DNA of 64,000 bases from Halichondria panicea (Eukaryota > Porifera > Demospongiae > Suberitida > Halichondriidae), in NCBI RefSeq assembly GCF_963675165.1, contig NC_087381.1, positions 4,465,378 through 4,529,377 of the forward strand. Direction: 5' to 3'. Under the pieces are notes generated by a model, which saw nothing but the letters and a program-made list of their open reading frames with translations, did no database searches and had not been told where the DNA came from. This document shows positions 1-64,000 of this stretch, in pieces. The position numbers and the translations under genes are program-made. Every line of letters begins with the position of its first letter. The stretch's first letter is position 1.

Positions 1-176
1 CTCTGACCGTACGTATTCCCTTATAATAGTTTAATACGACCACTTTAAATTTAAATAGGAGATTTAGTACACGGTCTACACTAGCTGTATATAGTACCAT
101 TTTATTGTTTTACATAATTTGAATTGTGACAGTGAAGACTTACAGACAATAAGTGACAGCTAGTGTACACACTTAC
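1..176. other. Dymeclin intron, left window edge
   Basis: This AT-rich stretch follows the GTAAGT donor of the last visible dymeclin exon on the minus strand. I see no further exon in it. The remaining C-terminal exons should lie beyond the left edge. Confidence 0.5.
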
Positions 177-3100
177 ACAATCCGAGTCCAGGGAGGGTGT
201 GTCGGGTGTTGTGGGTGTGGTCGGGGTGGACGGATCACTGCTGAGTCGCTCCGAGATCCTCTGATGCTTTTTAGCAAGAAGCTTAAACAAACTGGAGGGG
301 GAAGAAGGAGAGGCACGTGAATATTACGTAATAATGACATGTACATGTACATGTATGTAATTAACAATTAACTCAAACACTTAGAATACTACTTACAGAT
401 AGTCGGACTGTATTATATGTACATTGAAGGATGTACATATAATAATTGCTTCTAAATAATTATACGTGGAAAGGGGGATAATAATTATAACCACAAACAA
501 CATAGACAACAATGAGGTACATGCACTTCTATTAGTTTACAAAGCAATCTCTTCACTCACTTGACGATTTTCCTGGCAGCGTCGAGGTGGAGAGAGTGAA
601 AGTGAGAGGACATGTTAGCTAGTGCAGCCAGGCAGTTGGTGTGAAGGTACTTGTCCTACATTGTACAACAAGGGGTGCAGGGTTATACAAAACTGTAGGA
701 AAGGGTAGATAAGAACATAAGTCATAACAACAGATTGAAGGCCAATGAAAGATCCATCATAGTCAATTGTGGGGAAAACATCTGAACGTATGCAAAAGTA
801 TTGTGCGCGAGGTGACTGACAGCAGCAGCCATGGAAGCTAGGCTGTGATACTAATTTCTTGCACTGGTTACTCTAGCATGTTGGAGAGGGGGGGGAGTTA
901 TCATGGCACAACAAGCCCCCGCAGAGAGATACCAACATGCACCAACTTTCTTTTAAAAATGTCAATCCCATAGATAGCTAGAGTATACAGTACGTACTGT
1001 ACATGAACTAATACGTGTACATACAAATGTATAACAACTGAATTCATGTCTCACCCTGATGTGAGTGATGTTGACCTGTACGGTTTTGATCAGGATCATG
1101 ACCATGAGACTGCCAAGGGGAACAGCTGCCAGCCGCCGCTCAACGTACCAGGGCACATTCGGCACTATCTGTGAATGAGGGAGTGTACGAGATGTGTGTG
1201 GAAACTTCGTAAAATGTATAACTACATGCATGTACATGTACACTGTTAGCCTCGTTCTCAGGCCGAGTTGTTTCTAAAATAACGCTACCATAGGCCTAGG
1301 ATAGATTGTATCTGAGACTGGGCGTGTCTATAGCGATGGTAATCTGTGTAATAAAACATGCCGTAAATGCCTATTGAATTCATACTTTCACTGAAAATGC
1401 AGCTAGAAAGATAATAATAGTATGCTATCTAGTCCAGGTAGATTGAGCTACATGTAAATGGCTTCCAAGTTCATGGAATTAGTTGTACATGTTTAGTTTT
1501 GACAATGTAGACTCGACTATAAAATTTATAGATGCAAGCATGTAGATGCAAATGTGTGTGTGTGCGAGGTATGTAGTAGTGGTGGTCTATAATACGCTGG
1601 AGGACGAAACATGATCAACCATACCTTCTCGTGAATGGACTTATTGAAGCATTCATCCTGGCTGAGGATGAGTAGGATGATCAGCAACATGTACACGTGG
1701 TGGGAGCTCTCGTTACCGTGGTCATGCAGCTGTTTCAGTAGCGGCAAAACCTGATGAGGGGAAAATCAAGGAAATTAATTATGTGAATCACGAAAAAAAA
1801 TTCTGTACACTACTCGTATCAAGAAAAGGCTGTATCAACAAAAAGGCCCTGTCATGTCTGCTTTTTGTTTGAAAATGTATTATGTTAGTACATGTCAGTA
1901 TATACATGTATACTGCATGTATGGCCACTACATACAGCCTACCAATTGAATCACTTGTCCTCATGCATACATAGTAGTATATGGCACAGTCAATGTCTCA
2001 CTAGTTGTTCGATGTCTGATCTTGAGAAAATGAAGCTGGCCACGTTGGGGTTGCCTTGTAGCAAGAGGTAGAGCAAGAGAGCGTGGGACTCATCATTCAG
2101 CTGGCTGCATGTGAGGGGGGTAATAATAAGACTAGTTTATATATACATCAACTGAACGAGGGAACCACAGAGTCTATTATGTATGAGGTTTAGAACATAC
2201 TTTATTACAATACGATCGTGGTACATTTGTTTATAAGCTTTAACTATTATAGAGATCATCTTTAAGCTCGACACAAACATTACAAGTACAATAAATTAAG
2301 TAAACGATCAATCTACACACACTACTAATTAAAGGCAAGACTGACTCCCACCACATACACACCTGCACATGGTGAGGTAGATCTTCTCCAGACTAACAGA
2401 GAAAGAGCTCGTTCCTTTATCACCTCTCTCATCACTGAACGAACCCAGTGCGGTTCGATATGGGTTGTGTCCTCCGGCTTGTTGATGAGTCAGCACTAAT
2501 AGCAGGAGGAGGGAGTCCTTGGCCAGTGGGGAATGGGTGGGGTCTGCAGAGGCCACGCCCCTGTTCAGGGTGACTAGAGACCATAGTCCAGCTGTGTGTG
2601 TACATTTGGGAGGGGGAGGTAAATCGTGCACACACAAATTATCCATGATGAGCTTAACAGCAAATACATATACTCACCATGGGCTACATGTATATTGGCT
2701 ATATCTGTGTGTGTCCACACACGATACTAAGCTACGAGAACTCTAAGTGGCATTCTACATGTATTTTGTAATGATTGCGCACTGCACAGTGGTAATTGCA
2801 GCATCTGACTGTACCTGTGACTGAGGAGATCAGGCCAGGACCTTGGGATCGGTGAGGGGGGAGAGGCGGCTGGGAGATCACATGATCCAACAAACGATGC
2901 ACTAACACTGAGGCAAGGTCACTGGAGAGAGAGGGATGTACAGTACATGTAAATAAAGTTACAGTGCTGGTCTCTGAGATGTATTTGTACAGTAGAGCGA
3001 AATAAACACTTGGGATCAGCCATTAGTCCTCTATAGAAAGGCTGCCAAAATAAATATTATTGATTCTTCGAGAAAGGGATCTCATCCCATACAGGATTTT

Positions 3101-6100
3101 GAAGTTGAGGGGGAAGTAAAAGGGGGGGTCTAAAAAGGTCACCAGCAAATGTTGTTACAAAAAAGGTCAACTGTTATTTCAATAATGCAACATTGCCGGC
3201 TACGAAAACTCAGGGACATACCTGTATTATTTTGTTATTTAGATGGTTTTATGTGATTTCTGAATGCACATTTTAGGGGGGGGGGGGGGGGGGAGAAATT
3301 TGAGCCTGAGGGGGTTCCATGACACTTAATTTACAGGCTAAGGAATGGTATGGCTCCTAAGCAAACATTGCCAATGGCCTATCTTAACTGCATAATTATA
3401 AAACACACAATCAAACTAACTTTCTAATCGTGAGGATGTGTCGTACGAATATCCCACTGGCCGTCTGAGGTCGAACTTGGGAGGACAGAAAGACGAGGAG
3501 AAGATGTACAGCCTCCAGGTGGACATCATAGGTAAACGGGCTGAGATAATCAGCAATTTTTTGCTAGTACTAAAGTCACCCAAGTACCTATTTTTCTACC
3601 TCAAAAAACTCCTTTAGAGAGCTCACAAGCTAAGAGTGGTAATTGGGACTGTTAATCTAGGTAGCTAAATGTAGCTGCATGACCAATAATGGAGTAATGT
3701 CATGTGAACACCAGTGTTGTAATGTAAGAGAACTTCGTTGTGTATAAAAATTATACACATGTACAAATAGACAATACTCACGTAAACACTTACATGTACA
3801 ATATACATGTAGACAGCAATCATGCAATACACAATGTTTCAACTGTATGAGTTATGAGTGTTCAGTATGTTAGTGAGTACTCACCCTAAAGACACGTGAC
3901 AAAGCAATGAGGCCACACCTTCCACCAGCCGTTGAGAAGGCAGACCCCCCTCATTGATCCCACTACCACCCACAGAGGGTACCCTCGTCTGAAGGATATG
4001 CCCTGCAGTCTGTTGTGCTAGTGACTCCAAAATTGGATTGCTAACTGCCTCAGATACACTCGTACTTTTTTTACTTGTGCCATACGCTGCTGTTTCGTTA
4101 CTGTGTGTGGGCGTGGAGTTTTGAGGGAGTGACGGTGTGGAGGTGTGTAAAGTGTGAGGCTCAAGGGATGTGAGTTGTGGGATGGTGGTGGAGCCATCAA
4201 GATGGAGGGCTGCGTCGCTCTCAGAGTGTTTCTCAAGGAGGTGCTTGAGAGAGACGCGAATAATGAACAGGGCGTTGTGGACACGCCACGTCGAGAGGTT
4301 GCTGAGAAAGACAAGAGAATCATGTTATTCTGTCTGTGTGCAGTAAATACATTTATTGTTTTGAATGGATTTACTGTAGATCTTCGAGTTTGTAGAGTAC
4401 GTTACATTACATGTACATGATTATGGTCAAAGTGGCTGCTCTGAAAGTAGTATATTATTCTGAGTCTATACTGCATACATGTACCTAGCCTCGTCCCTAG
4501 TTGGCGAACTAGTGTTGTTTTGGAGACAACTCGGCCTGGGAACGAGGCTAACTGCATATCCAGCAACACTCACACACTGACCCCCTCTCACACAACTCAC
4601 ACAACTAACCCCCTCACCTCTCACACTCACACACTGACCCCCTCTGGCTCACCTCTCACACAACTAACCCCTCACCTCTCACACACTGACCCCCTCTCTG
4701 GCTCACCTCTCACACAACTAACCCCTCACCTCTCACACACTGACCCCCTCTGGCTCACCTCTCACACAACTAACCCTCTCACCTCTCACACAACTAACCC
4801 CTCACCTCTCACACACTGACCCCCTCTGGCTCACCTCTCACACAACTAACCCTCTCACCTCTCACACAACTAACCTCCTCACCTCTCACCTCTCACACAA
4901 CTAACCTCCTCACCTCTCACACTCTCACACAACTAACCCCCTCACCTCTCACACTCCTTCTGCTCCCTGAGTGAGGCGGCCTTCTCCAGACACAAGAACA
5001 CCAGAGTACGAAAGTTACCAGACAAATGGTGGTTTCTCACTGCAGGACAAATATTACGGTAGTCAAGCAGATTTTACACATTACTGAATAACAAAAATGG
5101 GCTTGAAGCCTACCACTATTTCTCGGTGTCAAATACAGGTACATGTAGGTATAGATGTCCATGTAATTGGAGCGAGCGAACAAGCCCCACAGTGAAGACT
5201 ATGATGCTGACCAAAAATCCGTCTTGGTACCGTTCTTATCGACAAGCTTTATTCATTATAACGATCTTTATTGACTACAGTGAATCATGTTTTCTTATCT
5301 TTTAAAATACCGCATTACTCCTTGTCGTACAGTATAAATATGTCAGATCAAAGAGGACAGAGGCAACAAGTAACAATTATACCACACTGACGTCACCACT
5401 AATTGATCTCATTGGTCAACAGCTGTATAATACATAAATAACATACAGCCCCAGGCATACACAGTTTTTAAGGTGTTTTCAGTAAGCAAAGAGAAAAGAG
5501 CCGTGCTTGACGATACTAAGACCCCAAAGCGACACCAGAAACAGCTCTCCAACAAGTTGGCTAAGCCTTCATGGGTCCATGGACGTGGTTTAGATACAAG
5601 AAGAGCTTGCAACTCCAGTAAGGGCGTCGAATGGCCAATGCTTGGACTTTCGAGTATCTGTAGGAGTCAACGTGTTGCTCAACTATATAGCTCTTTGACG
5701 GTTGCAAAATCCGTAGTCTTGCTATTTTTGTAGTCTGCATCGTGGATTGAATTGTTGCTAGGAGGAGGTCCTTTTATAATGCTGCGGTCACATTATGGTA
5801 TCAGGAAGATATATACCACCTATATAAGAGAAGGAATAAGCACCCATATATACTCCACTACCGTGGTTACTCCAAGGCGTATGTAACCATGGTAACCATC
5901 ATATACATATCTGAGAACGATGTCATCACACAGGTTACCTTACCTTGGTTTGCTGTTCCTTCTGTAAATAAAGTACCTGATAGCCTCTCTAAGAGTATAT
6001 GATCTACAACTTTGTCCATCCTTCCTGCTGCTACATCTAACATGAGCAACGAATAGAGTCTAGAGTCTGCTTATCCATGTGCTTTAATCACTTCATCCAT

Positions 6101-6796
6101 TACTTTTTTGTACAATAAAATGTTCATACTATGTAAATACATTATCATAGCCACAAGTGCAAGCCTCGATTTGAGACGCGAGTGGGCGTAGATACGAGTG
6201 AAAACTCGCTGTTCACGATTATACGCCCATTCCCTAATAAGCCTAAAGTTCTTGCAGAAAGGGTGGACGTATTTTCACTCGGGTACGGTAATGGTTAGAC
6301 TCACCTAGTGTCTCCAGCAGAGGTCTGGCAGCTTCTTCCAGGAGCTTGGACTCAGCACTGTGGAATGAGGTATGGTTTTATTACAGCAACCCACGCAATA
6401 CTGTGAAGTTTTATCCCTAATCCTCAATATATGCTCCAATTGATACTATAATTATTAGCATTTTAGAAAGACTTGTGGAAGATTTTAATCGATGGACATA
6501 AAAAATAATTCTCCAATCGACCTACACAGGGGCCTATAAAAAATACATCAAAACTGTTGGCATGCGCACCCTCACACACACACACATACTAGCCACTATG
6601 TATACCGCCTCTCCCCCCTTCCCGGCCCCATGCCCAATGGGCACACGTACACAGAGTCGGTAGGGGTGGCATAAGAGAAGGAGAGTAGTTGGTCCCAGAA
6701 GTTGTCTCCTGGCTCGATCTTTCCCTCTCCCACAAACCTCTGAAGAACAATGTTCTCTCTCAGCTTGGAAAGACTTGTGGAAGATGAAACACCCAT
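177..6796 (-). CDS. DYM: Dymeclin (partial, C-terminus off window)
   Basis: Dymeclin is a peripheral Golgi-associated protein needed for Golgi organisation and secretory traffic; in humans its loss causes Dyggve-Melchior-Clausen dysplasia. Twelve coding exons with GT/AG borders: 6796-6651, 6357-6305, 5039-4955, 4301-3885, 3540-3421, 2921-2815, 2591-2363, 2104-2002, 1750-1625, 1168-1055, 655-561 and 291-177. Their phases agree and join to 570 codons. The human protein is 669 residues, so roughly the last 100 are missing. Family matches visible in order are [15 protein letters not shown] (exon 1), [13 protein letters not shown] (exon 4), [12 protein letters not shown] and NPYRTAL (exon 7), [15 protein letters not shown] (exon 9), [14 protein letters not shown] (exon 10) and [16 protein letters not shown] (exon 11). 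The start is the ATG at 6796; it gives MGVSSS, which fits the N-myristoylation signal known for dymeclin. Exon 4 carries a long Ser/Thr/Pro-rich insertion after its conserved start. Confidence 0.95.
4566..4954. repeat. Minisatellite next to a dymeclin splice donor
   Basis: This is an irregular tandem array of units like CTCACACAACTAACCCCT and CACACTGACCCCCTCTGG in dymeclin intron 3. It runs up to, and on the minus strand begins at, the GTGTGA donor of exon 5039-4955. The open frame across it (Thr/His/Pro-rich) is only a product of the repeat. Confidence 0.9.
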
Positions 6797-7071
6797 GAAT
6801 ATCGATATAGCTAGCTAGCTAGCTAGACAAGCCTCCGATATACTATGTGTCGACCAAATAGAAAACATTCGGGGCTGGTGCGCGAGATTTTTTTAAATTT
6901 TACACAAGTACCCGCCAGCAAATTGGACCCCGCTGGCCACGCCCATTATTTAATTTCACTTCTTTTTTTCTGGCCTAAGGGTATGTACGTACGTACGTAC
7001 GTACGTGTAGCCAGAGATATGTAAGTACTTGTACTTTATCTCTGGTGTAGCTAGCTGCTGTTCTCGCGAAA
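6797..7071. promoter_or_regulatory. Divergent promoter, dymeclin / ankyrin gene
   Basis: This 275-bp gap separates the dymeclin ATG (minus) from the ankyrin-gene ATG (plus), so one interval must hold both 5' ends. It contains a (TAGC)n tract at about 6808-6826 and an (ACGT)5 tract at 6987-7006. I see no clear TATA box. Shared regulation is an inference from spacing only. Confidence 0.6.
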
Positions 7072-10000
7072 ATGGATAATGTAACTGTACATATACTTGC
7101 CAGAGATGGTGACTTGACTGCTATGCGAGCTGCGATTAGAAGGGGAGATGATGTCAACAGTGTGAGTGTAAGCTGGGAAAGTCTGTTTTGCTAGCTGTCG
7201 TGCATGCTATGACCGTAGTTGATGAGATATAGTATTAATCGCAGTGCCAACGTGCAACGTACTCAGCCCAACAACTGATTATCATAAAAGTTTTATCGTT
7301 TGCCCATTTGTATGTTTTGTTGTTGCCTGCGCGTACGCGTGCATCAAGAATTATGATTCATGTGCTCGTGGACAAGAATTCAGTAGAAAATGGATTGGGT
7401 GGGACTATTGTTTTGGTTCATGTGTGGATTTTAATCTGCCGTCACTCAACTATGAGCTGTAGCTTGCTGAAAGATAGAGTTAGTGTTATGTACTTTCGTG
7501 CGTGGGCGGATGGCGATATTGCTGACGTTACTCCCCCCCCTTCAAAGGTGATGTACATTCGTAACTATTCTCGACATGGCGTCAGATGCAACCATTCTAT
7601 TGCTATTGTAGTAAATAATGCCGATCCCTTTCCTTTACTTTATGGTCACAGACATGTTGTTAAAAGTTACTGTATGCTCTCACTCTTGTAGTTTGAGTGT
7701 ACTCCATTCTATTGGGCAGTCATGGGAGGTCACACTGACTGTGTTACAGAGCTGCTCTCCTCAGGAGCCGTAGTGAACCTGACTGATGAGGTGAGTATCT
7801 GATATTGAACTGTATATAGGCAGCATGTTCGTGACCATCACATCATTTGCTAGTGATGGTTGTGGGTGGTCCCTATGAGATGATGACCCAAGGCACTAAC
7901 ATGATTTAAATTGCTAGTGTGTTGCACTGCATCCTTAATTTGTACACAGTCATTGATGTGGCCGACATTTTCAATTTACTGAACACTGAGCACCATGCAC
8001 CAGCTTTAATATTATAGGCACTACATACATGTACAGTTGTAGGTACGTGTTCTGATAATTATGCCTCGGTGCGCATGCGCAAGCGAGGTATACGGTAATG
8101 TGTTTGTGTGTCTGTGTAGACTGCTACAGCTGCTCCAGGATGAATCAAGTGCAAGTAAGAGTTTCTATAGGCGTCTAGTCATGTTTACTTGGATTTCAAT
8201 TTGTGGATTTGCAAAATAATGCTTCGTTCTCGAGTTATAGTTTTGCTTACTTGGAATGCCATTGCAGCCTTTTCAGAAGAGCACGTAGCCAAACTTGTTT
8301 ACCGAGTGTTACTTAGTAGTTAGCTCTGCACTACAGCGCTAGCTATGGGTAGCTGCAAGAGTGAGAAGAGAGCTGCAAGGCTCTGCTGATGCAGCCATTA
8401 ATTTTAGACTTGAACTTTTGGCATCGATTGTTTTTAACAACGATCATGGTCGATCATTACCCACTCTTTGAGTTGCATGCAGCAAGTTCATCATGTCTAT
8501 AAAAGCTATTAGTAGCTTTATGTTATGTAGCTTTGGCATCTCCACCGAGGCATCAGCACCTGAGGTGCTTTCATTACGTTCATAATTATGTTGACCTATA
8601 AATTTGAAATGAATTAATAACAGAACCATAACCTCATTATGGATTGTTGCATTTTTTGCTTGTCGCCGATTACTTTATTTATAGCCTTCGAGCTATCACA
8701 CAGATGTGTTGTCAAAAGTTACTGTTATTACTCTCATAATTATGCTATCTTGTAGTTTGGGCGTACTCCACTCTGGGGGGCAGCCAACCATGGTCACGCT
8801 GACTGTGTTAGAAAGCTGCTCTCCTCAGGAGCTGTGGTGGACCTGGCTAGCAATGTGAGTATCTTAAAACTGATATGATATGTATATAGGCAATAGTTCA
8901 TTAGGAACAGTATGTTTGTGACCATCACATCATTTGGTAGTTACGGAATTATTTGCATGCATGTACAATTATGTTTTGCCTGAGGCTAGCTTATTTGTGT
9001 CCAGGGTGACAAACTGGGCTGCAGAAATTGTCTTGATATGGCTGTTATACAAAACCTAAGCTGAAACTGTACTTACATTTGTTAAATGGAGGCTGCAAAA
9101 GATGAAATACAGTACGTGGTACTCTTTTAATTAATGTAACCAGGAGTGCATGATTCATGCACTCCTGACGTAACATATCACGGATAGTTGCGTTTTTACT
9201 CTTTGCTAATCCTGTTTCTTTACTAGTCTATCACACAGATTGTCGTCATAACCTATTGCATGCTCTCACTCTTGTAGGATCATGGGTGGACTCCCCTCAG
9301 GATGGCTGCCAGTAGTGGTCACATTGACTGTGTTAGGGAGCTGCTCTCCTCAGGAGCTGTGGTGGACCTGGCTGACAAGGTGAGTATCTGATACTGAATT
9401 GATGTATCTATAGGCATTTCTGTACTGTAAAAAAATTATTTGTATTTTATACCATCAAGTTTATAATTCCCTGGGAAACTATGAGATTATGGCTCATAAT
9501 TCCCTGCTAAACACACACAAGTGGGATCTAAATAGTGCATCACACAGACGTGTTGTCAAACAGTTACTGTATGCTCTCACTCTTGTAGTATGGGCGTACT
9601 CCACTCCATGGGGCAGCCAGTGGAGGTCACACTGGCTGTGTTAGAGAGCTGCTCTCCTCAGGAGCCATGGTGGACCTGGTTGATGAGGTGAGTACACATA
9701 TCTGTTACTAAACTGATAATGTCTACAAGACCCACAAAAACATTTGCAATGTGAAGAATTGCTAGGATTGGCCGGTGGCTGCTCTCTTTTTGAGCAACGA
9801 TGATTTGAGGCCAACCCGAGCCCCTTAAATGGTCAGCCTAAATGGCGGAATTTTCTAGGTAAGCCTAAGAGGTAATGTGCCTCGTGAAAGCAATCGCAAA
9901 TTTGAGAAAAATGCCCATGGCTAAAACTTTAGTTGGTTGGAAATTGGTTGCTTGTGCACTGAGGAAAAGCTTCTCATGAAACGTACTTACATGTACATGT

Positions 10001-13000
10001 AAGCCAAACCAACTAAATAACATGTTTTAAAGACTTTCATCAACAATATATGGATCAAGCGCAGGCCGATAAAAAAATCTTAAGGGAGAGAGTGGTAACA
10101 AATAAGCCTTATTAGGGTATGAGGTGGGAGGTGGGTGTTTTTTATATTTTCACAAAAAGAGACCCGCTTGCATCGGTGAAGCATGCAATTAAGTTGGCTT
10201 GGCCTTTTTTAGTCAGTCACTCATTTGCCGTGAAATGTGATTAATGTGTACTTTTTCAAAATAATGTCTCTGTATTTGAATGTGACAATTTTTTTATTAT
10301 ATCATTCTCATAATAACACACAAAATAACACACACTCATACAAATGCAAACTATAGCTGTGCAGTTTTCACATGCATGTGACCTTTCCCTGCAGAGATAT
10401 ACAATTTAAACATAGAGGAAAATACTTTAAAAGTTCTAAAAAGTTACAGGAGTATAATTATAGCCTCTTTTTCGGAAACTTTACGGGGCCTCCTTGTTGA
10501 GGCCTTGTGAAGGAGGCTAAGGAGTATACCATATTTTCGCGTGTATTAATTTCTGCTATTTCTGCTATTTCTGCGAATGAGAGTATAATTGCAAAAATTA
10601 GTACTCGCAAATAATTGGCCGCCCTCTTGTTTAATGTATCCAGATCGACATTTTGCAAAAAATTATACCAGCAAAATGTACAAAATCGTAAAACGCAAAC
10701 AAACCTACCTGTGAAAATATGTCACCTTAAGGTAGTGCTAATCCTATAGTTAGCCTACTGTGTGGTTTTAATTGGGGCGAGCGAAGCGAGTCCCTTAGTT
10801 AGTCATGCACGTGGTCTGGGTGGTGTATGTATGTATGTATGTATGTATGTCCACCGTGGACCGGCATACGATATTTGCTTTTGTGACTCGTGATCCTTTA
10901 CCAATTTCTACGTGAGTCAATAACTTTAGCTCGATAAAGATATGAATAGCGACAAAACTAGCGATAAGCAGGATCCTCAGAAACAGCTAAAAAGAGAGAA
11001 AGGAGGCTTGCTACACCCAGAGAAAGATACAGGGCACACAGGAGCAGCAGGAAGTGAAGGTAACTGACTCAAACGGTTCTGCAGGTGTTTGCCTAACATA
11101 AATAAATGTTGTTTAGAAAGTGCACAAGCCAGCAGAAAGTGGCCAAATGTTCATTACACTTACAGAGACTCCAGAGGCCACACAGGCACGCTTGAAGCAA
11201 TACATGCAGGCATAGGCATACAGAGTGAATCCCGACATGCCTCTATTCGAACAATCTACTGTTCAATCCAAGATGCTGTTTATATCTGCAGTCATGCCAA
11301 TAATGTCCATCTATCGATTACCACTTGGACAATACAAGGTTTTGGTGGTATTTAGTAAACAACTGAGGGTCAACTGAGTAAATGACTGAGGGTCTTTACT
11401 AAACAACTGAGGGTATTTAGTAAATGACTGAGGGTTACTTAGCAAATAACTGAGGGATTCTCTTCAGTGAGTAAAAGTCAATACTAGGCATTTGTCTACT
11501 CCTCTTAACAGAGTGTGAATTCATCTGGGCACAGTATAGCCTCGGTCCCATGCCGATTTTTTTTAATAGAACGAAGTTGTAAAATACGGCCTGGTATTGA
11601 TTGTATCTGGGTGTGGCAGGAACCGGAAACCAAAGCAGAGATTCTTCACACTTTGTTTCCTGTCATATTCCCCGTATAAGTTTAATACCGTAATTTAGCT
11701 CCGTGTATGCTCTGGAGTAACTAAAATCTAGCCATAGATTATCTAGCTAGCTAGCTACTGCAAGTTTAAGTTGTTCAGATTAACGTATACAATGTCTGCT
11801 TCACAAGAAGGCCCCACTCATTGCAGAACAGGCCCAGCTCTTATCAGAAGGAAGAAAAGTCTTTGCCATGGTTTTCAACATGGTATGGTAAATCTCTTGC
11901 TTTCACTCACTGCCCTTTGTGATGGACTACAAACTAGTAGGTAGGACCAACACTGCCGGCCCTTGTCGACAGGTGTGTTGTTCTTGCAAATCTATCTGCT
12001 TCTTGTTTCTTGGTTCCTAACCACACCCCCAGATACAATCAACACCAGGCCTAGTTGTCGGCCTAGCTAGAAACAGCTCGGCCTGGAATCGAGGCTAGGC
12101 ACAGTAGAGCTCTAGCTATATAGGTACAGAATTCTAGAAGAAGTCGTGCACACTGTGCATGCGCACAACCTTGTGCTCATGCACACCTCCCTAATACCAG
12201 GAGCAGATTACAGATCAGTCAGTTATTGACTACGTAAATACCCTCAATCATAATACTAAATATTCCCTCAGTCATTTACTAAATACCCTCAGTTGTTTAC
12301 TAATTATATACCCTCAGTTGTTTAGTAAATACCACCAAAACCTTTTGTCATCAATATTTTGACACAAACGGCACCCCATAGTTTCCATCCTCTTCCTTTA
12401 CTTTATTTATGGTCTAGCTAGCTATCACACAGATGTGTTGTTAAAATTTTACTGTATGCTCTCACTCTTGTAGAAAGGATGGACTCCACTCTTTTCGGCA
12501 GTCATGGGAGATCACACCGACTGTGTGAGAGAGCTGCTCTCCTCAGGAGCCGAGGTGGACCTGGCTAAGGTGAGTTCTGATACAATACTGATATGTATAC
12601 AATGTATAGGCAGCATGTTCGTGACCAGAACGCTGAGCAACATGCACCAGCTGGGTGTATGTGTATAATTTACCTACATGCCAGCTGGGTGTATGTGTAT
12701 GTGTATAATTTACCTACATGTATATTCATAATGTAGGTAAAGGAAAGGGGTTGGCAACAGAAGTAACTCACGTGATCATTTAAATTTGGTTGTACGTAGA
12801 TAGTAGAAAATGTATGGAGCCCAATCCTATGCACTTGATTTGTGCCTTGCCTACTACTTGTATATACAAATGTAAATGTCCCCTTAAACATTCTAATAAC
12901 AAAGCACATAGTTTCATTTTTTGCTCGTTGCCAATCCCGTTCCTATTTATGGTCTAGCTATCACAGATGTGTTGTTAAAAGTTAACTATGTGCTCTCGTT

Positions 13001-15647
13001 TGTGTAGAGTGGGTGCACCCCACTCTATATGGCATCCTTCAATGGTCACACCGGCTGTGTTAGAGAACTGCTCTCCTCAGGAGCTGTGGTGGACCTGGCT
13101 GATGAGGTGAGTATCTGTATAGGCAGCATGTTAATTCGTGGGCCATCACATCATTATTTTGGTAATTGCATGCGTACAAATATGGGCATTTTCACCAGTT
13201 CTTAGGTTCTTAGTAATAATCAGAGGAGGTAAGTCGAGGTCAACAGGGTCACTTTTAATGATCATCTTGTTCTGGATTATTGACCTTTGCTTGGATATAG
13301 CAGCTACCGTTTCTGATCGTTAATTTTCCTGCTTGGAAAGCTTGCTATACCTAGATCTATCCAGTGCAGCACACCAGTACATCAACATTTATACCCTAGC
13401 TACTGAAGGCTAATTTCCGTATAATTATTATGGCTTCAAAGAATGCAATTAACGGTCAAAAAAAGGTCAAAGGTTGCAATTAAATCTAGGATATTCTCTC
13501 AAGCTGGTTCATCTGGGGTGCGATAGCTCAACTGATTTCTGCTATGATTTATGAAGAGGATGAAGCTACATGTAGTGGTGATGTATAAACTAAGTCAGTT
13601 TTACATGTAAAACATAAGCCCATGTGGAGTTTTAATTTGTGACCTTTTGACATTACTTCTTCTGGTGATTAATGCACGGGTATAGCTATCAGATGGGCTA
13701 GAAACCTTCAATCGAACTTTCTATCTACTTCCTTCTATCCACTTCCATTCGTTGTGGTGTCATTGTTTTACTGAGCATACACGTTGTTATCCTGCGTTAG
13801 CCGGTATCTGGCTACCGGTTAGCGCATGCGCAAGCAGTCAATACCAGGCCCACTCTTCGAGAAAGTGCGGCCTGGGATCGAGACTAATATTTAGGTAGTA
13901 ACTGGCTTAATATGTATGACTCACTCTTAGAAATTTAGAGCAGTAATTCATAATAATTATTATGGGCCTGATAAATTATGCTCGGAATAATTTTGTGTCT
14001 AAAGAAAAGTTTGGGAATCAATGTCCATTTTTGGTAAATCATTACATTAAGTTTTGCATGACGATGTTCTCAGGGCAAAAAATGTGCGAAGGTGAATATA
14101 GTGCGAAGGTGAATATTATGGATCAGTTCATATCAAATACCGTATACATGTAGCGTGACATTTTCGCTGATTTCGTGGGTTAACAATCCTATATACACGA
14201 AAATTGTTAGAATTATTTGCAAAGATGAAAGACGTGGCTTCCGGTAAGCAGTCATTCCACAAAGTATAAGTGCCTCGAAAATTTCGCGCTATACGGTATG
14301 AGAATCATGATAATTACTATGTCTTACATGTATGTCAGTTGTGTGCTGTGTTTATGTCTAATTTATATTACAGTGGAACCTCCATAAAACGGACACCATT
14401 GGGGAACAGCCTTTTGGCCGTTATAGAGAGGTGGTCTTTGGGAGGTTTCGATTGCCAGCTACATGTATGTATGCTCTATGAGTCATTTCTCGCTGAAAAC
14501 GAATCTTGGAGCTTTGCTAATTGATTCTTAGGCTCATGACAAAAGGCTGTAGCTTCAGCTAGATTTTCACGATTGTGCAAAATAATGCTATCTCAGCAAT
14601 AATTTTTTGCTAATTCTGGGTGTGGCTGTCCGTTATTTTCCATTGCTAAAGCTGATTAGGAATGCTCGTTATACGGAGTAGAGAGGTGGCTGCTCCTGAG
14701 AGGTTGCTTAACATTGAAGTCGTTGTAGTTTCAATCCGGACCTGAGCTTTTGGCTGTTATATAGCGTGTGGTTGCTCTTCGGAGGTGGTCGTTAATGGAG
14801 GTTCCACTGTATGTCACGTTTTGGGGGAATAATCTGCAAGAATTGAAAAATGGGTGAAAAATAAAGCATAATTTATCAGGGCCTATAGCTGTGAATGTCT
14901 GTATTGTTCAATTCATTACTGTGTCTCCACTCTTGTAGGTTGGGGACACTGCACTCATAAAGGCAGTCGAAATGGGAGAGGAAGATACTGTAAGGGAGCT
15001 TCTCTCATCAGGGGCTTCCGTTTTCTGCAGTAATTCAGTGAGCACATGCATGTACTTTATAGAGTATACATGCAGTGTTATAACGGACTCTCTAAATAGC
15101 GGACAGCGTGCCTTGTACCAACTGCTTTTACTATCTAACTAGTGTACTTGCAACCCCAAATAGCGGACACCTCTAAACTCTGGCAAGTTACCTGCACGAA
15201 AAACACATTAATAGCAGAATAATCTCCTATAATGGACAAAGGGTGTGGTGGTTTTAGATATCTACAAGAATGGCGTCCCCTACCTGCTGCTCCACAGCAC
15301 GCATGCAGTCTGAGCTGGATATCATACCTATCAAGTAATTTTTATGCCTCGGTGCGCATGCGCAAGCGAGGTAGTTAATGACTGCATGAACAGAGGTGTC
15401 ATTTGTACCCAAACAGAAATAATTATAATACCCAACCTCTTAATTTGCAATTATCGTTGCTAGTATTGCTTGTCAGCAAAGTACTTGCCATTATTATGCA
15501 TTAGACCACTTTACCTCTTACAATCCTCTTACAATCCCTTAATAATTGTGATCATCATCACAGGATGGAGAGACTGCTTTGATATTGGCCAAGTCATGCC
15601 CTTCAGTATTAAAGCTTTTGGAGGAAGCTGCTGAATCACATCAATAA
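7072..15647 (+). CDS. Ankyrin-repeat protein (288 aa)
   Basis: Nine coding exons, all joined at phase 0: 7072-7161, 7692-7790, 8756-8854, 9278-9379, 9589-9687, 12474-12569, 13008-13106, 14939-15037 and 15564-15647. They give 867 nt, 288 residues plus TAA. Exon 1 encodes MDNVTVHILARDGDLTAMRA, an ankyrin N-cap. Each of the seven middle exons is one 32-34-residue ankyrin repeat of the form G-TPL--A---GH-DCVRELLSSGA-VDLAD. The last exon is a partial repeat. There is no signal peptide, membrane segment or other domain, so the product is probably a cytosolic scaffold or binding protein; the partner cannot be read from sequence. Exons 5 and 6 are separated by a 2.8-kb intron filled with repeats. The extreme similarity of exons and of the intron ends before them points to recent exon duplication. 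A poly(A) signal follows at 15690. Confidence 0.88.
8061..8575 (+). mobile_element. Interspersed element, family of 57403-57923
   Basis: The segment in ankyrin intron 2 is a diverged inverted copy of 57403-57923 in KIF23 intron 7, alignable over its whole ~515 bp. One end is the module ATGCCTCGGTGCGCATGCGC followed by AAGCGAGGTATACGGTA; the other end has GGCATCTCCACCGAGGCATC. No coding capacity is seen, so it is probably a non-autonomous transposon. Confidence 0.75.
9141..9167. repeat. Perfect 27-bp palindrome
   Basis: Arms of 13 bp (left arm CAGGAGTGCATGA) flank one central T, inside ankyrin intron 3. It is perfect on both strands. It may be a tiny foldback element or a protein-binding palindrome. 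Confidence 0.85.
9688..11334. other. Repeat-poor part of ankyrin intron 5
   Basis: This intronic DNA has no recognised gene. It holds a short GGCGAGCGAAGCGAG motif at about 10777 and a (TATG)n microsatellite at about 10826-10851. At 10941 an ATG opens 40 codons (MNSDKTSDKQDPQKQLKRE...) ending near a GGTAACT donor-like site; I could not connect it to any other exon. Confidence 0.5.
11335..12346. mobile_element. Foldback element with tandem-repeat arms
   Basis: The left arm (11335-11473) and right arm (about 12205-12346) are inverted copies, each made of tandem units such as GGTATTTAGTAAACAACTGA. Further in, a second inverted pair (about 11585-11650 and 12005-12060) carries GATTGTATCTGGGTGTGG and its complement plus TAGCCTCG-type palindrome ends. 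The layout resembles foldback (FB) transposons, whose arms are built of short tandem repeats. No transposase frame is visible. Confidence 0.75.
13440..13650 (+). repeat. Dispersed repeat, second copy near 40880
   Basis: The stretch with TATTCTCTCAAGCTGGTT, GATAGCTCAACTGATTT and CTCAGTTTTACA-like motifs is matched by 40880-41085 in the same order and orientation (TATTCTCTTAAGCTGGTT, GATAGCTCAACCGATTT, CTCAGTTTTACACG). It is a dispersed repeat of unknown class. Confidence 0.6.
13962..14887. mobile_element. TIR element carrying a nested MITE
   Basis: The ends are inverted copies: GGGCCTGATAAATTATGCT at the left and its near-complement AGCATAATTTATCAGGGCC at the right (about 14868-14887). The TIR is about 19 bp. 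The element lies in ankyrin intron 7 and contains the MITE at 14371-14809. No coding region is recognised. Confidence 0.65.
14371..14809. mobile_element. Tc1/mariner-type MITE (439 bp)
   Basis: The element starts CAGTGGAACCTCCAT and ends ATGGAGGTTCCACTG, with a TA dinucleotide on both sides (14369-14370 and 14810-14811) as the target duplication. Body phrases such as ACGGACACC and GTTATAGAGAGGTGG recur. TA duplication and the CAGT terminus fit the Tc1/mariner superfamily. It is too short to code for transposase. Confidence 0.85.
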
Positions 15648-17768
15648 TGCGTCATGTGTGTTTTTAGTTCAAGACTTTTGTGTGGAACGAATAAAAAAAT
15701 ATAATGTATTATTACTTTCACCGATATAAGATTATTTTCACTGATATAAGCTCATACTTTTCTTTGAGAAATAAATAACTATGCTGGAGGATTTCCAGTG
15801 GTGTTCTTCAAGTTTGCCTCTTGAAATCACTAGAAGTCGATCATGATGGGGAAGCTCATCCATAACAATTCCACGTTGGTAATGTAATTTAGTGGTCTTA
15901 ATCACTATTGCCTCACCCCGGGGATTAGACCAATCACATGCATGATCTAATCCCCTGGTGTATACAGAGGAGGAGGTACGTACGACACGAGTACCTCGGT
16001 TATGTTTTATCACGTTCAAAATTCAACAATTAAAGTCATTGTTGCGTGACTGACTTATTAACTTTTTAAGTTTAGCCTGAACGAGTTACTCGTGTCGGAC
16101 CTCCTGAGTCCTCCTCAGCACATCGTTATGGTATACATGTAGTTCCTAGTACGACACAGGCCCGGGTTATGTGGGGATTAATTAGGCATCTAAGTCCCCC
16201 TATATAGGTAGGGAGGCAACCTATCCCTGGTAGGGGGGGGGGGGGGGGGGAGTCATTGTTGGTTTGACAAGTGCATATAACTCAATAATTATGCCTTGAG
16301 GCGAAGCTGCACGAGGATACGGTAAAGCTGACTGTGTGTGTGTGTGTGTTAGTCCTTTATCCTTGAGTAGTAGTGGCCATTTGTTAACTTGACCTCTTTC
16401 CAGACACACCCCTTATTCCTGTACGTGAATGTATGTGCATGCGCGCTCATCCCATGTGCTTGTGAGAGAATCCATTTTGAACCCCAGATTAGGCCTCTCA
16501 TGCAGGTCGGTTAAGGCCATTTTTCTTGAAATTGAAGAAAAAGTGTAGTATAAAGAACTACCATTTTTTGTAAAAAAATCTTTTCAATTACACATTATTT
16601 TTCACAAAATGTACATGTATTGTAAACAGGAATACTTTTCATCTGATAACATTATTACCATGGTTACTATCTTGGTATGTGCGTTAACTGTGACCAAATA
16701 CGGCTTACCTTATCCAATAGTTTTGAAAATGCTGCCTCCAATACCAAGTTGTAGAAAGCAATGTTGGTATCAAAAGAAAGCTCTTAGTGAGGTCTACTAT
16801 ATAGCAATGTGGATATTTGGTGTGAGCTCATTTTAGCTCTGATTATAGCAACTTTATTGAAAAAATGCTCAAAAAACGTGAAATTTATGATTTGCATGTA
16901 TGCTTACTGTGCAAAATACGTGATAGCAGCCCTAAATATCCACTTCCATTGTACTGTAGTAAGAGCTTTTTTTTATACTAAGATTGAACCATGAAAGTGA
17001 TTATTGGTGACAGCGTTCTTTAGTTAAAGTAAATCGCAAGTTAATGTACACAACAATTAGTAACCATGGCAACGGTGTTATCATCCTGATCCATTTTATG
17101 TATCTAATTAGCCTCATTCACCGGCTAGCGGGAAGTGCGGCCTGGGATCGAGGCTAGTATCTAATATGAATTCCGAATAAAAAGGTGCACAATGAAACCA
17201 TTACACAATGACAATGAGTAGACTGCAATGCACTCTCATTTATGGCCAATATTTGTGAAACGGTCTTAATTAGCCAATTGCAACCTGAGCAGGCAAATAA
17301 TTTATTATGCTCTTTTCCCCCTATATTATATATTCTGTTTTAATTTGAGCACTGCCTCAAATTCAGCCTATTTTGCCTGTCGAAAGAACCCATAATGCCC
17401 CACATTAACGTCTTTTTTCAAGTATTAGTAACAAATCTTGTTGTATTAATTGCATTTGTAACAAAACTGAAGGTTCAACATAATATATAAATACACATTC
17501 AGCAGCAGCCGAGGACCATTGCATGGATTTGCACAAAACTGACCTAATTCACAATTTTAACCTATTTCCCAATTATGTGGGCATAATGACCTATTATGCT
17601 CTATGCCGGCATAATTTGCCAGGGCCTATATACCTTAGATCCTGGCAGAATCTTTTCTCCAGCTGGTAAGCCGCAAAAAACAAACAATGATACCATAATA
17701 GATACAATCAGGAGTGCAATAGATGCATGTACACAAGTCTTGTTATAGATACCATAATACGGTATTCA
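15648..17768. other. Gene-free region with small repeats
   Basis: I recognise no gene here. A small foldback has arms at about 15967-15995 and 16079-16106 (ACGACACGAGTACCTCG and complement). A second short inverted pair, GGGGATTAGA/TCTAATCCCC, lies at about 15918-15955. A run of 18 G sits at 16233-16250. A repeat end module lies at about 16287-16325, and the DNA to 16490 resembles, inverted, the segments near 24700 and 30110. Half a TAGCCTCG palindrome is at about 17110-17155. AT-rich DNA with ATTATGCTC motifs fills 17230-17635. Confidence 0.6.
15690..15695 (+). terminator. Poly(A) signal of ankyrin gene
   Basis: AATAAA lies 43 bp after the TAA stop of the ankyrin gene, in the right place for its 3' end processing. 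Confidence 0.6.
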
Positions 17769-18078
17769 TGCTTTTGGGTGCATGCGTATAATAATTATTG
17801 TAACTACATGTAAAACGAGTGGTGCAATTAAGCTGCGCTGTGCTAATTATGCCTCTCGCCTCTATATATATATGCATACACAAGTCTTTTCTTCTTGGTT
17901 ATAGATGATAATAATAATTACACTTTCTTCTCATTCTCATTACTATTCTTACAGACAACAGACTTGACAATACTTTTTGAGCGAAAACAAAACATGGTGA
18001 GAGGCATTAGCACAGCGCAGCTTGCACCACTCGTTTTACATGCAGTTACAATTATTATACACATGCACCCAAAAGCGT
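17769..18078. mobile_element. Foldback element, ~85-bp arms
   Basis: The left arm (17769-17860) and right arm (17996-18078) are inverted near-copies, with GCTTTTGGGTGCATG, AAAACGAGTGGTGCAA and GCTGCGCTGTGCTAAT on the left and their complements on the right. About 135 bp of unpaired DNA separates them. The inner arm end GCCTCTCGCC also recurs in the sulfotransferase block spacers. Confidence 0.8.
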
Positions 18079-18079
18079 A

Positions 18080-19399
18080 TACCGTATATGCTCGATCAGA
18101 GGCCGCTCTTGTATAAAGGCCGCACTCAAATAGTAGCCTCCCTTGCTAGCAAAATGAAACATTTAGTAGCCGCTCTCAAATAGTAGCCTCAGTGTATGGA
18201 ACGCCGTTTGCGACAAAATTCAGACAGAATTAATTGGCGTGTGCATCCAAATAAAATCGATTTTTGAAGATCGATTTCTAATAATCGATTTTTGGCAGTT
18301 GATATTCGATTTACACGTGAACAATCTTTGACAAATTCGATTATTGATATCTGCTAATGGACTTTGATAAACGAAATTCGATTTTTACTAATCGATTTTT
18401 AGACTATGAAAATCGATTCAATAATCGATTTTTGATAATCAATTTTTGAAAATCGATTACAAAAATCGCAATTGATTGATACTAGCCTCGAATCCAGGCC
18501 GATTAAAATGGATTCAAGGCTACAGTTAGGCCTCCCTTGAAACTCAGAACATGCACAAACTCCTTCTCCGCGTCCTGGAATTAAAGCTTGGCTTGGTTAG
18601 CTATCTCACATGATAGACTATAACGCAAAAGCGAAACATTATTGTTTTTTGGAACCATTAAAAAGAAGGGCCATAAGTCACAGTAAAATCATTAATTTTA
18701 GAACTGTTCAGTTGATGCTATCTTATTTAGTTCCTTCGTGCAGCCATTTTCGTATGCTTTCTCGCCAGCACTGTTTTATTTGGCCATCTTGTGTGTGCTT
18801 AGAGAGCTGAGAAAGAGTTTGGTGATTCCAGATAGAATAGAAGTCATGAATAGTGGCTTCTTCAATGCAAAATTTCTCTAAGGATAGTCTCACGTGATAC
18901 AGCTTTAGACAGGGGCCCCCCCAGCCCACCTCAGAGCAGTTCTAAAATCGATTATCAAAAATCGAATTTCAATAATCAAAAATTGAATATCAGATCCATT
19001 GTCAAAGATCGTTCACGTGTAAATCGAAAATCAACTGTAAAAAATCGATTATTAAAAATCGATTTTATATTGGATGCACACGCCTATCACATTCTGCCTG
19101 AATTTTGTCGCAAACGGCGTTCCATATCAGTGAACTTTGACTCTAGCATTTCTGCAGGTGGCAGCCAAAAAAATTATTACTAGCAGCTAGCTACATGTAC
19201 GTACGTAGCTATGAGTAGCAGCTTGTTAGTGCTTCACAAAGACTTTCTCATGGCAGAGTTCAAGTTTATGCAGGTGAAAACAACTTTTGATGACAAACTG
19301 GAGCTAATAAACACCGCTCTTGAACAGTGGCCCTCTTGAATTGTAGCCTCCTCTTCGAAACATTTAGTAGCCGCGGCTCCTGATCAAGCATATACGGTA
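18080..19399. mobile_element. Large foldback with AAAATCGATTTT arms
   Basis: The ends are inverted: TACCGTATATGCTCGATCAG at 18080 and CTGATCAAGCATATACGGTA ending at 19399. Inside, 18200-18480 and 18935-19130 are inverted copies dominated by self-complementary AAAATCGATTTT units; both carry GGAACGCCGTTTGCGACAAA or its complement. Open frames within it show no family motif. It looks like a non-autonomous transposon. Confidence 0.8.
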
Positions 19400-19561
19400 T
19401 TCGTGGTTGAAGCTCTGACTACAAATATTTTACCCACGAATGAAGTGACCTTGTCCACCTTTACCTGCAGTGCAAGCAAGAGCAGCAACCACGAAAATGT
19501 TATCCACGAAGTGACGTACTCAACTACGAATTGTTTTGCCCTGAAAATTACCCGCTATACG

Positions 19562-19732
19562 TTACCATTTATATTTTTTTTTACTAATACAAGCATAATT
19601 ATAAGGATCAAGGACAAAAACCAAGTAGCAACTGAATGCTAAAAGGTACCATTTATAATTTTTTTTACAATGATTTAATACAAGCATAATTATAAGGATT
19701 AAGGACAAAAACCAAGTAGCAACTGAATGCTA
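19562..19732 (+). repeat. Direct tandem duplication, ~85 bp x2
   Basis: Two adjacent near-copies share TACCATTTATA, CAAGCATAATTATAAGGAT and AACCAAGTAGCAACTGAATG. The upstream 19393-19566 segment has opposed TATACGGTA/CCGCTATACG-type ends. Confidence 0.75.
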
Positions 19733-19814
19733 ATTATGTATAAAGGTAGCCCTAAAGAAAAAAACAAAAACAAACGACATGGCAGAAATAATACATGTGC
19801 CCACACACACTCAA

Positions 19815-20943
19815 TCACGTCCACAGTTTGTACGTTCTAGTCCTCCCCAGAAACTGGACTGTTGTCACTGACATAGAAACGCGAGCGACTATTGCACAGT
19901 TGAGACACTGGCTTTTTTAGAGTCAACTTTAGTTTTCTTCTTCTAGTCTAAGCAAGGTAGCAGGGGAAACTCTCTCTCCACACCACATGGATGTAAGTGT
20001 GCCCAATCACGTCCACAGTTTGTACGTTCTAGTCCTCCCCAGAAACTGGACTGTTGTCACTGACATAGAAACGCGAGCGACTATTGCACAGTTGAGACAC
20101 TGGATTTTTAGAGTCAACTTTAGTTTTCTTCTTCTAGTCTAAGCAAGGTAGCAGGGGAAACTCTCTCCACACCACATGGATGTAAGTGTGCCCAATCACG
20201 TCCACAGTTTGTACGTTCTAGTCCTCCCCAGAAACTGGACTGTTGTCACTGACATAGAAACGCGAGCGACTATTGCACAGTTGAGACACTGGCTTTTTAG
20301 AGTCAACTTTAGTTTTCTTCTTCTAGTCTAAGCAAGGTAGCAGGGGAAACTCTCTCCACACCACATGGATGTAAGTGTGCCCAATCACGTCCACAGTTTG
20401 TACGTTCTAGTCCTCCCCAGAAACTGGACTGTTGTTACTGACATAAAAACGCGAGCGACTATTGCACAGTTGAGACACTGGCTTTTTAGAGTCAACTTTA
20501 AGAACCAGTTTTCTTCTTCTAGTCTAAGCAAGGTAGCAGGGGAAATCCTCTCCACACCACATGGATGTAAGTGTGCCCAATCACGTCCAGTCCTCCCCAG
20601 AAACTGGACTGTTGTTACTGACATAGAAACGCGAGCGACTATTGCACAGTTGAGACACTGGCTTTTTAGAGTCAACTTTAAGAACCAGTTTTCTTCTTCT
20701 AGTCTAAGCAAGGTAGCAGGGGAAATCCTCTCCACACCACATGGATGTAAGTGTGCCCAATCATGTCCACAGTTTGTACGTTCTAGTCCTCCCCAGAAAC
20801 TGGACTGTTGTTACTGACATAGAAACGTGAGCGACTATTGCACAGTTGAGACACTGGCTTTTTAGTTAGAAGAACCAGTTTTCTTCTTCTAGTCTGAACA
20901 AGATAGCAGGGGAAACCCTCTCCACACCACATGGATGTAAGTG
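19815..20943 (+). repeat. Tandem repeat, ~190-bp unit x6
   Basis: Units begin with TCACGTCCACAGTTTGTACG or a variant at 19815, 20007, 20196, 20385, 20581 (shortened) and 20761, with periods of 192, 189, 189, 196 and 180 bp. Each unit includes a pyrimidine tract ending CTTCTTCTAG and, about 45 bp later, ATGGATGTAAGTG, so an acceptor-donor pair is repeated. Long open frames on both strands here reflect the repeat. The unit is not recognised as a known gene. Confidence 0.85.
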
Positions 20944-21486
20944 TGCTGTATCTAGCACATAATTCTGTGTCCATGTAGATCCCTGCACAAAGCATCCGCA
21001 CACATACCCTGATGTCATTTTTTATGACGTGCCTCAAGATAATTTAAAAGGAGTTCATCTCAAGTGGTGGACATGACGACTTTAAAATACTAGTGATTGT
21101 TCCAGCTAATGTTGTCCCGCTCGCAGCAGGGCCCAGGGACCTCAGTCTGTAGGCATTAAAGTACAACCGAACCTTAATTGCCTCCAAGGATGTGTTTGTG
21201 ATGTCATCCTAGCGCCTGAAGGCATTCAGTCTGCAGTGCAGTACGTCTGTCCTACTTGAGGTGGAAGATAGTCTAGTCATGTACAGCCAACAGGAATCAG
21301 TCTGCAGTACGTCCTAGCTACTTGACTCAAGTCTTGAGCCAGTAGGACTGACAACAGTGGACCTCTACACTGTCGGTCTCCTTGGCTCGATCCATGGGTC
21401 CCACACACCACGTAGAAGATTAGAACTAGAAATCTTCAACCTAGTTAGGCCCACGTGGCGGTAGTGGGCTCACTTTACAAGGGGTG
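20944..21486. other. Unassigned intergenic DNA
   Basis: I see no gene. The phrase CAGTCTGCAGT followed by CGTC recurs at about 21229 and 21299, and the stretch may be an old repeat remnant. Confidence 0.4.
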
Positions 21487-22424
21487 ATAAAACAGGAAAT
21501 GAGGAAATGAGAAATGAGGAAATAAGAAAATTTAATAGGAAATGAAGAAATGAGAACGAGAAATGAGAAACAAGCTGTTAGGCGCAGGCAGAGCAAGTCT
21601 GAAGACGAAGCTAGCATCTACTGAGCTACAGGTACCTCCTGGTGCTCTGCCACCATACAGGCATACTAACTTATGTTCCTCTGTCAGCTGGTACACGGTG
21701 TGACACTCTACCTCTATCTACTTGTGTGCCATGTACGACTGGCATGGTTCAGACATCAGATCTACGTACCTACGTAACGGTACTTACATGTACTGTCCTA
21801 CAGTCCCACAGTCCCAAACAATTTACCTAGCTATGCGTGGCTATACTCATTCACCGATTTCACAATCTGGTGGGCAAGTGATAGTCAATGGACTGGACTC
21901 AATGTCAACATCTACATGTAAGCAACAGCAAAGAAACTTCCAAAACTGTTTGTCAAACCAAGCAATTTCTAATCTTCCAGTCATGTCGTAAAGCTGCAGG
22001 AAGTAATGACATTAGTACACTGTACTGGTATCATATCCAATCTCGCTACAGGGTGAATAAAGCAATTCCCATTACCATTCTCACAAGCAATGCCTATATA
22101 GTGAAGGCTGATGCTAATGAAAGAAAGCTCACTGTGCCATCTGAAGCGATGTAAAATTTAATTCCTACAATGTGTCTGACAACCTGTACTGTGTGGAGGT
22201 GCCTATAATTATATATGAAACTTCTCGGTGCTACTATATATATTTAAAATACTTAGTCACCTACTAGCATCTTGGCTGATATCAGTCATTATTGTGCATC
22301 TATTATCAATCGATGTCATAATTAATTTTGTGTACCCATGGTGATGATCATAACCTATTTCTTATTTCTTCATTTCCTATTTCTTATTTCCTCATTTCAT
22401 TTCTCATTTCTCATTCCCTGTACA
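21487..22424. mobile_element. Foldback element, GGAAATGA-repeat arms
   Basis: The left arm (about 21490-21575) is built of GGAAATGA, GAAATGAG and GGAAATAAG units; the right arm (about 22350-22424) is the same array inverted (TTTCATTTCTCATTTCTC). The ~770-bp centre has several short open frames without a family match. As with 11335-12346, arms made of short tandem repeats resemble FB-type transposons. Confidence 0.7.
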
Positions 22425-22428
22425 GTGG

Positions 22429-23474
22429 TTTGCAGAACAGTTGTCATACTCAGATAGGCAGTAGGCGGTGGCTCTTAAGTGTGTTGTGGTTTTGTGGTCT
22501 TTTCACACTATAGACCTTTTACTCATGATCAATCATGACAGCAACCTTAAAAGAGTTTTTCCCCATGAACTGTATGTTGAGCTGTACAACCTTTAATGAA
22601 TATGGTGTATACCTTCCCGGATCCCACAAGAAAAGTACTGAAAAGTAGTTTCCCATGATGATTCATGAGTCTATACATGTACAAGTAAACAGACTAGACC
22701 TTTTTACTCATGAATCATCATGGAATGACCTTTTTTAAAGTTGCTGTCAAGAGCTAAACTGCCCATCACTTTTAATAATCCTCTGAATATGGTGCAGCAG
22801 GAGCAGCACTGAAGAGAGTATAGTACAATTCAAATTTACTAAACACGCAGCGTTGATTAAATTTTAAACTAATTTTCAGTACTTTTCTTGTGGGAAGATA
22901 TACAACATAATTATTCATTAAAGGTTGTACAGCTTAACATATACATGTAGTTTACAGGGTTTTGCAGAATCTTTGCAATATCCACAAAAAAGCGTTTTGC
23001 GTTGAGCGTTCCTTATAAGGTTATCTGTGGTCAACCATAAAGTTGTAGATCTTAGTCAGCATGTCAACAATGCACTATTCCAAACAGTTGATGGATCAAC
23101 TTGAAGATTCTCAGCAACACTTTGATAAGACAGTCCAAGCAGCTCTGTCTGATGCACTATTCTCCACCTTATATCCCCTTGGTCAGCTTTTTTCACAAGA
23201 AAAAGCCATTTTGTTTTTGAATTTTGCTTCCCAATCAGACTTGGCATTTCACCACAATGTGTATATGACACCACAATGTGTAAACATTAGATATCCATAT
23301 AAGGAACACTCTACACCCTCTATTTCAAAGATTCTGCAAAACCCTGTATGGGAAGTTGCTGTCATGATTGATCATGAGGAAAGGTCTATATATAGTGTGA
23401 AAAGACCACAAAACCACAACACACTTAAGAGCCACCGCCTACTGCCTATCTGAGTATGACAACTGTTCTGCAAA
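22429..23474. mobile_element. Tc1/IS630-type element remnant, long TIRs
   Basis: Inverted arms of about 117-123 bp (22429-22545 and 23352-23474) start TTTGCAGAACAGTTGTCATA and end with the complement. A second pair (about 22575-22640 and 22875-22950; CCCACAAGAAAAGTACTGAA and complement) and a third (CAGGGTTTTGCAGAATCTTTG-type, about 22956 and 23324) are nested within. The minus strand carries a transposase N-terminal remnant. The right end directly abuts the sulfotransferase pseudogene at 23475, whose 5' part is absent. Confidence 0.8.
23056..23274 (-). pseudogene. Transposase helix-turn-helix remnant (Tc1/IS630-like)
   Basis: The minus-strand frame contains DIRWRIVHQTELLGLSYQSV followed by AENLQVDPSTVW. 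This is the shape of the first helix-turn-helix of Tc1/IS630-family transposases (basic DLRWR-IV, then GLSY--VA--L-V--STV). Only 72 codons remain and the catalytic DDE/D part is absent, so it is a fossil DNA-binding domain. It lies inside the TIR element 22429-23474, which supports the class assignment. Confidence 0.7.
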
Positions 23475-23786
23475 GAGATTTTTTTTTCTCTTTAGCTGAT
23501 TCTGTTGCTAACATTTCTCAGTCAATAACTTCTGGAGATCGGCTTTTGGAAATTCACAACCATGAGTTAGTATCTCATCCTGAAGATACTGTCTTCAAGT
23601 TGTGCCAATTTCTGAACATTGATTGCCCAAGAGATTATCTAAAATTGTGTGCAGCAAAAGTGTTTCCGAAAATATCGAGATCAAGATTTACTGTGGACTG
23701 GCCGGAAGAGATGAAGAAAATTGTGCAGAGCCATCTTGAACTGTATCCCTTTTTTTAACGATTATTCATTTGAAAGTTTAATGTAG
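23475..23786 (+). pseudogene. Sulfotransferase 3' fragment (psi-1)
   Basis: The segment is nearly identical to the last third of the intact gene at 24992-26053, from FFFSLADSVANIS to LELYPFF. It starts exactly at the end of the transposon at 23474, so everything upstream, including both PAPS-binding motifs, is gone. One extra T in the run after the LELYP codons makes a premature TAA and removes the last ten residues. It is the plus-strand partner in duplicated block 1 of the copy at 31614-32146. Confidence 0.9.
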
Positions 23787-24991
23787 TACCTTGTACGTAA
23801 CTGCACATTAAAATTAACGAGTGTTGCAAGCGTGCACTTACTAATGCCTCTCGCCATGTTTTAGCTTTCGCTCAAAAGTATTAGAGTGTTATAGAAGAGG
23901 TAAATAATTTGCAATGTGCTTTAATTGTTTCACAAGAAAGGGGCGTCCACAGTTAATAGTGCATACTGATCGTCTTAAAATTAATGGCCTGTAGCCAAAC
24001 AGTGGGAGCAAACCTTTGTCGAAGGCATAGTCAGTAGTCTGTGAGATAAGCAGAATTCAACCACAGAAAGTAGTATCTATAACAAGCAGTCTAAAAAGAG
24101 TTATCAGAAAAGGTTGGTTTGTGGCTTGCCAGGACCTCAACAAAGAAGACGAGTGTTGTAAGCGTGCGCTTGCTAATGCCTCTCGCCATGTTTTTGCTTT
24201 CGCTCAAAAGTATTAAGAGTGTTATAGAAGAGGTAAATAATTTGCAATGTGCTTTGATTGTTTTACAAGAAAGGGGTGTCCATGCACAGTTAATAGTGCA
24301 TACTGATCGTCATGGCCTGTGCGGATCCAGCCAAAAATGTATAGGGAGGTTATGAAACAAAAGCGCGCGCGCAAAATGTTTGACCAGGCCCCGTTCACGC
24401 CCACTTAATTGAAATTGTAAACGTGCACAAAGTATACTTACAAATCTACTGTCTACTACAGCTAGGTACCTTGTCATGTATACATAATACATGTAAATGG
24501 TATGTGTGGAATGAATGTGTATTTAGTACTTAGTGTGTCCTGGACTTGTGCTCGTGTCAACAGATTCATAGTTCACAGCTTGTAAGTTAACTACATTCAG
24601 TTGCTCATTTAGCCACAGCAACACAAGTGTAGGTTGAGCTAGTTTTTGTTAGTGTTTAGGGGGGTTGCAACCCCTGAAACCCACCCCCTAGATCCGGGCC
24701 TGTCTGGGGTTCAAAATGGATTCTCTTACATGTGGTATTGAGCGCACATGCGCATTACATCCAGGAATAAGGGGTTATAATTATTAAAGTACAGTTGTAA
24801 TTTTGTTTTATCTACATGCTTTTTTTAGGCACCAATTGAACACTGTGTAGGTCGGCACTTATCACCATTCAAATTTCATGGCTGCATGGACTTAGTATAC
24901 ATTTCTATGGCTGTAATCTGAAACACATTCCATAACTGTACACAAGTATCTTTGTCTCTGTTACAGTGATAAACAAGACTTTATAATAATT
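23787..24991. other. Block-1 spacer upstream of sulfotransferase A
   Basis: This spacer is matched by 32147-33360 upstream of gene B. It holds two tandem-like copies of a module with GCTAATGCCTCTCGCCATG and TTGCTTTCGCTCAAAAGTAT (about 23838 and 24170). A repeat piece with GGGTTGCAACCCCTGAAACC and GAGCGCACATGCGCATTACA follows (about 24660-24770). An inverted-repeat arm lies at 24863-24945. CTCTGTTACAG just before the ATG is an acceptor-like site, so a 5' UTR intron is possible. Confidence 0.6.
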
Positions 24992-26352
24992 ATGAAAGTT
25001 CAGTGTCTCAAATATAGTCTATTAACTACATGTATATCCGTTGTAGCGGTAATACTACTCAGTGAACGATATTATACATTAGTAATCTGTGGCAGCGTAG
25101 TGGTTACCTACTTTGGAAACAGTAGTGTTAACGTACGCAACAATCAGATTTACTCAGGGAATGCTACTCTCCTACCCCCTGAAGTTGTCTCAGGAGTGAA
25201 ACTGTTTGTTCTATTCATTGGCTATCCCAGAAGTGGTCACAGTATTGTTGGGAGTCTGCTGGATGCTCATCCGAATGTCGTGGTCGCACATGAGCTTCAC
25301 GTTTTTCGTTGGCTCTCACGATTAGATCTACAAAATTCAGAAGTGAAGGCTGATCTCTTCAATGAACTCTATGCAAACAGTTTCAACAATGTGTTTAGTG
25401 ATGGAAAAAGAAGCGATAACAATAAAGGATACAATCTCACGATAGAAAACAGTTGGCAAGGACGGTACAGAGAGCGGATTGATGTAATTGGAAGCAAAAA
25501 TGGTGGTGGAATGTCCAGGATGTACAGACATAATGCTAAGGACTTCAAACTTGCGTACAACCGACTGCATCAGTTTGCTTCCATCCCAATACGTTTCATT
25601 CACTGCGTACGTAATCCATTTGACGTCATCTCTACAATGGTGCTTTACAGAATACAGAAAAAAAGTAATCAAAAAGACTTGGTCCCCATTTCCAGAAAGT
25701 CACATCATGTATACAAAGATGTCAAACAACTTTCATCAGCTGCAGATTTTTTTTTCTCTTTAGCTGATTCTGTTGCTAACATTTCTCAGTCAATAACTTC
25801 TGGAGATCGGCTTTTGGAAATTCACAACCATGAGTTGGTATCTCATCCTGAAGATACTGTCTTCAAGTTGTGCCAATTTCTGAACATTGATTGCCCAAGA
25901 GATTATCTAAAATTGTGTGCAGCAAAAGTGTTTCCGGAAATATCAAAATCAAGATTTACTGTGGACTGGCCGGAAGAGATGAAGAAAATTGTGCAGAGCC
26001 GTCTTGAACTGTATCCCTTTTTTAAGGGTTATTCATTTGAAAGTTTAATGTAGTATCTTATACGTAACTGCACATAATTATAGCTAGATTGATATTTATA
26101 TGTGTCATTTATTGTGGCAGTGTTTTAATTGTTATGTGCATGATGCAGATTACAATCTGGTCCGGTGGTCCAATGTGAGTGGTGGACCTTGTATTAAAGT
26201 ACAGTTTTATTGTTCAGTAATTTTGTTTATCTACATGCTTTTTTTAGGCACCGATTGAACACTGTACATTGATAGTTATGGAATAATTATGTGTTTCTGG
26301 TTTAATACAGCCTTGATTTTTTTTATGCAGCCACCACGAAATTTGAATGGTG
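24863..26352. repeat. Inverted repeats flanking sulfotransferase A
   Basis: The arm at 24863-24945 (CACCATTCAAATTTCATG ... CACATTCCATAACTG) is matched in inverted orientation by 26272-26352 (AGTTATGGAATAATTATG ... GAAATTTGAATGGTG). The ORF lies between them. Gene B has the same arrangement (33240-33309 and 34644-34724). A separate direct repeat (ATCTACATGCTTTTTTTAGG) precedes both arms. Confidence 0.7.
24992..26053 (+). CDS. Membrane-anchored sulfotransferase A (353 aa)
   Basis: This intronless gene encodes a predicted type II Golgi sulfotransferase that would transfer sulfate from PAPS to a glycan or other luminal acceptor; the acceptor cannot be read. Residues 8-28 are a hydrophobic anchor (SLLTTCISVVAVILL). 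Sequons at N43 and N57 fit luminal exposure. The 5'-phosphosulfate loop is FVLFIGYPRSGHSIVG (about 73-87) and the 3'-phosphate motif RFIHCVRNPFDVIST (201-215) has the expected Arg207 and Ser214. The usual PKSGTT/PRSGTT loop reads PRSGHS here, with His for the first Thr. The C-terminus ends YSFESLM. It is about 95% identical to gene B. An ATTAAA at about 26191 could serve as poly(A) signal. Confidence 0.88.
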   Translation: MKVQCLKYSLLTTCISVVAVILLSERYYTLVICGSVVVTYFGNSSVNVRNNQIYSGNATLLPPEVVSGVKLFVLFIGYPRSGHSIVGSLLDAHPNVVVAHELHVFRWLSRLDLQNSEVKADLFNELYANSFNNVFSDGKRSDNNKGYNLTIENSWQGRYRERIDVIGSKNGGGMSRMYRHNAKDFKLAYNRLHQFASIPIRFIHCVRNPFDVISTMVLYRIQKKSNQKDLVPISRKSHHVYKDVKQLSSAADFFFSLADSVANISQSITSGDRLLEIHNHELVSHPEDTVFKLCQFLNIDCPRDYLKLCAAKVFPEISKSRFTVDWPEEMKKIVQSRLELYPFFKGYSFESLM

Positions 26353-27081
26353 TCACCACTCACTACGATCACCATTAAGCTTATTCCATAATTATTAAGT
26401 GTACATAACCTTAAAGTGCCATATTTTCGTTGGTATTAATTTCACAACTTTAGCAGAATTGGTGATCGTAGTGGATAATTAGAGCCGTTTGTTTCAAAAT
26501 TGTTGATCATTAATCCAACTGCATGTAGCCGGTATTTTATTGAGCAATGTATTGTAATTAATGGGAACGAGGCTAGAGACACATTCGTCGCTGAAATAAT
26601 AATTATGATCCTCATCTATAGAAGTGGCATAGAGCCTGACACCCAAAGATTGCTCTAGTTAATTGTCACTCTTTCTTTGCCCAAAATCTTACATTCATGT
26701 TTTCAGCAGGCAAAAGTTACGGGGATGGACATGCCACACAAGCGTTAGGGCAGGGCGTTCGGAATCTGTTTGCTCCAACCCCAAACCATTGTTAAATCTT
26801 TAGTCTTTCATTATAAGGACCATAATTCAGCCACGAGTGTCTCTCTGCCTATCCTACGTCTAACCAGAGGAAGGTAGCCTCTAGAAAGGCGCCACTATAA
26901 ATAGGTGTGGCCAAAGCCTAAAGCTTTGCATCATGGCAGCAGGCTGCATGCGTTTGTATACTCTGTAGTTTTAAAGACATCACTCTCACTCTCATTCTTA
27001 AAGTTCAAAGGTCACGAACTACCAAGTCTGAACTACCAAGTCTGAACTGCCAAGTGCGAACTGCCAAGTGCGAACGCGAAC

Positions 27082-27372
27082 TACCGTATAGCGGGTATAT
27101 TTCGAGGGTATAAATTTTCGCGGATGGACCATTACAAAGGATTTCGCGGATTTTATTTTCGTGGTCTGAGTGCCAGCCTTTTGGCGCATGCGCACATCAA
27201 CATGCAGCTGTACCTCCACACCGTTAGCCTCGAATCCAGGCCTAGCCTATACGGTGAGGCACCTCTTATTGTCGATAGGTGTGGTCAATAATACTGAACA
27301 CGCCTACTATTCAATAAAGATATAAATTTTCGTGGGTATAAATTTTCGCGGTACAGGACCCGCTATACGGTA
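27082..27372. mobile_element. MITE with TACCGTATAGCGGGT ends
   Basis: It starts TACCGTATAGCGGGT and ends ACCCGCTATACGGTA. The interior has repeated ATAAATTTTCG motifs near both ends. Similar ends occur near 19393, 19550 and 40735. It is absent from the matching position in block 2. Confidence 0.75.
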
Positions 27373-27439
27373 TCAAGTATGAACTACCAACTACGAACGC
27401 GAACTATCAACTATCAACTGCGAACTACCAACTGCGAAC

Positions 27440-27497
27440 TAGCCTCGAATCCAGGCCGATTAAAATACGTATTTTAATCGGCCTGGTCTCGAGGCTA
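27440..27497. repeat. TAGCCTCG palindrome, near-perfect 58 bp
   Basis: The sequence starts TAGCCTCGAATCCAGGCCG and ends with the near-complement CGGCCTGGTCTCGAGGCTA; the AT-rich centre is AAAATACGTATTTT. Only two base-pair positions of the stem differ. It is the cleanest member of a family spread over the window. Confidence 0.9.
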
Positions 27498-28163
27498 ACT
27501 GCGAACGTGAACTATCAAGTGTGAACTGTCAACTTAGAGTAACGCTCAGGGCCACCGTAGGTTTGAAATGAGCCATAATTACGTAACTGTTCACGTGACA
27601 GGTACTTCCGCTCTCGACATTACAGTTGCAAGAACTCCTCAAATCCCTGTATCTATGGTATAGCCCAGTTGTTCGCCTAACCGTTATAAAAGCGAAAACT
27701 CGGCCTGGGAGATCGAGGCTATGTACAGTACTGTAATAGATGTCTAGCTACATTATTAGGTCTACCATACCCTGAGGGTCAAATTATGCTAGTTTAGCGC
27801 CCTATTATTCAATTGTGCTAGTTCCTAAAGTCTCCAAAAATTAAGTTGTCAAGCCCTACACTCTGTTTCTAGTCTCGCGGACCCAGACCCTGAATATATC
27901 GGCTGGTCCACGAGACTACTCTGTCTCAACCCCTAGCCCCCCCCCCCCCCCTATACACCAACGTCACACAACATTTATAAGATTACAGCTGGACACCAAA
28001 TATAATTATAGGTTGATTCCATGCAGATCAAATTAAAAGAAATTGTGTCTGTACTAATACTCTGCCTCACATCATCACAAGGATACTGTCACTAATAAAT
28101 GACACAATGTCATAGATAAATCAATTTTAGCTATGTGCAGTTACGTATAATTATAAGGTATTT

Positions 28164-29284
28164 CATTAAACTTTCAAATGAATAATCCGGGATACAGTTC
28201 AAGACAGCTCTGCACAATTTCATCTCTTCCGGGATCCGGCCAGTCAACAGTAAATCTTGATCTAGATATTTTCGGAAACACTTTTGCTGCACATAATCTC
28301 TTGGGCAATCAATATTCAGAAACTTGAACAACTTGAAGACAGTCTCTTTCAGGATGCATACCAACCCATGGTTGTGAATTTCCAAAAGCCGATCTCCAGA
28401 AGTTATTGACCGAGAAATGTTAGCAACAGAATCAGCTAAAGATAAAAAAGGTCTACAGCTGATGAACGTTGTTTGACTGAGATCTGGGCCATGCAAGTCT
28501 GTGCTCTCCGTAGTCTGTATTCTGTAAAGCACCATTGTAGATAATTATGACGTCAAATGGATTACGTACGCAGTGAATGATTAGGATGGAAGCAAACTAA
28601 TTCAGTCGGTTGTACGCAAGTTTGAAGTCCTTCTGTACATCCTGGACGTTCCACCACCATTTTTGTCTCCAATTACATCAATCTGCTCTCTGTACCGTCC
28701 TTGCCAAATTCTTCTATTGTGATATTGTAATTTTTGATGTACTAAACACGTTGAAACTGTTGCATAGAGTTCATTGAAAAGATCAGCCTTCACATCGATA
28801 GATTTTGTAGATCTAATCGTGAGAGCCAGCCAAGAATGTTAAGCACATGTGCCACCACGACATTCGGATGAACACCCAACTATACTGTGACCACTTTTTG
28901 GGGTAGCCGATGAACAGTTTCACTCCTGAGACAACTTCAGTAGTGGCGTAGGAAGCAATTTCGGGGGGGGGGCTCTATAGTGTGGAAAAAAGTGTGCCTA
29001 TCTACGGAGTGCAGCTTGATTCTACTTAATAACCTGGAGAGATCTGATGGGGGGCTCAAGCCCCTGGAGCCCCCCTTCCTACGCCACTGTTTAGGGGGTA
29101 GGGGGGTATATTTAGCATTCCCTGAGTAAATCTTATGTTTCTGATTGTTGTGTACGTTAGCACTACTGTTTCCAAAGTAAGAGTTTTTGCTAACCACCAC
29201 GCTGCCACAAATTACATATCGTTCACTGAGTAGTATTACAGCTACAATGGTAATAAATAATTATTTGAGACACTGAACTTTCTA
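28164..29284 (-). pseudogene. Sulfotransferase pseudogene (psi-2)
   Basis: This is a full-length but decayed minus-strand copy of the A/B type. The start codon region reads ATAGAAAGTTCAG instead of ATGAAAGTTCAG. An inserted element at 28941-29089 splits the 5' part. Several frameshifts follow, and the TAG stop is changed to AAA after TTAATG. Recognisable pieces include MVLYRIQ, SLADSVANISRSITS, GDRLLEIHNH and FKFLNIDCPRDYV. Its counterpart in block 2 is 35845-36965, with the same insertion, so both decayed before the block duplication. Confidence 0.88.
28941..29089. mobile_element. Small TIR insertion in psi-2
   Basis: The inverted ends TAGTGGCGTAGGAAG and CTTCCTACGCCACTG enclose about 150 bp within the 5' part of psi-2. 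The same insertion, with the same neighbours, sits in psi-4 at 36615-36772. An AGTGGCGTAGG-type end suggests a hAT-like MITE, but I could not define a target duplication. Confidence 0.75.
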
Positions 29285-30622
29285 TGAAGTTTTGTTTATC
29301 ACTGTAATAACATGGAAAAGAGACAAAGATACCAGGTAGCATGCATGTGTATAGCCTCATCATGTGTACAGTTATGGAATGTGTTTCAGATTACAGCCAT
29401 AGAAATGTATACTAGAGTCCATGCAGCCACGAAATTGAATGGTGATCATAGTGCTGACCTCTTTAATACACACAGTGTTCAATTGGTGCCTAAAAAAAGC
29501 ATGTAGATTCTAAATAATAAATTATTGTTCAAAAACTGAACAATCAAATTGTTAAAACTGTACTTACATGTCTGCCTCACATAACAATTAAGATGCTGTC
29601 ACAACTAGTGTTCAAGCTGGCGCTGTGCTAATGCCTCTCGCCATGTTTTTGCTTTCGCTCAAAAGTATAGAAGAGAAAGTATAGAAGAGGAAAAAGTGTA
29701 TAAAATAATCTGTCTAAAACTGACTTGCAATTGTATAATTATGGTATCATTGTTGTGTTTTGTGGCTGCTTATACCAGGACCTCAAGGATCTAGGAAGCA
29801 ACAAAGAAGAAGATTTTGTTTTCAATTAATTATAAGCGGAAGTGCATAATTATTTCATAAAGTTAGCTTATCTATATAAAGTCACTGAGAAGAAAAGACT
29901 TATTACATGCATCTATTGTTGTATTATGTGGCTTTAATACCAGGACCTCAAGAAAGAAGAAAATTGGATCTGTAGTTCATGCAGAGTATAATTATAATAT
30001 TTAAGAAGAAAAGACTTGTGTACATACATATTGTTATCTATAGTAGTGTTTTGTGGCTTACCAGGCCCTCAAGAAAAATATGATTCTGCCAGGAGGATCT
30101 GGATCTGGGGAATGAGCGCGCATGCGCATTACATCCATAGGAATAATTAAAGGGTGTGTCCAAAGAGATCAATTTCACAAATGCCTACTGCTAGCTAGCT
30201 GTTTTAACAGGTATTTTCTGAGTCTTGTAGCTAACAAAAAGCTAGCGCTTTAGTGCAAGGCTAACTCATATGTTGAATAGAAAGTTTGTGTGGACAGATG
30301 ATGCTATGAAAGATTCTGAAGAGACTGCAACAGCCTTCAATGTGAGTCAAACTAGCCATAACTCGAGAAAGAAGCTTTAGTTTGCTAATCCACGAATCAA
30401 AATCCAAGAGAACGTGGCTAGAAGCCTATAGAAGCTGTTAGTTTTTGTCGCATTGCAACCGTTGAGCAGTTACAGCTGGAACAGACACACAGACACACAC
30501 ACACACAGTCAGCTTTACCGTATCCCTCGTGCGGCTACGCCTCGAGGCATAATAAATTACACATAATAATTATAGATATAGATCTATACGTAGCTATAAT
30601 TATGTGCAGTTACGTTAAGGTA
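29285..30622. other. Block-1 spacer between minus-strand copies
   Basis: The part to about 29565 matches 36966-37250 in block 2 and holds the upstream flank of psi-2. Beyond it, block 1 has repeats not seen at this place in block 2: AGGACCTCAAGAAAGAAGA-type phrases at about 29785, 29945 and 30065, and a relative of the 57403-57923 family at about 30190-30552. No intact gene is seen. Confidence 0.55.
30190..30552 (-). mobile_element. Diverged member of the 57403 repeat family
   Basis: It shares with 57403-57923, in the same orientation, the phrases GCTAGCG, CATAACTCGAGAA, ATCCACGAATCAAAATCCAA and GAAGCCTATAGAA, and a (CA)n tract. The end CGTGCGGCTACGCCTCGAGG leads into CATAAT. Confidence 0.65.
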
Positions 30623-31613
30623 TTACATTAAACTTTCAAATGAATAACCCTTAAAAAAGGGATACAGTTCAAGACGGCTCTGCACCATTTTCTTCATCTC
30701 TTCCGGCCAGTCCATAGTAAATCTTGATCTTGATATTTTCGGAAACACTTTTGCTGCACACAATTTTAGATAATCTCTTGGGCAATCAATGTTCAGAAAT
30801 TGGCACAACTTGAAGACCCTATCTTCAGGATGAGATACCAACTCATGGTTGTGAATTTCCAAAAGCCGATTTCCAGAAGTTATTGACTGAGAAATGTTAG
30901 CAACAGAATCAGCTAAAGAGAAAAAAAGGTCTGCAGCTGATGAAAGTTGTTGGACGTCTTTGTATACATGACGTGACTTTCTGGAAATGGGGACCAAGTC
31001 TTTTTGAATTCTTGTGCTCTGTATTCTGTAAAGCACCATTGTAGAGATGACGTCAAATGGATTACGTACGCAGTGAATGAAACGTATTAGGATGGAAGCA
31101 AACTGATGCAGTCGGTTGTACGCAAGTTTGAAGTCCTTAGCATTATCTCTGTACATCCTGGACGTTCCACCACCATTTTTGTCTCCAATTACATCAATCC
31201 GCTCTCTGTACCGTCCTTGCCAACTGTTTTCTATCGTGAGATTGTATCCTTTATTGTTATCGCTTCTTTTTCCATCACTAAACACATTGTTGAAACTGTT
31301 TGCATAGAGTTCATTGAAGAGATCAGCCTTCACTTCTGAATTTTGTAGATCTAATCGTGAGAGCCAACGAAGAACGTTAAGCTCATGTGCCACCACGACA
31401 TTCGGATAGAGTTCATTGAAGAGATCAGCCTTCACTTCTGAATTTTGTAGATCTAATCGTGAGAGCCAACGAAGAACGTTAAGCTCATGTGCCACCACGA
31501 CATTCGGATGAGCATCCAGCAGACTCCCAACTATACTGTGACCACTCCTGAAGTATCCTATGAATAACAAACAGTTTCACTCCTGAGACAACTTCAGGGG
31601 GTATAGGGGAGTA
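30623..31613 (-). pseudogene. Sulfotransferase pseudogene with internal duplication (psi-3)
   Basis: The catalytic region from LFIGYFRSGHSIVG to the C-terminal YSFESLM is open for about 315 codons and nearly identical to gene C (37349-38413). Two lesions are clear. First, two bases are missing after the SGVKLFV codons, which breaks the frame to the N-terminus. Second, a 102-bp segment coding for NVVVAHELNVLRWLSRLDLQ plus the next 14 residues is duplicated in tandem and in frame (31305-31508). Upstream homology stops at about 31613, where an inverted copy begins, so the anchor segment is lost. A truncated active protein is unlikely but not excluded. Confidence 0.85.
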
Positions 31614-32146
31614 GCATGATAATGCTAAGGACTTCAAACTTGTGTACAACCGACTGAATCAGTTTGCTTCCATCCCAATACGTTTCATTCACTATGTACG
31701 TAATCCATTTGACGTCATCTCTACAATAGTAGAATAGAGACCACAAAAATTCAAAAAGACCTGGTCCCCAATCTCAGAAAGTCGCGTCGTATATACAAAG
31801 ATGTCACAGTTAAACAACGTTCATCAGCTGCAGATCTTTTTTTGTCTTTAGCTGATTCTGTTTGCTAACATTTCTCAGTCAATAACTTCTGGAGATCGGC
31901 TTTTGGAAATTCACAACCATGAGTTGGTATCTCATCCTGAAGATACTGTCTTCAAGTTGTGCCAATTTCTGAACATTGATTGCCCAAGAGATTATCTAAA
32001 ATTGTGTGCAGCAAAAGTGTTTCCGAAAATATCAAGATCAAGATTTACTGTGGACTGCATGGCTAGAAGAGATGAAGAAAATTGTGCAGAGCCGTCTTGA
32101 ACTGTATCCCTTTTTTAAGGATTATTCATTTGAAAGTTTAATGTAG
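31614..32146 (+). pseudogene. Sulfotransferase 3' fragment (psi-3b)
   Basis: It begins at the codons for NAKDFKLAYN and runs to the TAG at 32144-32146. Defects include a disrupted segment after the VIST codons (AATAGTAGAATAG), an extra T in the ADSV codons (TCTGTTTGCTAAC), and a GCATGGCTAGAAGAG change that replaces the WPEE codons. From GDRLLEIHNHEL to SRSRFTVD it reads like the intact genes. It is head-to-head with psi-3 and is the block-2 equivalent of psi-1. Confidence 0.9.
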
Positions 32147-33360
32147 TACCTTGTACGTAACTGCACATAATTATAGCTAAAATTAACGAGTGTTGCAAGC
32201 GTGCACTTGCTAATGCCTCTCGCCATGTTTTAGCTTTCGCTCAAAAGTATTAGAGTGTTATAGAAGAGGTAAATAATTTGCAATGTGCTTTAATTGTTTC
32301 ACAAGAAAGGGGTGTCCACAATTAATAGTGCATGGCCTGTAGCCAAACAGTGGGAGCAAACCTTTGTCGAAGGCATAGTCAGTGGTCTGTGAGATAAGCA
32401 GAATTCAACCACAGAAAGTAGTATCTATAACAAGCAGTCTAAAAAGAGTTATCAGAAAAGGTTGGTTTGTGGCTTACCAGGACCTCAACAAAGAAGACGA
32501 GTGTTGTAAGCGTGCGCTTGCTAATGCCTCTCGCCATGTTTTTGCTTTTGCTCAAAAGATTAGAGTGTTATAGAAGAGGTAAATAATTTGCAATGTGCTT
32601 TGATTGTTTTACAAGAAAGGGGTGTCCATGCACAGTTAATAGTGCATACTGATCGTCATGGCCTGTGCAGATCCAGCCAAAAATGTATAGGGAGGTTATG
32701 AAACAAAAGCGCACACCCAAAATGTTTGACCAGGCCCCCGTTCACGCCCACTTAATTGAAATTGATATCATAGTAAACGTGCACAAAGTATACTTACAAA
32801 TCTACTGTCTACTACAGCTAGGTACCTTGTCATGTATACATAATACATGTGAATGGTGCATGTGTGTGGAATGAAAATTATTGTGTATTTACAACTTAGT
32901 GTGTCCTGGACTTGTGCTCGTGTCAACAGATTCATAGTTCACAGCTTGTAAGTTAACTACATTCAGTTGCTCATTAGCCACAAGCAACACACTTAACCTA
33001 CACTTGTAGGTTGAGCTAGTTTTTGTTAGTGTTTAGGGGGGTTGCAACCCCTGAAACCCACCCCCTAGATCCGGGCCTGTCTGGGGTTCAAAATGGATTA
33101 TCTTACACGTGGTATTGAGCGCACATGCGCATTACATCCAGGAATAAGGGGTTATAATTATTAAAGTACAGTTGTAATTTTGTTTTATCTACATGCTTTT
33201 TTTAGACACCAATTGAACACTGTGTAGGTCGGCACTTATCACCATTCAAATTTCATGACTTTAGTATACATTTCTATGGCTGTAATCTGAAACACATTCC
33301 ATAACTGTACACAAGTATCTTTGTCTCTGTTACAGTGATAAACAAGACTTTGTAATAATT
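32147..33360. other. Block-2 spacer upstream of sulfotransferase B
   Basis: This is a close copy of 23787-24991 with the same order of modules: GCTAATGCCTCTCGCCATG twice, the GGGTTGCAACCCCTGAAACC repeat piece, the inverted-repeat arm at 33240-33309, and an acceptor-like CTCTGTTACAG before the ATG. No gene is seen. Confidence 0.6.
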
Positions 33361-34422
33361 ATGAAAGTTCAGTGTCTCAAATATAGTTTATTAACTACAT
33401 GTATATCCGTTGTAGCGGTAATACTACTCAGTGAACGATATTATACATTAGTAATCTGTGGCAGCGTAGTGGTTACCTACTTTGGAAACAGTAGTGTTAA
33501 CGTACACAACAATCAGATTTACTCAGGGAATGCTATTCTCCTACCCCCTGAAGTTGTCTCAGGAGTGAAACTGTTTGTTCTATTCATCGGCTATCCCAGA
33601 AGTGGTCACAGTATTGTTGGGAGTCTGCTGGATGCTCATCCGAATGTCGTGGTCGCACATGAGCTTAACGTTCTTCGTTGGCTCTCACGATTAGATCTAC
33701 AAAATTCAGAAGTGAAGGCTGATCTCTTCAATAAACTGTATGCAAACAGTTTCAACAATGTGTTTAGTGATGGAACAAGAAGCAATAACAAAAAAGGATA
33801 CAATCTCACGATAGAAAACAGTTGGCAAGGACGGTACAGAGAGCGAATTGATGTAATTGGAGACAAAAGGGGTGGTGGAACGTCCAGGATGTACAGAGAT
33901 AATGCTAAGGACTTCAAACTTGCGTACAACCGACTGCATCAGTTTGCTTCCATCCCAATACGTTTCATTCACTGTGTACGTAATCCATTTGACGTCATAT
34001 CTACAATGGTGCTTTACAGTATACAGAAAAAAAGTAATCAAAAAGACTTGGTCCCCATTTCCAGAAAGTCACGTCATGTATACAAAGATGTCAAACAACT
34101 TTCATCAGCTGCAGACAATTTTTTCTCTTTAGCTGATTCTGTTGCTAACATTTCTCGGTCAATAACTTCTGGAGATCGGCTTTTGGAAATTCACAACCAT
34201 GAGTTGGTATCTCATCCTGAAGATACTGTCTTCAAGTTGTGCCAATTTCTGAACATTGATTGCCCAAGAGATCATCTAAAATTGTGTGCAGCAAAAGTGT
34301 TTCCGAAAATATCAAAATCAAGATTTACTGTGGACTGGCCGGAAGAGATGAAGAAAATTGTGCAGAGCCGTCTTGAACTGTATCCCTTTTTTAAGGGTTA
34401 TTCATTTGAAAGTTTAATGTAG
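33361..34422 (+). CDS. Membrane-anchored sulfotransferase B (353 aa)
   Basis: This intronless paralogue of gene A has the same length and about 19 substitutions. It keeps the N-terminal anchor (residues 8-28), the loop FVLFIGYPRSGHSIVG, the 3'-phosphate motif RFIHCVRNPFDVIST and the C-terminal YSFESLM. Differences cluster in residues 100-185 (for example DGTRSNNKKG for DGKRSDNNKG, and GDKRGGGTSRMYRD for GSKNGGGMSRMYRH), a region that could face the acceptor substrate. It lies in block 2 at the position of gene A in block 1 and shares its flanks, so the pair arose by tandem block duplication. The acceptor is unknown. Confidence 0.88.
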   Translation: MKVQCLKYSLLTTCISVVAVILLSERYYTLVICGSVVVTYFGNSSVNVHNNQIYSGNAILLPPEVVSGVKLFVLFIGYPRSGHSIVGSLLDAHPNVVVAHELNVLRWLSRLDLQNSEVKADLFNKLYANSFNNVFSDGTRSNNKKGYNLTIENSWQGRYRERIDVIGDKRGGGTSRMYRDNAKDFKLAYNRLHQFASIPIRFIHCVRNPFDVISTMVLYSIQKKSNQKDLVPISRKSRHVYKDVKQLSSAADNFFSLADSVANISRSITSGDRLLEIHNHELVSHPEDTVFKLCQFLNIDCPRDHLKLCAAKVFPKISKSRFTVDWPEEMKKIVQSRLELYPFFKGYSFESLM

Positions 34423-35844
34423 TATCTTATACGTAACTGCACATAATTATAGCTAGATCTATATTTATATGTGTCATTTATTGTGGCAGTGTTTTAATTG
34501 TTATGTGCATGAGGCAGATTACAATCTGGTCCGGTGGTCCAATGTGAGTGGTGGACCTTGTATTAAAGTACAGTTTTATTGTTCAGTAATTTTGTTTATC
34601 TACATGCTTTTTTTAGGCACCGATTGAACACTGTGTGCATTAATAGTTATGGAATAATTATGTGTTTCTGGTTTAATACAGCCTTGATTTTTTTTTATGC
34701 AGCCACCACGAAATTTGAATGGTGTCACCACTCACTACGATCACCATTAAGCTTATTCCATAATTATTAAGTGTACACCATATTTTCGTTGGTATTAATT
34801 TCACAACTTTAGCAGAATTGGTGATCGTAGTGGATAATTAGAGCCGTTTGTTTCAAAATTGTTGATCATTAATCCAACTGCATGTAGCCGGTATTTTATT
34901 GAGCAATGTATTGTAATTAATGGGAACGAGGCAAGAGACACATTCGTCGCTGAAATAATAATCATCTATAGAAGTGAATGGTATGCATAGAGCCTGACAC
35001 CCAAAGATTGCTCTAGTTAATTGTCACTCTTTTTCTGCCCAAAATCTTATACATTCATGCTTTCAGCAGGCAAAAGTGACGGGGATGGACATGCCACACA
35101 ATGCAAAAAAGCGTTAGGGCAGGGCGTTCGGAATCTGTTTGCTCCAACCACAAACCATTGTTAAATCTTTAGTCTTCATTATAAGGACCATAATTCAGCC
35201 ACGAGTGTCTCTCTGCCTATCCTACGTATGCTTTTGTAGCATTACGTACAGACATTGAAATATAATCCTCTAGTGTTGAGTTTTGCAAAAGAGAAAATAC
35301 TTCTCCATGCCTGCCTAGTGGCTAGTGCTTACAGTACAGATCTATTGTAATAGATGTCTAGCTACATTATTAGGTCTACCATACCCTGAGGGTCAAATTA
35401 TGCTAGTTTAGCGCCCTATTATTTAATTGTGCTAGTTCCTAAAGTCTCCAAAAATTAATTTGCCAAGCCCTACACTCTGTCTCTAGTCTCGCGGACCCAG
35501 ACCCTGAATATATATCGGCTGGTCCACGAGACTACTCTGTCTCAACCCCTAGCCCCCCCCCCATACACCAACGTCACACAACATTTATAAGATTACAGCT
35601 GGACACCAAATATAATTATAGGTTGATTCCATCATAGATTGACCCTATTCAATCTATGATTCCATGCAGATCTTTAATACACACATGCAGTTTTCAATTG
35701 GTGTCAAAATAAAAGAAATTGTATACTCTGCCTCACATCATCACAAGGACACTGTCATTAAATAAATGACACAATGTCATAGATAAATCAATTTTAGCTA
35801 TGTGTAGTTACGTATATAAGTATAAGGTATTTCATTAAACTTTC
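34423..35844. other. Block-2 spacer downstream of gene B
   Basis: It matches 26054-28163 in block 1 but lacks the ~870-bp insertion there; instead about 110 bp of other DNA (35226-35335) sits at the site. It contains the downstream inverted-repeat arm (34644-34724) and a tiny hairpin insertion (35629-35661). No gene is seen. Confidence 0.6.
35629..35661. repeat. 33-bp hairpin insertion unique to block 2
   Basis: Block 1 reads GGTTGATTCCATGCAGATC at this place. Block 2 has ATCATAGATTGA, six bases, TCAATCTATGAT inserted, with ATTCC on both sides. The 12-bp arms are perfect. It looks like a miniature foldback insertion with a 5-bp duplication. Confidence 0.75.
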
Positions 35845-36965
35845 AAATGAATAATCCTTAAAAAAGGGATACAGTTCAAGACGTCTCTGCACAATTTCAT
35901 CTCTTCCGGCCAGTCAACAGTAAATCTTGATCTAGACATTTTCGGAAACACTTTTGCTGCACATAATCTCTTGGGCAATCAATATTCAGAAACTTCACAA
36001 CTTAAAGACAGTCTCTTTCAGGATGAGATACCAACTCATGGTTGTGAATTTCCAAAAGCCGATCTCCAGAAGTTATTGACCGAGAAATGTTAGCAACAGA
36101 ATCAGCTAAAGATAAAAAAAGGTCTACATGCAGCTGATGAATGTTGTTTGACATAATTAATTGAGATCTGGGCCATGCAAGTCTGTGCTCTGTAGTCTGT
36201 ATTCTGTAAAGCACCATTGTAGATAATTATGACGTCAAATGGATTACGTACACAGTGAATGATTAGGATGGAAGCAAACTAATTCAGTCGGTTGTACGCA
36301 AGTTTGAAGTCCTTCTGTACATCCTGGACGTTCCACCACCATTTTTTTGTCTCCAATTACATCACTCTGCTCTCTGTACCGTCCTTGCCAAATTCTTCTA
36401 TTGTGAGATTGTAATCTTTGATGTACTAAACACGTTGAAACTGTTGCATAGAGTTCATTGAAAAGATCAGCCTTCACATCGATAGATTTTGTAGATGTAA
36501 TCGTGAGAGCCAGTTAAGCACATGTGCCACCACAACATTCGGATGAACATCCAACTATACTGTGACCACTTTTGGGGTAGCCGATGAACAGTTTCACTCC
36601 TGAGACAACTTCAGTAGTGGCGTAGGAAGCAATTTCGGGGGGGCTCTATAGTGTTTTGAATGGAAAAAAGTGTGCCTATCTACGGAGTGCAGCTTGATTC
36701 TACTTAATAACCTGGAGAGATGGGGGGCTCAAGCCCCTAGCTGGAGCCCCCCCCCCCCTTCCTAAGCCACTGTTTAGGGGGTAGGGGAGTATAGCATTCC
36801 CTGAGTAAATCTTATGTTTCTGATTGTTGTGTACGTTAGCACTACTGTTTCCAAAGTAAGAGTTTTTGCTAACCACCATGATGCCACAAATTACATATCG
36901 TTCACTGAGTAGTATTACAGCTACAATGGTAATAAATAATTATTTGAGACACTGAACTTTCTATG
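35845..36965 (-). pseudogene. Sulfotransferase pseudogene (psi-4)
   Basis: This block-2 counterpart of psi-2 has the same lost start codon, the same TIR insertion (36615-36772) and many shared frameshifts. Readable pieces include MVLYRIQTTE, SLADSVANISRSITS, GDRLLEIHNHELVSHPE and KADLFNELYATVST. Differences from psi-2 are small indels that arose after the block duplication. Confidence 0.88.
36615..36772. mobile_element. Small TIR insertion in psi-4
   Basis: It is the same element at the same site as 28941-29089 in psi-2, with ends TAGTGGCGTAGGAAG and CTTCCTAAGCCACTG. It therefore predates the block duplication. Confidence 0.75.
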
Positions 36966-37348
36966 AAGTCTTGTTTATCACTGTAATAACATGGAAAAGA
37001 GACAAAGATACCAGGTAGCATGCATGTGTATAGCCTCATCATGTGTACAGTTATGGAATGTGTTTCTGATTACAGCCATAGAAATGTATACTAGAGTCCA
37101 TGCAGCCACGAAATTGAATGGTGATCATAGTGCTGACCTCTTTAATACACACAGTGTTCAATTGGTGCCTAAAAAAAGCATGTAGATTCTAAATAATAAA
37201 TTATTGTTCAAAAACTGAACAATCAAATTGTTAAACTGTACTTACATGTACTCTGCCTCACATAACAATTAAGACGCTGTCACAATAAATTACACATATA
37301 GATATAGATCTATACGTAGCTATAATTATGTGCAGTTACGTTAAGGTA
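36966..37348. other. Flank between psi-4 and gene C
   Basis: It matches 29285-29565 and then the 30560-30622 segment of block 1 directly, without the ~1 kb of repeats found between those in block 1. No gene is seen. Confidence 0.55.
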
Positions 37349-38413
37349 TTACATTAAACTTTCAAATGAATAACCCTTAAAAAAGGGATACAGTTCAAGA
37401 CGGCTCTGCACAATTTTCTTCATCTCTTCCGGCCAGTCCACAGTAAATCTTGATCTTGATATTTTCGGAAACACTTTTGCTGCACACAATTTTAGATAAT
37501 CTCTTGGGCAATCAATGTTCAGAAATTGGCACAACTTGAAGACAGTATCTTCTGGATGAGATACCAACTCATGGTTGTGAATTTCCAAAAGCCGATCTCC
37601 AGAAGTTATTGACTGAGAAATGTTAGCAACAGAATCAGCTAAAGAGAAAAAAAGGTCTGCAGCTGATGAAAGTTGTTGGACGTCTTTGTATACATGACGT
37701 GACTTTCTGGAAATGGGGACCAAGTCTTTTTGAATTCTTGTGCTCTGTATTCTGTAAAGCACCATTGTAGAGATAACGTCAAATGGATTACGTACGCAGT
37801 GAATGAAACGTATTGGGATGGAAGCAAACTGATGCAGTCGGTTGTACGCAAGTTTGAAGTCCTTAGCATTATCTCTGTACATCCTGGACGTTCCACCACC
37901 ATTTTTGTCTCCAATTACATCAATCCGCTCTCTGTACCGTCCTTGCCAACTGTTTTCTATCGTGAGATTGTATCCTTTATTGTTATCGCTTCTTTTTCCA
38001 TCACTAAACACATTGTTAAAACTGTTTGCATAGAGTTCATTGAAGAGATCAGCCTTCACTTCTGAATTTTGTAGATCTAATCGTGAGAGCCAACGAAGAA
38101 CGTTTAGCTCATGTGCCACCACGACATTCGGATGAGCATCCAGCAGACTCCCAACTATACTGTGACCACTCCTGAAGTATCCTATGAATACGACAAACTT
38201 TTTTACTCCAGAAATGACTTCAAGGGATAAGGGAGAATAATGGGCTTTTTCTACTTGATTTATTATTGAATTGCTCTTCGCTTCGAGTGTCTGAATATTG
38301 TTCTCTTTTATGCTAATAGAGGAGTCAGTTGGGTCAGTTCGATAATATTTTAATATCAAAGCGACAGTTAGAATTAAAATAATGATGAGCGATATCTTTG
38401 GGCACGTTCTCAT
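37349..38413 (-). CDS. Membrane-anchored sulfotransferase C (354 aa)
   Basis: This intronless sulfotransferase has the same catalytic part as A, B and psi-3, with FVVFIGYFRSGHSIVG as PAPS loop, RFIHCVRNPFDVIST as 3'-phosphate motif and the end YSFESLM. Its first ~65 residues are unrelated to A and B: MRTCPKISLIIILILTVALI gives a type II anchor, followed by a Ser/Asn-rich stem. Similarity to A and B begins abruptly near SGVKKF and is then very high. The switch suggests a chimeric gene or gene conversion of the 3' two-thirds. A Phe (YFRSG) replaces the Pro of YPRSG in the loop, a difference shared with psi-3. The acceptor is unknown. Confidence 0.87.
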   Translation of the reverse strand: MRTCPKISLIIILILTVALILKYYRTDPTDSSISIKENNIQTLEAKSNSIINQVEKAHYSPLSLEVISGVKKFVVFIGYFRSGHSIVGSLLDAHPNVVVAHELNVLRWLSRLDLQNSEVKADLFNELYANSFNNVFSDGKRSDNNKGYNLTIENSWQGRYRERIDVIGDKNGGGTSRMYRDNAKDFKLAYNRLHQFASIPIRFIHCVRNPFDVISTMVLYRIQSTRIQKDLVPISRKSRHVYKDVQQLSSAADLFFSLADSVANISQSITSGDRLLEIHNHELVSHPEDTVFKLCQFLNIDCPRDYLKLCAAKVFPKISRSRFTVDWPEEMKKIVQSRLELYPFFKGYSFESLM

Positions 38414-38682
38414 CTTAATTCATCGGTTTAGACAGATCTAAGTCTAGTATCTAAATCTGCTAGATACTCCTTCTGCTGGCTAGCCACACATCTATCTCAA
38501 CGTACCTCAGTCTCGATGTTCGCTCTCTAGCTCTCTACTCAGGATTAGCCTCGATTCCAAGCCGCTGAGAAAGGCGGGCTGGAGTCGAGGCTAGCTCAGG
38601 ACTCTCAAAAAGAGGTATTAATCACCACACACAGAAGTTAATTATGCCTCGGTGCACATGCGCAAGCGAGGTGATATTGTGC

Positions 38683-38726
38683 TAGCCTCGAATCCAGGCC
38701 GATTAAACGGCCTGGTCTCGAGGCTA
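38683..38726. repeat. TAGCCTCG palindrome (44 bp)
   Basis: It starts TAGCCTCGAATCCAGGCCG and ends CGGCCTGGTCTCGAGGCTA with almost no loop. It has the same ends as 27440-27497 but lacks that copy's centre. Confidence 0.9.
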
Positions 38727-38746
38727 ATATCTTGGCTGCTTGTGTA

Positions 38747-39041
38747 CAGTAGAACCTCGATTATCCGGCCCTCGATTATCTGGAACCTCGATTATCCGGC
38801 TTGGCAGTTTTCTGATTACATAATTCAGAAAATGGGCGTGTCCCTCAAATGCGCATGCGCGTTGCAGCTGTTACCATGGAGACATGCCTGCTTTTCTTTT
38901 GCGCATGCGCAGATAACATGTGGCACTGCTGTTCATCAATAAAGTGGGTGGATCAAGGCGTGGTTTATCTATTCGATTATCCGGCATATTCACTTATCCG
39001 GCCTGCTTCTGGAACCAAGGTGTCCGGATAATCGAGGCTAA
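38747..39041. mobile_element. Pogo/Tigger-like MITE
   Basis: It begins CAGTAGAACCTCGATTATCC after TA and ends near TGTCCGGATAATCGAGG, the complement of its start. CTCGATTATCCGGC is repeated internally. The ends resemble Tc1/mariner-pogo class elements. The right end is truncated or merged with a TAGCCTCG-family end. Confidence 0.65.
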
Positions 39042-39084
39042 GCACTAATCGGCCTGGAATCGAGGCTAGGTACTCTCAGAGGAA

Positions 39085-40071
39085 GGAGGACACGATTAAC
39101 CTTAGCTCTAATTATAGCTAATTATCGCGACCTTTTAATTACATTCTTTGAACGATTCATCTTTTCTTTCTTTATAACCTCTACATATTGGACACAAAGT
39201 AAGCCTTTTCTCCTACTGGAGGTACCCCTATGGCCAAGTTGTCAGGACCTGAAGGTAATAGGACCCCTATAAGAAGCACCTCAAGTACTCCTATCTCTAA
39301 GACCTGTGAGAAGCATCCCAGGTAGTTGGGCGGAGCCCGACCGTCCCTGACAGTAGGTCGGGTTTCAAGCCTATGTCAGGATTTGTCTTGCTGAATTATG
39401 TAACACGCTGATAAGCAGCTATGAATAATCATTTTATTCTATGAATATTATTATTCTGAAGTGGGTGTTAACCAATTTTACCTTGCTTGAGGTTGCGCAA
39501 CCGGATGTGACACAGACCACAGTAGAAATGCTGCAATCTGATTGGGCTTGCAACATAGTTGCAGCAAAGACAAATCCTGACATAGGCTTGAAACCCTACG
39601 TACCTCCTGTCAGGGACGGTCGGGCTCCGCCCAACTACATCCCAGGCACTCTGATCTTGTCTCTGTGAGAAGCACTCTTGACATGATCCTGGAGACAAGA
39701 TCCTATGAGGAGCACCCCAGGCACTCCTAGATCCTTCTCCAAGATCCCTGTGAGAAGCACCCCAGGCACTCCTGTCTCTGTGATAAAGCTGCAACATGGA
39801 ATTGTTTAGTTCAGAGTGTCTCCAACATGAAGAACATCAATGACACTAACAGTCTCAGCTTCTAGCACCCCTTTATTTGTATGGTTTGCTCTGTGCCTGC
39901 AAGAATTGCCTGTCACTCATAACAGTACTGTTCTGTGTGTCACGTCATGTCCCATGCCCAATAATGGCAATATGTAGAGGTTATAAAGAAAGAAAAGATG
40001 AATCGTTCAAAGAATGTAATTAAAAGGTCATGATAATTAGCTAATTAGAGCTAAGGTTAATCGTGTCCTCC
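39085..40071. mobile_element. Inverted-repeat element, ~108-bp arms
   Basis: The left arm 39085-39193 (GGAGGACACGATTAACCTTA ... ATAACCTCTACATATTG) and the right arm about 39968-40071 are near-perfect inverted copies. The interior is a minisatellite of units like CTGTGAGAAGCACCCCAGGC plus the nested element 39322-39638. No transposase is seen. Confidence 0.85.
39322..39638. mobile_element. Nested TIR element with 7-8-bp duplication
   Basis: The ends are long inverted copies starting GTAGTTGGGCGGAGCCCGAC; arms reach about 70 bp (to CAGGATTTGTCT). ATCCCAG(G) flanks both sides (39315-39321 and 39639-39645). A 7-8-bp target duplication and TIRs fit hAT-like transposons. It lies inside a minisatellite unit of 39085-40071. 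Confidence 0.8.
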
Positions 40072-40193
40072 CTCTTCTGGGTACTGCTTATAGTTATCAG
40101 TGACAATAATACCCACCAGAAAATTCTACCCGAAACTGCAAAAAGGACATTGAATTTGAAGTTACAGAATTATACCCCCCACAAAAACGTTAA

Positions 40194-40240
40194 ACTCGCA
40201 AGCCGTCACTGTTGCACGCGAACAGTGACGGCTTGCGAGT
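40194..40240. repeat. Perfect 20-bp-stem hairpin
   Basis: The arm ACTCGCAAGCCGTCACTGTT, loop GCACGCG and the exact complement make a 47-bp hairpin. It interrupts a local repeat (ACAAAAACGTTAA before, ACAAAAACGTACC after), which suggests insertion of a tiny foldback. Confidence 0.9.
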
Positions 40241-40254
40241 CTACAAAAACGTAC

Positions 40255-40735
40255 CCTCCAGAAAATCATACCCATGCACACATGAAAACAGACCCTCGAG
40301 AAGATCATGAGATGTACCTGTGCACAAAATCATAACCTTGCGAGCACAAAAAATTGTACCCTCCAAACGTCGCACCACCCCCCCTCCTAGTCTTGTAAGC
40401 CACGCCCCTTAACGGAAGGAAGAGTCTAGAGTTGTCCCAGTGGAATTTTACCTATGGAATTTAGCTATCAACACGCCAATATGTGAGTGTACATGTGGTT
40501 TTAAGATATGAGTGGGTGGACAATGACGTTTCAGAAATGATTGGTAGCGCCAACACTGGCACAGAGAATAACTCCTTCCTCCTGTGAAGGGGCATGGTTT
40601 GCAAGACTAGGGGGTGGTAGTGTAACGATTTGGAGGTTATGATTTTGGTATTGTTTCTGGAGGGTCTGTTTTGTGTGCACAGATATGATTTTCTGGAGGG
40701 TCTGTTTTTGTGTGTGCGCAGGTATGCCTCTGCCG
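40255..40735. repeat. Diverged inverted repeat with ACCCTCCAG units
   Basis: The left part (40255-40440) and right part (about 40560-40735) are inverted relatives: ACCCTCCAGAAAATCATACC against ATATGATTTTCTGGAGGGT, and CTAGTCTTGTAAGCCACGCC against GGCATGGTTTGCAAGACTAG. The unit recurs tandemly in both arms. Confidence 0.7.
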
Positions 40736-41303
40736 TACGTATAGCGGGTTATTTTTGTATATGGTGGAAATTTTTGTAGATTTCGTCATAATTATAATCA
40801 AAAATGGAATTATTCTACCGCAATAGATTTGATGTAGATCTAGTGATCCTCCTGCATGCATGGCCTGCGAAAGAAACAATTAATGTAAAATGTCAATTTA
40901 AAGGTTAAAATCCTGCATGCATGGATCTATTCTCTTAAGCTGGTTTAAATTGTCTGCAGTACGTGTGATAGCTCAACCGATTTTTGTTGTGTGCATATAT
41001 AAAGGCGTGCGAGGGTGAACTCAGTTTTACACGTATAATTATAATTGATTGCATATGGCCATGGGTCGGGCGTTTTAATTGATGATCTTACTGCATACTA
41101 CACATGCAATGACATATGGTACACATACATCATGCCAGCATAATGCATTATATACGGTAATAATTGAACAGTCATTCTGTGACTTAATTCTGATGAGAAA
41201 TTGGACTAAATTCAATTGACGATTTACACACAGTAGCATAAGAAAATTAATGTGCAGTGTAATACACTGAGTGAGCAAACTAGGACGTGATTATAAGCTA
41301 TGG

Positions 41304-44300
41304 CTAACTATCTACCCGTGGATGTTCAGAGCAAATTAAACTGTTTGCCCTGTGAGGGCTTGTGGGGGGGAGGTTATTCGGGAGGGGGGGCTTTGTCTTT
41401 TGTGGGGTGGGTACAGAGTGGATGGGATCATTGATGGGATCCAGGAGGTAGTAAATGTGACCCAAAGGACCAGCCTTCTCTTGCAGATCCTCCTGAGGGG
41501 ACAAGAAATGAGACGATGAATAAGAGATGGTTAAATTAGTTACAGCAACATGTTTATACTGAATGCAGCTTGTTTTATATTGAGCCCTCTCACAGACCAC
41601 CATGCAGAACCGAGTACATTATGCTTAAAAATAAATTATACATGCACGTGATTGTAAACTCCATTGCTATCCAAGTTTTCCACATTCATAGCAAACAACA
41701 GACATAATTATAATACACTTACATCTTGTGAGTTGAAGGTATCCTTCACGGCCCTTGCAGGGGGGGTTGCAGCAGCTGCTTCGGTCTGGGCATGCTCAGT
41801 AACAACATCGTGGGCCACGGCAGAGTGGCTTGAACCTAAGCAATGTGGTGGGCACGAAACATTGTTACAGTAGTAGACATGCATGTACATGTACATGTAC
41901 ATATACACTCCAGGTACAAGTATGTTGTAGTAAAACACTTTCTCGATCTAAAACAGACAGCTACAGCATAATTATGTAAGTTGATGAGAGCACAGTAGAT
42001 GTATGCATGCATGGCCATACAAATACAATACATGCTCGGAATGTTCTTCTCACCAGTGCTACTAGTGAGCTCTCTCCTTGGACTGGCAGGGGAGCTACCC
42101 ACCAAACTTTTCCGTGGAAACTTGGGACTGACTTTTGGAGGTGTGCGGTGCGAGGGTGAAGCACTAGGACTGCTCTGAGAAGGTGAGGGGTTTTCCTCTG
42201 CGTTCGAAGAGGCCGGCTCGGTGACTTGTAACAGACACTCTGTCAAAGATGTGGAAATCATAGTGTAAAACAAATCATGTATAATTGTAGAGTTCTTTGA
42301 CTACCATAGTGCTAGAAAAAATAGTTTTGGCCAATTTTAAAGCTCCAAAAACATTATGCTTTATGCGATTAACTTATTTCCTCGATTAAACGCCACGATT
42401 GTACAGGCCTTGAACTAATTGTGCGATACAATACGATACGATACGATACGATAGCCGCTGGCATAAAATAATAGCATTATAGTTACATTTGTATCACACA
42501 TTAATTTCTAGCACTACGATATCTATCTATACGTGTACATCAACATGGTATAATAACAAGCTACAATTTCTAGCAAACGAGTTACGTACAATGAATGGAA
42601 CCTCTGACATTCGACTTCAAAAGTTTTGTACATGGTTACGAAAGAAACTAGATTTGGAAATAATTAAAGCACTATAGCTGTTTTTGCAAAGAGATCTATC
42701 AAATACGGAGGGGCCTTTCTTGGAAGGTCATTAATCGGAGATTCACAACACATAACACACACATGTACATGTATGAAGGTGTACAGCACATGTACTAACC
42801 ATTCTCTTGTTGACCTGATGACTTCTGCTCCTTGTCTTGTTGAGTAGTGTTTGATGTCTGATTGGTCGTTGGAGATGAACTGATGACACTGTTCCTGTCA
42901 TCACATACCAGAGTGCCTTCTTTCACCTGTCGAACCAAATCCTCCTGCAAAAAAGGTGGTGTGTGTGTGTGTGTGTTAAAATTGCTGTGTAGTGTACCCC
43001 TAGATACAATGTACATGCTGTATTTATTATTTTGAAACGGAAATGCTCTGAATTCCAACCACTGTACAGGAGAACTCTTTTACACATGAATATGTACATT
43101 ACAACTTTGGGGAAATATATTTGTGGCAGAGGTGGCTTTTGTTAAGGGGTTACAACAAACTGTTAGTTTGGGACTGGATACCTAGACTACTGCTGTTCAA
43201 AGAAGCTCACCATTTGATCTCTGAGTTGAGAGAAAGTTGGTCTCTCCTCAGGTTGGTGTTGGGTACAGTCCAAAACCATCTCATAGCTACAGTGAATACA
43301 CACAATTATGAGATACAGTAGCTATAGAGAGAAGGGACAGTACATGTACGTACGTTATATATAGACAGTATTCATGTGTGGATATTATTCGTTCTCTTTG
43401 GCAAAAGACCAGTTTAATTAATTAACTAATAAAAATAATATTATAATTAATTATATAATTATCATTAACTAATAATGTTATTAATTGCATTAATATTCGT
43501 GTCCATTGTTGCTACATGTGTACAATGTATACTCTTCATTACTGCAGACCACGCATGGAACAAGGGGCTTTACACACACACACACACACTTACACTCGTC
43601 CGGGACAAGGCTTTGGTCTGGACAGTTTAAGGCCCCTCTCCTCGATCTGTTCCAGCAATTCCCTGTTCTCGACACCCGGGTATGGAGAACGTCCCAGTGA
43701 CATAATCTCCCAGACCAGCACACCATAGCTCCTGTGATGAGTGTGTGTGTGAGGGGGAGGCCGGGGCTTATGTGCAGTGGGTGTGTGTAGCAGTCATTGT
43801 ATGTATAACTATATACTACAATATTTTGCAAATAAGCCAATTAAATCAGCAGAAAATTAGACATTTTGCGATCAGTCAAGGATCGCTGATGTCATTCGAA
43901 TACTGAGCACTTATACTGCAGTAAATACCGTACATGTATTACTAGCAGGTGAAAAACCTTTGCGAATGAGCCAAATCAGCAGAAAATTTGACCCTTTGCG
44001 ATCTAACTATTGCGTTCTGGCAAGGATCGTGTGTATTTACTTAATATTTGCGGATTTATTGTTGCGAATTGATCGACCATCGCAAAGTTCGCAAATGTTT
44101 GATGCTCGCAAAACATTCTAGTAATACGGTAAACACGTTGTTACAGTATATAGCCAGTATATAGCAGTGCACAAAACAATAAAACAAGGTTGCAACTGCG
44201 GTAAAGGGTGGTCAGAGTAAGAACTACTTACCACACATCAGACTTGGTCGTGAATATAAAGTACATGAGACTCTCCAGTGCCATCCACTTGGCCGGAAGT

Positions 44301-46673
44301 GGACGTGGTTTGGATCCTTGGGTCTTGTACATGTCCGAATAGAGATGTCTACAGAAACATGGGCTCATTATTAAAAGCATAATAATAGTGGCACTGTACA
44401 ACTGACCTTGAGAGTCCAAAGTCTGCGACCTTTGTCAGAAGGTTCTTGTTCTCATCCTCCCTCACCATAATGTTGCGAGCAGCTAGGTCACGATGGACAC
44501 AGTTACTGCAGTATACATTTATGAGCAACTGTAACCACATGTGAATTGTAGTTACTGCGTGTGATAAAAAGGGGTTAGTAAGCTAGGCATGATCAACATG
44601 TTTTCACATCTGGTGCCAGTTCATTTGTTAAAACAACAGTCTTTATACAGAGGGTGAAGTACATGTACGGCCCTATTCCCACACAAACTTACAGTACGTT
44701 GGCGAGATAGTCCATAGCATCAGCCACCTGGTAGGCAATGTCCAGCTGTGTCAGGAGAGGCATGAATGGACGAGAGTCTTTGAGCACGCCCAGTAGGTCA
44801 CCATGGCTCATGTACTCCTCTACCAGCAGCAAGGGGTAGTCCCTGCAATTAAGGGAAAATAGGTATAGACTATGAACGTCAATAAGGAGCGGAATGGGCC
44901 TGCATAGGAACGATGCTAAGGAAATACTTTGTGGGTATACTGTTCCTACAATGGCCACACTATAGTGACCTTCGTAAAGAGATCACCTCTCTTTTACATG
45001 TAAGACCCACATAGTGGTACTGTCCTCAATGTTCACACTATAATTGATACTAACTCACAATGTGCACACAGCGATGAGTTTGACAATTCTGGGATGATCC
45101 ACTTTGGACATCTCCTTTGCCTCTCTCAAGAAGTCCTCCATCTGTTGACTGTGATGACCGTGGCGAGCTATGAAATCACTCACTACGTGTGTGTGTGTGT
45201 GTGTGTGTGAGTGAGTGAGTGTGGTACATGTACCATGTACTTACGAGGCACATACATGTACATACATGTACAGTCTATATGTACAGTCTACATGTATATG
45301 CTTCACCAGTGTGCAAAGAGATTCTACAGTATAAACCCCTCGAGATAACCAGTCTGTTGAATGTACATTTATCACCGCTATATATTTTTACACGTACACC
45401 ACATGCAATAGCAAGAGCACACTCAGAACTACAGAATGTCACGTTGAAATCAGGGCACTAAATGCAAATCCTGTTTTACAGGCTAAGACCATGCAGCTCT
45501 ATTAATTTTTCAAAGGTTTCTACTAGCCATAGCATGACAAACCCACACTCACGTCTGAGCTGTTTGACGGCTACCTCCATTGTCTTGTTCCCATGGCCTG
45601 GCAGTCCAGTCGCCTCCGCTAGGAATACCTGTAGGTAATACACGTGTATACATAGTTGTGTGCTACAGTGTGTAATACGGTATACCCTAACTATTATATC
45701 GACTCATAAAGCTAGATTAGACACATTGTACGTACATCTCCGAATGCTCCTTCTCCGATCATCTGTTTGTGGTCGAGGTTCTTGCGTGGGACCTGCAGGT
45801 GGCGGAGACAGTCCTGGATCGGCTTAAACAACGGCGACATCGGAGAGAGCAGACCCGGCTGTGAGGATGTGTGGCGTGTGATGTTGAGTGTGCGTGGGTG
45901 CATGGTGAAAATAAAATAACCATTTAGATCCCACTTTTCATTAAGACCTTGCCTCAGGTAAAGCACAGCTAATATAGTATGAGAAGATGAGGGACTGGTT
46001 GCTCTGAAGTTCCCTTATTCGGACACTGTACTGTACACATTGTATGTGCATGTAAACATACTGTACTTTTCTGACCTGGTGAGGAGCATCGTCGAATTCG
46101 TCTGGTGATGGAGAGCGTGGTTCAGGACACGTACTCACCTGTGTCATGTTCGCACTGTTGTCGATACGCCTCAGGCCATATCTGTGCAGGGAGGAATGAA
46201 AGACAGTAAAATTGAATACAGTGTACAAACATGAACTACAGCCACGTAAAAATTAATTTTGTAAGAGCACAGAACACAACTGTGAAATACATGTTATATG
46301 ATATACACTGTACATGCAGTACATGTACCTTGAAATGTACAAGCAAACTAGAGTAACATACTGCATGTATACACATGTAAACCCCTTCTATAATGGACAC
46401 CATTTTGGGCAGCAATTGAAGTCTTATTCTGTACACAAAATGCTCATTAGGGAACTCTCCCCCTCCTCTCCACACACACCCACCTTGCGGCTGTTCTAAA
46501 ATTGACTAGTTTCATATCGTGCAGGTCCAACAAGAAGGGCATGGGGGAGGGAAGACAAAGAGTAAGCTCCGCCCACTGGGAGCCACTATCGTACATGTCC
46601 TCTATCTGGATGTTGGTTTCCCTCTCAAATGGATGCCAAAGATCCTTGTCAACATTGCCCCACTCCCAGAAAG

Positions 46674-46722
<49 letters not shown>

Positions 46723-49700
46723 GCGTGTGCGTGTGTGTGTTTAAGTTTAATACAATTACATGGACATGTATACAGAGGAACTGGTATTACAAGCTTAAAT
46801 TATATTATATGATAATACACGTACACCACCTGCAACTGGATTGTACATGCATGTCTGTACTACTGTCATATAATTATAGCTGCAGTGATACATTGTAACA
46901 TTGTTTATAATACAGCAATGTATACTGAAAGTAGATTGTTGTAAAACACTCAACGTAATGTTTTCGTATCTTCCAAACACATACTGCAGAAACTCACTGG
47001 TAGGTCCATCATCTTGCTGTGAGTGACCTCGGGCCTATCCTCAATAAACACAGTCCTCTTTATACGATGGGTCACCTGAAAAGGGGGGCAAAGATGACAA
47101 CCAGTCAAACCATTGACTACATGTATTGTATAATTATAAGAAGTCATAGACTGCGCATGCGTACATAACTTAAACACACACACCACGGTAAGCTTTATTG
47201 TACATAATTATATAGAAATGTACGTACATGTATATACATTACATAATATAGTACAATACATGCATGTACATGTACAGTACACCAGTGCTCAAAACTATTG
47301 GTCTCGATATTAATTTATATAATATGTACAATGTAATCATGTTGACACAGTCAATCCCCACAAACAACCGTCCCCCACAAACAACGGTGTGCAGCTATAT
47401 AAACACACTGTCTAACTGTGTACACAAATACCAAATACATTATTTCCACTCATAATACGCCACGGCACGTGTAGAGTTCAATGATAACTTTGAAGTTTGT
47501 ACATGTACCAGAAGCAGAGCCCTACGTTCACGTCTAATTATTTTACACTACCACTTTCAAGTTTACTACACATGATGACGGTGCACAGTCAGGACTGCAT
47601 CCAGGATTTTGGATCAGGGGGGGGGCGAATTGGGCAATTTAAAAATGTAGGAGGGGCGAAGTCATCAGAATTATAGCAGTACAATCGCCCCCCCCCCTCA
47701 ATGCAGCCGTGACAGTAATATTAAAGTACCCCTCGTATTTAAGTACCTACAGTTACAAACTGTATATTATTTATATATATTTTTATGTACATGCAACTGT
47801 TCGAATAAGGACCGCTACGTGTTTCAAAACAAGACTCTTCTATTACGATATGAAACAACCGGCTATCTATAGACAATATTACTTACTTTTGTGCGTGGGT
47901 GTGATCGTGTCATGTTGTTAAGGTTATAGTGGAAGGCCATCTGAGCTTCACCCAGGTAGAACGAGTTATCACTCTCTGAGTAGTGCGCCTCAATTCTGAA
48001 TGAGTCACCGTCTGGGAGTGCATTCCATAGTCCACCATCGTAGTATTCCCAAATCACCTGACACGTGGGAGGGCATATACATGTAGTCAGGAACTAATCA
48101 CATGTAGTACAGACGTTTATTTAACAATATACTAACCAAATTTATTGCATGTACATTTATTACACGTACATATATAATTATACATAATTATTATGCACAA
48201 TGTGGAATTATGTACAATTAAGGTACAGGAATGTATGTTATTATGCATGCATGCATATACAGCAAATTAGAGTGTACCTTTTCTCTCTTGTATTGTATGC
48301 TGAGTAGCTCACAGAGCACCTTCAGCCAGGTGGTCACATCAACACTACAATACCGTGGAGTTGATAACACAGGTACATGTACATAAAGTGTCAGTCTCGA
48401 TACCAGCTAGTACATGTGTATACCTGGCAGCTATAATAATTGTACACTACAGTAGTTACATGCCGGTGTGCAAAAATCAATCTTACTCTTTGTCACAGTG
48501 TAGCAATAGCCGCTTGCTGCCTTTGCACTTTAGACTGATAGCATACGGGTGTTTAGGGTGGTCGATCACCTTGGCAACCTCTCTAATTACGTGTACTTCA
48601 ATTTTGTCTTTCTTCAATACTTTTGTCTCCTTCCTGTTGTCCTGGTAAAAAGAGATGGCCGGTTTGGCTGATGACTGATGAAGGACAGCCCACCCTCTAC
48701 CAAGTTCTTTATCCGGCTGTGTGTGTGTGTGTGTACGGTGTGAGTGCATGCATGTGGGCATAAATACACGTACAATGTACAGGAGGCTTAATTTGTTGTA
48801 TGGGGCTCATTGCTTTATTGTTTCAAATTGAGCCAATGGGTCGAGACCTACATGTACATGTACATTACCTTGTGGATCGATCGAGGCTTTAATTGATATC
48901 GAAGCCACAGTAATTCAGGCTTTATATGCATGTGTGTATTCATGTGCTTATATGCACATACAAACAACTAGAGGGAAACTCAGCACAGGAAGTGGGTGCA
49001 TGTGAATACAGTAAACAAGCATACTCCCCATCCAACAGTAGACACACCATGGAGCCCATTATACGTCAGGGGGTAGTGCAATCAAAACAATTAAGTAAAC
49101 ACAACAGTTGTCGTAAATAGCAACCATTCTAAGGGCTATTTGTTTACAGTGTATGGTCTAGCTACAATAAATAGAAGGACCTCCAGAGATTTGTAAAGCA
49201 TCATAGAGAGACGTACAGTATTGAGTTGGACTCACTGCCAGTTTGGTGCTGAAGAGGCCCGTCTTCTTGCCTTTGAAGAGGATCAGCCAACCCTCTTTCA
49301 GTACCACCTTGCCGTCTAAGGTTGCTATAGAACCAGAGAAAAAGTCAGAGTAATTTCTGTATTCATAATACTCTCACCAAAGACAAAAGACACACACACA
49401 TGTATGTTAATTTGGATCGAGTGAACAGAAACATTTAGTACACAATATAAACAACACATGCTGTCAGACTTCACACGCTGTCAGACTTCAAATATGGGCT
49501 TTACAGGCAGAACAAGCGAATTAGTCACACTCAATTCCTACTGTATGAACATGCAAGCTCATCATTGGCACATTGTGTAACGGGAATGTGAACAATGCCA
49601 CAGGCCATTACGACTAATCATGTTAGTATTACCAGGAGTTGTAATCATTGTAACATCATTATGGCTACAGTACAAAAATGTGCGTCTATCGTATTCACTT

Positions 49701-52700
49701 TTCTAGAGACACGGATATTGATTATATTGTACATGTAGTGTACAGAGTACATGGTCTACAAAACAGCTAGTTACCTAATACACGTACAAATGTACATATG
49801 CATGCAGGGATAGTGTTTATAATTTATACACGTATATATATATATACGCAAATGTACACACAAGTCCATTAGAAGAAAGTGTGGTTTTTTGTGTGTGGAC
49901 TTTTACCCTAGTACAGTAGCGGTCAAAATAAAGTACCTGTACCGTTTACGTAGTGCGTCCGTAGTACGCTGGTACGTTGCAAAATAAACGCTAAAAATAC
50001 GCTCAAGATACGCTATGTACCGTTGCGTTTTTTTTCTAATCAACCGTTGTTAAATTTTTCTTTCGGCCACACCCATGCAGCTCTGCACGCAGCTAGCTAG
50101 CTAGATTTTTTGCAGCAGTTAGCTGTTAGATATTATAGCTAGCTAGCTAGCGTTTTCTAACCTTGTAGAACAGAGATAGGACTCTATAGAGACTGCAGAC
50201 ATCCTTTTTGATGAGAAGGTTAAAGAACTTGTGAATGGTGCGTTTTATGTCTTTGTTGTAGATCTAGAGCTAGACTTACAGCTACAATGTAGACATAGCC
50301 ATAGCATAGCTAAGTAGCTAGACTAGCTACAATACTCGAGATGACTAGCTCTTTGTTCGTTTTCTAAAACTTTTCGGCAAACGTACTTGCAACGTGCAAC
50401 GGTAATTAGCAACGGTACGGTAAATTCAACGGTTTTGATACGGTGTCAAAACGGAAACGCTTTGAACGTACTACGGACGTACTACGGACGTACTACGTAA
50501 ACGGAACGGGTACTTTATTTTGACCGCTACTGTACTTAGACACCTGTGTTCTCAGAAAGACTGAACAAGAACTATTAAACTGTAATACGTTCTCAAAATT
50601 GAGGAAGAAGCTTATAAATTCATCGTACCACATTCTGTTGCAATTAATACTTTTTGGCAAAACAACTACATGTAGTTGCAATTACGTACGTACATGTAGA
50701 TTTGAATTACATTGTTAAACAATTTCACAGTGCACCCATAAAACCATCTTGTACATAATTATGTGTATAGTATACGCATGTAATAAATATATGACACCAA
50801 GGTGCATGTATTAAATATCAACCACTGTCAGCAAAAGTTATAATAGTAGATGCATGTACACCACAACATAGCACACACACACCACGAACACATGTCGTGT
50901 CATTGTTGCCAAGCGTGTGGCTTTGTTTAGCACTAAATGAGTGGGAGGAACCCAGCCACAGCCCTGTTACTATGACAACATGCAAACACACAAACAGTCA
51001 CCACACTGGTTAGAAATCAGTTTTGTATGTGTTAATTATAATGTTACCATGTAGCATAAATTTGCACAGCACAATTTAACCCTGTACAAGCTCCAATGAA
51101 ATTGTGGCGGTTAATTGAGGAAATAATAAATAAAAAATCGCATGAAACGCATAATTTTATGCTCGCACATATTTCTAGCTAACTACGGTTAAATGAATTT
51201 TTAATTGGGTATACATTAATTTTTTGATATTGAAAATTATGGGGTGGTGTGTTTAGATTAAGAGACAATTCCTGATAGTCAACAGTGAAGTTTTCCCAAA
51301 TCTAGTCGGTTTTTTTTCTATAGCTACATGTACATCCATGTACATTATTTTAAAACTCAAAAAAGAAATGGTGGAGGCCGGGGTGTTCAAAGTCACTTGA
51401 GAGACTTGCTTTACGATAGATGACATACTTGCATCTGTGCTCAAATTTCAAGCCAATCATAACAGACACAAGAAATGAGCATTACTAAATTCCACACAGA
51501 GGGCCCCCATGTCTGAGAGTATAGACTATAATTATTCTGACCCATTGCCACACTCTGCTGACGCTATACTCTTCCCTGTTAGCTTAGGTCTTGTACTTCA
51601 GTTGCTAGGAAACACGCACACCATTGAAATGTATTGAGTAATTGCCCATTAAGTAAAAAAAATGATTGAACTCTCTTAAGTAAGGAAATAATTTGTGCAA
51701 GTACTAATAATCTTACAGTAATACAAACACCATTGTTTACAGTGGCACAACTACGTAAATAAATTAATGGATATAGACATACTCTAATAATGCATGTTAA
51801 ATACTCGATCCACACAATTAATACATGTACATGGATTACTGATACTCATAGGAAGGGCCACATTAATTCTGTACGTTAAAACTTCAACAAAAGATACATC
51901 TCACGCACACATACATACTGCATGTATGTGAAGCTGATTAATTCATAAAAATTTTCCTGCTCAGACAATAATATTATACTTCGACGTTTAAAAGCTTCTT
52001 TTAAGAGTCACTATTGCCATGATTAACACGGCAAGGCACATCATAAAACTGAAACTGGTACAATACCAAATATCAAAACAACCATCAAAGCAATAATTAT
52101 GTATAGATCGATACACAATGATTTGTCTATGTTACTTGCAATAGTATTTCGGACACTTCTTTTCAACAAAGCGAGAAACACAAATGATTACTATAACAAG
52201 ATTGAGTATCTATGTATAATTATAGTGACTGTAGTCCACAAAAGAAGTAGCTCTGAAGTGGTTACTACAAAAGAGATGGCATGTACTATTCATGAGGTGG
52301 TTAGAGCATAGAAGAGGGATTGGAAACGGAAGTGATTCACGTGATGTTTTACAATGAAGTCTACGTAGTGGCTCTGGGACCATCCGTGTATCTCCTTATA
52401 ACTCCTGCAAAAGCCCGGGAAACTTATTGTGTCCAAAGCATACATCTCAGAGCTACCCCCATTACTGAATCACATGCCCCCTGATAGTAGGTATCAATTG
52501 GAAACTTATAATCTCGATTGTCGTGAAGTAGCTAGAGGTACACAGAGCGCTTTTTTATGCTTGTGTTCCTATAGTACCTTTGATATAGCTAAGGCTTTGT
52601 AACTAAATAGTGTCCTGTGTCCCAAATGGCCTCAAGTATTAGAGAAAGTTGATGTTTAGCAGCAGAACTGCTCGTGGACTTCTTACAGAGAGCAAAACAA

Positions 52701-54222
52701 TTCTCATGAATTATTCATGTTTAGCCCTTGTGTTAAAAAGTAAGCCTCGATTAAAACCACGGAGATACATGGATGGTACTTCGAGGGTACTTCCGTTTCC
52801 AATCCCTCTTCTACTCTATTTATGGTTAGAGTGAGTGTGCACAAATTCCTTGCATCCTTCTGTGTACAATCCCTCTGTGTACACACACAGCCTGCATCTA
52901 AGGATTACTTCTCTCACTCAGCTTACATCATTGACCGCCCTGAAGACACCATCTCTCTAGTGAGACCACTGTATCACCTCTCTATCAATTGAGACTATAC
53001 CCATTACTGTCACTACAATTATTGCAATACTCTCAATTGTCACAGTTCCAAAAAGACAAATTTGTTCACACTGCACACATACTGTTGCTGATGAATGCAA
53101 TACCTAGACACGCCTAGTAGTCTCATCATAATTTTATTAGGAAATGTTGTGCAGTGTGCACTTAAGACACAATGGGAACATGAATACACACCTTCTATTC
53201 GAGAAGAACAACACTACATTTATTTGATTGCATACAGTCTATAAATTACTGTACACATGTAGAAACTTCAAGAGGGTTGCAACAATTCGTTTAGTAGTAG
53301 GGTAACAAATAATTATTTATCCTGCTCATGTTACAAGAACAATAAAGCAGCAATTAATTATATAAAGGTTCACTAACGTATTTAGCACAATCTTTGATTA
53401 CTTGACAAACCACATACCAATACATTCATAACAATGCCCGAATTATAGTTTATGGCTACAATCAATACAAATTGACACACCATAAAAAGCCACATCAAAC
53501 AAAGGATGCACATGATCTTACAACTACTACTCTGCCAAACGGAAATAAATGCTTTGGCTCACATGCATAGAAAAATTTAGAGCATACTTTATTCAGGTAA
53601 TGAATAGTACATGCATGAAACTTCAAAATGGATAGTAACAAGCTCGGGCACAGCTGGCTAGACAATTGACACAAACTCAAGTAGGCAATGCATACGGTAC
53701 AGTGAGTAATTTGAACTAGTTACATACTGCAGTAATAGGATACATGTACGTACATGTACCATGCCATTAAAACTATACATTTCCTGTGTTTTCATTGAAA
53801 ATAGATTCTGATCCCTTTCCGACTAACAAGCTCTGCTTACAATACTAGAGAAAAATAGAAACCAATATTTCAGAAACTGGCGTATAACTATGGGAAAGAG
53901 CAGATAATCACACCCCAAAACTTACGAAACACATACGACAACATTAACACTTAGGGGGCCGGGGGACATCTACAAAACATCAGTCGGATACACAGTATCG
54001 AATGTAGGCGTGGTAAAAAAGGGGATAGATAATAGGCATCGCTATAATAATTGTTAAGAAGTGTTTCCACATCCAGTGCATGCCATGTGTATCTCCAACA
54101 TGATCCAAAATATTATAGAAAACTCCATCTAAAGATCTAACCTGAGTTTAGCTACATCATCATTGCTGGAACTGTGATTTCTAGAGCAGTGCATAGAAAC
54201 CTGATATCTACTCACCTGACAT
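41304..54222 (-). CDS. PH-WWE-WWE tyrosine kinase (824 aa)
   Basis: Twenty exons: 54222-54216, 49324-49236, 48716-48487, 48344-48278, 48057-47887, 47075-46998, 46674-46484, 46181-46076, 45858-45736, 45628-45553, 45182-45059, 44842-44693, 44505-44407, 44348-44232, 43731-43594, 43286-43211, 42944-42800, 42239-42054, 41835-41723 and 41492-41304. All phases agree (2475 nt). Residues 10-131 form a PH domain ([12 protein letters not shown] to [11 protein letters not shown]). Residues 132-213 are WWE-1 ([15 protein letters not shown] to RIKRT). Residues 215-290 are WWE-2 ([15 protein letters not shown] to YGLRRID). The kinase (about 345-614) has [12 protein letters not shown] (Lys376), HRDLAARN (475-482), DFG (499-501), Tyr507/Tyr511 in the activation loop, [10 protein letters not shown] and ERPTF, so it should be active. 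The tail to 824 is Ser/Pro-rich and ends near GHIYYLLDP. There is no signal peptide or membrane segment, so it is a cytoplasmic kinase. Confidence 0.9.
42427..42453. repeat. (ATACG)5 microsatellite
   Basis: A short pentanucleotide array in the kinase-gene intron between exons 42944-42800 and 42239-42054. Confidence 0.8.
43926..44132. mobile_element. Small TIR element in kinase intron
   Basis: The opposed ends TACCGTACATGTATTACTAG and CTAGTAATACGGTA enclose about 200 bp with repeated TTGCGA/TCGCAA motifs. The DNA just before (43838-43890, CAGCAGAAAATTAGACATTT) resembles its interior (CAGCAGAAAATTTGACCCTT). Confidence 0.6.
46675..46741. repeat. (GT)n tract at the WWE-2 exon acceptor
   Basis: On the minus strand this is a (CA)n run that ends in the AG acceptor of exon 46674-46484, taking the place of a normal pyrimidine tract. 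Confidence 0.9.
49914..50532. mobile_element. Tc1/mariner-type MITE (619 bp)
   Basis: It starts CAGTAGCGGTCAAAATAAAG and ends CTTTATTTTGACCGCTACTG, with TA on both sides (49912-49913 and 50533-50534). GTAGTACGT-type motifs repeat inside both ends. No coding capacity is seen. Confidence 0.88.
52303..52818. mobile_element. TIR element (~516 bp) in kinase intron 1
   Basis: The ends are inverted: AGAAGAGGGATTGGAAACGG near 52310 and CCGTTTCCAATCCCTCTTCT near 52810, with weaker pairing inward (CCATCCGTGTATCTCC and GGAGATACATGGATGG). Confidence 0.75.
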
Positions 54223-54534
54223 GATCTTTGGTAACTTAGAGCAAGGCCAAAGTTGTGATACACTCTCCGGTATAGTCCTGTACGCTGCTTGTTAGGTCTA
54301 GTACGTCTATGGTAGTACCTGGCTTGATATCAGTGTTCAGTCTAGTTTATGCTCTCATTTCCGTTTATTTCCGTATAGATTCTAATTATTAACATTGCCG
54401 GAATGCACATCATTATCAGGTTCCTCCGATCTGATTGGTCAGTTCTGCAAGAATAAATTTAAACAAGCCAAAAAAGCTAAAAGTTACAAATTTCAAAGAA
54501 GTGCGTAGCAACATCGTGAACTTAGTTTGCAGAG
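54223..54534. promoter_or_regulatory. Divergent promoter, kinase / KIF23
   Basis: 312 bp separate the kinase ATG (minus) and the KIF23 ATG (plus), so both 5' UTRs and start sites must fit here. No clear TATA box is seen. Co-regulation is only inferred from spacing. Confidence 0.6.
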
Positions 54535-56150
54535 ATGAAAAGCTCTAAAGGTAAAACACCAGCCAACGGGTCAAGACCTATCAAGAAAGGTTGTCCAACG
54601 CCGGGCAAGCCACCTAAAGCTTCAAGACCAAAGGATCCTGTTGAAGTCAGTTGCTATACTTCTGTAGCTCATCAGTACAGTGTGTAGCTAGTATCGCCAC
54701 AGGCTTATAAATGCTTGCTCTGTACACACACCACAGAGTGTTGAATATTAAAACACTGATCACCACGGTACACTGTTACATACTACACTACTGTGATAAA
54801 TATTACACTACATTCTCTAAATAGGTGTACTGTCGAGTGCGACCATTAAAAGATGATGAACTGGAGTCGTGTGTGGAGGTTCCTGAAGACACACTGCTCA
54901 AAGTCACGCCCCCTGAGTGCTCTATCGCTTTCAAGAATGGGCACAGAAATGCTGTGAGTTTAATTCGCAATACTCTTTTACTTGAAATACTTCACGGCTA
55001 AGCTTCCTGATCTCTTAACCGTATCAATGCGCTCTGTATAGTGTTTCCTTTGAAGTTTCATACAGTACTTGTTCATCTAGGTACTATACATGTATGTACG
55101 GACGGTATACATGTACAGTAGTGACGTTTGATATTTTGTTCAGCACGCTCACAAGTTCAAGCATGTGTTCACGGAGGGGACTGATCAAACGGATATCTTT
55201 GACAGACTGGGCTTCCCTCTTGTGGAGGACCTCCTACAGGGAAAGAACGGTATGCCAGTAAAAGTAGTGGAGTAAAAACGAATCACCAAACCTTAGGCCT
55301 TGATCAAAATTACTGAAATGAGGCAGAATAATAACTATTTACATGTACATGCACCTGCGCATGTATCTGTTGTCATTGACAGGCAACCTTATTGATAGCT
55401 AGATCATACGTACGTATACAGTACAGTGAATGTCTACTGTTGTCACCTCATGCAGCTGGGTCACTCTCTATAATAATTATTGCCAGGTTAATGGTCTCAG
55501 AAGTGTCCATAGGAGATGTTTCGATCTAGCTATAAAGTGCATGTCAATGTGCATGTATGTTAGCTGGCCACCTCTTCATTACAGCATTTGTTAGTCAGTG
55601 CAGGGGTGACTGCTAGAGTTAGTCAGTGCAGTGGTGACTGCTAGAGTTAGTCAGTGCAGGGGTGACTGCTAGAGTTAGTCAGTGCAGGGGTGACTGCTAG
55701 AGTTAGTCAGTGCAGGGGTGACTACTGGAGATGTACTGTACCTAGGATAGGCAGATAGTTTGACACATAAGTCGTATATATACATGTACATAAGTCGTAT
55801 ATACACATGTACATGACTTGTGTGGTATGTACTGTCGTACACAGTATATAGTAGTGTGTTGTACACTGGCCCCTGTGTGTAATCTGTAATCTTGTTTCTT
55901 GCTTCCTAGGGCTACTATTTGCCTATGGCATAACCAACTCTGGCAAGACGTACACTATGAACGGGGAACCTGACCAAGCCGGTATTCTACCGAGGAGTCT
56001 AGACATCATTTTCAACAGCATAGCAGACGTCCAAGCTTTCAAGTTTGTGTTTCGCCCTGACAATACTAACGGGTTTGACCTATTCACTGAAGAAGAGGCT
56101 AACACAGAGGCTCAAAAGAGCAAGCCCAAGAAGATCAGTCCTAGAATGAG

Positions 56151-56181
<31 letters not shown>

Positions 56182-59100
56182 CGCGCTGGTCTGTGTTCCC
56201 TTTCTTTCCTTTTACCCTAAAGAGAAATCTACATTAAATTTACTTACGCATTTGTTTGTATGATAGTCACACTCAATCCTTCTCCCCTCATCCCTCAGAT
56301 CTGAGATGCCCGACTATGGGGACCTGCTCAGGATCCCAGAACCCCGTAAAGTAGAGACAGGTGTAGATGAGGACAGCAACTACTCTGTTTTCATCTCCTA
56401 TGTGGAAATCTACAACAATTTCATCTATGACCTCCTGGAGGATAGGAACTTGGATGCCATTAAACCAAGGTCTGTGTGTACAAGATACGTGTAAGGATCA
56501 TGCATGTACATGCACATTTACTTACTACAGTCTAAGTAGCCAGGGTTACTGGCAGCCCTCTCAGATAAGCATTTATACATTCATGACGTTTACCATCTTT
56601 AGCACTGTGATGAGCTTAACCATCTCTGAAGCTGAGCTTGATTATACATGGCATGTACAATTGAGTTGACTATGCCACCATCCCCCACAGTGCCCCCACC
56701 TCTAGAATCCTTCGTGAGGACTCATCCCGCAACATGTATGTTAGTGGAGCCACAGAGGTGGAGGTCAAGAGTACAGAGGAGGCATTTGAAGTTCTGTATC
56801 GCGGTCAGAAGATGCGTAGAGTAGCACACACCCAGTTGAACCAAGAGAGCAGTCGCAGTCACTCTGTGTTCACCGTTAAACTAGTACAGGCCCCACTTGA
56901 CCACACTGGCAAGGATGTGCTGCAGGTAAGAATGGTGTGTTGTGTGCACGACAGTATGTACAGTGTATGTGACATGCAACTTAAGGTATGAAAAAATAGT
57001 TTTAAATCAGATCCCTTGTATTGAGAGACCACAATAAAACTGTTGTACAATTACTGTACGTTGATGATGATCTACATGTATAATCTCTTTTTCATGTTTG
57101 TTGTATATAATTATTATACACACATGTACCTGCTTCCCCGCTTTGCAGGACAAGTCCAAGGTAGTCTTCTCACAGCTGTCTCTGGTCGATCTGGCCGGCT
57201 CGGAGCGCACCTCTCGTACTAATAGCCATGGCGATAGACTTAAAGAGGCTGGAAACATCAACAAGGATTTGATGGTGCTCCGGACATGCATGGAGACAAT
57301 CAGAGAGAACCAGAGCAGCAATGTCACCAAGGTACACGTACACGTACATGTATATATAGTAGAGTGTACTCTCTTGTTGACCTAGTTGGCAATACTATAA
57401 CAAATGAAAGCACCGCAGGTGCTGATGCCTCGGTGGAGATGCCAAAGCTACATAACATAAAGAGCTTTTATGCACATGATAAACAATTTAATTTTGCAAA
57501 AACTCAGAGAGTGGGTAATGATTGACCATTATTGTTGTTAAAAACGATGGATGCCAAAAGTTTAAGTCTAAAATTAATGGCTGCATTAGCAGAGCCTTGC
57601 AGCTCTCTTCTCACTCTTGCAGCTACCAATAGCTAGCGTTCTAGTGCAGAGCTAACTACTAAGTAGAGTAGCAACGCTCGGTAAACAAGTTTGGTTACGT
57701 GCTCTTCTGAAAAGGCTGATGGCATTCCAAGTAAGCAAACTAGGCATAACTCGAGAACGAAGCATTATTTTGCAAATCCACGAATTAAAATCCAAGTAAA
57801 CATGACTAGAAGCCTATAGAAACTCTTACTTGCACTTGATTCATCCTTTAGCAGCTGTAGCAGTCTACACAGACACACAAACACACTACCGTATACCTCG
57901 CTTGCGCATGCGCACCGAGGCATAAACACTATCAGGGCAGCCACGGGTATAGTAGTCGTTTGGTTTTGGTTTTGTTTGTGATATGTGAGTCTGCTTACCT
58001 GGTTGCCATATAGCACTGCGTTTCGGATAGCCTTCACACAACAAGTTATTAGTTTTAATAGTGGCAGATTACGATGTACATACAAATGTATTTGCAGCTG
58101 AATTGATCCCTTACCGGTCTCTATGAATTGTAGGTTGTTGCTTCTTTACTATTGTATCCTCTGGTTTTTATACATGTAGATCTTGTCAACAGCCGAGGGT
58201 TAGCACTTCAGTACATGCTCTAATTAATTTTGTTATTGTATGCAATTTGCTTTAATTCCTTGATGTACATGTATACTGTGCGCATTTTCTATTGCATAAT
58301 TATATGTACATTTACATTGTACTGTATGCATGTGATCATGAGTTCAGATGTGATACATTGCACACATGCAGGTACATGTACATGCATTCTACCAAAATTA
58401 ATTGTAGTGCACTTCAATAAGACAATTCTTTTGTTGTTACTATGACAAATACGTTGTAGACGAATGCTGACTGTGTACATGTACTTCTTATCTCCCTCAG
58501 ATCGTTCCGTATCGAGACTCTAAACTGACCCATTTGTTCAGGAACTACTTTGACGGAGTGGGCAAGGTTCGAATGGTGGTGTGCATCAGCCCCCGCTCAG
58601 AGGACTACGACGAGAGCATACAGGTGATGAGGTTCGCAGAAGTCACACAGGAGGTCGTCGTAGACCGACCCGAGACTGTCAGGTGAGGGAAGATTTGGAT
58701 GACATGTGTACAGTGCATTGTGTGTGTACATCATTTATGTTACCTTCGTCACTCTCTATGTAAGTTTTACAACCTGTACGTGCCACAATTATTACATGTA
58801 CAGTCAGTGTGCTAACAGTATGAACTATGCGTACATGTACATGTATTCTCTCCCTATAGACCAAACACTGGTCTGGCTCCAGGACGTAAGAGGGCCTACA
58901 TGCTGTACAAAGCAGCACTGACGGAGGCTTCCATGACCGATGGTCTGGGAGAAGAGTGTGATACACCCCCTGCTGTGGCCCCTCACCCCTATACCCTGGC
59001 TCTGGGGGTGCTCTCAATACAGAAGGTGGGTGTTCTAGATACCAGGTTTTCAATCAAGTACATACAGTGTGTAAGCAATGTTCTCTATGTACTATCATAA

Positions 59101-62100
59101 GGCCTTATGCGCACAACAGTACGTGACAGTACCTCACCTCATGTTGTAGTATTTGCTGGAAGACTGCTCAGTGGAGAGTTTCTCTGAGTTCAAGGCCACT
59201 CTAGAGAAGAGGTCTAAAATCAGACTGGAGCTTATCGAAGATCTGCACACGAAACGTATGTTAACCTACAGTGTACATGTGGCAGAGCTGCATGAATATA
59301 ATTACGGTGTACTGGTATAATTATACACTTGTACATGTACGTACTGTGGCGTGTCTATTCTAACTGGTTTGTTTACATGTAGTGTGCATGTATGTTTCGT
59401 TTTCTACATTAACCCTCCTCAAACACACACACACACATCTGTGAGTAGAGTCCTCATTCAAAACTGATCTGGCCACTCTTGAGGCGGAGGTGGTAGCGTT
59501 GAGGGCCGGGGCTGTTGAGCACAGGGCGTTGGTGAAGGGACGAGACAAACTGATCAAGGATAACCAGGAGCTCAGGGGCATCATCTCAGCACAGGACGAA
59601 CAGGTACGTGTACATTACTTGTACTTGTACAAAATAGTGGAGTGTATTAATTATATTTATGCATGTACTTGTACTTGCACAAGAGTGAGTGTATATGTAC
59701 TTGTACATGTACAGACTGTACTTCCGACATGCGTGCACGAATCATTACAAGTACAGTGCTTTGATCTCATTGCGGTTACATGATAACATCTAGGTCAATG
59801 CACTAGCACTTGTAGTGATTCGTGCATGCATGTCAGACCTCCTCAGGGTTGCACTGTATCAAACTACATACAGTACATGCATGTACATACGTGTACCTGT
59901 ACCTGTACCTTCATGCATCCCATGTATATATAGACTGTATTATTATATATGTATAGACACATGCTGAGTACTCTAGTACTGTATACTGACTCCTCCTTCC
60001 CTCCAGAATGCCCAGCTGACTGCCGATTTGGAGCAGTCCTCAACCAATGAGGCTGTCCTCAGTAGGCAGGTGAGAGAGCTGCAACAAGAACTGATCAGAG
60101 CCAACCAGCAGAGACATAAACTGACCAAGACTACCCAGATGTACGAGGTTGACAAACAAGAACTGGTGCATGAAGTAAGAAAATATTTACATATCTGAAT
60201 GTTTACCCTAATTTTGTACTTGGTTAGACCATACTTGGAGCAACATTAATATGTACGTACATGCACTTCACCTCCGATACCAGCACCTTCTCATAGTGTG
60301 TAGTGTTGCTATCTTGTTTCCTCCTCCCCCAGCTGGTAGTTGAGCGGGAGCAGCTTGTGAAGACTCAAAAGGCCACTGTTGCCATGGAAGGCCATGTACG
60401 CCAAGAGAGGGAGCGTTTTGAGAAACTAGCTCGTCAGATGAAGAACAAAGAGAAGGACTTGGCCGTCAAGAGTGACCAATTGAGACAGGTCAAAGAAGTG
60501 ATCAAGAACTCTCCTCTGGTCTCTGTGAGGTCCACTCTCAAAGAGTCTAACACACCCATTAGCAAATCAGAGAGAAAGGTACATGTCACGTATAATGTGC
60601 GAAAGTACAGTGTACAACTGTCAGAGTTTCATCTAGTGGGGAGCAGAGAGTGAACCTCCCTTCCCCCCCCCCCCCACAATCACATCATAATTATTACCCC
60701 AATATTATACAGTATACATGTAGTACTACTGTACGTACGTACGTACAAGTAGAAAGTACAATACAATGTATCCGTGGCGCCCGCTCATCCAGGGGCCATG
60801 CTGTGAAGTCCTCGCTAATTGATTTGATCAGCAGCGAGGCAAGCCTTCACTCCTAGCTACATGCAGTTAAAGACACATATTATAAAGCATTATATCCCGT
60901 TGCTATGTTGTTGCCAAGTGCAATATGAAGCATATTGCACTGCTGAAAAGTCATATTGCACTGACCACAAAACGCCCCTCTGGCATAATTAAATTAAATA
61001 TTGTATCATGAGAAATAATAAGTATCAAAGTAAGTCCAGCCATGCATGAATGTTCAGCACTGCTTGAGTTTCTTCTTTGCAACCATGCAGGTTTTAAAAT
61101 CGTCCCAGGCTCATTTTGTGAAGATTCTGTGATCCTAGACCTAGTCCTCCACTTCTTGATGCACGGTCAATTCTGGCTTCATCATAGCACTAGAAGCGGC
61201 TCTTTTTGCAGGGGGCTTGAGCTGTTTTGCAGCAGTGTAGAGGCGAGCTTCTTTGGCTTGGTTGTGATATACCGAGGATAGTGCTAGTGGAGGGGGCTGT
61301 TCGAGCAGCAGTTACACTGAGTAGTATAGTGGGGTGTGGCTGTTTCTTCGCAGCAGTAAATGGGGTGGGGCTGTTTCTTTGCAGCAGTAGAGGGGTGGGG
61401 CTGTTTTGCAGCACCAGAAGTGGGGTGGGGTTGTTTTGCAGTGGTTTCAGCGTTGGAACTCCAACAATTTTGTGTCAAGCCATTCGTCTGTCATGCCAAT
61501 CTTATACGCTGCATATACTGGCGTCTAGGAGAGAGAAGAGATGGAGCTGTGTCTAGAGTTGTCTTTGTCATCTTTTTGTGCAGTTTATATTGTGTTACTA
61601 AGACAGTGTTATGTTGCTATGCCCTCGGGATATAAACTAGTTATTACACGTGCACTCGGGATGCATGGAATATATTGCACTCAGCCCTCGGGGCTTACGC
61701 CCTCGTGCTTCAGTGCAATATATTCCATACATCCCTTGTGCCCGTGTTATAACTATAACTTATATTTTCTTGACCGTTGTCATTATAATTACATGAAAAA
61801 AACATAATAATTTCAGAATACTCGCCACAAGAGATGGAGTATTCAGTTTCTGAATCAAAGTCAGAATCACTATACTGTAACTATAATATTATCTAGAGCT
61901 ATTATAAATTTAATCAATGGGTATATAGTCAATAAAGTGGGCACGGTCAACAATTTTGCGGCACGCTACTTCACGTAAAATCCTTCATCCTCAAAGTGTT
62001 TATCCTAAATGAAAGCCGACTGTAACTGTAACAATGTACATGTTGTATGTTGTTCAGTATACATTTGGCATGATTCCAATTTCACCTCTTGATTTTGTTT

Positions 62101-63093
62101 TGCTTTTGTGCTTCTGTGCTTTATACTTAACAGTACTTCTTTGCTCTTTTTCTCTATCTAGAGGGGCAATGTGCCGGCATTACGAGGCAAGGGCCGCAAA
62201 CGCTCTTTCTCTGAAAACTACTTAGAGCACAAGCCCACGACCACAGTGAGAAGTGGGGACCTACTGCAGCCACTGATGAAGAAGAAAAAAACTGTCTCAA
62301 CTCCCAGGCCTAAAGACTTTCAGTCTAGACAAGTAGACAAGTACTGCCTCCAGCATCAAGAGGAGGACTCTCAAGGAGACATACAGACAGCCCTGTTCAA
62401 GGTACTGTTATGTGCTCTAGACTACCCATAATTTGGAGCTAGTTCATGCTGGAATAAAAAAGCCTAACCTGTATCATTCTATTTATTGACAAGAATTACA
62501 TGTACCTTGTTGGTTAGCTAAAATAATTCGCTGCTCATTGTACTGTCACTCCCCCCTGCAGGGAGATATCCACCGCACTAGGGGAGGTGGCACCTCTGTC
62601 CAGTTCACTGACGTTGAGGTACTCAAACACTCTCGTCCCAAAACACCATCCACTAGGGACAGGACGCGGCGGTCCACTCGCATTGCCTCACGGGGCAGAC
62701 CGAGGGGTGGTCAGATGGGAGTGTCTAGTACTAGTGTCAAGAGTGATGTATCCTTGTCCAGTGTTAGCAGTCTGAGCAGCGAGGGGTCACCAGAGAGCAG
62801 TGTGAATGAGTGGACTGACGTGGAGTCTAGGGTGAGTTGATCATAGCACATTGTACAGAATCCACAATATTTCATGCAGAGGGAGTGTCCTCCTTCCCCC
62901 AAAAATGTGACAAAATTTCAAATGCACCTGCAGAACATTTTCGGGGAGGGGGACCCTGCTGCACATTTATTATCCTCACCCAGCAGCTGCCCCGTTAGCT
63001 AAGACCACATAATTTTCGTTCCTACAGTGTGCAGTGGCTATAGAAGGACGACCTGGATCAGCAACACCTGCCCTCACTCATGTCACTGTGTAA
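54535..63093 (+). CDS. KIF23: Kinesin KIF23 / MKLP1 (924 aa)
   Basis: This kinesin-6 motor with a CYK4-type Rho GAP forms centralspindlin, which bundles midzone microtubules and drives cytokinesis. Exons: 54535-54645, 54825-54953, 55144-55249, 55910-56150, 56299-56469, 56691-56925, 57149-57331, 58501-58682, 58860-59025, 59150-59255, 59449-59603, 60007-60174, 60333-60578, 62162-62401, 62562-62831 and 63028-63093; phases agree (2775 nt). The motor (about 37-450) has P-loop GITNSGKT (122-129), switch I ESSRSH (305-310) and switch II DLAGSE (345-350). It includes the kinesin-6 insertion before [20 protein letters not shown]. Residues about 500-735 are coiled coil. The tail matches human KIF23: [19 protein letters not shown], then [20 protein letters not shown]. 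The N-terminus MKSSKGKTP also matches human MKSARAKTP. The last exon reads to TAA, but a GTAAGT overlaps the stop; splicing to an AG before ACCGAAATAG (about 63208) would end the protein ...VPK instead. Confidence 0.95.
55591..55730 (+). repeat. 28-bp minisatellite x5
   Basis: Five units of TTAGTCAGTGCAGGGGTGAC plus eight bases, starting at 55591, 55619, 55647, 55675 and 55703, in KIF23 intron 3. Only a few bases differ between units, so it is young. Confidence 0.95.
56151..56186. repeat. (GT)n(GC)n microsatellite at a KIF23 donor
   Basis: The dinucleotide run starts immediately at the GT donor of exon 55910-56150, so the donor itself is part of the repeat. Confidence 0.9.
57403..57923 (-). 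mobile_element. Interspersed element in KIF23 intron 7
   Basis: This is the inverted counterpart of 8061-8575; on the minus strand it starts ATGCCTCGGTGCGCATGCGC and ends near GGTGCTTTCATT. It keeps shared phrases such as CATAACTCGAGAACGAAGC and GGTGCTGATGCCTCGG. It has no coding capacity. Confidence 0.78.
61320..61445 (+). repeat. G-rich minisatellite
   Basis: Degenerate units around GGGTGGGGCTGTTTCTTTGC followed by AGCAGTAG recur four to five times. The open frames through it are simple consequences of the repeat. Confidence 0.75.
61660..61735. repeat. Foldback with TGGAATATATTGCACT arms
   Basis: The arms TGGAATATATTGCACT and AGTGCAATATATTCCA flank a GC-rich loop that contains CCCTCGGGGC and GCCCTCGTGC. 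The pairing extends weakly outward to GGGATG/CATCCC. Confidence 0.8.
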
Positions 63094-63516
63094 GTACAGT
63101 ACATGTATGCATGCAGTGTGCCTATATAGTGTCAGACAGTTACATACATCTATGATACATTATTGGGACATTTGTTGATACTCTCATCCCCACACACACA
63201 ATACAGACCGAAATAGCTCATAAGGAAAAGACATTTCAAGTAGAACTCAGTGACACATTTCTGTTGTGTTTGTTTGACACATTTCATTTGCACATTTTTG
63301 ATCTGTTGACTCTTGACTTAAGTTACTTATTGGTCATTACTATACTGTAGTAGTTGTATCAAAATTAATATTAATCTTGGTGCTACAGTATGGGGTGTTA
63401 TCTGTGTCAGGGGGATTCACCGTTGCACATCACACATGCGCATTGAGACTGGCCACGTGGCTGCAAAACAACAGTAGGCGTACACTGCTGAGAATTAACA
63501 TAGAAAGGATATTGGA
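63094..63516. other. Gap between KIF23 and next gene
   Basis: The gap contains the possible alternative last KIF23 exon (ACCGAAATAG at about 63208) and the promoter region of the downstream gene. I see no other feature. Confidence 0.5.
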
Positions 63517-64000
63517 ATGGCCCAGCATCTAGCCAAAAGATCACTTGCCCTAGTGTTGTCACAAGCTCTCAAGACAACCAGAACTGACAGGATTACAGGT
63601 GTGTTGTTTGTAAAAATTACGGAGCATAGGTATAAATAGACAAATAATTTTATCTTACAGTTTTTGTGGGTACCCGTTTTTGTTTATATCGAACTATCCA
63701 ATGGTGGTGTGTTCATACAGCATATAGATTAAAGTGGTCACATGGACTGCCACTGATTAGTCGCCCAGGGTGGATGAGTCCTCGTTACTATGTAACTGAT
63801 GTGCGTCCAGTAATGACAGAGTGGGAGGGTGGAGACAAGACCCCACCCCCTATAGAGGAAGTGTCAGTCGGGAAAGAGAAAGCGGTCTTAGAAGGAGCTT
63901 TCACTGGGTGAGATGAATTGTTTTACTGCGGGGATGTTCAAAAATGGTTGCTTTCGTCTCTTTGAAACAGCCATACCATAAGACGTCTAATAGGGGCCTT
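63517..64000 (+). CDS. Unrecognised protein, 5' part only
   Basis: Exons 63517-63598, 63661-63907 and 63971 onward join in frame (phases 1 and 2). The N-terminus MAQHLAKRSLALVLSQALKT is Ser/Leu/Arg/Lys-rich without acids until residue 24, like a mitochondrial targeting peptide. A weakly hydrophobic, Trp-rich stretch follows (VGTRFCLYRTIQWWCVHTAY), then SPRYYVTDVRPVMTEWEGGD. The third exon opens HTIRRLIGA and runs off the window. I do not recognise the family; a small mitochondrial membrane protein is only a guess. The start ATG is the first one in frame before a good donor (CAGGTGTGT). Confidence 0.6.

Follow-up and report, generated by a model that had tools for sequence, protein, structure and literature searches.

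Does a single sponge gene encode a tyrosine kinase that carries a PH domain and two WWE domains, and if so, what would a WWE pair do in such a protein? The question comes from a sequence-only reading of the window, the whole 64,000-nucleotide stretch of DNA analysed here, in which twenty exons were joined in frame into a protein with the order PH – WWE – WWE – tyrosine kinase – Ser/Pro tail. We located all twenty exons, and the joined frame is open until its terminal stop. The earlier reading had not stated the strand, which is minus; the gene is laid out as follows:

54222 to 41304, minus strand: kinase gene, 20 exons
54216..54222, minus strand: exon 1, with the start codon and 7 coding bases; the least certain exon
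48278..49324, minus strand: exons 2-4 (49324-49236, 48716-48487, 48344-48278), PH domain, aa 11-122 (PF00169)
46998..48057, minus strand: exons 5-6 (48057-47887, 47075-46998), carrying WWE-1 (starting at aa 132) and a linker, with a phase-0 intron on either side
46484..46674, minus strand: exon 7, WWE-2, aa 216-278 (Pfam, 35.5 bits alone)
46076..46181, minus strand: exon 8, end of WWE-2 and linker, placed by the exon chain; donor read from sequence
43211..45858, minus strand: exons 9-16, tyrosine kinase domain, aa 343-613 (PK_Tyr_Ser-Thr, Pfam, 273 bits)
41304..42944, minus strand: exons 17-20, Ser/Pro-rich tail, aa 615-824, with the stop codon ending at 41304

The joined reading frame is 2475 nt long and encodes 824 residues with a single stop, at its end, and all 19 introns are of the GT-AG type. 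Intron 1 (4891 bases) is preceded by just the 7 coding bases of exon 1. In exon 8, an alternative in-frame donor is possible after base 46139, and its use would remove 21 residues from the linker. Judged from its sequence, the PH-WWE-WWE-kinase gene structure is real, and we infer a single mRNA from the exon chain. A KIF23/MKLP1-like mitotic kinesin gene (54535-62837, plus strand), identified by Kinesin and MKLP1_Arf_bdg matches, lies head-to-head with the kinase gene. Because the two divergent start codons are 312 bases apart, the genes may share a promoter region. Elsewhere in the window, positions 24917-38419 contain several single-exon ORFs that closely resemble one another and lie on both strands; the one scanned (24917-26050) matches sulfotransferase families. 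A search of the full 64,000 nt with Rfam gave no match at the gathering threshold.

We scanned the 824-residue product with Pfam at its curated cut-offs, which are 25.1 bits for PH and 21.1 bits for WWE (PF02825). The PH domain scores 31.5 bits, and WWE scores 47 bits over the whole protein, in two stretches. When the stretches are scanned singly, both exceed the WWE cut-off, WWE-2 comfortably and WWE-1 narrowly (22.4 against 21.1 bits). With PH, both WWE domains and the kinase all above their Pfam cut-offs, the proposed domain order holds. No SH2 or SH3 match was found in the product by Pfam up to E 1, nor was there a Pfam match to RING or DTC. The tail is 15.2% Ser and 12.4% Pro, and holds four PxxP motifs as well as Tyr776 and Tyr777. 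By hydropathy there is no evident membrane span in the 824 residues (the highest 19-residue mean, 1.46, falls within the kinase domain), and the N-terminus is the PH domain, with no ectodomain. In a PDB search with the PH part, the top matches were GRK2 (E 0.0025) and DOCK9 (E 0.0036); the DOK-type PH domain that visual inspection had suggested is unsupported.

A genome-wide search with the WWE profile, which does not depend on the exon model, recovered the WWE-2 exon at C5:4511869-4512051 (33.9 bits, E 5.0e-6). WWE-1, which an intron divides and which is the weaker of the two, was not recovered by this search. When the WWE pair was searched against the PDB, WWE chains were matched by the WWE-2 part only, with DTX1 the best match (E 4.8e-4) and TRIP12 the second (E 0.0029). 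Structure prediction on single exons gave a mean pLDDT of 66.1 for the WWE-1 exon and 57.3 for the WWE-2 exon; since these models are poor, the WWE fold is assigned from sequence.

Passages of one study (PMC11269756) describe how the WWE domains of RNF146, HUWE1, TRIP12 and DTX1 hold their ligand: the adenine is bound by two hydrogen bonds from a conserved Gln and by the stacking of an aromatic residue, and the proximal phosphate is held by a Tyr together with an Arg. The contact residues given there for HUWE1 are Trp1619, Tyr1658, Gln1667 and Arg1676. At the aligned aromatic, Tyr, Gln and Arg positions, WWE-1 of the kinase gene has Y, F, R and H, and WWE-2 has W, F, L and Y; the Arg column, which comes after an indel, is less certain than the other three. 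The RNF146 contacts, which we take to be Tyr144, Gln153 and Arg163, agree with the aligned sequence and with the HUWE1 residues. Of the four ligand contacts, the stacking aromatic alone is kept in both domains. It had been noted from the letters that the position reading MVQ in RNF146 reads MTR in WWE-1 and MKL in WWE-2, as is also seen in our alignment, and that PAR binding was uncertain. That doubt was right and goes further than the Gln, with Tyr and Arg also missing from both domains. Because three of the four conserved contacts are missing in each, classical RNF146-style PAR reading has probably been lost by both WWE domains, and the pair probably binds something other than ADP-ribose.

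The profile search gave 12 further WWE matches in the genome, at eight loci. Six of these loci are PARP-associated, by which we mean that a PARP-domain match shares the frame of the WWE match or lies on its strand no more than ~5 kb away. The remaining two are RNF146-like (E 2.5e-24 to RNF146, with a RING read by eye) and Deltex-like (with RING and DTC-like stretches read by eye). The WWE pair analysed here sits in a tyrosine kinase. The conserved Gln is present in 9 of the 12 matches and is replaced by Glu in the other three, and all four ligand contacts are kept in seven. The first Deltex-like WWE appears to keep the four contacts too, read by eye across its intron. The Glu-bearing matches, at C2:201296, C2:224571 and C2:2161334, are PARP-associated and each is without three of the four contacts, so contact loss is not unique to the kinase gene. 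A genome search with the WWE pair as query returned four matches, all inside the kinase gene. Among the kinase matches listed (150 of 947 candidates scored), the closest approach to any of the eight other loci is 185 kb, compared with 1.4 kb for WWE-2, and within that set no other WWE match lies near any kinase match. We considered whether the kinase WWE domains share an intron with the Deltex-like gene and found no support for this: the positions are near one another, but the phases differ (0 and 2 versus 1). Ten exon-level Wnt matches were also found in the genome, a sign of an animal source, as Wnt genes are not known outside animals. Collections of viral and prokaryotic contigs gave 19 and 21 pattern matches, respectively, none confirmed as a relative, and have little bearing on animals.

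The sequence-only reading also held that the kinase motifs are intact. The catalytic residues are in place–Lys376, Glu400, Asp477 of HRD (in the motif HRDLAARN) and Asp499 of DFG–and by this catalytic-residue criterion the tyrosine kinase is predicted to be active. Its activation loop has two tyrosines, Tyr507 and Tyr511. In a PDB search with the kinase domain, a two-kinase EGFR chain came first by summed score, followed by a reconstructed Src-Abl ancestor (207 bits, the highest single-domain score), ROS (201 bits) and RET (201 bits). For comparison, two other kinases of this genome match their namesakes more strongly, a Src-like one at 413 bits (to Src) and a MuSK-like one at 305 bits (to MuSK). 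In a tree of 15 rows, Tec kinases not among them, the kinase groups with ROS, RET, MuSK and three kinases of the genome, apart from the Src-type rows; support for the fork on the ROS/RET/MuSK side is 92/96, which is under the strict mark that 2 of the 12 inner branches reach. The kinase domain is 44.8% identical to the Src-Abl ancestor, 44.1% to a Src-like kinase of the genome, and 40.7-42.9% to ROS, RET and MuSK. The signals of kinship in these sequences appear to conflict, the tree pointing to ROS/RET/MuSK and the top identity to the Src-Abl ancestor. Elsewhere in the genome, at C11:6.01 Mb, C15:4.01 Mb and C5:2.46 Mb, there are single-exon tyrosine-kinase-like genes in which HRD reads HRN, HRG or HRR, making them probable pseudokinases by sequence, and on C15 several more kinase matches cluster closely, among the matches listed.

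Two alternatives concern what the locus produces. In intron 8, an in-frame run of 52 open codons leads straight into exon 9 and includes an ATG 15 codons ahead of that exon, so a kinase-only transcript could start there, and the model could have joined two adjacent genes, one for a PH-WWE-WWE protein and one for a separate tyrosine kinase starting in or near exon 9. Against this, introns 7 and 8, which lead from WWE-2 to the kinase, are 302 and 217 bases long, leaving exons 8 and 9 just 217 bases apart; neither has a poly(A) signal (AATAAA or ATTAAA) on the coding strand, and no stop interrupts the frame from PH through the tail. We consider it unlikely that two genes were joined in the model. 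Splicing offers another way to part the WWE domains from the kinase. The four introns that separate modules, those preceding exons 5, 7, 9 and 17, all have phase 0, compared to 4 of the 15 elsewhere in the gene (chance p ~0.018, for a test picked after the phases were seen), a pattern that fits a gene assembled from shuffled modules. Because phase-0 introns flank each WWE cassette, either could be skipped cleanly and in frame (WWE-1, exons 5-6, 249 nt; WWE-2, exons 7-8, 297 nt), and exon 8 has two possible donors. One kinase gene could thus be spliced with and without the cassettes, although we give little credence to the proposal that a WWE-less form is the main product.

Other alternatives concern what the WWE pair binds. 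It had been suggested that the protein could couple ADP-ribose cues to phosphotyrosine signalling; the domain order and the intact kinase on which this suggestion was built are upheld, but the coupling itself is weakened because both WWE domains miss three of the four contacts. The pair might still read ADP-ribose, through an altered pocket or contacts outside it, and so recruit or switch the kinase at PARylated targets. The stacking aromatic is kept, as Tyr in WWE-1 and Trp in WWE-2, and PAR signalling is likely to be present, because the genome has 56 exon-level PARP-domain matches and the RNF146-like gene. Moreover, a passage of PMC11269756 states, on the basis of a HUWE1 mutant, that PAR potency is influenced by what lies beyond the pocket. 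What makes this reading improbable in our view is that both domains lack the adenine-contacting Gln as well as the two residues, Tyr and Arg, that bind the proximal phosphate, in a genome where most other WWE matches keep the Gln. There is also a small chance that the diverged pair senses a new ligand, such as a modified nucleotide, a PAR geometry or ankyrin repeats, and in this way controls the tyrosine kinase; the WWE pair of Deltex binds the ankyrin repeats of Notch. If this were true, the protein would connect ADP-ribosylation, ubiquitin or Notch-ankyrin cues directly with phosphotyrosine signalling.

We favor, with moderate confidence, the interpretation that one gene encodes a soluble, non-receptor PH-WWE-WWE-kinase-tail protein that arose by domain shuffling, with WWE domains that are protein-binding or autoregulatory and have probably lost PAR reading. 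Domain shuffling is already known from the tyrosine kinases of early animals and their relatives. In such a protein, the PH domain would direct targeting to membranes or to other proteins, and the tandem WWE would occupy the position that SH3-SH2 has in Tec and Src kinases and act there by binding proteins or by autoregulation. Clustering would allow the kinase to phosphorylate its own activation-loop residues Tyr507 and Tyr511, and the PxxP- and Ser-rich tail could serve for docking of partners. If it is expressed as modelled, the gene would be a natural test of a WWE pair from which most of the ADP-ribose pocket has been lost, and likewise of the control of an animal cytosolic tyrosine kinase that has neither SH2 nor SH3.

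The sequence-only reading knew of no described tyrosine kinase with a WWE domain, and we found none in the open-access literature, which was searched mostly by title and abstract and, for the papers cited next, in main text or passages. The word 'WWE' is absent from the main texts of a study of the holozoan tyrosine kinome (PMC8662651), of the S. rosetta genome paper (PMC4054682) and of PMC5560861. In the first of these, SH3-SH2-kinase and PH-SH3-SH2-kinase are named as the domain orders whose conservation goes back furthest. Passages of PMC4245714 pair WWE with PARPs, including in the sponge Amphimedon, and contain no WWE paired with a kinase domain. Relative to the open-access literature searched, the order PH-WWE-WWE-kinase is new.

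The sponge protein resembles several known systems in part. It shares with RNF146, HUWE1 and TRIP12 a WWE domain recognized by sequence profile, TRIP12 being the second PDB match to the pair, but their conserved Gln, Tyr and Arg are missing from its WWE domains. Its tandem WWE with a short linker resembles that of Deltex, and DTX1 is the best PDB match, via the WWE-2 part only. DTX1, however, is an E3 ligase that keeps the four contacts in both WWE domains where the sponge kinase keeps one. A Deltex protein combines tandem WWE with RING and DTC, which the sponge kinase does not, and the genome has a separate Deltex-like gene. The catalytic domain is 41-43% identical to those of the receptor kinases ROS, RET and MuSK and falls on the same side of the tree fork, whereas the protein as a whole is without the ectodomain and membrane span of receptor tyrosine kinases. 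Src/Abl kinases are approached through the reconstructed Src-Abl ancestor, which has the top identity and the 207-bit PDB match, although in the tree the kinase domain does not group with the Src-type rows. What distinguishes the sponge protein from both Src and Tec kinases is that it has neither SH2 nor SH3. Like the Tec family (PH-SH3-SH2-kinase), it has an N-terminal PH domain, a C-terminal tyrosine kinase and no evident membrane span, but between PH and kinase, with no match to SH3 or SH2, it carries two WWE domains.
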